From Pleomorphomonas diazotrophica (GTDB taxonomy: Bacteria; Pseudomonadota; Alphaproteobacteria; Rhizobiales; Pleomorphomonadaceae), in assembly GCF_002844595.1 (NCBI RefSeq), contig NZ_PJNW01000021.1:1-38521 (forward strand): 38,521 nt of DNA, in the 5' to 3' direction. Below the pieces are notes generated by a model. That model saw nothing but the letters and a program-made list of their open reading frames with translations, made no database searches and was not told where the DNA came from. Of this stretch, positions 1-38,521 are shown piece after piece. How positions within the stretch are numbered: position 1 is the stretch's first letter; each line of letters starts with the position of its first letter. The position numbers and the translations under genes are program-made.

Positions 1-414
1 GGTCTCGCGGATGATGCGCTCAACCTCGTCGCCGGTGCCCACCGGCACGGTCGACTTGGTGACCACCACGGTGAAGCCCTTGACCGCCGCGGCGATCTCG
101 CGGGCCGCGGCATAGACATAGGAGAGGTCGGCATGGCCATCGCCGCGCCGCGACGGCGTGCCGACGGCGATGAACACCACGTCGGCCTCGGCCACCGGAC
201 CGGCGAGGTCGGTGGTGAACGTCAGCCGGCCCGCCCGGACGTTGCTCTCGACCAGCGCATCGAGACCGGGCTCGTAGATCGGGATCTCGCCGCGCCCGAG
301 CGCTTCGATCTTCTCCACCGCCTTGTCCATGCAGACGACGTCATGACCGAAATCGGCAAAGCACGTCCCAGACACAAGACCAACGTAGCCAGAACCTATC
401 ATCACGATCTTCAT
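1..414 (-). CDS. ugd: UDP-glucose 6-dehydrogenase, N-terminal part (cut by window edge)
   Basis: Reading the minus strand from the ATG at 414 gives an open frame of 138 codons that runs off the window start. It begins MKIVMIGSGYVGLVSGTCFA, the Rossmann NAD-binding motif GxGYVGL of the UDP-glucose/GDP-mannose dehydrogenase family, followed by EPGLDALV (around residue 50) and VFIAVGTPS (around 90), both typical of UDP-glucose dehydrogenase. The family oxidises UDP-glucose to UDP-glucuronate with two NAD+ in the cytoplasm, feeding exopolysaccharide or lipopolysaccharide synthesis. A good ribosome site (CAGGAGAG) lies about 8 bases upstream of the start. The catalytic cysteine and C-terminal domain are outside the window. 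UDP-glucose specificity, rather than another nucleotide sugar, is inferred from the N-terminal motifs. Confidence 0.93.
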   Translation of the reverse strand, partial: MKIVMIGSGYVGLVSGTCFADFGHDVVCMDKAVEKIEALGRGEIPIYEPGLDALVESNVRAGRLTFTTDLAGPVAEADVVFIAVGTPSRRGDGHADLSYVYAAAREIAAAVKGFTVVVTKSTVPVGTGDEVERIIRET

Positions 415-438
415 GGGAAGCTCTCCTGAAACGATGCG

Positions 439-475
439 CGAAGGCCGGGCCTTCGAGCCAACGTCAAATGGCTCG
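439..475 (-). promoter_or_regulatory. Tandem perfect hairpins in the ugd leader
   Basis: Two perfect stem-loops lie side by side just upstream of the ugd start: CGAAGGC/GCCTTCG (439-445 with 449-455, 3-base loop) and CGAGCCA/TGGCTCG (454-460 with 469-475, 8-base loop). They share two bases, so only one can form fully at a time. They would be in the ugd mRNA leader if transcription begins upstream of 475 on the minus strand. No T-run follows on either strand, so a simple terminator is unlikely. The rest of the 415-610 gap shows nothing else I can support. Confidence 0.3.
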
Positions 476-610
476 ATTTCCACTCTACTCGGCGCCGTCA
501 TTTCACGGCGGGCCGTCATTGTCGAGTGGCTTTGCAGGACATGTCTCGCCGGAACTCGGCCTGACCAAACGCCCATGGCCGATGCGCGCCTAAAGCTGTA
601 GACAACGACT

Positions 611-1219
611 ATGGCAAGACGGTCCTGGCACAAGAGCGTGGATACCCGCGCCGAAATTCTCGACGAGGCGGAACGCCAACTGCAGGCGGCCGGCTATGCC
701 GACATGACGATCGGATCGATCGCCAAGGCGCTGGGCATGTCGCCGGCCAACATCTTCAAGAATTTCGGCAACAAGGCCGGCCTGATCGACGCGGTGGCGC
801 TGCGTTGGGTGATGGAGCTCGACGCGGCCATTGAGACAACGGCGGACATACCCTCGCCGTCGGATCGGCTCAGGGCCTTGGCGCATCTCATCCTCAAGAC
901 GCATCTTGCCCGTGGCGAGACGCCGGCTCGCCTGGCCATCTTGATTGGCCTTGGGTCAACACCGCCACCGAGCGCGCTTGCGTTCTTCCAGCGGTTGCTG
1001 GAGCGGCTTGAGCAGTTGATCGGCGATGGCGTCGCCGCCGGCGAGTTTGCGCCTTGCGACGGTGCGATCACCGCGTCGGCCGTCTGTGACTGCCTGATAA
1101 CCATTCTCGACCCCGCCGCTGTGGTGCGCGGCCGAACCATTTTCACCGTCGAGGAGATGACGAGAAAGTGTGACCAGCTGATCGATTTCGTGATCCGAGG
1201 GCTCAGCCTCCGCGCTTGA
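611..1219 (+). CDS. TetR/AcrR-family transcriptional regulator
   Basis: A 202-residue protein with the usual TetR length. The N-terminal helix-turn-helix spans about residues 13-60 (RAEILDEAERQLQAAGY, then MTIGSIAKALGMSPANIFKN and FGNKAGLIDAVA), the classic order ending in the Y/F-FxxKxxLI motif. The remaining ~140 residues are the variable ligand-binding and dimerisation domain. The gene lies directly upstream of, and in the same direction as, a complete RND efflux operon. By analogy with AcrR/MexR-type control it is most likely the local repressor, released by a pump substrate. A 20-bp imperfect palindrome just after its stop (1255-1274) is a candidate operator. The ligand cannot be predicted. 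Confidence 0.9.
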   Translation: MARRSWHKSVDTRAEILDEAERQLQAAGYADMTIGSIAKALGMSPANIFKNFGNKAGLIDAVALRWVMELDAAIETTADIPSPSDRLRALAHLILKTHLARGETPARLAILIGLGSTPPPSALAFFQRLLERLEQLIGDGVAAGEFAPCDGAITASAVCDCLITILDPAAVVRGRTIFTVEEMTRKCDQLIDFVIRGLSLRA

Positions 1220-1254
1220 AAAGTGACAATCTGCCAAATATGGTACTTTTGCTG

Positions 1255-1274
1255 GCTTGGCAAAGTTGGCAAGC
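1255..1274. promoter_or_regulatory. Imperfect palindrome, candidate TetR-family operator
   Basis: A 20-bp element GCTTGGCAAAGTTGGCAAGC reads the same on both strands at 16 of 20 positions (half-site GCTTGnCAA). It lies 36 bp after the TetR stop and about 240 bp before the first efflux gene. The size and symmetry suit a TetR dimer, but no matching promoter could be identified with confidence. The rest of the 1220-1515 interval shows no gene I can support. Confidence 0.35.
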
Positions 1275-1515
1275 GAAGCTGGCTTCGAAGGTCTGTTCAC
1301 ATTGTCGTTCCGGCTTTGCTCGCGGATTGACTTTGGGATCTGTCGAACGTCTTCTCCGATTCCGCATGCAATCACGGCTTTCGGCTGCCGTCGCCGATTG
1401 GCCGGAGTTTCCGGCCTTGTGAGACGGACAGCCGTTCATGTGGCCGTCTTCTGGTTGTGTTGGCCGCTCGGGTGCTGTCCCGACGGATGTTTCGTCTTGT
1501 GGGGTGGGGGCGTTG

Positions 1516-3003
1516 ATGAGACCGGTTCGGCTTGTTTCCTTTCTCCTGTCGGTGACCATGCTCGCCGGCTGTGCCGTTGGTCCGGATTTCGAGCGGCCCG
1601 GCCTCGATCCGGGAGCAGGCTATCTCGGGGGCGATGACGCGAAGGCCGGCCGCGCGACGGGCACCAGCGTCGCCTACGGTGCCGATGTGCCGGGGCGCTG
1701 GTGGGAGCTGTTCCGCAACAAGGAACTCGATGCCCTCATGAAGCAGGCGGTCGAGCGGAATCCCGATCTAGAGGCGGCGCGGGCGACCTTGAAGCAGGCC
1801 AACGAACTGGCGCTGGCCGAGGGTGGCAGCCTGTTCCCGAGCCTGTCGCTATCGAGCAGTGCAACGCGCACCGATTCGACCGGCTCCACCAACGTCGGCA
1901 TCTACACGCTCTACAACGTCACGCCGTCGCTTTCTTATCCGCTCGACATTTTCGGCGGCACTCGCCGCTCGGTGGAAGCGGCGCGGGCGTCGGCCGAGGC
2001 GCAGGGTTTCACCGCCGAGGCGACCTATCTGACGGTGACATCCAGCCTGGCGAGGGCCGTCATCCAGGAAGCGTCCTATCGCGAGCAGATTGCCGCCTCG
2101 CAGGAGGTGATCGCCTCCTACAGGGAACTGCTCGACGTCCTCAACAATCAGGTCAGCGTGGGCACGGCGGCGCGAGCCAACGTCCTGCAGCAGCAGGCGG
2201 CGCTCGCACAGGCTCAGGCGTCTTTGCCGGCCCTGCAGAAGGCGCTGGCCCTGCAGCAGAACACCATCGCCGCGCTGATCGGCGATTTCCCGAATCAATA
2301 TGCTTCCCGCAAGTTCCGCATCGCCGGTCTCCGGTTGCCGCATGCGCTGCCGCTCAGCGTGCCCTCGGCTCTTGTCGAACAGCGGCCGGACGTGCGGGCG
2401 GCGGAAGCGCAGTTGCACCGCGCCTCGGCAGAAATCGGCGTTGCTACCGCCGCCATGCTGCCGCAACTGACGCTCTCTGCCTCGCTGCCGAGTTCGGCAG
2501 CCGAGCTCGGCGACCTCTTTGCATCCTCCACCACCGGCTGGAGCATCGCCGCTGGCGTCGCCCAGCCGATCTTCCGGGGCGGCACGCTGGTTCACAACAA
2601 GCGGGCGTCCGAGGCCGCCTATGAAGCGGCGCTTGCCAATTACCGCTCGTCGGTGCTCGCCGCCTTCCGGGATGTCGCCGATGCGCTGCGAGCGTTGCAA
2701 CATGATCGGCAGGCCCTCGCCGGCTATCTCGCCGCCGAAAAGGCGGCGAGGGAGAGCCTCGATCTGTCGCAGACTCTGTTCAAGGCCGGTACCGCGTCCT
2801 ACACCGACGTGCTGACGGCGCAGTCCACCTACCAGTCAGCGCGCCTTGCCCGCGCGTCGGCCGAAGCCTCGCGCTATCTCGACGCGGTGGCGCTGTTCGA
2901 GGCGCTGGGTGGTGGCTGGTGGAACCGGCCGGACAATCTCGCCTCGCTCGCCAATACCGATCCCCAGAAGACAATGCCTTCCGTATCCGGAGATAAGAAG
3001 TGA
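1516..3003 (+). CDS. RND efflux outer-membrane factor lipoprotein (OprM/NodT family)
   Basis: Encodes an outer-membrane channel that trimerises and docks onto an RND pump-adaptor complex to expel compounds from the cell. I chose the ATG at 1516 because it gives a lipoprotein signal MRPVRLVSFLLSVTMLAGC with lipobox LAGC (Cys19) followed by AVGPDFERP, a hallmark start of this family; the longer frame from 1438 adds 26 residues ahead of the signal peptide. The resulting 495 residues match family size. Two repeats of the outer-membrane efflux domain follow, including WWELFRNKELDALMKQAVERN and VEQRPDVRAAEAQLHRASAEIG, and the C-terminal LFKAGTASYTDVLTAQSTY. Its stop overlaps the GTG start of the adaptor by four bases (GTGA), indicating co-translation. 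Placing the channel gene first differs from mexAB-oprM order. Confidence 0.95.
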   Translation: MRPVRLVSFLLSVTMLAGCAVGPDFERPGLDPGAGYLGGDDAKAGRATGTSVAYGADVPGRWWELFRNKELDALMKQAVERNPDLEAARATLKQANELALAEGGSLFPSLSLSSSATRTDSTGSTNVGIYTLYNVTPSLSYPLDIFGGTRRSVEAARASAEAQGFTAEATYLTVTSSLARAVIQEASYREQIAASQEVIASYRELLDVLNNQVSVGTAARANVLQQQAALAQAQASLPALQKALALQQNTIAALIGDFPNQYASRKFRIAGLRLPHALPLSVPSALVEQRPDVRAAEAQLHRASAEIGVATAAMLPQLTLSASLPSSAAELGDLFASSTTGWSIAAGVAQPIFRGGTLVHNKRASEAAYEAALANYRSSVLAAFRDVADALRALQHDRQALAGYLAAEKAARESLDLSQTLFKAGTASYTDVLTAQSTYQSARLARASAEASRYLDAVALFEALGGGWWNRPDNLASLANTDPQKTMPSVSGDKK

Positions 3004-4274
3004 CGAATCTCAAGAAGCTGGCCGGTGGCGCGTTGCTGCTCGGTCTTGCGCTGCCGCTGGTCTCCGGCTGCGAACAGGTGGGCGCCGTGCTGCACAAGGC
3101 CGGCGACATGCTCGGCGCCAAGAGCGGCGGCGCGCCGGCCGGTGGTGCGGCAGGTGGAATGCCTGCGGGAATGCAAATGCCAACCCCCGAGGTCGGTTTC
3201 ATCGTCGTCCACCCCGCTTCGGCGCCGATCGTCGAGGAAGTGGCCGGCCGAACGGCGGCGTCGGCTGTGGCCGAGATCCGGCCGCAGGTCGGCGGTATCA
3301 TCGAGAAAAGGGTGTTCGAGGAGGGATCGCGCGTCATCGCCGGCGACGTGCTCTACCGGATCGACGCCCGATCGTATCAGGCGACGCTCGACGCCGCCAA
3401 GGCGGATCTCGAACGGGCAGAGGCGAGCGTGCCGAGCGCGCAGGCCAAGTTCGATCGCTACCAGGAGCTTGCGAACGTCAATGGCGTGTCCAAGCAGGAC
3501 ATCGATGAAGCCCGTTCGGCACTGCTGCAAGCCAAGGCTGCCGCAGCGGCGGCTGCTTCCGCGGTCCGTACGGCGGAGATCAATCTTGGCTATACCGAGG
3601 TGAAGGCGCCGATCTCCGGGCTAATCGGCCGCTCCTCGGTGACCGAAGGTGCGCTCGTCACGGCGGGGCAGGCCACGGCGCTTGCCACCATTCGCCAGAT
3701 CGATCCCATCTACGTCGACCTCAGCGCTTCGAGCACCAGCATGAGCCGCATGCGGCAGGCGATCGAACGTGGTGGGGTGTCGGCCGGCAAGGAAGGTCCC
3801 AAGGTCACGATCAAGCTCGATGACAATGCGACCTACGAAGAGGTCGGCCGCATCATCTCAACCGAGGCCAACGTCGACGAGACCACCGATACCGTGACGC
3901 TCCGCTCAAGCTTTGCCAACCCGAAGCTTCAGCTTCTGCCCGGCATGTATGTGCGTGCGGCCGTTGAGATCGGCACCGAGGAGAACGTCTATCTGCTGCC
4001 TCAGCGGGCCGTGAGCCGCAACGTCACGGGACAGGCGACCGCCTATTTCCTTACGCCCGACAACAAGGTGGAGGCCCGGATACTGACGGCTGACCGAGCC
4101 CATGGTTTCAACTGGGTGGTGGAGAAGGGCATTTCGGACGGCGACCGGCTGATCATCGAGGGCGTGCAGAAGATCCGCCCCGGCATGGAGGTCAAGTTCG
4201 CCGAAGTTGAGCTCGGCGCCGACGGTCTCGTCAAGCCGGCGGCCCCTGCCGCGGCCCCGGCCAAGGCGCCCTGA
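3000..4274 (+). CDS. RND efflux periplasmic adaptor (AcrA/MexA family, lipoprotein)
   Basis: A 424-residue membrane-fusion protein that bridges pump and outer-membrane channel. It starts at a GTG overlapping the previous stop. The signal peptide MTNLKKLAGGALLLGLALPLVSGC has lipobox VSGC (Cys24), so it is anchored to the inner membrane. After a glycine- and alanine-rich linker come the lipoyl half-motif (RPQVGGIIEKRVFEEGSRVIAGDVLYRID cut here as RPQVGGIIEKRVFEEGSRV), the alpha-helical hairpin with long alanine runs (about 120-185), and the second lipoyl half (VKAPISGLIGRSSVTEGALV). Beta-barrel and membrane-proximal domains fill the rest. The set of motifs is that of the HAE-1 (hydrophobic/amphiphilic) adaptors. 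Substrate range is unknown. Confidence 0.95.
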   Translation: MTNLKKLAGGALLLGLALPLVSGCEQVGAVLHKAGDMLGAKSGGAPAGGAAGGMPAGMQMPTPEVGFIVVHPASAPIVEEVAGRTAASAVAEIRPQVGGIIEKRVFEEGSRVIAGDVLYRIDARSYQATLDAAKADLERAEASVPSAQAKFDRYQELANVNGVSKQDIDEARSALLQAKAAAAAAASAVRTAEINLGYTEVKAPISGLIGRSSVTEGALVTAGQATALATIRQIDPIYVDLSASSTSMSRMRQAIERGGVSAGKEGPKVTIKLDDNATYEEVGRIISTEANVDETTDTVTLRSSFANPKLQLLPGMYVRAAVEIGTEENVYLLPQRAVSRNVTGQATAYFLTPDNKVEARILTADRAHGFNWVVEKGISDGDRLIIEGVQKIRPGMEVKFAEVELGADGLVKPAAPAAAPAKAP

Positions 4275-4294
4275 TCACTCAATACAGGCCGGTT

Positions 4295-4310
4295 GGCGGC
4301 AAAGGCCGCC
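4295..4310 (+). promoter_or_regulatory. Small intercistronic hairpin before the RND pump gene
   Basis: A perfect 6-bp stem GGCGGC/GCCGCC with loop AAAG lies 20 bases after the adaptor stop, in the 127-base gap before the pump gene. There is no T-run, so it is more likely an mRNA-stability or partial-attenuation element than a full terminator. The remainder of the gap shows no other feature. Confidence 0.25.
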
Positions 4311-4401
4311 TTCGGCTCGATCCGTGGCGCACGCGGTGCGTCAATTGATTTCGCTTCCGGATTCGCCCTGATGCGGCGGACCGACCTCGTCGAGGCAAGG
4401 C

Positions 4402-7400
4402 ATGGCCCAGTTCTTCATCAATCGTCCCGTCTTCGCCTGGGTGATCGCCATCACCATCATGCTGGCAGGTATCCTTGCCATATCGACGCTGTCGATTTCG
4501 CAGTATCCGGAAATTGCCCCGCCAACGGTGCGCGTTTCCGCGACCTATCCCGGCGCCAGCGCCGAGACCGTCGAAAATGCCGTGACCAAGGTCATCGAGC
4601 AGAACATGAACGGCCTCGATAATCTGGAATACATGGAGTCGTCGTCAACGTCCGACGGCTCGTCCTCCATAACGCTGACCTTTTCCAACGGTACCGATGC
4701 CGACATCGCCCAGATGCAGACGCAGAACAAGCTGCAGCTCGTCGAGTCGCTGCTGCCTGACGCGGTCATCGATCAGGGTATCACGGTAACGAAATCAACC
4801 AGTTCGTTCCTGATGGCAGTGGGCCTCGTTTCCACTGACGGCAAGCTCACCGGCACCGATCTGGCTGACGTCGTCTCCACGCGCATCGAGGATCAGCTCC
4901 GGCGCGTCGATGGCGTTGGCGACCTGATGACCTTTGGCGGCGGCTATGCGATGCGCATCTGGCTCGACCCCAACAAGCTAAACAAATACGCACTGACGCC
5001 CAGCGATGTGGCGGCAGCCGTCCGGGCTCAGAACACGCAGGTTTCGGCGGGTCAGATCGGTGGCCGCCCCCTGGCGCAGGGTGCCCAGCTCAATGCGACC
5101 ATCACCGCCCAGAGCCAGTTGCAGACGCCGGAGCAGTTCCGAAACATCATTCTGAAGACACAGCAGGACGGATCGATTGTTCGGCTGGGGGACGTGGCCC
5201 GTGTGGAAATCGGAGCGGAAAGCTACGCCGCCGACGCCTACTATAACGGCAAGCCGGCAGCCGGCTTCGGCATCAACCTGTCTTCCGGCGCCAACGCGCT
5301 CCAGACAGCCGAGAATGTGCGTACCACGCTCGATCGCCTGAAGCCGTCGCTGCCGCAGAACGTCGAGTATGTCTATGCCTATGACACCACGCCCTTCGTG
5401 CAGCTCTCGATCGAGAAGGTGGTCGAGACGCTGATCGAGGCGGTCGTGCTCGTCTTCCTCGTGATGTATCTGTTCCTTCAAAACCTCAGGGCGACCCTGA
5501 TCCCGGTGATCGCCGTGCCTGTCGTGCTCCTGGGTACCTTCGGCGTTCTCGCCGTCATGGGGTATTCGATCAACACCCTCACCATGTTCGCCATGGTGTT
5601 GGCCATCGGCCTGTTGGTCGACGATGCCATCGTTGTCGTCGAAAACGTCGAGCGCATCATGACCGAGGAGAAGCTGCATCCCAAAGCGGCGACGCAGAAG
5701 TCGATGCGCGAAATTACCAGCGCCTTGATCGGTATCGCGCTGGTGCTGTCCGCCGTGTTCGTGCCGATGGCCTTCATGGGCGGCTCGACCGGTATCATCT
5801 ACCGGCAGTTCTCGGTCACCATCGTGTCGGCCATGCTGCTGTCGGTCATCGTTGCCCTGGTGCTGACGCCGGCACTCTGCGCCACCATGCTCAAGCCAAG
5901 CCACGGCGGTCATCGTGGCTTCTTCGGTTGGTTCAACCGTCGGTTCGACGACTCCTCCTCCTTGTTCCAACGGACGGTCCGCGGCATCGTCGGTCGGCCG
6001 GTCCGCATGATGGTGGTGTTTCTGGCGCTGGTCGGCGGCGCCGCCTTCATGTTCGACAAGTTGCCGAGTTCCTTCATTCCCGAAGAGGACCAGGGCGTTC
6101 TGCTGGCCATGATCCAGTTGCCGACGGGTGCGACCATGGAGCGCACCAAGCAGGTGACCGACCAGATGACCGACTATTTCCTGAAGAACGAGCCGGACGC
6201 TGTGGAAGCCGTGATGGGGATCACCGGCTTCTCGTTCGCCGGTTCCGGTCAGAACGCCGGTCTCGCCTTCATTCGTCTCAAGGATTTCAAGGAGCGCACG
6301 GACCCTCGGCTATCGGCCCAGGCGGTTGTCGGTCGGGCCATGGGCGCCCTATCGCAGATCAAGGACGCAATGATCTTCACGCTGCTGCCGCCAGCCATGC
6401 CGGGTCTCGGCATCTCCGGTGGTTTCGACATGTACCTGCAGGACAATGCGGGCACGGGCCGCGCCGCTCTTGAGGCGGCTCGCGACCAGCTCCTGATGCA
6501 GGCGAATCAGAATCCCAAGCTGATGGCCGTGCGCGAGAACGCACAGGCCAACCAGATGCAGCTGCACGTCAACATCGACCAGGAAAAGGCCACGGCGCTT
6601 GGTATCAGCCTCGCCGACATCAACTCGATCATCACCACCGCCTGGGCCGGTTCCTACGTCAACGACTTCATCGATCGCGGCGAGATCAAGCCGGTGTATC
6701 TTCAGGGCGATGCGCCGTTCCGCATGACGCCCGACGATTTCAAGAGTTGGTACGCCCGCAACGGTTCGGGCGAGATGGTGCCTTTCTCCTCCTTTGTGGA
6801 GACCAACTGGTCGTTCGGTGCACCGAAGCTGTCGCGTTTCAATGGCGTGTCGGCGGTGAACATCCAGGGCAGCGCCAACGCTGCCGCCGGCGTCTCCTCC
6901 GGTGAGGCCATGGCTGAAATGGAAAATCTGGTCGCCAAGCAGGGTGGTGGGTACACCGCCGGCTGGATCGGGCTTTCCTACCAGGAACTGCTGTCCGGCG
7001 CCCAGGCCAACATGCTCTATGCGGTATCCTTCCTGGTGGTGTTCCTGTGTCTCGCGGCTCTCTATGAAAGCTGGACCATCCCGTTCGCCGTCATGCTGTC
7101 GGTGCCCATCTCGGTGCTCGGTACGCTTCTGGCGGCCAAACTGTTCGGGCAGTCCAACGACGTCTATCTCAAGGTTGGCCTGTTGACGACCATCGGTCTC
7201 GCGGCGAAGAACGCCATTCTGATCGTTGAGTTCGCGCGTGATCTCCAGCGGCAAGGAGAGGGGCTGATCGAGGCGGCGCTGCACGCCGCGCGCATCCGCC
7301 TTCGTCCGATCATCATGACGTCGCTCGCCTTCATCCTTGGCGTGACCCCGCTGGCCATTGCCACGGGTGCCGGTTCGGCGGCGCAGAATGCCATCGGCAT

Positions 7401-7542
7401 CGGCGTGATGGGCGGCATGATCGCCTCTGTCACGGTCGGTTTGTTCTTCGTACCGCTCCTGTTCTATATCGTCATGCGGTCGAGCGAGCGCCTTGGCTGG
7501 AACAACCGACCGCCCGAAGATCAGGCGGCAGCCGAAATCTGA
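4402..7542 (+). CDS. RND multidrug efflux pump, inner-membrane transporter (AcrB/MexB, HAE-1 type)
   Basis: A 1046-residue inner-membrane proton/drug antiporter, full length for the family (AcrB is 1049). The N terminus MAQFFINRPVFAWVIAITIM and SQYPEIAPPTV are signature HAE-1 sequences. The proton-relay residues are visible: the Asp pair in GLLVDDAIVVVENVERIM (transmembrane helix 4) and the Lys in GLAAKNAILIVEFA (helix 10). Further conserved blocks are PSSFIPEEDQG and the C-terminal GGMIASVTVGLFFVPLLFYI. A ribosome site (GAGG) lies just upstream of the ATG. It is the last gene of the channel-adaptor-pump operon and is followed by a strong terminator at 7565-7591. Exported compounds cannot be predicted from sequence. 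Confidence 0.97.
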   Translation: MAQFFINRPVFAWVIAITIMLAGILAISTLSISQYPEIAPPTVRVSATYPGASAETVENAVTKVIEQNMNGLDNLEYMESSSTSDGSSSITLTFSNGTDADIAQMQTQNKLQLVESLLPDAVIDQGITVTKSTSSFLMAVGLVSTDGKLTGTDLADVVSTRIEDQLRRVDGVGDLMTFGGGYAMRIWLDPNKLNKYALTPSDVAAAVRAQNTQVSAGQIGGRPLAQGAQLNATITAQSQLQTPEQFRNIILKTQQDGSIVRLGDVARVEIGAESYAADAYYNGKPAAGFGINLSSGANALQTAENVRTTLDRLKPSLPQNVEYVYAYDTTPFVQLSIEKVVETLIEAVVLVFLVMYLFLQNLRATLIPVIAVPVVLLGTFGVLAVMGYSINTLTMFAMVLAIGLLVDDAIVVVENVERIMTEEKLHPKAATQKSMREITSALIGIALVLSAVFVPMAFMGGSTGIIYRQFSVTIVSAMLLSVIVALVLTPALCATMLKPSHGGHRGFFGWFNRRFDDSSSLFQRTVRGIVGRPVRMMVVFLALVGGAAFMFDKLPSSFIPEEDQGVLLAMIQLPTGATMERTKQVTDQMTDYFLKNEPDAVEAVMGITGFSFAGSGQNAGLAFIRLKDFKERTDPRLSAQAVVGRAMGALSQIKDAMIFTLLPPAMPGLGISGGFDMYLQDNAGTGRAALEAARDQLLMQANQNPKLMAVRENAQANQMQLHVNIDQEKATALGISLADINSIITTAWAGSYVNDFIDRGEIKPVYLQGDAPFRMTPDDFKSWYARNGSGEMVPFSSFVETNWSFGAPKLSRFNGVSAVNIQGSANAAAGVSSGEAMAEMENLVAKQGGGYTAGWIGLSYQELLSGAQANMLYAVSFLVVFLCLAALYESWTIPFAVMLSVPISVLGTLLAAKLFGQSNDVYLKVGLLTTIGLAAKNAILIVEFARDLQRQGEGLIEAALHAARIRLRPIIMTSLAFILGVTPLAIATGAGSAAQNAIGIGVMGGMIASVTVGLFFVPLLFYIVMRSSERLGWNNRPPEDQAAAEI

Positions 7543-7564
7543 GCCAGTTCCAAACCAAAATCAG

Positions 7565-7591
7565 AAAAGCCCCGGTATTGTCGGGGCTTTT
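7565..7591 (+). terminator. Intrinsic terminator of the RND operon
   Basis: A perfect 10-bp stem AAAAGCCCCG / CGGGGCTTTT with a 7-base loop, followed by further T-rich sequence (TCCTTTT). It begins 23 bases after the pump stop codon. The A-run on the 5' side means it could also work on the minus strand. Confidence 0.9.
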
Positions 7592-7772
7592 CCTTTTGAT
7601 CGCCGCCATGGCGTTCGGGAGATGCCTCCGCATCGATCCAACAAATTTGACGCATGTACGTCGAAAATGACCTGCTCCAGGCTCAGCTATTCGTGTGATA
7701 ATTGCCTGTGATGCCGATGGCCCCTTGTCCGAAGGTGAACCATCGGCCCGCGAGACAAGCTGGAGGAGCTCC

Positions 7773-8804
7773 ATGGAATATCGCAAGCTCGGCCCGAGCG
7801 GCACGATCGTATCAGTCCATTGCCTTGGCGCCATGACGTTCGGCGACGAGGCCGATGAAGCGACCTCGTTTCGTCTGATGGACGATTTCTTTGCGGCGGG
7901 CGGCAACTTCATCGACACTGCTGATGTCTATTCCGCCGGCGTTTCGGAGGAAATCGTCGGTCGCTGGCTCAAGGCGCGCCCGACAGAGGCGAGGCAGGCG
8001 GTCGTCGCGACCAAGGGTCGCTTCCCGATGGGGTCGGGGCCGAACGATCTGGGGCTTTCCCGTCGCCATCTCGGCGAGGCGCTCGATGCTTCCTTGAAGC
8101 GTCTCGGTGTCGAGCGCATCGACCTCTACCAGATGCATGCGTGGGATGCGCTGACACCGATCGAGGAGACGTTGCGCTTCCTCGACGACGCGGTCAGCGC
8201 CGGCAAGATCGCCTACTATGGCTTCTCCAACTATGTCGGCTGGCACATTGCCAAGGCGTCGGAGATCGCCAAGGCGAGGGGTTACAGCCGACCGGTGACG
8301 TTGCAGCCGCAGTATAGCCTGCTGGTTCGCGACATCGAACTTGAAATCGTTGACGCCTGCCTTGACGCCGGCTTGGGGTTAATGCCTTGGTCGCCGCTTG
8401 GCGGTGGCTGGCTCTCGGGCAAGTACAAGCGAGATCAGATGCCGTCGGGTGCTACACGCCTTGGCGAGAACCCCAACCGGGGCATGGAAGCCTACGGCCC
8501 GCGTAACGCGGAGGCGCGCACCTGGAACGTCATCGGTGCGGTCGAGGATGTTGCCAAGAGCCACGGCGTATCGATGGCGCAGGTGGCCCTGGCCTGGCTG
8601 GCTGCCCGGCCGGCCGTCACGTCGGTCATTCTCGGGGCCCGCACGCCGGCGCAACTGGCCGACAATCTTCGGGCGGCCGACCTGCGACTTGCCGACGAGG
8701 CGATGGAGCGGCTCACCGCTGCCAGCGCACCAACCCCGCCCGATTATCCCTATGGCATCCAGGGTGTCGCCCAGCGTCATCGCAAGCTTGTGGGCGGGCG
8801 CTGA
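7773..8804 (+). CDS. Aldo/keto reductase
   Basis: A 343-residue NADPH-dependent oxidoreductase of the AKR superfamily, similar to the voltage-gated K+ channel beta/YhdN-type group. I start at the ATG at 7773 (MEYRKLGPSGTIVS, the usual family start), which has an ideal ribosome site GGAGGAG five bases upstream; the open frame could extend 26 residues further but has no such support. The catalytic tetrad is visible: Asp48 and Tyr53 in FIDTADVYSAG, Lys81 in ATKG and His122 in LYQMHAWD. The C-terminal cofactor region contains SVILGARTPAQLADNL. It stands alone between two terminators, so is probably monocistronic. The natural substrate is unknown; a general carbonyl or methylglyoxal detoxification role is only a guess. 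Confidence 0.93.
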   Translation: MEYRKLGPSGTIVSVHCLGAMTFGDEADEATSFRLMDDFFAAGGNFIDTADVYSAGVSEEIVGRWLKARPTEARQAVVATKGRFPMGSGPNDLGLSRRHLGEALDASLKRLGVERIDLYQMHAWDALTPIEETLRFLDDAVSAGKIAYYGFSNYVGWHIAKASEIAKARGYSRPVTLQPQYSLLVRDIELEIVDACLDAGLGLMPWSPLGGGWLSGKYKRDQMPSGATRLGENPNRGMEAYGPRNAEARTWNVIGAVEDVAKSHGVSMAQVALAWLAARPAVTSVILGARTPAQLADNLRAADLRLADEAMERLTAASAPTPPDYPYGIQGVAQRHRKLVGGR

Positions 8805-8812
8805 CGGATGTT

Positions 8813-8846
8813 GCCGGAGATCGGTGGTATCCGCCTGATCTCCGGC
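8813..8846. terminator. Long hairpin between convergent genes, probable bidirectional terminator
   Basis: A perfect 10-bp stem GCCGGAGATC (8813-8822) / GATCTCCGGC (8837-8846) is extended inward by GGTGG/CCGCC. It fills nearly the whole 43-bp gap between the ends of the aldo/keto reductase and O-antigen-ligase-like genes. It lacks a good T-run on either side, so efficiency is uncertain. Confidence 0.6.
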
Positions 8847-8847
8847 T

Positions 8848-10227
8848 TCACTCCCCCTGCTGGATCGGGCGGCTCTGAGCGAAGCCGAGAGCCAGGATCA
8901 TCATCATCATCATGACGATGGCCGGGATCTGCAAGCTGAAGTCGACCAGTGAATGGACACCGCCGGCCAGCACAACACCGGCGGCTGCCGCCGGTATCAT
9001 CCAGTCCTCGCGGCGTACCGCAGCCACCGCGGTGGTTCCAGCGAGCAGGAGTACCGACAATACCACGGCCATCGTGGCAGGGATGCCGAGTTCGGCGGCC
9101 AGTTCAAGATAGAGGTTATGAGCGGCGTCGAAGGTCACGTCGGGGCTGATCGGATCCGATTTGACCGCCCTGAAAGCGTCCTCATAGGTTCCACCGCCGT
9201 AGCCGGTCAGCGGTCGCGCCGCGATGAGACCGAGCGTCTGTTCGTAGACCGCCAGCCGGATATCGGCGTCTCGGTCGACGGTGGCCATGCGCTCGAACAG
9301 GATGCCGCTGGTATTGGCGAGCACGGCACCTGCGACGAGGCCGGCGACGATCATTACACCGGCCAGGATGCGCCGGGCGCCCGTCGATCTGAATACGGCG
9401 ATCAGGGCGATGAGGCCGGCCCCCAATGCGGCGACGAACATGCCCATTCGGGAGTGCGAGAAGGCGAGTGCCAGGCCGATCAGGGCGAGCGGCGCCACGT
9501 TGAAGCCCAACTGGACCAGAATCCGGCTCAACCCCGAGCGTGAAACGTCCTCTTCGTCGGTGCCGAAGATCAGGGCTACACCCATGATGGCACCGAAGGC
9601 GGCAAAGGTCGCAAAGCTGTTGCGATTGACGAAGACGCCAGTCGCGTCGCCCTGATAGGCTTCCTTGGGCAGGAACAGCAGGACATCGCCGAAAAAGGTC
9701 AGCGAGGCGAGCGCGATCAATGCATGTGCGGCGATGCCCAGATAGACCGCGCGGAACAGAATCTTGGCCCGTCGCTTCTCAACCGCCACCTGAAGCGCCA
9801 GCACGAAAAACAATGCATAGGTCAGATAGCGCATCAGCATGTCGAAGGTGGCGCCCGGCCCGATGGTGATCCGGCCGGCTCCATCCGACAGCGGTGACAA
9901 TGCCGCCCATTCAGGCGCCGCCGCGAGGTCGAGCGGCAGAAGGGTCACCAGCATCCAGATGATCACAAGGCCGAACAGGATGACCGGGATGGCGAAGTTG
10001 GACAGCGGCAGGCGCGGCCTGACGTGGCCGCGATAAAGGCCGACAGCGTAAAACAGGCCGATCACCGCGACGACGGCGGCATAGAGCATGTAGAAAAAGG
10101 CTCGAATGCCGCCCATGGGCAGTGGCGCCAGAAGCGCTGTCGCCACCAGGGCCCAGCCGAGATAGTCATGGCCTTTCGACCGGCGGGACATACTGCTCCG
10201 ATGCACCCTGTGCTGACGATTGGCCAC
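8848..10227 (-). CDS. O-antigen ligase/polymerase-like membrane protein (Wzy_C family)
   Basis: A 459-residue polytopic membrane protein with about ten to twelve hydrophobic helices (for example LGWALVATALLAPLPMGG near residue 22). The region around residues 325-375 has the family's periplasmic loop pattern: TLGLIAARPLTGYGGGTYED, then FDAAHNLYLELAAELGIPA, the H-N-x-x-L-x-L-A-x-E-L-G block of O-antigen ligases and polymerases. Such proteins join or polymerise lipid-linked glycans on the periplasmic face. The start is either the GTG at 10227 (AGGAGG ten bases upstream) or the ATG at 10191 (GGAG close by). There are no glycosyltransferases next to it, so it is an orphan here. Whether it acts on lipopolysaccharide, exopolysaccharide or a protein is open. 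Confidence 0.85.
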   Translation of the reverse strand: MANRQHRVHRSSMSRRSKGHDYLGWALVATALLAPLPMGGIRAFFYMLYAAVVAVIGLFYAVGLYRGHVRPRLPLSNFAIPVILFGLVIIWMLVTLLPLDLAAAPEWAALSPLSDGAGRITIGPGATFDMLMRYLTYALFFVLALQVAVEKRRAKILFRAVYLGIAAHALIALASLTFFGDVLLFLPKEAYQGDATGVFVNRNSFATFAAFGAIMGVALIFGTDEEDVSRSGLSRILVQLGFNVAPLALIGLALAFSHSRMGMFVAALGAGLIALIAVFRSTGARRILAGVMIVAGLVAGAVLANTSGILFERMATVDRDADIRLAVYEQTLGLIAARPLTGYGGGTYEDAFRAVKSDPISPDVTFDAAHNLYLELAAELGIPATMAVVLSVLLLAGTTAVAAVRREDWMIPAAAAGVVLAGGVHSLVDFSLQIPAIVMMMMMILALGFAQSRPIQQGE

Positions 10228-10397
10228 GCTCGGCGATCCTCCTCAAAGACGGCGGCACTCTAGCGATTTCGCCGGTCGGGAGCTAGAGGATCCATCTTGA
10301 AAGTTGCACCCTTCCCGATGGCAGGCAAGCGGGTCGAAACAACGGCTTATGGCGCGCCTTTTCCCCCTTTTTCCTCAGGCATGCACAGACGGGCCGA

Positions 10398-11264
10398 CTA
10401 TCCCTCTCGTAGGGCGCCGGCCGCCTTCAACGCGGCCGAGGCGCGATTCTCGACACCGAGTTTCGCGTAGATCTGTTCAAGATGCTTGTTGACCGTGCGT
10501 GGAGAGAGGCCAAGGATCTCGCCAATGTCCTTGTTGGTCTTGCCGCGGCCGATCCAGAGCAGCACCTCCGCCTCTCGTGCTGTGAGACCGAACCGGGACC
10601 GCAGAAGCTCGGCATCGCCCGCTTCGCTACGCGCGAGCCGATAGAGGCGTTCGCCCGGTCCAGCGGCGCCCAAGGGTGCCAGAAGAAGCGGCGGGGCGTC
10701 CGGTATCGCAACCTCCAGAGGCCCGCCGTCATCCGCTGCCGCCATCTCGACCGCACCGGCAATGCCGAGACTGTCGATCAGCCGGGCTGCTTGTGGCGTT
10801 GCCCAGACGATGCGGCCGTCGGCGTCCAGCGCCACGAGGTGACGTCCCGCCGCGTCGAGGGCCGCCTGAGCCGAGAGATTGGCCCGGGCATTGGCGAGAT
10901 GTACGCGGATGCGCGCCCTGAGTTCGTCGAGGTCGATCGGCTTGGTGAGATAGTCGACACCGCCGGAGGCGAGGCCGCGGACAATATGCTCGGTCTCGCT
11001 CAACCCGGTCATGAAGATCACCGGTACATGGGCGAGCGCCGGCAGAGCTTTCAACAACCGGCAAGTCTCGAAGCCGTCGATCTCCGGCATCACCGCGTCC
11101 ATCAGCACGACGTCCGGCGTCACTCGACCAGCGATGGCAAGCGCCTGCCGACCGGACGTGGCGACCAGCACGATCACGCCGTCCGCCTCCATGGCTTCGG
11201 TGAGGAAGCCGAGCGTCTCGGGACTGTCGTCGACGACGAGCACGGTATCGCGGGTCTGGGTCAT
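10398..11264 (-). CDS. LuxR-type response regulator (REC-PAS-like-HTH)
   Basis: A 288-residue DNA-binding response regulator. The receiver domain (about 6-122) has Asp12-Asp13, phospho-acceptor Asp56 (VVLMDAVMP), Thr86 and Lys108 (YLTKP), all intact. A middle segment (about 130-175) with HLVALDADGRIVWATPQAARL looks PAS-like and is unusual for NarL-type regulators. The C terminus (about 222-285) is a LuxR helix-turn-helix: LTAREAEVLLWIGRGKTNKD, then LGLSPRTVNKHLEQIYAKLG. The ATG overlaps the stop of the upstream transporter-kinase (ATGA), so the two are co-translated and very probably cognate partners. The divergent urt operon is the most likely target. The following 10228-10397 gap holds no gene I can support. 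Confidence 0.93.
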   Translation of the reverse strand: MTQTRDTVLVVDDSPETLGFLTEAMEADGVIVLVATSGRQALAIAGRVTPDVVLMDAVMPEIDGFETCRLLKALPALAHVPVIFMTGLSETEHIVRGLASGGVDYLTKPIDLDELRARIRVHLANARANLSAQAALDAAGRHLVALDADGRIVWATPQAARLIDSLGIAGAVEMAAADDGGPLEVAIPDAPPLLLAPLGAAGPGERLYRLARSEAGDAELLRSRFGLTAREAEVLLWIGRGKTNKDIGEILGLSPRTVNKHLEQIYAKLGVENRASAALKAAGALREG

Positions 11265-14200
11265 GAGGAGGTCATATCCTCGAGGGTGGCGGTGAAGCGG
11301 GCGAGATCGAAAGCGGCGAGGTGACTGCTGAGTGTCGCGATGGCGGCCGGGTCGGCATCCGTTTCGGCGAGGGCGGCGAGCTTGCCCTCCAGTCCGCGCA
11401 CGTAACCGATGGCGGCAAGCGATTTCAGTTCGGCGAGATCGGCGGCGGAGAATACCGCTGGCGATCCGGCCGATGTCGAGATCGCCGGCTCGCCGGAGCC
11501 GGTTTCGAGGAAGCTTATGCCGAGGTGGTGGCCGAGCCGATCGAGCAGGTCGGCAAGCGAAAATGGCTTGGCGAGCAGATCGTCATGACCAAGATCGCTC
11601 GCCGGCATGGCGCCGTCGCCGATGTTGGCTGAGAGCATGACGATGGGCGTCCGGACACCTTTGGTCCTGAGACGGCTGACCAGTTGCCAACCGGTCATGC
11701 CGGGCATGCGGATGTCGACGAAGAGGATGTCCGGCCGGGCCGTTTCCATGAGGGCGAGGCAGACCTCGCCTCCGTCCGCCGTCAGGACGGTGAACCCAAG
11801 GGGCGCCAGCATCTCCACCATCATGTCGCGGTGCTCGGCATTGTCGTCGACCACCAATATGGTGCGGCGAGACCCGACATAGCCGGTTACGGGGCGGTCA
11901 CCGTCGATGGCGGCGGCGCCGACCACGGCACCCAGCATCAGGCGGACCCGGAACGTGGTACCGGCGCCGGGCGCGGAGGTCATGGCAATGTCCCCGCCCA
12001 TGGTCTCGACGAGCAGGCGGGTGATGGTGAGACCGAGACCCAGACCGGGGATGGTGGTGGAAGCAGCGTGCCGGCCGCGCTCGAAGGGCTCAAACACACG
12101 TCCTTGGTCGTCCTCGGGGATTCCGAGGCCGGTGTCCGCCACCGTGAAGCGTGCAACCTGGTTTCGATAATCGACGCCGAGGGTCACGGTACCCTTCTCG
12201 GTGAACTTGATGGCGTTGGAGAGAAGATTGACCAGCACCTGGCGCAGACGCTTCTCGTCGGTTCGGACGACGGCTGGAAGATCGGCGGCGCGGCTGGCGT
12301 GGAAGGCAAGTCCCTTGGCTTCGGCTTGAAGTGCGAACATACCCTCGATCTGGTCGAGGAGATCGTGGATGCGGACATCCGTCAGGCGGATACGGAAACG
12401 CCCCGCCTCAATGCGGGAAATGTCTAGGAGGCCGTCGATCAGGCCGGACAGATGCTCGGCCGAACGCCGGATGACGCCGACGGCGTTGCGCCGCCCATCG
12501 GCAATGGCCGGGTCGCGTTCCAGGATCTGGGCGTAGCCGAGCACGGCATTGAGCGGGGTGCGCAGCTCATGGCTGAGACCCACGACATAGCGGCTTTTGG
12601 CGTCGCTCGCGGCCTCGGCCTTTTCTTTGGCTTTCTGCAGTTCGGCGTCGGTCCGCTTGTGCGCGGCGATCTCCTGGAACAGCGCCTGCGTCTGGCGCGC
12701 GCTCTCCTCCTCGGCGACGCCCCGCGAATCGCGGGCCAGCACGAAGAACCAGACGACGACACCGATCACCACCGAGAAAACGAAGAACACCACGGCGAGC
12801 ACACGACCGATGAGCACCGCCTCGCCCGGATGATCGACGGCGGCCTGACGATAGACGAACCACATGATGAGGCCCGACAGGGCGACCCATAGGGAGAGTT
12901 CGATCAGGTAGCGACCAAGGCGCGTGTTGGCTGCGGCGACGAGCGATGGTGGCAGCAGGCGCTCGAAAATCGTACGAGCCTGGGCGCCGAGCCGTGCCTT
13001 GGGTTTGCAGCGATCATGGCAGCGGGCGTCGAGCGAACAGCAGAGCGAGCAGATCGGCGCCTGATAGGCCGGACAGTAGGACATGTCCTCCGCCTCGAAG
13101 TCATGCTGGCAGACCGAACAGGTCAGCGTCGGCGCAAGGCTGTAGCTCCGACGCGGCTTGCGGGCCAGATAGAAACGTCCGTCCGTCAACCAGGCGATCA
13201 GCGGCGCCGTGGCGAAGGCGGCGACCAGCGCCACAAAGGGCGCAAAGGCCTCCGCCACCGAGCCGGCAATCCCGACGTGGGCAAGGAGACCGGCGACGGT
13301 GGCCACCGCCATCGCACCCACGCCAACCGGATTGACGTCCCAGAGATGCGCTCGCTTGAACTCGATGCCGGGTGGGCTGATACCGAGAGGCTTGTTGATC
13401 AGAAGGTCGGCCGAGATGGTCGACAGCCAGGCGACGGCGACGATGGCGAACACGGCGAGCGTCTGCTCCAGTGCCTCGTAGATGCCGATTTCCATCAGCA
13501 GCAGGGCGATGGAGACGTTGAACACCAGCCAGACGACGCGGCCGGGGTGGCTGTGGGTGAGGCGCGAGAAGAAGTTCGACCAGGCCAACGATCCGGCATA
13601 GGCGTTCATCACGTTGATCTTGAGCTGCGACACCACCACGAAGGCGGCGGTCAGCAGGTAGAGCCATGTTCCCTCCGGCAGCACGTAGCCGAAGGCGACG
13701 GCGTACATCCGGGCTGGCTCGGCGGCGTGCTCAATGGGAACGCCGCTCGAAAGGACGAGCACCGCCAGGAAGGAGCCGGCGATCATCTTGGGTACGCCGA
13801 GCACCACCCAGCCGGCGCCGGCGAGGAACACCGCGAGACGTCGCCGGCCGGAACCGGGCAGACGCGCCGGCAGGAAGCGGAGGAAATCGACCTGCTCGCC
13901 GATCTGGGCGGTGAGGGCCAGGATCACCGCACTCGCCGAGCCGAAGGCGACGAGATGGAAGCCGCCGCCTGATCCTCCGTCTCGTCCAGCGAAGGCCGCC
14001 CAATCGGAAAAGCTGGCGCCATCGGAAAAGGCAATGAAGACGAAGGGCAGGATGTTGAGCACGATCCAGATCGGTTGCGTCAGGATCTGGAAGCGGCTGA
14101 TCCAGGCGATGCCGTGGGTGACCAGCGGAATGACAAGAAGCGTGGAGACGACATAGCCGGCCCAGAGTGGCAGGCCGAGGGCCATCTCCAGCGCCGTCGA

Positions 14201-14611
14201 CATGATCGACGCCTCAATGGCGAACAGGATGAAAGTGAAGCTCGCGTAGATCAGCGAGGTGACCGTCGAGCCGATATAGCCAAAGCCTGCGCCCCGGGTC
14301 AGCAGATCGATATCGACACCGTGGCGGGCGGCCGTGCGAGCGATCGGCCAGCCGACGGCCAGCATGGCGAGGCTGGCCGCGACGATGGCGGCGACGGCAT
14401 TGACTGTGCCGTAGGAGAGCGTGATGGCGCCGCCGATCGCCTCCAGCGCCAGAAAGGAGATGGCGCCGATGGCCGTCTGCGCTACGCGCTCCTGCGACCA
14501 GCGCCGTGCCGACTTGGCCGTGAAGCGTAGCGCATAATCTTCCAGTGTCTCGTCGGCGACCCAACGGTTGTATTGGCGCCGGATCGGAATGATGCGCTGT
14601 CGCGCCGCCAT
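11261..14611 (-). CDS. NCS1-type transporter fused to hybrid histidine kinase
   Basis: An 1116-residue sensor with an unusual architecture. Residues about 30-480 form a polytopic nucleobase:cation-symporter-1 (purine-cytosine permease) domain with some twelve hydrophobic helices. Residues 498-535 hold eight cysteines, a probable metal-binding knuckle. Two more membrane helices (about 568-590 and 602-626) and a coiled coil (630-675) lead to a histidine kinase: H-box with His681 (GLSHELRTPLNAVLGYAQIL), N-box (NLLSNAIKF, 795-803), G1 (DTGLGIP, 826-832) and G2 (GLGLGLT, 856-862). A receiver follows with Asp922-923, phospho-acceptor Asp966 and Lys1015, then an ~80-residue helical tail. All catalytic residues are present. 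It overlaps its response regulator by four bases and is divergent from urtA. The transporter part probably serves as the ligand sensor, comparable in logic to SLC5-kinases such as CbrA; transport itself is possible. The ligand is unknown. Confidence 0.93.
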   Translation of the reverse strand: MAARQRIIPIRRQYNRWVADETLEDYALRFTAKSARRWSQERVAQTAIGAISFLALEAIGGAITLSYGTVNAVAAIVAASLAMLAVGWPIARTAARHGVDIDLLTRGAGFGYIGSTVTSLIYASFTFILFAIEASIMSTALEMALGLPLWAGYVVSTLLVIPLVTHGIAWISRFQILTQPIWIVLNILPFVFIAFSDGASFSDWAAFAGRDGGSGGGFHLVAFGSASAVILALTAQIGEQVDFLRFLPARLPGSGRRRLAVFLAGAGWVVLGVPKMIAGSFLAVLVLSSGVPIEHAAEPARMYAVAFGYVLPEGTWLYLLTAAFVVVSQLKINVMNAYAGSLAWSNFFSRLTHSHPGRVVWLVFNVSIALLLMEIGIYEALEQTLAVFAIVAVAWLSTISADLLINKPLGISPPGIEFKRAHLWDVNPVGVGAMAVATVAGLLAHVGIAGSVAEAFAPFVALVAAFATAPLIAWLTDGRFYLARKPRRSYSLAPTLTCSVCQHDFEAEDMSYCPAYQAPICSLCCSLDARCHDRCKPKARLGAQARTIFERLLPPSLVAAANTRLGRYLIELSLWVALSGLIMWFVYRQAAVDHPGEAVLIGRVLAVVFFVFSVVIGVVVWFFVLARDSRGVAEEESARQTQALFQEIAAHKRTDAELQKAKEKAEAASDAKSRYVVGLSHELRTPLNAVLGYAQILERDPAIADGRRNAVGVIRRSAEHLSGLIDGLLDISRIEAGRFRIRLTDVRIHDLLDQIEGMFALQAEAKGLAFHASRAADLPAVVRTDEKRLRQVLVNLLSNAIKFTEKGTVTLGVDYRNQVARFTVADTGLGIPEDDQGRVFEPFERGRHAASTTIPGLGLGLTITRLLVETMGGDIAMTSAPGAGTTFRVRLMLGAVVGAAAIDGDRPVTGYVGSRRTILVVDDNAEHRDMMVEMLAPLGFTVLTADGGEVCLALMETARPDILFVDIRMPGMTGWQLVSRLRTKGVRTPIVMLSANIGDGAMPASDLGHDDLLAKPFSLADLLDRLGHHLGISFLETGSGEPAISTSAGSPAVFSAADLAELKSLAAIGYVRGLEGKLAALAETDADPAAIATLSSHLAAFDLARFTATLEDMTSS

Positions 14612-14632
14612 GCGCCTCGTCCCCTGTTTTTG

Positions 14633-14698
14633 CGGCAGACTGCCTGATTTTCCGGCAGATGGATCGGCGCGGTCATGATCATGTCGCCCATCTGCCGG
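14633..14698. promoter_or_regulatory. Three copies of CGGCAGA in the kinase/urtA divergent region
   Basis: CGGCAGA occurs at 14633-14639 and 14653-14659 (spaced 20 bp, about two helical turns) and inverted as TCTGCCG at 14691-14697. The second and third copies are part of a perfect 11-bp inverted repeat CCGGCAGATGG (14652-14662) / CCATCTGCCGG (14688-14698) separated by 25 bp. The cluster is immediately upstream of the transporter-kinase start, so is placed to autoregulate that operon. Function as a regulator site is inference. Confidence 0.4.
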
Positions 14699-14766
14699 CC
14701 GCCCGACCGGGCGAGCCGTCTTTTCGTTGAGAGTTTGCAGGGTTCGTGCCGGTTCGGCGGCGGGCT

Positions 14767-14782
14767 TACGTCAATCGACGTA
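14767..14782. promoter_or_regulatory. Palindrome TACGTC-N4-GACGTA upstream of urtA
   Basis: A perfect 6-bp inverted repeat with a 4-base spacer (AATC), 90 bp before the urtA start. LuxR/NarL/FixJ-type regulators commonly bind short palindromes with TAC/GTA half-sites, so this is the better candidate for activation of urtA by the adjacent response regulator. I could not fix a promoter -10 with confidence. Confidence 0.4.
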
Positions 14783-14871
14783 TAGGGTGTCCAGCAGGCT
14801 TGGTCGAAAGTCGAAGCGAGGACCAGACGGGGCAACGGGCCTCGGCCTCCAGACAAAACGGGGAACCACAG

Positions 14872-16164
14872 ATGTCGCAGATCATCGATCGGCGTCGCAC
14901 GACGCTTGCTGCCGTTCTCGGCGCGCTTCTCGCTTCCACGGCGTCCGGTTACGCCGCCGATGACACCATCAAGGTCGGCGTGCTGCATTCGCTGTCGGGC
15001 ACCATGGCCATTTCCGAAACCACGCTGAAGGACACCGTCCTCTATCTCATCGACGAGCAGAACAAGAAGGGCGGCGTGCTCGGCAAGAAGCTGGAGGCCG
15101 TGGTGGTCGACCCGGCGTCCAACTGGCCGCTGTTCGCCGAAAAGGCGCGCGAACTGATCTCGCAGGACAAGGTGTCGGTGGTGTTCGGCTGCTGGACGTC
15201 GGTCAGCCGCAAGTCGGTGCTGCCGGTGTTCAAGGAACTCAACTCGATCCTGTTCTATCCCGTTCAATACGAGGGCGAGGAATCGGAGCGCAACGTCTTC
15301 TACACCGGCGCTGCTCCCAACCAGCAGGCCATTCCCGCAGTCGACTACCTGATGAAGGAAGAAGGCGTGCAGCGCTGGGTGCTGGCCGGCACCGACTATG
15401 TCTACCCGCGCACGACCAACAAGATTCTCGAGGCCTATCTCAAGGCCAAGGGTGTTGCCGCCGACGACATCATGATCAACTACACGCCGTTCGGTCACTC
15501 CGACTGGCAGTCGATCGTCGCCGACATCAAGAAATTCGGCTCGGCCGGCAAGAAGACCGCCGTGGTCTCGACCATCAACGGCGACGCCAATGTGCCCTTC
15601 TACAAGGAACTCGGCAACCAGGGCATCAAGGCCGAGGACATCCCGGTGGTCGCCTTCTCGGTCGGTGAGGAAGAGCTGGCCGGCATCGACACCAAGCCAC
15701 TGGTCGGTCACCTTGCCGCCTGGAACTATTTCCAGTCGATCGACAACGACGCCAACGCCACCTTCATCGACGGTTGGCACAAGTTCATCAAGAACGACAA
15801 GCGCACCACCAACGACCCGATGGAAGCCACCTATGTCGGCTTCAACGCCTGGGTGAAGGCGGTGGAAGCGGCCGGCACTACCGACGTCGATCCGGTGATC
15901 GATACGCTGGTCGGCACCACCGTGCCCAACCTGTCGGGCGGCTACGCCACCATCATGCCGAACCACCACATCACTAAGCCGGTGCTGATCGGCGAAATCC
16001 AGGATGATGGTCAGTTCGACATCGTGTCGGAGACGGCGCCGGTGGTCGGCGACGAATGGTCGGATTACCTCGAAGGCTCCAAGGACCTGATCTCCGATTG
16101 GCGCAAGCCGCTGTCTTGCGGCAACTTCAACGTCGCCACGGGCAAGTGCGGCGGCAATTCCTGA
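14872..16164 (+). CDS. urtA: Urea ABC transporter, substrate-binding protein
   Basis: A 430-residue periplasmic binding protein that captures urea (or short amides) for the UrtBCDE importer. I start at the ATG at 14872, which has GGGGA seven bases upstream and gives a signal peptide ending near GYAADD; the open frame could extend 42 residues but lacks support. The signal carries an arginine-rich RRRTTLAAVL, so Tat export is possible. Diagnostic UrtA sequences are VGVLHSLSGTMAISETTLKD, VFGCWTSVSRKSVLPVFKEL and YTGAAPNQQAIPAVDYL. It heads the urtABCDE operon, and a strong hairpin after its stop probably raises its level over the membrane components. FmdD-type amide-binding proteins are close relatives, but the full urtABCDE order favours urea. 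Confidence 0.96.
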   Translation: MSQIIDRRRTTLAAVLGALLASTASGYAADDTIKVGVLHSLSGTMAISETTLKDTVLYLIDEQNKKGGVLGKKLEAVVVDPASNWPLFAEKARELISQDKVSVVFGCWTSVSRKSVLPVFKELNSILFYPVQYEGEESERNVFYTGAAPNQQAIPAVDYLMKEEGVQRWVLAGTDYVYPRTTNKILEAYLKAKGVAADDIMINYTPFGHSDWQSIVADIKKFGSAGKKTAVVSTINGDANVPFYKELGNQGIKAEDIPVVAFSVGEEELAGIDTKPLVGHLAAWNYFQSIDNDANATFIDGWHKFIKNDKRTTNDPMEATYVGFNAWVKAVEAAGTTDVDPVIDTLVGTTVPNLSGGYATIMPNHHITKPVLIGEIQDDGQFDIVSETAPVVGDEWSDYLEGSKDLISDWRKPLSCGNFNVATGKCGGNS

Positions 16165-16179
16165 CCACCCGCACTCCCT

Positions 16180-16209
16180 CCGTCCGGGGCTGCCCCTGGC
16201 CCCGGACGG
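16180..16209 (+). promoter_or_regulatory. GC-rich intercistronic hairpin after urtA
   Basis: A perfect 11-bp stem CCGTCCGGGGC (16180-16190) / GCCCCGGACGG (16199-16209) with an 8-base loop, 15 bases after the urtA stop. No T-run follows. Such structures often protect the upstream message or partly end transcription, so the binding protein is made in excess over the permease subunits. Confidence 0.65.
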
Positions 16210-16287
16210 GCACCGACATGTCCGCCGATCATCTCGACTCAAGCCGGTTTGACGGCGGCGACTCAAGCGGACCGAAACGGACTTGCC

Positions 16288-17904
16288 ATGAGTTTTTTGC
16301 GCCTCCTTGCCATCTGGGCGATCCTGATCCTCGGGCTTCAGCCGGCGCTGGCCGATCGCATCGCCGATGCCGATCTGGCGCCTCGCGTCGCCGCTCTCGG
16401 AAGCGGCGGCTTCGACGCGGCCGAACAGGCCATTGCCGATCTCGCCGGGACGGGCGACGACCGTGTGCCGACCATCCTCGACCGCCTCGGCGAAGGCGAG
16501 TTGATGGTGCGCAAGACCGACGGTGCGGTGTTCTTCGCCGAAAAGGCGGGCAAGGATTTTCGCCTCACCGATCCCGTGACCGGTGCCGATGCCGGTTTGG
16601 CGCCGAAGGCGACTCTGGAGAAGGTGAAGGTCAACAATCGCATCCGCCGCGCCATCGCCTCGGCGGTGGGAGCGCTGACGCTGATGAGCTCCGATCCCGT
16701 GGTGCGCCGGTCAGCGGCCGAAGCGGTGATGAAGTCGGCGGACGCAGCCGCCATTCCCGCGCTCGACAAGGCGATCGCCGCCGAGACCGTTGCCGATGTC
16801 CGTGCGGCCATGATGGCGGCACGTGCCACCGCTCTCCTCGCCTCCGACGCTCCCGAGGCTGACAAGGTGGCTTCCATCGCCGCCATCGCCGATTTCGGCA
16901 GCCGCGACGCCCTCGGCTTCCTGTCCGGCTATACCACCGCCGACGGCGCGGTTGGTGAGGCCGCCCGCAAGGCCGCGGCGGCGATCGAGAGCCGGCTGAT
17001 GCTGTGGGATATCGGCCAGAATCTTTGGTATGGCCTGTCGCTCGGCTCGGTACTGCTGCTTGCCGCCATCGGCCTCGCCATCACCTTCGGCGTGATGGGC
17101 GTCATCAACATGGCGCACGGCGAGATGGTGATGCTCGGCGCCTATGCGACCTTCACCGTGCAGGAGGCGATTCGTACCTTCTGGCCGGATCTTTTCGATT
17201 ACTCGCTTCTGATCGCGCTACCGGCCGCCTTCCTGACCGCCGCGCTGGCCGGCATCCTGATCGAACGATCGATCATCCGCTGGCTCTACGGCCGGCCGCT
17301 TGAGACGTTGCTCGCCACCTGGGGCGTATCGTTGATCCTGCAGCAGGCGGTTCGCTCGCTTTATGGCGCCAACAACCGCGAGGTCGGCAACCCCTCGTGG
17401 ATGTCGGGCTCCTTCGCCCTGGGTGACATCCAGGTTACCTGGACAAGGCTCTGGATCATCCTGTTTGCGCTCGCTGTGTTTCTGACGCTGATCGCCGTTC
17501 TGAAGCGCACCCGGCTCGGCCTCGAAATGCGAGCCGTGACCCAGAACCGCCAGATGGCCGCCGCCGTGGGCATCCGTACGCCTCTGGTCGACGCTTTGAC
17601 CTTCGGCCTCGGCTCGGGCATTGCCGGCCTTGCCGGCGTGGCGCTCAGCCAGATCGACAACGTGTCGCCCAACCTCGGGCGCGGCTACATCATCGACAGC
17701 TTCATGGTGGTGGTGTTCGGCGGTGTCGGCAATCTCTGGGGCACACTGGTCGGCGCGCTGACGCTCGGCGTCGCGAACAAGCTCCTGGAGCCCTATGCCG
17801 GCGCCGTACTCGGCAAGATCATCCTGCTGGTTGCCATCATCCTGTTCATCCAGAAGCGGCCGCGTGGCCTGTTCGCCCTGAAGGGCAGGGCGGTGGAGGC
17901 ATGA
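16288..17904 (+). CDS. urtB: Urea ABC transporter, permease UrtB with periplasmic N-terminal domain
   Basis: A 538-residue inner-membrane permease of the branched-chain amino acid/urea (LivH-like) family. I start at the ATG at 16288 rather than the TTG at 16249 because it opens a clean signal peptide (MSFLRLLAIWAILILGLQPALA). Residues about 23-235 form an alanine-rich helical domain, HEAT-repeat-like, that should face the periplasm; this extension is typical of many UrtB proteins but absent from LivH. From about 240 the permease core begins, with GLAITFGVMGVINMAHGEMV (262-281) and later FGGVGNLWGTLVGALTLG. It overlaps urtC by four bases (ATGA). Confidence 0.95.
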   Translation: MSFLRLLAIWAILILGLQPALADRIADADLAPRVAALGSGGFDAAEQAIADLAGTGDDRVPTILDRLGEGELMVRKTDGAVFFAEKAGKDFRLTDPVTGADAGLAPKATLEKVKVNNRIRRAIASAVGALTLMSSDPVVRRSAAEAVMKSADAAAIPALDKAIAAETVADVRAAMMAARATALLASDAPEADKVASIAAIADFGSRDALGFLSGYTTADGAVGEAARKAAAAIESRLMLWDIGQNLWYGLSLGSVLLLAAIGLAITFGVMGVINMAHGEMVMLGAYATFTVQEAIRTFWPDLFDYSLLIALPAAFLTAALAGILIERSIIRWLYGRPLETLLATWGVSLILQQAVRSLYGANNREVGNPSWMSGSFALGDIQVTWTRLWIILFALAVFLTLIAVLKRTRLGLEMRAVTQNRQMAAAVGIRTPLVDALTFGLGSGIAGLAGVALSQIDNVSPNLGRGYIIDSFMVVVFGGVGNLWGTLVGALTLGVANKLLEPYAGAVLGKIILLVAIILFIQKRPRGLFALKGRAVEA

Positions 17905-19046
17905 TTACGTCCTTCCTCATCAACAGCCTCGATCGGCGCGGACGCTTTGTCGTCGGACTACTCGTCCTGCTGGCTCTGCTGGTTCCGGCGGGCAACCTGC
18001 TGGTACCGGAGGCGAATGCCTTCCACGTATCGACCTACCAGCTCACCCTCTGCGGCAAGTATCTGACTTACGCACTCCTGGCGCTGTCGGTCGATCTCGT
18101 CTGGGGTTATTGCGGCATACTGTCGCTCGGCCACGGCGCCTTCTTCGCGCTCGGCGGCTATGCCATGGGCATGTACCTGATGCGGCAGATCGGAGCGCGC
18201 GGGGTCTATGCCGATCCGGTGCTGCCCGACTTCATGGTGTTCCTCAACTGGAAGGAACTACCCTGGTTCTGGCACGGCTTCGACATGGCCTGGTACGCCT
18301 TCCTGATGGTGATGCTGGTGCCGGGCGTCCTCGCCTTCCTGTTCGGCTGGCTGTCGTTCCGCAGCCGGGTCACCGGCGTCTATCTCTCCATCATCACCCA
18401 GGCGCTCACCTATGCTCTGCTGCTCGCCTTCTTCCGCAACGACATGGGATTTGGCGGCAACAACGGCCTTACCGACTTCAAGGATATCCTCGGCTTCCCG
18501 ATTCAGGCGCCGGGGACCCGCGCCGCATTGTTCGCCGCCTCGGCGTTGATGCTGGCGCTCGGCTTCGTCGTAGCATCGGCCGTCGTCCGCTCCAAGCTCG
18601 GCAAGGTGCTGGTGGCCATCCGCGATGCCGAGAGCCGTACACGTTTCATCGGCTACCGGGTCGAGCACTACAAGCTGTTCGTCTGGACGCTCAGCGCCGT
18701 GATGGCCGGCATCGCCGGAGCGCTCTACGTGCCGCAGGTCGGCATCATCAATCCCTCGGAATTCGACCCCGCCGCCTCCATCGAGGCCGTGATCTGGGTT
18801 GCGGTCGGCGGCCGGGGCACCCTCATCGGTCCGCTGATCGGCGCCGTGGCCGTCAACTTCGGCAAAACCTGGTTCACCGGCGTCCTGCCCGAGGTCTGGC
18901 TTTACGCACTGGGGGCGCTGTTCGTGGTGGTGACGCTGTTCCTGCCGCGCGGCCTCGTCGGTCTCTGGGACAGGGCAGTGACCGGACGGGCGAAGCCGGT
19001 AAAGGACGTGGACGGTTCCGAACGGCAGGCGGGAGAAGCGGCATGA
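17901..19046 (+). CDS. urtC: Urea ABC transporter, permease UrtC
   Basis: A 381-residue second permease subunit of the LivM-like family, which pairs with UrtB to form the membrane channel. Family motifs include LSVDLVWGYCGILSLGHGAF (about 60-80) and FFRNDMGFGGNNGLTDFKDI, as well as IEAVIWVAVGGRGTLIGPLI near residue 300. About ten hydrophobic helices are visible. Start and stop both overlap neighbours by four bases (ATGA at 17901 and at 19043), so urtB, urtC and urtD are translationally coupled. Confidence 0.96.
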   Translation: MITSFLINSLDRRGRFVVGLLVLLALLVPAGNLLVPEANAFHVSTYQLTLCGKYLTYALLALSVDLVWGYCGILSLGHGAFFALGGYAMGMYLMRQIGARGVYADPVLPDFMVFLNWKELPWFWHGFDMAWYAFLMVMLVPGVLAFLFGWLSFRSRVTGVYLSIITQALTYALLLAFFRNDMGFGGNNGLTDFKDILGFPIQAPGTRAALFAASALMLALGFVVASAVVRSKLGKVLVAIRDAESRTRFIGYRVEHYKLFVWTLSAVMAGIAGALYVPQVGIINPSEFDPAASIEAVIWVAVGGRGTLIGPLIGAVAVNFGKTWFTGVLPEVWLYALGALFVVVTLFLPRGLVGLWDRAVTGRAKPVKDVDGSERQAGEAA

Positions 19047-19795
19047 CCGACAAGGCGGAAGGCTCGCTCCTCTATCTCGACGACGTCTCGGTATCCTTCG
19101 ATGGCTTCAGGGCGATCAATCGCCTGTCACTGGTGCTGGAGCCCGGCGAGATGCGGGCGATCATCGGCCCCAATGGCGCCGGCAAGACGACGATGATGGA
19201 CATCATCACGGGCAAGACGCGGCCCGATACCGGCGACGTGCTGTTCGACGGCTCCGTCGACCTCACCCGCCTCGACGAGGCGGCCATCGCCAATCTCGGC
19301 ATCGGCCGCAAGTTCCAGAAGCCGACGGTGTTCGAGAGCCACAGCGTCGAGGACAACATCGCCCTGGCGCTGAAGAGCCGGCGGGGTGCCTTCGCAGCAT
19401 TGTTCCACCGTCGCTCGGCTGCCGAACAGGAGCGCATCGATGGGTTGCTCTCGACCATCCGCCTTGCCGACAAACGGCACCTTCTCGCCGCCCGTCTGTC
19501 GCACGGCCAGAAGCAATGGCTGGAGATCGGCATGCTGCTCGCCCAGGAGCCCCGCCTTCTCCTGGTCGACGAGCCGGCGGCCGGCATGACCGACGCCGAG
19601 ACGGCGGAAACGGCAATCCTGCTCAAGGAGATCGCCAAGACGCAGTCGGTGGTGGTGGTCGAGCACGACATGACCTTCGTCCGAGCCCTGGGCGTCAAGG
19701 TCACCGTGCTGCACGAGGGATCAGTGCTGGCCGAAGGCTCGCTCGATGCCGTGTCGGCGAACCCCAGGGTGATCGAGGTCTACCTCGGGCGGTGA
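19043..19795 (+). CDS. urtD: Urea ABC transporter, ATP-binding protein UrtD
   Basis: A 250-residue ABC ATPase. I start at the ATG at 19043, which overlaps the urtC stop; a much longer open frame upstream is only an alternative frame of urtC. Walker A is GPNGAGKTT (42-50), the signature loop LSHGQKQWLEIGML is the distinctive UrtD form, and Walker B is LLLVDEPAAGMTD, followed by the H-loop VVVEHDMTFV. It resembles LivG and powers urea uptake as a heterodimer with UrtE, which begins 13 bases downstream. Confidence 0.96.
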   Translation: MTDKAEGSLLYLDDVSVSFDGFRAINRLSLVLEPGEMRAIIGPNGAGKTTMMDIITGKTRPDTGDVLFDGSVDLTRLDEAAIANLGIGRKFQKPTVFESHSVEDNIALALKSRRGAFAALFHRRSAAEQERIDGLLSTIRLADKRHLLAARLSHGQKQWLEIGMLLAQEPRLLLVDEPAAGMTDAETAETAILLKEIAKTQSVVVVEHDMTFVRALGVKVTVLHEGSVLAEGSLDAVSANPRVIEVYLGR

Positions 19796-19808
19796 AGGAA
19801 CTGAGTTC

Positions 19809-20504
19809 ATGCTGAACGTCGAAGCTGTCGACCTCCACTATGGTGCCGCCCAGGCGCTCAGGAAGGTATCTCTATCCGCCACCGCCGGGCGCGTCACGGC
19901 GGTGCTCGGCCGCAATGGGGTTGGAAAAACCTCGCTGATGCGGGCGATCGCAGGATTGCAGGCGATCTCCGGCGGCACGATCCGCCTCGATGGCGGGGAT
20001 CTCACCGGCCTTTCACCCTACGAGCGGGTACGGCGCGGGGTCGCCATCGTGCCGCAGGGGCGCGAGATCTTCCCCCTGCTGACGGTCGAGGAAAATCTCC
20101 AGACCGGCTTCGCCACGCTGAAACGGGCCGACCGCTACGTGCCCGACATGGTCTACGACCTTTTCCCGGTGCTCAAAGACATGCTGCGTCGTCGCGGTGG
20201 CGATCTCTCGGGCGGACAGCAGCAGCAACTTGCCATAGGCAGGGCGCTGGTGACGCGGCCACGTCTCCTCGTTCTCGACGAACCGACCGAGGGCATTCAG
20301 CCGTCGATCATCAAGGACATCGGTCACGCCATCACCTTCCTGCGCCGACAGGGTGACATGGCCATCGTTCTGGTGGAGCAGTACTTCGATTTCGCCAAGG
20401 AGCTCGCCGACGAGTTCGTGGTCATGGAGCGCGGCGAGGTGGTGATATCGGGCAGTCGCGAGACCATGGACGAGGAGGCGGTGCGCGGCAGGATCGCCGT
20501 GTGA
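19809..20504 (+). CDS. urtE: Urea ABC transporter, ATP-binding protein UrtE
   Basis: A 231-residue LivF-like ABC ATPase and the last transporter gene of the operon. Walker A is GRNGVGKTS (34-42), the Q-loop region contains VPQGREIFPLLTVEENL, the signature is LSGGQQQQLAIGRAL and Walker B is LLVLDEPTEGIQP. The typical UrtE phrase TEGIQPSIIKDIG is present. No urease structural or accessory genes follow within the window, so the intracellular fate of the imported urea must be encoded elsewhere. Confidence 0.96.
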   Translation: MLNVEAVDLHYGAAQALRKVSLSATAGRVTAVLGRNGVGKTSLMRAIAGLQAISGGTIRLDGGDLTGLSPYERVRRGVAIVPQGREIFPLLTVEENLQTGFATLKRADRYVPDMVYDLFPVLKDMLRRRGGDLSGGQQQQLAIGRALVTRPRLLVLDEPTEGIQPSIIKDIGHAITFLRRQGDMAIVLVEQYFDFAKELADEFVVMERGEVVISGSRETMDEEAVRGRIAV

Positions 20505-20599
20505 CCGTCGGGCGAGACCGACACGGTCTTGAAAAGCTGCCCGGCGCGTGCGATTTCCTGCTGGAACGTCCCGATGCAAGCGGAAGCCCCGGGGGCAAT

Positions 20600-21094
20600 A
20601 TGCGACTGACCAGCTATTCCAACTATTCGTTGCGCGTGCTGCTGGCCGCCGCTGCCCGCTCGCCGCGGCTCACCACCATCCGTGAAGTGGCCGACGCATT
20701 CGATCTGCCACAGTCGCATCTCGTGAAATGCGTCCACCAGCTCGGTACCTGGGGATACCTCGAGACGGTGCGCGGAAATCGAGGCGGCTTTCGTCTCAAG
20801 CGCCCAGCGGCATCGGTGTCGATCGGCGAAGTCGTCCGCCGGACCGAGGACGGGCTTTCCGTGGTGGAGTGCCTCGACCCCGAAACCAACACCTGTCCGT
20901 TGACCGATCGCTGCCGCATGAGCCAGGTGCTGCGCCGGGCCACCGACGCGTTTCTCGACGTGCTTGATCGGTTGACGCTCGCCGACGTCGCCGGCAGTGA
21001 AGCCGATTTCCGCGCTTTGCTCGATGGAGCCGCGCCGGAACGTCGGGTTCCCACCGCCGCCTGCAGCGGTGAACCGACCGTTATGCGGGTCTGA
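20600..21094 (+). CDS. Rrf2-family Fe-S regulator, NsrR-like
   Basis: A 164-residue winged-helix regulator. I start at the ATG at 20600 (MRLTSYSNYSLRVLLAAAAR, the conserved Rrf2/NsrR N terminus); the open frame extends 33 residues further back to a GTG overlapping the urtE stop, but that extension has no family counterpart. Recognition helix residues lie in LPQSHLVKCVHQL, the wing in GYLETVRGNRGGFRLKRP. Three cysteines, Cys91, Cys99 and Cys105 (ECLDPETNTCPLTDRC), are placed as the cluster ligands of NsrR, which senses nitric oxide through an Fe-S cluster. It is downstream of urtE and 95 bp away, so may be read through from urt or have its own promoter. Targets may include the nearby NO-tolerant bd oxidase; this is inference. 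Confidence 0.88.
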   Translation: MRLTSYSNYSLRVLLAAAARSPRLTTIREVADAFDLPQSHLVKCVHQLGTWGYLETVRGNRGGFRLKRPAASVSIGEVVRRTEDGLSVVECLDPETNTCPLTDRCRMSQVLRRATDAFLDVLDRLTLADVAGSEADFRALLDGAAPERRVPTAACSGEPTVMRV

Positions 21095-21122
21095 TCGTCT
21101 CTTTTTTAGTGGTTTCTGATCG

Positions 21123-21539
21123 TTAAGCGGACGAGAGCGCGGGTGGGCGCGCGTGGCCGATGAGGATGTCGGCAACCGTGATTGTCGCGAGTTCGTCGCG
21201 CATGGCCCGATAAGCCTGGGCGCAGGCGCCAGCCAGTGGACAGTTTTCGCAGGCCCTGGCATCGGCGCGGCCGCAGACGCGCATGTCGTCTTCCGGCTCG
21301 AACAGGTCGATCACCGACAACACAGAAATTTCAGCGGCCGGCCGGCTGAGGCAATAGCCGCCGCCGCGACCGCGGCGGCCGACCAGAAGGCCGGCGCGGG
21401 CCAGAGCATTGCAGGAGCGGATGACGCGCGCCTCCGGCATGCCGAGCCGGTCGGCCATCTCCGGCAGCGTCACCGCCTCGCCATCGCCGCAGATCATCAG
21501 GATACGAAGGGCGCCGTGGGTCACGGCGTTGATTTTCAT
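21123..21539 (-). CDS. Rrf2-family transcriptional regulator divergent from cydABX
   Basis: A 138-residue winged-helix protein of the Rrf2 family, starting MKINAVTHGALRILMIC. The helix-turn-helix lies at about 20-50 (TLPEMADRLGMPEARVIRSC) and the wing at GRRGRGGGYCLSRP. Potential Fe-S ligands are Cys89, Cys97, Cys100 and Cys106 (VCGRADARACENCPLAGAC); one cysteine more than usual. A ribosome site GGAGG lies upstream of the start. It converges on the other Rrf2 gene with 28 bp between stops, and is divergent from cydABX across a 321-bp region, so cydABX is its most likely target. A palindrome overlapping its probable -10 suggests autoregulation. The cluster signal (O2, NO, iron) cannot be told from sequence. 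Confidence 0.88.
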   Translation of the reverse strand: MKINAVTHGALRILMICGDGEAVTLPEMADRLGMPEARVIRSCNALARAGLLVGRRGRGGGYCLSRPAAEISVLSVIDLFEPEDDMRVCGRADARACENCPLAGACAQAYRAMRDELATITVADILIGHARPPALSSA

Positions 21540-21556
21540 GGCGACCTTCCTCCAAA

Positions 21557-21575
21557 GGTATATTGACTGTATAGC
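21557..21575. promoter_or_regulatory. Candidate Rrf2 operator
   Basis: GGTATAT-TGACT-GTATAGC is an inverted repeat matching at 5 of 7 positions per arm, and it is AT-rich in a very GC-rich setting. It overlaps the candidate -10 of the Rrf2 gene and lies in the cydA divergent region, as expected for an autoregulating Rrf2 site. Confidence 0.4.
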
Positions 21576-21597
21576 TTTACATCGCTAGTTCTGTCCA
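21568..21597 (-). promoter_or_regulatory. Candidate promoter of the divergent Rrf2 gene
   Basis: On the minus strand TGGACA (21592-21597) serves as a 5/6 match to the -35 box and TATACA (21568-21573) as a 4/6 match to the -10 box, with an 18-base spacer. The start codon is about 30 bases further on. Confidence 0.4.
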
Positions 21598-21605
21598 TGT
21601 CGATT

Positions 21606-21645
21606 GTCGGAGGGGGAATCCGACGGTCCGCCGGTCTCAACCGGC
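21606..21645 (+). promoter_or_regulatory. Two tandem hairpins in the cydA upstream region
   Basis: Perfect stems GTCGGA/TCCGAC (21606-21611 with 21619-21624) and GCCGGT/ACCGGC (21630-21635 with 21640-21645, loop CTCA). They lie in the 321-bp stretch between the Rrf2 gene and cydA. If transcription starts upstream they form a structured leader. The rest of this stretch (to 21860) holds no gene I can support, although the cydA frame stays open back to 21765. Confidence 0.3.
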
Positions 21646-21860
21646 CACGGGGGTCGTAAAGATGGTGCTCGTTCCTGCCGTCGCTGTCGGTGTTCATCGC
21701 CGAAAGCGGGCGGTCGACGCTGCTCGTTCGTCCTCCGGATCGATGAGTTCTGCCCTCCGCCGCCTTGCTGGCGTCGTGGCGAGCCCTTGAGGAAGAACGC
21801 GGCGGCTCAGGCGCGACAGACGCGAGAGGGGTCGCCTTCGCTGAGAGGATGTCGGCCATC

Positions 21861-23444
21861 ATGTTCGATCAGACATTCGTGGAGTTGTCGCGCTGGCAGT
21901 TCGCCGCCACGGCAATGTACCACTTCATCTTCGTGCCGCTGACGCTGGGGCTCACCTGGCTGCTTGTCATCATGGAAACCGTCTATGTGATGACCGGCAA
22001 GGAAATCTACCGGGACATGACCAAGTTCTGGGGCAAGCTGTTCGGCATTAACTTCGCCTTGGGCGTCACGACCGGTCTCACCATGGAGTTCCAGTTCGGT
22101 ACCAACTGGTCCTACTACTCGCATTATGTGGGCGACATCTTCGGTGCGCCGCTGGCCATTGAAGGCCTGATGGCCTTCTTCCTCGAGTCGACCTTCATCG
22201 GTCTGTTCTTCCTCGGCTGGGAGAGGCTTACCAAGCGTCAACACCTCGCGGTCACCTTCCTGACGGCGTTGGGCTCCAACCTTTCGGCGCTCTGGATCCT
22301 GGTCGCCAACGGCTGGATGCAGAATCCGATCGGCTCCCTCTTCTCGCCCCAGACGATGCGCATGGAGATGCAGTCCTTCGCCGAGGTGCTGTTCAATCCT
22401 GTGGCCCAGGTCAAGTTCGTCCACACGGTCGCCGCCGGCTACACCACCGCGTCGATGTTCGTGCTCGGCATATCCGCTTGGTATCTGCTCAAGGGGCGCG
22501 ACGTCGCCTTCGCCAAACGGTCGTTTGCCGTCGCCGCCGGCTTCGGTCTTGCTTCCTGCCTTTCGGTGATCGTGCTGGGCGACGAAAGCGGCTATGAGCT
22601 CGGCGACGTGCAGAAGGTCAAGCTTGCCGCGATCGAGGGCGAGTGGGAGACCCAGCCGGCTCCGGCCCCCTTCAACCTGATCGGCTTCCCCTCGCAGGAG
22701 GAGAAAGCCACCCGTGGCGCGATCGAGATTCCCTATGTTCTCGGCCTGATCGCCACGCGCTCGCTCGACAAGCCGGTAGCCGGCCTCAACGACCTGCGCG
22801 AGGAGCATCTCGCCCGTATCCGCTCCGGCCAGGAGGGCTACGCGGCGATGATGAAGATCCGTGGTGGCGACACCACCCCGGAGACGCGCGCGGTCTTTGA
22901 CGCCCACGCCAAGGACATCGGCTTCGGCCTGCTCTTGAAGCAGTTCGTCGAGGATCCGGCCACAGCCACCGAGGAGCAAGTTCAGGCCGCCGCCGATGGG
23001 ACCATTCCCAAGGTCTGGCCGCTGTTCTGGGCCTTCCGCTTCATGGTCGGTTTCGGCTTCATCATGCTGGTCATCTTCGCCTCGGCTTTCTACGTCAGCG
23101 CCCGGCGCAGCCACGAGCAGAATCGTTGGCTGCTGAGGGCTGCGTTGTGGGCCATCCCGCTGCCCTGGCTTGCCTGTGAGCTCGGGTGGTTCGTCGCCGA
23201 GTTCGGCCGGCAGCCCTGGGCCATCGGCGAGGTGCTGCCGACCTTCCTCGGCACGTCGAGCCTGACGACGACCGATCTGATTTTTTCGTTGACCGGCTTC
23301 CTGGTGCTCTACACCGGCCTGCTGGTGATCGAGGTCTATCTGATGTTCAAGTTCGCTCGTCTCGGCCCGAGCTCGCTCGGCACCGGCCGCTATCACTTCG
23401 AGACCGAGATGCCGGAACCGATTCGCGTCGCAGCGGCAGAGTGA
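21861..23444 (+). CDS. cydA: Cytochrome bd ubiquinol oxidase subunit I
   Basis: A 527-residue haem-bearing subunit of the quinol-oxidising terminal oxidase, which reduces O2 to water with high affinity and no proton pumping. I start at the ATG at 21861 ([15 protein letters not shown], matching the E. coli start MLDIVELSRLQFA); an ATG four codons earlier touches the GAGAGG ribosome site and is less likely. His21 corresponds to E. coli His19. Near-identical blocks follow: [20 protein letters not shown] type (here [20 protein letters not shown]), [20 protein letters not shown] and [14 protein letters not shown]. The Q-loop is long, as in the E. coli (L) subfamily. cydB follows 10 bases later. 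Confidence 0.97.
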
Positions 23445-23454
23445 GGACACCACC

Positions 23455-24606
23455 ATGTTCGATTATGAAATCCTGAAGTTCATCTGGTGGATTCTGGTCG
23501 GCGCGCTGCTGATCGGTTTCGCCATCACCGACGGCATGGACATGGGCGTGGGCTCGCTTCTGCCCTTTGTCGCCAAGACCGACGCCGAGCGGCGGGTCGC
23601 CATCAATACGGTTGGCCCGCACTGGGACGGTAATCAGGTGTGGCTGATCACCGCCGGCGGCGCCATCTTCGCTGCCTGGCCCGCCGTCTATGCCGCAGCC
23701 TTCTCGGGCTTTTACATGGCGATGCTCCTGGTGCTGTTCGCCCTGTTCTTCCGGCCCGTCGGCTTCGACTATCGCTCGAAGCTCGACAGCCCGAAGTGGC
23801 GCAATGCCTGGGATTGGGGGCTGTTCGCCGGCGGTGCCATTCCGGCGCTGATCTTCGGCGTCGCCTTCGGCAACCTGCTGCAGGGCGTACCCTTCCGTCT
23901 CGATGAACTCCTGCGCGCCCATTACCAGGGCTCGTTTATCTTCGCCTTGCTGCCGCTGCTCAACCCCTTCGCGCTGCTGGCCGGCCTCATTTCGCTCGGC
24001 ATGCTCGTCGCGCATGGTGCCGTCTGGCTGCAGCTCCGCGCCTCCGGCGCAGTGGCGGCGCGGTCGCGGGCGTTGGCGGTTCGGCTGTCGCCGGTGATCG
24101 CGGTGTTGTTCGCCGTCGCCGGCGTCTGGGTGTGGCTCGGCATCGACGGCTATCGCATCGTGTCGCAGCCGCCGCTCGATGCCATGCCCAACCCGCTCAA
24201 CAAGCAGGTCGTGGTGGCGTCCGGGGCGCTGCTCGATATCTACACGACCATGCCGATCGCCATCCTTGCGCCGATCGTCGGTCTCCTCGGCCCGCTGCTG
24301 ACAGCTCTGCTGGCAAAAGTCGAGCGGCCCGGTTTTGCCTTCGTCACGTCGGCGTTCGGCATGGCGGGGATCATCGGCACGGCCGGCCTCTCGATGTTCC
24401 CCTTCGTGATGCCGTCGAGCCTCGATCCAAACTCCAGCCTGACCGTGTGGGACGCCACGTCCAGCCATTTGACGCTCAACGTCATGTTCTGGGCAGTCAT
24501 CATCTTCCTGCCGATCGTGCTCGCCTATACCGTCTGGTGCTACTGGCGGATGTGGGGACGCGTGACGGCGGAAGAGATCGATGCTCGTTCGCATTCGGCC
24601 TACTGA
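23455..24606 (+). CDS. cydB: Cytochrome bd ubiquinol oxidase subunit II
   Basis: A 383-residue polytopic membrane partner of CydA (E. coli CydB is 379). The start MFDYEILKFIWWILVGALLI and GFAITDGMDMGVG are signature sequences, followed by PHWDGNQVWLITAGGAIFAA, AFGNLLQGVPFRLDE and the C-terminal FPFVMPSSLDPNSSLTVWDA. It ends with the HSAY tail also seen (as HSLY) in E. coli. cydX starts 16 bases after its stop, so the three genes form one unit. Confidence 0.97.
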   Translation: MFDYEILKFIWWILVGALLIGFAITDGMDMGVGSLLPFVAKTDAERRVAINTVGPHWDGNQVWLITAGGAIFAAWPAVYAAAFSGFYMAMLLVLFALFFRPVGFDYRSKLDSPKWRNAWDWGLFAGGAIPALIFGVAFGNLLQGVPFRLDELLRAHYQGSFIFALLPLLNPFALLAGLISLGMLVAHGAVWLQLRASGAVAARSRALAVRLSPVIAVLFAVAGVWVWLGIDGYRIVSQPPLDAMPNPLNKQVVVASGALLDIYTTMPIAILAPIVGLLGPLLTALLAKVERPGFAFVTSAFGMAGIIGTAGLSMFPFVMPSSLDPNSSLTVWDATSSHLTLNVMFWAVIIFLPIVLAYTVWCYWRMWGRVTAEEIDARSHSAY

Positions 24607-24622
24607 GAGGGGAGAGCAGACA

Positions 24623-24727
24623 ATGTGGTATTTTGCCTGGATCCTTGGCGTTACGGCCGCGGCGGCAATTGGCGTGATCAACGTCATGTGGTTTGAGTTC
24701 CAGGACGGCCTCGACGCGTCCGAGTGA
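24623..24727 (+). CDS. cydX: Cytochrome bd small subunit CydX (YbgT family)
   Basis: A 34-residue open frame MWYFAWILGVTAAAAIGVIN continuing to VMWFEFQDGLDASE. The start MWYFAWILG is identical to E. coli CydX, and one transmembrane helix (about 4-22) is followed by a short acidic tail with the conserved Glu. A strong ribosome site (GAGAGGGGAGAG) lies just upstream. CydX binds CydA and stabilises the haems of the oxidase. The position directly after cydB is canonical. It is too short for most automatic gene calls. Confidence 0.95.
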   Translation: MWYFAWILGVTAAAAIGVINVMWFEFQDGLDASE

Positions 24728-24733
24728 ATAACC

Positions 24734-24755
24734 CCGGCGGCGATATCGCCGCCGG
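24734..24755. promoter_or_regulatory. Perfect 22-bp palindrome after cydX
   Basis: CCGGCGGCGAT followed directly by its reverse complement ATCGCCGCCGG, starting 7 bases after the cydX stop. It is GC-rich with no T-run, so it may be an mRNA end-protecting or attenuating structure that separates cydABX from cydDC, or a protein site. The gap up to 24930 has no other supported feature. Confidence 0.55.
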
Positions 24756-24930
24756 ACTCTTCAGGCCGGCTCGTCTTCTCCCGGCCTTTCAGAGCGGCCG
24801 GTACGGTCGTCCCACCCACCGTGCCGGCTGGCTCTTTTCTCGATCGCGCCCAAGTGAAGGCCACCGCCCTTGCGGATCCGATGGGCGCGTGGCAATCGGG
24901 CTTGCCATCTTCGTTGTGCCGTCCTTCCGC

Positions 24931-26652
24931 ATGAGCAAACCCGAGACCCTACTCGACGATCTTTCGGCCGATGTACGCAAGGAGACGGCGCTGCTTCTTG
25001 CCGCCGCCGTCGCCGAGGGCCTGCTGGGGGTAGCAGCCGCCTTCCTCGCCGCTCGCATCATCAACTCTGCGGTGTTCGAAGGCGCCGATCTGGCCACCGT
25101 TCTTCCGGGGCTTGCCCAACTTCTCGGCGTCGCCTTTCTCAGGGCGGTCATCGCCTATGCCGGTGCCCAGGCCGGTTTCGAGGCGGCGGCACGGGCCCGG
25201 CAAGGCCTGTTCGCTCGTCTTCTCGACCATGTTGCCGCACTGGGGCCGGTACGGCTTTCGGGCACTGCGACCGGTGATGTCGCCACGACGTTGACGGACG
25301 CCGTCGCCGGCATCGAACCTTATTGGCGGCAATGGCTGCCAGCAACCGCCACTGGTGCGGTGCTTCCGATCGCCATTCTTCTCGCCGTGCTGCCGGTGGA
25401 CTGGCGCTCGGCGGCGGTCTTTGCACTGACGTTGCCGCTGTTACCCCTGTTCATGGTGCTGGCCGGGCGCTCGGCCGAGCGGGCCAGCCAGCGGCAATGG
25501 GCATCGATGGCCCGGCTTGGCGGGCACCTTCTCGACGCGGTGGCCGGCCTCGCCGATCTTGTGCTGCTCGGTGCAGCCAGGCGCGAGGTCGCCTTGGTCG
25601 CCAAGACGGCCGACGCTTATCGGCGCGAAACCATGAAGGTATTGCGCCTCGCCTTCCTTTCGGCGCTGGTGCTCGAGTTCTTCGCCACCGTTTCCATCGC
25701 GGTGACGGCGGTGCTGGTGGGTTTCCGACTCCTCTGGGGCGAAATCGCCTTCATCGACGGTCTTACCGTATTGCTGCTCGCCCCGCTGTTCTACGCCCCG
25801 CTCCGGACGCTGGGCATCGAGCGGCACGCTCGCATGGAAGCGCTGGCTGCCGCCGACCGGCTGGCCAGCTTCCTGGCGCGGCCGGTGTCCAAGCGGGTCG
25901 GAACCCGGCCATTCGTCGCTGGCGACGCGGTCTCGGTGCGTTTCGACTGCGTCTCGGCCAGCTATGGAGACGGCCGGCTTGCTCTCGATGGCGTCAGCTT
26001 TGACATCCGCGCCGGCGAACAGGTGGCAATCGTCGGCGAGACTGGCGCCGGCAAGTCGACGATCCTGTCGTTGATCGCTGGGTTCCTGGAACCCGCGGCG
26101 GGAACCATCCTGATCGACGGCCGGCCGCTCGCGTCCCTCGATCTCGATGATCTCAGGCGCCACATCGCTTTCCTGCCGCAACGTGCCTTCCTGTTCGACA
26201 CGACCATCGCCGAGAATGTCGCGATGGGGCGTGCCGGCGATGTGGCTGCGGCGCTTCGGGCGGCTCGTGCCGATGATTTCGTCGCCCGTCTTCCCAATGG
26301 CGTCGAAAGCCGGCTTGGCGAAGGCGGCGCCGGCCTGTCCGGCGGCGAGGCCCAACGGCTGATGCTGGCGCGCGCCTTGTTCGCACCGGCGCCGCTCGTG
26401 CTGATGGACGAACCCACCGCCCATCTCGACGCCGCCACCGAGGCCGCCGTAGGGGAAGCGATCGCCACCCTTTCCGCCGGTCGCACACGCCTCACCATCG
26501 CCCACCGCCTCAAGACGGTGGAGGCCGCCGATCGGGTGCTTGTTCTGGCTGGCGGGCGGCTTGTCGAGGAAGGGACACCGGCCGAGCTCAAGGCGCGCGG
26601 CGGCGCGTTCGACGCCATGCTGGCAAAGCTGGAAACCGGGGGCGCGCCGTGA
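24931..26652 (+). CDS. cydD: Cysteine/glutathione ABC exporter subunit CydD
   Basis: A 573-residue half-transporter: six membrane helices (residues ~1-300) plus an ABC ATPase with Walker A GETGAGKST (369-377), signature LSGGEAQRLMLARAL and Walker B LVLMDEPTAHLD. With CydC it exports cysteine and glutathione to the periplasm, needed for assembly of cytochrome bd and periplasmic redox balance. The ATG at 24931 gives the normal length; the frame is open back to a GTG at 24724 overlapping the cydX stop, but the additional 69 residues look unlike the family and cross the palindrome. No clear ribosome site precedes the ATG, so a GTG at 24889 remains possible. It overlaps cydC by four bases. Confidence 0.92.
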   Translation: MSKPETLLDDLSADVRKETALLLAAAVAEGLLGVAAAFLAARIINSAVFEGADLATVLPGLAQLLGVAFLRAVIAYAGAQAGFEAAARARQGLFARLLDHVAALGPVRLSGTATGDVATTLTDAVAGIEPYWRQWLPATATGAVLPIAILLAVLPVDWRSAAVFALTLPLLPLFMVLAGRSAERASQRQWASMARLGGHLLDAVAGLADLVLLGAARREVALVAKTADAYRRETMKVLRLAFLSALVLEFFATVSIAVTAVLVGFRLLWGEIAFIDGLTVLLLAPLFYAPLRTLGIERHARMEALAAADRLASFLARPVSKRVGTRPFVAGDAVSVRFDCVSASYGDGRLALDGVSFDIRAGEQVAIVGETGAGKSTILSLIAGFLEPAAGTILIDGRPLASLDLDDLRRHIAFLPQRAFLFDTTIAENVAMGRAGDVAAALRAARADDFVARLPNGVESRLGEGGAGLSGGEAQRLMLARALFAPAPLVLMDEPTAHLDAATEAAVGEAIATLSAGRTRLTIAHRLKTVEAADRVLVLAGGRLVEEGTPAELKARGGAFDAMLAKLETGGAP

Positions 26653-28319
26653 AGGACCTGATCCGCCTCCTTGGTCTCTACCGGCGACACCTCGGCTGGA
26701 TCCTGCTGTCGATGCTGGTGTCTCTCGTCGCGACGCTCGCCAATGCCGGCTTGATGGCGGCCTCAGGCTGGTTCATCACCGCCATGGCCGCGGCGGGTCT
26801 TGCCGGCGTTACCATGAACTACTTCACGCCGGCGGCGATCATCCGGGGTCTGGCCATTCTTCGTACCGGTGGCCGCTATGTCGACCGGATCGTCGGCCAT
26901 GAGGCGACCTTGCGCCTTCTCGCCGACATCCGTACCCATCTGTTCGCAAGAATGGTACCGCTCGCTCCGGCCGCCCTCGACGACCTCCGCTCAGGCGATC
27001 TGCTCGCTCGACTCAAGGCTGACATCGATCGGCTGGAGCTGACCTTCCTGCGGTTTCTGTCGCCGCTGACGGTCGCCCTTTTGACGCTTGTCGCCGTCGG
27101 GTTTGTCCTCTTCCTTTATGACGGCCCGCTATCGGCGGGAGTCCTCGCTGTTCTCCTCGGTTGCGGTCTTCTGGCGCCGGCGCTTGCCGCCGCTGCGACG
27201 GCTGATCCGGGACGAACTCTGACGGCCCGTTCGGCCGATCTTCGCAGGCTGGTCGTCGATGATCTCTCCGGCCTCATGCCGCTGATCGCAACGGGCGCTT
27301 TTGTCGGCCACCGCGACCGGCTCGTTACGGCCATGTTCGAACTGGTCCAGGCTGAACGCTGGCTCGCCCGCCGTGCGGCCCTTGGACAGGCGCTCGGCCG
27401 CCTCTCCGGCGATCTCGCGCTGATCGTGGCGTTGTTCGTCGGTGTGCCGCTCGTTGCCGCCGGCCGCATGGTCGGCCCGGAGCTGACCATGGCGGCACTC
27501 CTGTCGCTATCGGCCGCCGAGGCCTTCATGGGGTTGCCGGCAGCCTTTCTCGGTCTTTTCCCGACGCTCGCCTCGGCGCGGCGACTGTTCGCCATCCTTG
27601 ACCGCAAGCCGCCGGTCATAGATCAAGCAACCAAGCCATTGCCCGAAGGGCGGGATCTCCGCCTCGACGGCGTGACGCTTCGCTACCTCGGCAACTTGCG
27701 GCCGGCTCTCGACGACATCAGCCTCGAAATACCATTCGGGACTCACGTGGCTCTGGTCGGCGAGAGTGGTGCCGGCAAGTCGTCGGTCGTCGCTCTTCTC
27801 GCTCGGCTGCGTGATCCGGATGCCGGCAAAATCCGGCTCGGTGGCCTGCCGCTCACCGAACTGGCACTCGCCGATGCCCGCCGGGTGGTCGGCGTGGTGC
27901 CGCAGAAGCCGCATCTCTTCACGTTGACGCTCGAGGAAAATCTCCGCCTCGGTCGTCCCTCGGCGACAGCCGACGAGCTCGCTGCGGCAATCGAGATGGC
28001 TGGTCTCACCGAGTTCGTTTCCAGACTGCCGCAAGGGTTGGCCACGCCCGTTGGCGTTGCCGGTACGACATTGTCAGGTGGTGAGGCGCGTCGTGTCGCC
28101 ATTGCCCGCGTGTTGCTGCTCGACCCCGATATTCTCATCCTAGACGAGCCCGGCGAAGGGCTCGATCCGGAAACCGAGGCCGCCGTCCTGGATCGGGTGC
28201 TGAACCGGATGAGCGGGCGAACGGTCATCCTGGTCACCCATGCCCATGCTGCGCTCCATCGCATGGATCGCGTGGTGGAACTCGATAGCGGTCGGATTGT
28301 TGCGAATCGCCTGCCTTAG
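26649..28319 (+). CDS. cydC: Cysteine/glutathione ABC exporter subunit CydC
   Basis: A 556-residue half-transporter that pairs with CydD. The GTG start overlaps the cydD stop (GTGA). The first ~310 residues carry six membrane helices, with MAASGWFITAMAAAGLAGVT near residue 36, typical of CydC. The ATPase has Walker A GESGAGKSS (371-379), signature LSGGEARRVAIARVLL and Walker B ILILDEPGEGLDPE, then the H-loop ILVTHAHAAL. Its place after cydABX-cydD supports the bd-oxidase assembly role over a general exporter. The following 28320-28503 gap contains a 6-bp hairpin (28438-28453) without a T-run and no gene I trust. Confidence 0.94.
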   Translation: MKDLIRLLGLYRRHLGWILLSMLVSLVATLANAGLMAASGWFITAMAAAGLAGVTMNYFTPAAIIRGLAILRTGGRYVDRIVGHEATLRLLADIRTHLFARMVPLAPAALDDLRSGDLLARLKADIDRLELTFLRFLSPLTVALLTLVAVGFVLFLYDGPLSAGVLAVLLGCGLLAPALAAAATADPGRTLTARSADLRRLVVDDLSGLMPLIATGAFVGHRDRLVTAMFELVQAERWLARRAALGQALGRLSGDLALIVALFVGVPLVAAGRMVGPELTMAALLSLSAAEAFMGLPAAFLGLFPTLASARRLFAILDRKPPVIDQATKPLPEGRDLRLDGVTLRYLGNLRPALDDISLEIPFGTHVALVGESGAGKSSVVALLARLRDPDAGKIRLGGLPLTELALADARRVVGVVPQKPHLFTLTLEENLRLGRPSATADELAAAIEMAGLTEFVSRLPQGLATPVGVAGTTLSGGEARRVAIARVLLLDPDILILDEPGEGLDPETEAAVLDRVLNRMSGRTVILVTHAHAALHRMDRVVELDSGRIVANRLP

Positions 28320-28503
28320 GCAGTCTGACGGAGGGCACAGTGCTTGTGTGCTCATCGCGGCCATGCTAAGGGGCGGCGAACCTTTTGGGAGAGCTCTCAT
28401 GCTCCTCGGCCACGATCAGCGACGACGACGCGACGCACGCGCTTTTGAGCGCGCTTTCGCGTCTTCCTGCGCCTGATCGGTCGACCTCGGGGTTTGCGGA
28501 TCG

Positions 28504-29088
28504 ATGGCGCCGCACCCCGCTTTTCCACGGTTCGACATGACCGCCATCGATCTCTCGCTTGCCCGCTCCCTCGACAGCTTTGCGCTGGAGGATGTCGTCT
28601 TTCGCCCTGAGGTGGCTGAAGATGCCGTTGCCATCGACGCCATTCACGACGTGACCTTCGGTCCCGGCCGTTACAGCCGCACCGCCTTCCGGCTGCGCGA
28701 AGGCCACGCGCCCGACGGCCCCACCAGCCTCGTCGCCGTCTACCGGGGCAATGTCATTGGTTCGGTACGGCTTACCGCCATCGCGGTAGGCGAAACGCCG
28801 GCGCTGCTGCTCGGCCCGCTGGCCGTGCTGCCGGCGCTCAAGAGTCTCGGCGTCGGCAAAGCCCTGATGCGCCTGTCCATGGAAGCGGCACGCCAGCGGC
28901 ACCATCGGCTGGTCGTCTTGGTCGGCGACCTTCCCTACTACTGGCCGTTTGGCTTCCGCGTCGTGCCAACTGGCCGGTTGGAGCTGCCGGGGCCCGTCGA
29001 TCCGGCCCGTCTCTTGTGGGCCGAGCTGACCCCGGGCGCCTCCGATGACGTTGCAGGTCCGGTCAGGGCGACCGGTCCGGCCGTCTGA
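28504..29088 (+). CDS. GNAT-family N-acetyltransferase (YhbS-like)
   Basis: A 194-residue acetyltransferase. Core elements are VVFRPEVAEDAVAIDAIHDV (strand 1 and helix 1), TSLVAVYRGNVIGSVRLTAI (strands 2-4), LLLGPLAVLPALKSLGVGKA (strand 4 with the acetyl-CoA loop, here KSLGVG in place of the common QGxGIG) and VVLVGDLPYYWPFGFRVVP (strand 5), the last two typical of the YhbS/COG3153 group. The start may be 28504 or the ATG at 28537; neither has a strong ribosome site. It converges with the minus-strand cluster (12 bp between stops). The substrate is unknown. Confidence 0.85.
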   Translation: MAPHPAFPRFDMTAIDLSLARSLDSFALEDVVFRPEVAEDAVAIDAIHDVTFGPGRYSRTAFRLREGHAPDGPTSLVAVYRGNVIGSVRLTAIAVGETPALLLGPLAVLPALKSLGVGKALMRLSMEAARQRHHRLVVLVGDLPYYWPFGFRVVPTGRLELPGPVDPARLLWAELTPGASDDVAGPVRATGPAV

Positions 29089-29100
29089 CCGACTTGATCG

Positions 29101-31182
29101 CTATCGGCTTTCCCGCCACCACAAACCGCCGACTGCCAGTAGCAACAGGGCTGCGGCGAGAAGTCCGAGATAGACCGGCACCGTCTCGATGCCGGCCACC
29201 TCGTAGGCTTCCGACGCCTTGAAGCCGATCCATCCGTCGCCCGAATAGGTGCCGGCGGCCTGGCGTCGCAAGGCCACCGCCGGGACCGCCAACGGCCCGC
29301 CGGCTTCGGCTCTCAGCCGGATGGCCGCGCCGCCCGTCGCCTCGGCGATCGGCCGTGTCGGCTCGGTGGTCGACACGAGCGCTCGGAACTCACGCGGGTT
29401 GGCGGGGCCGACATGGGCGAGGGCGGTCAGCGTGCCGTCGGTCGCCTTGTAGAGGCCGGGCAGTGGCGCGGAAAGCGTTGCGCCGAAACGGCCGGGGCCG
29501 AGAGAACTGAGGCCGGTGATGCGCTGCTCCGAGCCGTCGGGAAATGTCACGGTTACCGGCTCGGCAGTTTCCTTGAGGGTGCGCCGCTCGACGGCAAGGC
29601 GGCCGCCCTCGCCGGAGAGACGAAGCGCCTCCTCCTCGAGCTCGGGCTCGCCCATCAGCCAATGAGCGACGTTGCGTAGCAGTTCGGCGTGCGGCCCGCC
29701 GCCCTCGAAACCGCGCGCCCACAACCAGACCTGATCGCTGAGCAGCATGGCGACGCGGCCCTTGCCCTCGCGGGACAGCACGAGCAGCGGCTTGCCGTCC
29801 GGCCCGGACATCAGCGCTTCGCCGCGATTTTCATGGGTTTCGACGAGGCGGAACCAGCGCGACCAGCGGGGTGGATCGGCGTCGCCGCCCGGCAGCTCTG
29901 CCGTCACCGGATGGCGGGCGCCAAGGGGCGTGACGGCCGGACGAAATGGCGTCTCGACGACATTGCCGTTGGGGATCGCCGGAAGGAGAGGGGCGAGCGG
30001 GCTGTCGTAGACGCTGTCGGCGTTGAGCGGATCGGGACCGGCGGCCATCAGCAGGGCGCCGCCCTCGGCGACATAGCGGGCGATGTTGTCGAAGTAGAGA
30101 AGCGGCAGCACGCCACGCTTCTCGTAGCGGTCGAAAATGATCAGATCGAAGTCGCCGATCTTTTCGTCGAACAGCTCGCGGGTGGGGAAGGCGATCAGCG
30201 ACAGTTCGTCGATCGGCGTGCCATCCTGCTTTTCCGGTGGCCTAAGGATGGTGAAATGAACGAGGTCGACCGAAGCGTCCGACTTCAGGAGATCGCGCCA
30301 GGTTCGCTCGCCGGCATGCGGTTCGCCCGAGACCAGCAGCACGCGCAACGCCTGTCGCACGCCGTCGATGACGGCGACCTCGGTGTTGTTGAGCGGGGAG
30401 ATCTCGCCGGGGAGCGCTGGCGCCTCCACCTCGACGATGTTGTCGCCGGCATGCGGGATGGCGATGTCGACCGAGCGCTCGTCGCCGGGCGCCATGGTCA
30501 GCGTCGCAATGATTTCCCCGTCACGGCGGACGACCACCGGCACTGCCGCGCCGTTGGGTGATCGCCCGTCGTCGACGAGGCGGAAGCTGAGGCGCTGCGT
30601 CGAGCGGACAAGTGCGAACTTCGGGATGGAGGTCAGCTCGATGCGGCGGTCATACTCGTCGGGATCGCCGCTGACGAGCACGTGCACCGGAGCGGAGAAG
30701 CCGAGGCCTGCAACAGTCTTCGGCGCATCGTGGACGCGACCGTCGGTGACAAGAACGACGCCGCCGATCCGGTCGGCCGGCACGTCGGAAAGGGCGCGGG
30801 CGACGTCGGCGAAAAGGCGCGTGCCATCGGCGTTGTCGGTGGCGGCGGCCGGCACCTCGCGCAGCTCCACGCCGGAAAGCCGGGAGAGACGCTCCTTCAG
30901 TGTCGCATAGGCGGCGTCGGTATCGGCTGGCCGGCCGGCCAGCGACTGCGAGGCGCTACGGTCGGCAACCAGCGCCACCACGGACGGAAGAGTCTTGCGA
31001 TCCTCGGCGACGAGCTCGGGTCTCGCCGCACCGAGAAGGAGAAGGCCGAGCGCCAGCGCTCTGAGAAGCACGCCGGGTCGACGGCGCAAGACCATCAGGG
31101 CGAGAACGGCGAGCGCCACGACGCCGCCGGCGGCGAGGATGGGAACGGGCAGAAGCGGCTCGAAGGCGATCGACCAGATCAT
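29101..31182 (-). CDS. Membrane protein with VWA-like and glutamine amidotransferase-like domains
   Basis: A 693-residue protein, last gene of the MoxR cluster. Two N-terminal membrane helices (about 12-31 and 38-53) precede a von Willebrand A-like domain whose metal site motif DxSxS is seen as D74-R-S-A-S (VVALVADRSASQS), with VVLVTDGR further on. The middle (about 275-520) resembles the putative glutamine-amidotransferase-like domain found with BatA proteins: LRVLLVSGEPHAGERTWRDL and FDLIIFDRYEKRGVLPLLYF. A final helix (about 668-688) ends in WWRESR. Its start is 7 bases after the upstream stop. Domain naming is from motif memory; the biochemical role is not known. Confidence 0.8.
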   Translation of the reverse strand: MIWSIAFEPLLPVPILAAGGVVALAVLALMVLRRRPGVLLRALALGLLLLGAARPELVAEDRKTLPSVVALVADRSASQSLAGRPADTDAAYATLKERLSRLSGVELREVPAAATDNADGTRLFADVARALSDVPADRIGGVVLVTDGRVHDAPKTVAGLGFSAPVHVLVSGDPDEYDRRIELTSIPKFALVRSTQRLSFRLVDDGRSPNGAAVPVVVRRDGEIIATLTMAPGDERSVDIAIPHAGDNIVEVEAPALPGEISPLNNTEVAVIDGVRQALRVLLVSGEPHAGERTWRDLLKSDASVDLVHFTILRPPEKQDGTPIDELSLIAFPTRELFDEKIGDFDLIIFDRYEKRGVLPLLYFDNIARYVAEGGALLMAAGPDPLNADSVYDSPLAPLLPAIPNGNVVETPFRPAVTPLGARHPVTAELPGGDADPPRWSRWFRLVETHENRGEALMSGPDGKPLLVLSREGKGRVAMLLSDQVWLWARGFEGGGPHAELLRNVAHWLMGEPELEEEALRLSGEGGRLAVERRTLKETAEPVTVTFPDGSEQRITGLSSLGPGRFGATLSAPLPGLYKATDGTLTALAHVGPANPREFRALVSTTEPTRPIAEATGGAAIRLRAEAGGPLAVPAVALRRQAAGTYSGDGWIGFKASEAYEVAGIETVPVYLGLLAAALLLLAVGGLWWRESR

Positions 31183-31189
31183 GACGGCC

Positions 31190-33961
31190 TCATTCCCCCA
31201 GCCGCTCGAGGAGGGCGGGCACGTGGACCTGGTCCGCCTTGTAGCTACCGGTCAGGACGTAGATGACAATGTTGACGCCGGCCCGGAAAGCGAACTCCCT
31301 TTGGCGCGGGGCGTCGGGTACCAAGGGATGCAGGAAGGCGCCGCCGTCGTCGGCCGCCCAGGCGCCGGCAAGATCGTTGCCGGTGATCAGCAAAGGCGAG
31401 ACACCGTCGGCTGCCCGTACCGGTCGCGCCTCGCCGGTGTCTTCGCGCTCGTCGTCGCCGGGGGCCTCGATCCACAGCGGTGACCCCTCGGTTCGGCCGA
31501 CGAAGGCGCCGAGCAGATAGAAGGACTTGGTGAGCACGTGGTCGGAGGGCACCGGCTCAAGCGGCGGCACGTCGATCATCGCCAGCATGTCGCGGAGGCG
31601 CGCCGTGTTGGGAGAGGCGGCGGAGAAGTCGGCATCGTCGCGGCTGTCGAACAGCACGGAGCCGCCGTCCTTCATGAAGGCTTCGACGCGGGCCATGGCG
31701 GCTGCCGACGGCATCGGCGCCGCTGCGTCGATCGGCCAGTAGATCAGCGGGAAGACCGAAAGCTCTTCATGCTCCGGATCGACCGCCATCGGCTCGCCCG
31801 GCTCCAGCGACGAGTGCGACGCGATGAAGCGGGACAGCGTCGACAGGCCGGCGCGACTGGTTTCATCGACCTCCGTGACGCCTGTTTCGACATAGGCGAG
31901 CCGGGTGGCGGATAGTGCCTCCAAGAGGCGGGCGTCGTCGGCGGCATGGGCGTCGGGCCGGGTTACGAGAAGAATGAGGCCGATCGTAACGGCGGCTGTG
32001 ACCGGGTGGCGCCGGCGGAATCCGCCGGCGAGCGCCGTCACTGCCAAGCCGTCGGCGAGCAGAAGCAGGAAGGCGAGGCCGAAGCCGAAAGGCGACAGGT
32101 CGATCGCCGTTTCGGTGACGAGACCGGTCCGGCGCACGCCATCGGGCAGACCGGAAAGGTCGGGCGGGGCGTAGGTCATGTCCGGCTTCAGCGGATTGAG
32201 CGCGCGGAAGCCGTCGTCACTGCCGTAAAGACCGGGCGGTGTCGATCGCGAGGGGCGGATGGCTGCCATGTTCGCCTCGCGGATGCCGGTCACGCCGGCC
32301 GCCGGCGCCGAGGCGCGGCCATAGCCGTCGAGAAGCGAGAGAGGTGGCAGCGTGGTGTTGCCGCCGACTTCGCGGACGCCGGCCTCGGCCGCACCGAGGG
32401 CGACGGTCCGGCGTAGCATCTCCACGAACACGCCGGAGATGGGCAGGTTGGACCAGCGGGTGTCGGCGGTGACATGGAACAGCACCAGCCAGCCGGCGCC
32501 GACCCGGGCGGCTGTCACCAACGGCGTACCATCGGAGAGGCTGGCCCAGGTTCGGTCGGCGAGATCGACGCCGGGCTCGGCCAGCACCTGCCGGTTCACC
32601 GTCACATCACCGGGAACCGCGAGGCCGGCATAGGGACCGTTGTCAGAAAAGCTGCCGAGCACCTGCGGCTTGCTCCAGGAAAGGGAACCGCCGAGGGCGC
32701 GGTCGCCGCGCCGGAGCGGAGCCGGCACCTCGATTTCATCGGAGGCGGCAAGTCGCGGTCCGGCGAAACGGATGAGCACGCCGCCCTTTTCCATGAAGGC
32801 GCGGGCGAGTGCTGCCTCGCTCTCGCCGAGGCGGCCGACGTCGGCCACCAGAATGGCGGCCGGCCGTCCTTCAACCGCCGTCTTGAAGGCGTCTGAAAGG
32901 GCACCCTGGCCGGTGGTGGTCACCTCGGCGAACGGAGCAAGCGCCTTCTCAAGAAAATACTCGGGCGCGATCAGCGGGCGCACGGCCTCGCTGCCGGTCG
33001 CCGTAACGATGGCGACCGATCGACGACGCCAGCGATCATCGAGAAGATGGACGCCGAGCGCCGAGTTGCCGCCGGTCACCTCGGCGCGAGCGATGTCGTT
33101 GCGGATCTCAAGCGGCAGCTCGAAGCGGACGTCGCCTCGGGCATTGCCGGCCGTCAGCGCAAAGGGCCGCTCGTCGAGAAGCCGTCCCTTTCGGTCGAGA
33201 AGGCGGAGGCCGCCTTCCGCGGGCGCACCGGCATCCGGTCGCCTGAGGTGAACGGTCACGGCGGCGCCATCCTGCTCGACGGCATCCATTGCCACGGGTG
33301 CCGGCTGGCTGGAAATCGCGAGCGTCACCGGCGCGCTGCCGGAGAGACTTGCGAGGCCTGAAAGGAAGTCATGGGCGGTGCCGTTGTCTCCCGGTTCGGG
33401 CAGAACGACGATCTCTCCGGGCGGGGTCGTCGCGGCGAGGAGGGTGAGGGCAGGCAGCAGCGGGGCGCGATCCGGCAGGATGGCACGCGGGGCGAGCGCG
33501 TTAACCCGCCGGAGTGCTTCGGCGGCGGTCGTCTGCGAGCCGATGCCGTCCGGCCCATCCGCGGTGGCGACGAGCAGCACAGGCCGCCCGGCGTCCCCGG
33601 CCTCCGCAAGAACGGCGGCGGCGGTGGCGCGTCGCTCCGGCCAGTCGGGGGCGGCGCTGGCGCCGTTGTCGATCACCAGCCACAAGGGGCCGTCGCCACG
33701 CACGATGCGCTCGGCTGGCTGAAGGATAGGGCCGGCGACCGCCAGCACGATCAGTCCGGCAATGAGAAGGCGCAGGGCGATCAGCCACCAGGGCGTACGA
33801 ACCGGCGTCTCCTGGTCACGTTTTGGACGAATGATCAGGGCGAGCGGCGGGAACAGGCGCGTCACCGGGCGGGGCGGGGTCGCCTTCAGCAGCCACCAGA
33901 TGGCCGGCAGCGCCAGGAGACCGAGAAGAGCCAGCGGCGCGGCAAAGGACAGCGCACTCAT
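31190..33961 (-). CDS. BatA-type membrane protein with C-terminal DUF4159
   Basis: A 923-residue membrane protein. I start at the ATG at 33961 (MSALSFAAPLALLGLLALPA), which overlaps the DUF58 stop (ATGA) and matches the 'aerotolerance regulator N-terminal' domain: helix, short loop with LFPPLALI, then a second helix (LRLLIAGLIVLAVAGPIL). A long periplasmic-type region follows, and another helix pair near 640-690. The last ~220 residues fit DUF4159: RLAYVETGV, ELSVFPLIYWPI, FMKDGGSVLFDSRDDADF, and GVNIVIYVLTGSYKADQVHV at the end. It is unusually large and probably organises an envelope complex with MoxR and DUF58 proteins. No enzymatic residues can be asserted. Confidence 0.87.
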   Translation of the reverse strand: MSALSFAAPLALLGLLALPAIWWLLKATPPRPVTRLFPPLALIIRPKRDQETPVRTPWWLIALRLLIAGLIVLAVAGPILQPAERIVRGDGPLWLVIDNGASAAPDWPERRATAAAVLAEAGDAGRPVLLVATADGPDGIGSQTTAAEALRRVNALAPRAILPDRAPLLPALTLLAATTPPGEIVVLPEPGDNGTAHDFLSGLASLSGSAPVTLAISSQPAPVAMDAVEQDGAAVTVHLRRPDAGAPAEGGLRLLDRKGRLLDERPFALTAGNARGDVRFELPLEIRNDIARAEVTGGNSALGVHLLDDRWRRRSVAIVTATGSEAVRPLIAPEYFLEKALAPFAEVTTTGQGALSDAFKTAVEGRPAAILVADVGRLGESEAALARAFMEKGGVLIRFAGPRLAASDEIEVPAPLRRGDRALGGSLSWSKPQVLGSFSDNGPYAGLAVPGDVTVNRQVLAEPGVDLADRTWASLSDGTPLVTAARVGAGWLVLFHVTADTRWSNLPISGVFVEMLRRTVALGAAEAGVREVGGNTTLPPLSLLDGYGRASAPAAGVTGIREANMAAIRPSRSTPPGLYGSDDGFRALNPLKPDMTYAPPDLSGLPDGVRRTGLVTETAIDLSPFGFGLAFLLLLADGLAVTALAGGFRRRHPVTAAVTIGLILLVTRPDAHAADDARLLEALSATRLAYVETGVTEVDETSRAGLSTLSRFIASHSSLEPGEPMAVDPEHEELSVFPLIYWPIDAAAPMPSAAAMARVEAFMKDGGSVLFDSRDDADFSAASPNTARLRDMLAMIDVPPLEPVPSDHVLTKSFYLLGAFVGRTEGSPLWIEAPGDDEREDTGEARPVRAADGVSPLLITGNDLAGAWAADDGGAFLHPLVPDAPRQREFAFRAGVNIVIYVLTGSYKADQVHVPALLERLGE

Positions 33962-34845
33962 GCGGATCCTCCCTCCGGCGCCGAAAGCTGGCCGCAAAGG
34001 GCGATCAACGTTTCGGTTGCCGGCCGGTCGGTCCGCACCAGCATATGGCTCCAGCCTGGTCGGCAGGCGGCGACAAGATGCGCCCGGTGCTCCGCTCGGC
34101 TGGCGAGATAGGTCTCACGCCAGGCCTCGGCGCGGCCGGCGGTCAGTCGGGCGCCATTCTCGGGGTCGACGAAATCGACCCGACCGGTGAAGGGAAAGGT
34201 TTCCTCGATCGGATCGGCGATCTCGACGAGGTGGACGCGGCTCTCGAGCGTGGCAAGGTCGGCAAACAGCGCATCGCGTTCCGCCTGCGGTCCCAGGAAA
34301 TCGGAGACGAGCAGGATATCGTCGCGGCGGCGCATGATCGCCGGTGCGTGGTGCGCTTCGACGGCACCCAGCCGGGCGAGCTTCATGGCAATCACCTCGG
34401 CGCCGTCGCGCCGGCTGGTCGGCTCGGCGTCGCCAACCAGGCCGACGCGCTCGCCCGCCCGCGCCAGCAGCTCGGCAACTGCCAGGGCAAGAACCAGTGC
34501 GAGGTTGGCTTTGCTGGTGTTGGCAAGCTCGGAGCGGAAATCCATGGACGCCGAGAGATCGGCCCATAGCCAGACGGTGTGGGCATTTTCATGCTCGCGC
34601 TCGCGCACGTAGAGCGTCTCGTCGCGGGCCGACCGCCGCCAGTCGATGCCACGCATGGGTTCGCCGGACAGGAACGGGCGAAATTGCCAGAAGTCTTCGC
34701 CCGGGCCGGCCCGGCGGCGGCCATGCCAACCGGCGGCCACCGTCGCGGCCACCCGACGCGCCTCGATGAGGAGGTCGGGCAAGGCGGCGGCAAGGCTGCG
34801 GGCCGTAGCGACGCCGTTTGGCGTCAGGGCGTCCTGCCCCGTCAT
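33958..34845 (-). CDS. DUF58 domain protein
   Basis: A 295-residue protein with the DUF58 signature at about residues 51-100: DFWQFRPFLSGEPMRGIDWR, then RSARDETLYVREREHENAHT, then WLWADLSASM, the latter forming a VWA-like DxSxS metal-site motif. No membrane segment is seen. DUF58 proteins nearly always travel with MoxR ATPases and are thought to be their partners or substrates in assembling envelope complexes. It lies 3 bases after moxR and overlaps the next gene by four, so all are co-translated. Confidence 0.92.
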   Translation of the reverse strand: MTGQDALTPNGVATARSLAAALPDLLIEARRVAATVAAGWHGRRRAGPGEDFWQFRPFLSGEPMRGIDWRRSARDETLYVREREHENAHTVWLWADLSASMDFRSELANTSKANLALVLALAVAELLARAGERVGLVGDAEPTSRRDGAEVIAMKLARLGAVEAHHAPAIMRRRDDILLVSDFLGPQAERDALFADLATLESRVHLVEIADPIEETFPFTGRVDFVDPENGARLTAGRAEAWRETYLASRAEHRAHLVAACRPGWSHMLVRTDRPATETLIALCGQLSAPEGGSA

Positions 34846-34848
34846 GGC

Positions 34849-35847
<999 letters not shown>

Positions 35848-36080
35848 CGCGGATTGCTCCTTCTTTCTTCCTCAGACGCCGGTATGCTGCTCATCCTGCG
35901 GCAGGAACCGTTCTTGCGGCTCGTTGTTTCCGTTTTTGATCGCCGGCGAGCTGGTGCCCAGCGGTCCAGTTTGACATCTCCCGCCGCGCGGCGCATCACC
36001 TTTCGGCAATGGTGCCGGAACTGGTTTCAACCCATGAGGCAAGCAAAATCAAGGCAGGCGCGACTGGCCGGGAGGCGGGC

Positions 36081-36713
36081 GTGATTGCAGAGGAAGTGGG
36101 CCCGGCCGAAATTCTCGCCAGGACCGGTCGCATGCGGCCGCTATCGACCGCCGGAGCATTGCGGGCGTCCGGCGAGGGACGGGTGGCGGCCAGTCTCATC
36201 GCCTCCACCGAGCCGTTGCGCGATGCCGCCGTTCTGATCGGTCTCGTCGGGCGGCAGGATTCCCGCGGTCTCGATCTTGTCATGATCCGGCGCACCGAGG
36301 GGCTCCGCGTCCATTCCGGCGAGGTGGCGTTGCCCGGTGGCAAGATCGATCCGGATGACGCGTCACCGGTCGAGGCTGCGCTACGCGAGGCGGAGGAAGA
36401 GGTCGGTCTTGACCCCTCGGCGGTCGAGCCGGTCGGCTTGCTCGCACCCTATCCGACGCCCTCTGGCTTCCGTGTCTTCCCGGTGATCGGCCTCATCAGC
36501 GGCGCTCCGGCATTGGTGCCCAATCCGGGCGAGGTGGCCGAGGTGTTTTCCGTGCCGCTCGACTTTGTGCTCGATCCCGGCAACCATCGCGAGGAGTTCT
36601 TCGAGCACGCCAGCGGGCGGCGACACTTTTTCTCGCTGCAATATGGCCGGCATCGCATCTGGGGCGTCACCGGCAACATCCTGCGTCGCTTCTACGAGGA
36701 AGTGTTCCGATGA
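36081..36713 (+). CDS. CoA pyrophosphatase (Nudix hydrolase)
   Basis: A 210-residue Nudix enzyme predicted to cut coenzyme A (preferably oxidised) to 3',5'-ADP and phosphopantetheine. The CoA-specific motif precedes and includes the Nudix box: IRRTEGLRVHSGEVALPGGK, then DDASPVEAALREAEEEVGLD, with the REAEEEVG helix that binds metal. C-terminal RHFFSLQYGRHRIWGVTGNI is the conserved W-G-x-T/TA region of this group. I start at the GTG at 36081, which has GGGAGG five bases upstream; an ATG at 36009 would add 24 residues. It overlaps cca by four bases. Confidence 0.9.
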   Translation: MIAEEVGPAEILARTGRMRPLSTAGALRASGEGRVAASLIASTEPLRDAAVLIGLVGRQDSRGLDLVMIRRTEGLRVHSGEVALPGGKIDPDDASPVEAALREAEEEVGLDPSAVEPVGLLAPYPTPSGFRVFPVIGLISGAPALVPNPGEVAEVFSVPLDFVLDPGNHREEFFEHASGRRHFFSLQYGRHRIWGVTGNILRRFYEEVFR

Positions 36714-37897
36714 GCCCGCCTGCCTCGATCGCCGGCGCGCCGTTCCTCGATGATCCCGCCTTTCGACGTGTGATCGCGGCGGTCGAGCAAGAGGGCGACC
36801 GGGCGCGCGTGGTCGGCGGGGCGGTGCGCAACACCCTGATCGGCGTGCCGGTCGATGATGTCGATATCGCCACGACGGCGCCGCCTGCCGAGGTCGCAGC
36901 CAGAGCAGCGGCCGCCGGACTCAAGGCAGTGCCGACCGGCATCGAGCATGGCACGGTAACGGTGGTCTCTTCCGGACGGCCGTTCGAGGTAACGACGCTC
37001 CGGGCCGACCTGGAGACCGACGGCCGGCGCGCCGTGGTCGCTTTCACCCGCGACTGGGCCGGCGATGCCGCGCGGCGCGACTTCACCATGAACGCCATCT
37101 ACGCCGATGCCGACGGCACTCTGTATGATCCGGTCGACGGCATTGCCGATGCGCTGGCCGGTCGTGTCCGCTTCATCGGCGATCCCTCGGACCGAATCGA
37201 GGAGGACTATCTCCGTATTCTGCGCTTCTTTCGTTTTCATGCCCGTTATGGCCACGGCCAACTCGATGCTGCGGGTCTTGAGGCGGCCGTTCGCCTGAAG
37301 GACGGCCTCGACCGGTTATCGCGCGAGCGAATCGGCGCGGAGATGCGCAAGCTGGTGACCGCCGTCGGTGCGGTACCGGCCCTCGCCGTAATGGATGAAA
37401 CGGGTATCCTCGGGCGCATATTGCCCGGCGGCGGTACCATGGCGCGCTTCTCCGCGGTGGTCGACCTGTCGGCACAACTCGGCTTACCGCTTGGCCTGGA
37501 GGCCCGACTTGCCGCTCTCGCCAATGATCGGTCGGCGCTCGCCGGGGCGCTACGCCTGTCCGGGCGGGAGGACAAGCGGCTTGGGGCGATCGTCGAGTGG
37601 AGCGGCGAACTCGCCCAACACATGGACGCACCGACAGTTCGCCTCGCCGTCATTCGCGCCGGCAATGATGTGACGGTTGTCGCACTGCTTCTCGCGGCCT
37701 TCGAACTGGGGCGTGATCCCGGTGGCGATCTTGTCTCGCTCGCCCGTGACTTTCACCCACCTAAGTCGCCCGTGACTGCCGCGCGCCTGCTTGCCGAGGG
37801 CTATGTGCCAGGGCCGGCTTTGGGGGCCGAGCTGCGTCGCCGCGAGGCTGCCTGGATCGCTGCCGGCTGTCCCGCCGAGCTCGATGGCGGCGTTTGA
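36710..37897 (+). CDS. cca: CCA tRNA nucleotidyltransferase
   Basis: A 395-residue class II nucleotidyltransferase that builds or repairs the 3' CCA end of tRNAs. Motifs in order: GGAVRN (36-41), the metal-binding pair D50-V-D52 in VDDVDIATTA, RRDFTMNAIY (122-131) and DRIEEDYLRILRFFRFHARY (161-180). The C-terminal half is helical as expected and somewhat shorter than long bacterial forms. The start ATG overlaps the Nudix stop. From sequence I cannot separate a CCA-adding enzyme from an A-adding or CC-adding one, but alphaproteobacteria normally have one full CCA enzyme. Confidence 0.95.
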   Translation: MSPPASIAGAPFLDDPAFRRVIAAVEQEGDRARVVGGAVRNTLIGVPVDDVDIATTAPPAEVAARAAAAGLKAVPTGIEHGTVTVVSSGRPFEVTTLRADLETDGRRAVVAFTRDWAGDAARRDFTMNAIYADADGTLYDPVDGIADALAGRVRFIGDPSDRIEEDYLRILRFFRFHARYGHGQLDAAGLEAAVRLKDGLDRLSRERIGAEMRKLVTAVGAVPALAVMDETGILGRILPGGGTMARFSAVVDLSAQLGLPLGLEARLAALANDRSALAGALRLSGREDKRLGAIVEWSGELAQHMDAPTVRLAVIRAGNDVTVVALLLAAFELGRDPGGDLVSLARDFHPPKSPVTAARLLAEGYVPGPALGAELRRREAAWIAAGCPAELDGGV

Positions 37898-37918
37898 GGT
37901 CGGGCTGCTCAACGATCT

Positions 37919-37957
37919 GGCCGCCCGGAAGAATTTTTCTAGTTTTTTTCGGCGGCC
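37919..37957 (+). terminator. Terminator-like structure after cca
   Basis: GGCCGCC (37919-37925) pairs perfectly with GGCGGCC (37951-37957). The enclosed segment carries a small AGAA/TTCT hairpin followed by a run of seven T (37943-37949), so a compact terminator may lie inside a larger stem. A further ACGGT/ACCGT hairpin follows at about 37970-37985. Together they would insulate cca from the rRNA promoter. Confidence 0.5.
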
Positions 37958-38063
37958 GCTCTCTCCGTGACGGTTTTTTGACCGTTTGGACAACCGATAA
38001 ATGGCTGTTTCTCAACGCTTATGCCGATTTCCGGATGTTTTTTCGATCTCGGCAAAGACGGTG

Positions 38064-38092
38064 TTGACAAGGCAGGAATGCCCCCCTATAAC
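38064..38092 (+). promoter_or_regulatory. rRNA operon promoter
   Basis: TTGACA at 38064-38069 (perfect -35) and TATAAC at 38087-38092 (5/6 match to -10) with an optimal 17-base spacer. It is the best sigma-70-type promoter in the window and lies about 330 bases before the 16S start, a typical leader length. Confidence 0.85.
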
Positions 38093-38186
38093 CCGCTCCA
38101 ACGACGGCGGCGCTGCGGCGACGTGGTGCCGGCGAGTTTCTGTTGCCTGGTTCTGGTTGAGACTGGTTCAGTGTGGCGGCGGTATT

Positions 38187-38218
38187 GAGGGGCTTTGATC
38201 CTCTCTGTTCTTTGACAA
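38187..38218 (+). promoter_or_regulatory. rRNA leader boxA antitermination site with upstream hairpin
   Basis: TGTTCTTTGACAA at 38206-38218 closely matches bacterial boxA (TGCTCTTTAACAA), the Nus-factor site for rRNA antitermination. A small GAGG/CCTC stem (38187-38190 with 38200-38203) just before it may play the boxB role. The rest of the leader (38219-38420) would contain the 5' processing stem of pre-16S rRNA, whose partner is outside the window. Confidence 0.7.
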
Positions 38219-38420
38219 GTGAATAGGAAGAAAGAGAAACGTGGCCGGCGCTTGGGGCTTGTCGGTGCGTGTCCTGATCCTTCGGGGTTGGGTTCGTGCC
38301 AAGAAGAGCTAAGTCCGGAGTACACGTTTCTTGAATAAGGACCGTTTCGGTTGTTCCTGAGAGGGAATGATTGGAATGGACCTCGTCAAGTGAACTTGTG
38401 ATTTCGGGAAAGAACTCTTT

Positions 38421-38521
38421 GAACATGAGAGTTTGATCCTGGCTCAGAACGAACGCTGGCGGCAGGCTTAACACATGCAAGTCGAACGCTCGCAGCAATG
38501 CGGGAGTGGCAGACGGGTGAG
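38421..38521 (+). rRNA. rrs: 16S ribosomal RNA, 5' end (cut by window edge)
   Basis: The universal sequence AGAGTTTGATCCTGGCTCAG lies at 38428-38447, followed by AACGAACGCTGGCGGCAGGC and TTAACACATGCAAGTCGAAC, the standard alphaproteobacterial 16S start, then the variable V1 loop and GGCAGACGGGTGAG. Placing the first of these at E. coli position 8 puts the mature 5' end near 38421. About 100 bases are inside the window. Confidence 0.98.

Follow-up and report, generated by a model that had tools for sequence, protein, structure and literature searches.

The window, i.e., the whole stretch of 38,521 nt that was analysed, contains a two-gene unit encoding an NCS1-type hybrid sensor histidine kinase of 1116 aa (HK, 11261..14611, minus strand) and a LuxR-type response regulator of 288 aa (RR, 10398..11264, minus strand), which overlap by 4 bp. 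The coordinates and length given in a preliminary description of this DNA proved exact, and the overlap mentioned there was confirmed. The pair is situated opposite to the plus-strand genes urtA (14872..16164), which is the predicted target, urtB (16249..17904), urtC (17901..19046), urtD (19043..19795), and urtE (19809..20504). The UrtABCDE make-up of a Peripla_BP_5 binding protein, two BPD_transp_2 permeases, and two ATPases is present; UrtA, UrtB, UrtC, and UrtE were identified by Pfam, and UrtD by frame reading and its matches in relatives. The urtA ATG was placed at 14872, 42 codons inside a GTG frame, and together with the HK ATG at 14611 this agrees with the 260 bp previously reported between the HK pair and the divergent urtABCDE genes. 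The genome comprises 4.53 Mb in 40 contigs, and its urease alpha gene is located on another contig (C6).

Elsewhere in the window, a gene encoding an O-antigen ligase-type (Wzy_C) membrane protein (8848-10227) adjoins the RR gene. Genes for an Rrf2-type regulator, cytochrome bd subunit II, and two ABC exporter halves are grouped at 21123-28319, likely representing a cyd cluster, and genes for a MoxR-type ATPase, a DUF58 protein, a BatA/DUF4159 protein, and a protein weakly matching glutamine amidotransferases are consecutive at 29101-35847.

Domain architecture of the kinase and its regulator

HK starts with a membrane domain of approximately residues 1-484 (13160..14611, minus strand). In a structure model of moderate confidence (pLDDT 65), the best fold matches of this domain are Mhp1 and CodB (Foldseek/VIA; residues ~22-484); SLC5, Nramp, and APC-type chains, like others of the LeuT type, rank lower. 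Direct sequence searches failed: PF02133 was found over the Pfam cut-off neither in HK nor in any of 57 aligned kinase domains and had no match anywhere in the 4.53 Mb of the own genome, phmmer with the N-terminal 504 residues of HK gave 0 matches in the PDB, a profile of the 57 domains gave 0 matches to solved NCS1 proteins, and NCBIfam returned generic kinase/regulator models only, with the best 25 listed per protein all under cut-off. Therefore, the NCS1 assignment is based on the fold and on linking homologues, i.e., stand-alone proteins homologous to the HK domain, 6 out of 10 of which match PF02133 at E 0.01, including L189 with 28% identity to the HK domain. The NCS1-like permease of the preliminary description is borne out by both, even though HK itself lacks a PF02133 match, and the fold comparison, named there beforehand as the point at which this assignment could fail, favours NCS1. 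The stand-alone NCS1 permease of L189 has a UrtA-like binding protein encoded nearby (26% identity; 5949-7442 and 9210-10343) and is perhaps kin of the transporter ancestral to the receptor.

The membrane domain is followed by a module of eight cysteines (residues 498-535; 13007..13120, minus strand), which were noticed previously as an eight-cysteine segment and are here located at positions 498, 501, 513, 521, 524, 525, 531, and 535, all of them invariant in the alignment of 57 kinases. The best Foldseek row for this module is a RING domain, non-significant at E 0.33. A profile of the module matched 42 times, in 38 of the 299 Pseudomonadota genomes searched (E 0.001), with all matches inside open frames of 894-1247 aa and all coinciding, as compared by eye, with NCS1-domain match places or the window; in this 299-genome sample no Cys module was found outside NCS1 kinases. 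A hairpin and a long signalling helix (residues ~564-666; 12614..12922, minus strand) were taken from the secondary structure of the model, and the hairpin is presumably placed in the membrane.

HisKA (672-737, with His681) and HATPase_c (784-893; together 11933..12598, minus strand) precede a receiver domain (918-1026, with Asp966; 11534..11860, minus strand). All three are over the Pfam cut-offs, in line with the complete histidine kinase and receiver described earlier. His681, Asn799, Asp826, Gly828, and Gly830 are kept in 57/57 kinases and Asp966 in 55/57, the exceptions being the short kinases L181 and L186, which stop before this residue. HK thus unites HisKA, HATPase_c, a receiver, and the catalytic residues in one protein and is a hybrid sensor histidine kinase. 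L181 and L186 (880 and 874 aa) contain the NCS1 domain and the Cys module and lack the receiver. The C-terminal tail of HK (11261..11500, minus strand), defined from invariant columns and the printed tails, is helical; an HPt domain was considered for it and rejected, as there is no invariant His.

RR contains Response_reg and GerE, both over the Pfam cut-offs, which supports its classification as a LuxR-type regulator. Asp12, Asp13, Asp56, Thr86, Lys108, and the HTH positions are conserved in 95% or more of the 57 rows. The PAS-like middle formerly attributed to RR could not be upheld, since Pfam shows no PAS domain in that region.

Distribution and gene neighbourhoods

In the genome contigs searched, an HK relative is encoded in 511 of 519 candidate stretches, i.e., the HK-type architecture recurs far beyond chance; the nearest named relatives belong to Pleomorphomonas. 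The N-terminal 534 residues of HK have matches in 26 of 60 near relatives and, at the class and phylum levels, in 27 of 385 and 59 of 398 genomes, respectively, a few of these matches being stand-alone permeases (24-30% identity) or fragments. A close set was formed from the best 80 of the 511 confirmed loci, many of which are close kin. RR is located directly downstream of HK in all 80, and UrtA upstream on the opposite strand in 76 (42 within 700 bp, 31 beyond 1.7 kb). The exceptions are L006, the contig of which starts 8 bases before HK, and Ensifer L046, L051, and L076, where the fetched DNA contains the HK-RR pair and no matches for urt, urease, formamidase, or the operator. In case of L016 (Rhizobium), a gene with a PAP2 phosphatase domain and autotransporter-type repeats (7917-9944) is located between HK and urtA. 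The HK-RR pair is also present in L029 and L040, both from Rhizobium leguminosarum.

For a distant set, 50 loci were selected from among the kinase-type places of the class and phylum matches with closer relatives omitted, and L188 was dropped due to its position at a contig end (n = 49). FmdA, urease alpha, zinc ribbon, CN_hydrolase, and UreJ were identified by Pfam from one representative each. RR is situated downstream of HK in 47 of these loci. The majority (28/49) face a urt-like transporter, whose UrtA is 34-41% identical to that of the window. Of these 28 loci, 26 also have FmdA, 19 an FmdB-like zinc ribbon, and 10 a CN-hydrolase; for the two without FmdA (L140, L145) the contigs end first. 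Six loci face true urtABCDE, two of them with an intervening porin-like gene, six face urease genes, three terminate a same-strand urt-urease run, and two have UrtA at a distance of 7-9 kb on the same strand. For the two short kinases FmdA is located ~5 kb off and no RR match was found nearby, and no searched urea/amide genes were found in the fetched DNA of L149 and L152. A conserved linkage to urt, proposed in the preliminary description as a check, is present in both sets.

In a quick tree of the 57 kinases, 14 of whose 54 inner branches are weak, the partner changed between urea and amide type at least 6 times; setting the amide label against all other rows, 5 changes are forced by well-supported branches alone. 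The urease-facing kinases (L174, L177, L183, L184, L185, and L187) form one group on the tree and are without the palindrome described below.

Operator candidate

A dyad search of the divergent gaps revealed one motif, TACGTCAnnTGACGTA, in both partner types; it had not been recognised in the preliminary description. In the window it occurs as TACGTCAATCGACGTA (14767..14782, no strand assigned), 89 bp upstream of the urtA ATG and 155 bp before the HK start. A match of at least 12 out of 14 positions was observed in 50 of 72 gaps, versus a maximum of 11 in 1440 mononucleotide-shuffled gaps. The looser core TACG-N8-CGTA precedes the kinase by at most 700 bp in 22/49 loci, versus 0.42 expected from shuffles.

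Across 129 loci (2.72 Mb), consisting of the 80 near relatives, which are not independent, and the 49 distant ones, 67 sites with at most one mismatch were detected, with 0 for the reversed control. All 67 are located within -60 to +600 of the starts (projected from matches) of urtA (45), urtA-like (10), fmdA (4), and kinase (8) genes, i.e., in these loci the palindrome is restricted to target promoters. For 67 of the 129 loci no site was found at this threshold, among them the three Ensifer loci and all six urease-facing loci, to which no palindrome could be assigned. L055 and L077, with kinase and urtA genes more than 1 kb apart, have one site at each gene, which suggests autoregulation.

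At the same threshold, 31 sites were found in 27 of 46 chosen kinase-bearing genomes, compared to 9 sites for the reversed pattern, and none in the other 19 genomes. The majority (25 out of 31) precede a kinase, urtA, urtA-like, fmdA, or CN-hydrolase gene. In L207 and L208, the kinase closes a urt-urease run and the site, in front of urtA, is 11-12 kb away from it. The remaining six are located on other contigs, with no query genes within ~3 kb except for a generic ATPase match in L214. In the own genome, the motif with up to 2 mismatches occurs once (14767-14782) and the reversed control 4 times, and due to this, isolated loose matches mean little.

Ligand pocket, signalling, and known systems

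The NCS1 domains of the relatives are 52-74% identical to that of the window over 505 residues. Pocket positions were compared by aligning 57 kinase domains jointly with 10 stand-alone homologues, 4 PF02133 proteins, Mhp1, and CodB. Ser312 and Thr313 of Mhp1, which we take to be the Na2 sodium site, are not kept in the kinase domains: the former is replaced by Lys in 57/57 kinases (Arg or Lys in 10/10 stand-alone homologues) and the latter by Ile in 56/57. Regarding Trp117 and Trp220 of Mhp1, presumably the tryptophans that stack on flat rings of the ligand, the Trp220 equivalent is Leu in 56/57 kinases including that of the window, and the Trp117 equivalent is Phe in 43/57 and Leu in 14/57, the window among the latter. 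The equivalent of Gln121 is Glu, and those of Asn314 and Asn318 are Asn, in 57/57. These positions suggest a pocket that works without sodium and accommodates a small polar ligand, with a ring ligand being less likely.

It is possible, though in our view unlikely, that the NCS1 domain functions as an importer and that the kinase responds to the flux through it in a CbrA-like manner: in the available text, transport plus kinase activity is reported for CbrA of P. putida (PMC7096432), and a passage on histidine uptake in a review (PMC7918813) points in the same direction, but the Lys in place of the Na2-site Ser would, given a correct alignment, obstruct the sodium site, and a dedicated ABC importer is encoded alongside.

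The pockets of urea-linked and amide-linked kinases are nearly identical, and no single residue separating the two types was found among the pocket positions. Position 129 is Phe in 28/28 amide-type kinases and Leu in 10/22 urea-type kinases, and position 397 is Gly in 27/28 amide-type kinases and mostly Ser, Met, or Cys in the urea type. Given this near-identity, the two types may or may not differ in specificity, and might even share a different cue. Somewhat less probable still than transport is that the Cys module reads a product or a general nitrogen, metal, or redox cue (ammonium, Zn or Ni, thiol redox), with the NCS1 domain as a mere anchor. Ammonia is the product of both urea and amide breakdown, and such a cue would fit the invariance of all eight Cys and a pocket that barely varies with the type of partner, but several NCS1 pocket positions are invariant as well, the identity among the domains exceeds what an anchor would need, and a lone operator, as in the own genome, would be expected for a specific inducer rather than for a general signal.

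Least probable of all is that the NCS1 domain responds to nucleobases, hydantoins, or ureides, with induction of urt being one element of nucleobase nitrogen scavenging: known NCS1 proteins carry nucleobase-, hydantoin-, and allantoin-type compounds, HK has their fold, the Asn318 equivalent is invariant, and one stacking position is still aromatic in most kinases, but Trp220 and Gln121 are exchanged and the linked enzymes are urease, formamidase, and CN-hydrolase (in a neighbour search aimed at urea/amide genes). Of the ligands proposed in the preliminary description (ureide, nucleobase, or urea), urea is favoured by the neighbouring urt, urease, formamidase, and CN-hydrolase genes, whereas nucleobases, hydantoin, and allantoin become less likely, since the neighbours are urea/short-amide genes and both ring-stacking Trp are Leu in the window; the Phe on one ring-stacking side in 43 of the 57 kinases weakens the latter argument.

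We regard it as fairly probable that HK is a transporter-derived receptor kinase for a small amide with a dedicated local regulon, which switches on urt via the palindrome. The ligand of the NCS1-fold domain would be urea here and, in relatives, either urea or amides of the formamide type; it would probably be bound from the periplasmic side, without sodium and presumably without transport. A conformational change of the domain would reach the kinase core by way of the Cys module and the membrane hairpin; His681 would then be phosphorylated and the phosphate would move to Asp56 of RR. Phosphorylated RR would bind TACGTCAnnTGACGTA ~95 bp upstream of urtA and thereby activate urtABCDE, and probably the HK-RR operon, too. 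Comparison with relatives suggests that HK-RR senses urea or related small amides and turns on the genes for their uptake. The chances are about even that Pseudomonadota-wide NCS1-derived receptor kinases of this kind are sodium-independent, non-transporting receptors for urea or short amides, with a private eight-Cys module, perhaps RING-like and zinc-binding, and in many cases with one or two TACGTCAnnTGACGTA operators. If so, dedicated membrane sensing of urea and formamide would have been repeatedly swapped between urea and amide operons. Both soil and water offer urea and short amides as major sources of nitrogen. The predicted circuit is complete with sensor, regulator, operator, and targets, and the receptor, with its very small predicted regulon, is directly testable and could become a biosensor part.

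In the literature searched, which covered few subscription papers, no characterised NCS1 kinase was found and an NCS1-kinase control system is not described. A cluster of urtABCDE with a LuxR-type two-component regulator and, in a figure legend, a hybrid HK is contained in the 2026 genome paper on Ectopseudomonas guguanensis G3, with urt and fmdA genes by annotation only; judged from its locus tag, fmdA probably adjoins the urt cluster, and the available text proposes neither a transporter sensor nor an operator or a ligand (PMC13296017). Compared to the NCS1 transporters, HK is below the Pfam cut-off and has lost the Na2 site, yet is homologous: it shares with Mhp1 and CodB the fold of residues ~22-484 and the Asn314/Asn318 equivalents, and differs by the change of Na2 Ser/Thr to Lys/Ile, by Leu at the ring-stacking Trp pair in the window, and by the fusion to a kinase. 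A lost sodium site in a conserved pocket bears on the evolution of receptors from transporters. Ks-Amt5 is similar in that an uptake transporter was recruited as a sensor of a nitrogen compound and binds without translocation, but it has the Amt fold and senses ammonium, as far as the available text describes (PMC5764959).

In the available parts of the sources, CrbS/CrbR, CbrA/CbrB, and RpuS/RpuR share with HK a LeuT-type transporter domain fused to a kinase (PMC5715377, PMC9100948, PMC7918813, PMC13022988). CrbS is a hybrid kinase with a receiver whose LuxR-type partner CrbR acts at an inverted repeat (PMC5715377), a layout that HK/RR resembles, and the HisKA-HATPase kinase and LuxR-type regulator of CrbS and RpuS are likewise present in HK/RR. 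In contrast, the best-matching transporter fold is different: the SLC5/STAC kinases, as described there, contain an SLC5 domain with 13 TM helices and a STAC domain and target acetate, histidine, or pyruvate genes, whereas HK contains the NCS1 fold, the eight-Cys module, and a helical hairpin, and HK/RR is associated with urea/amide genes. HK/RR is thus a further variety of transporter-kinase receptors, which are hereby joined by a second LeuT-type transporter family.
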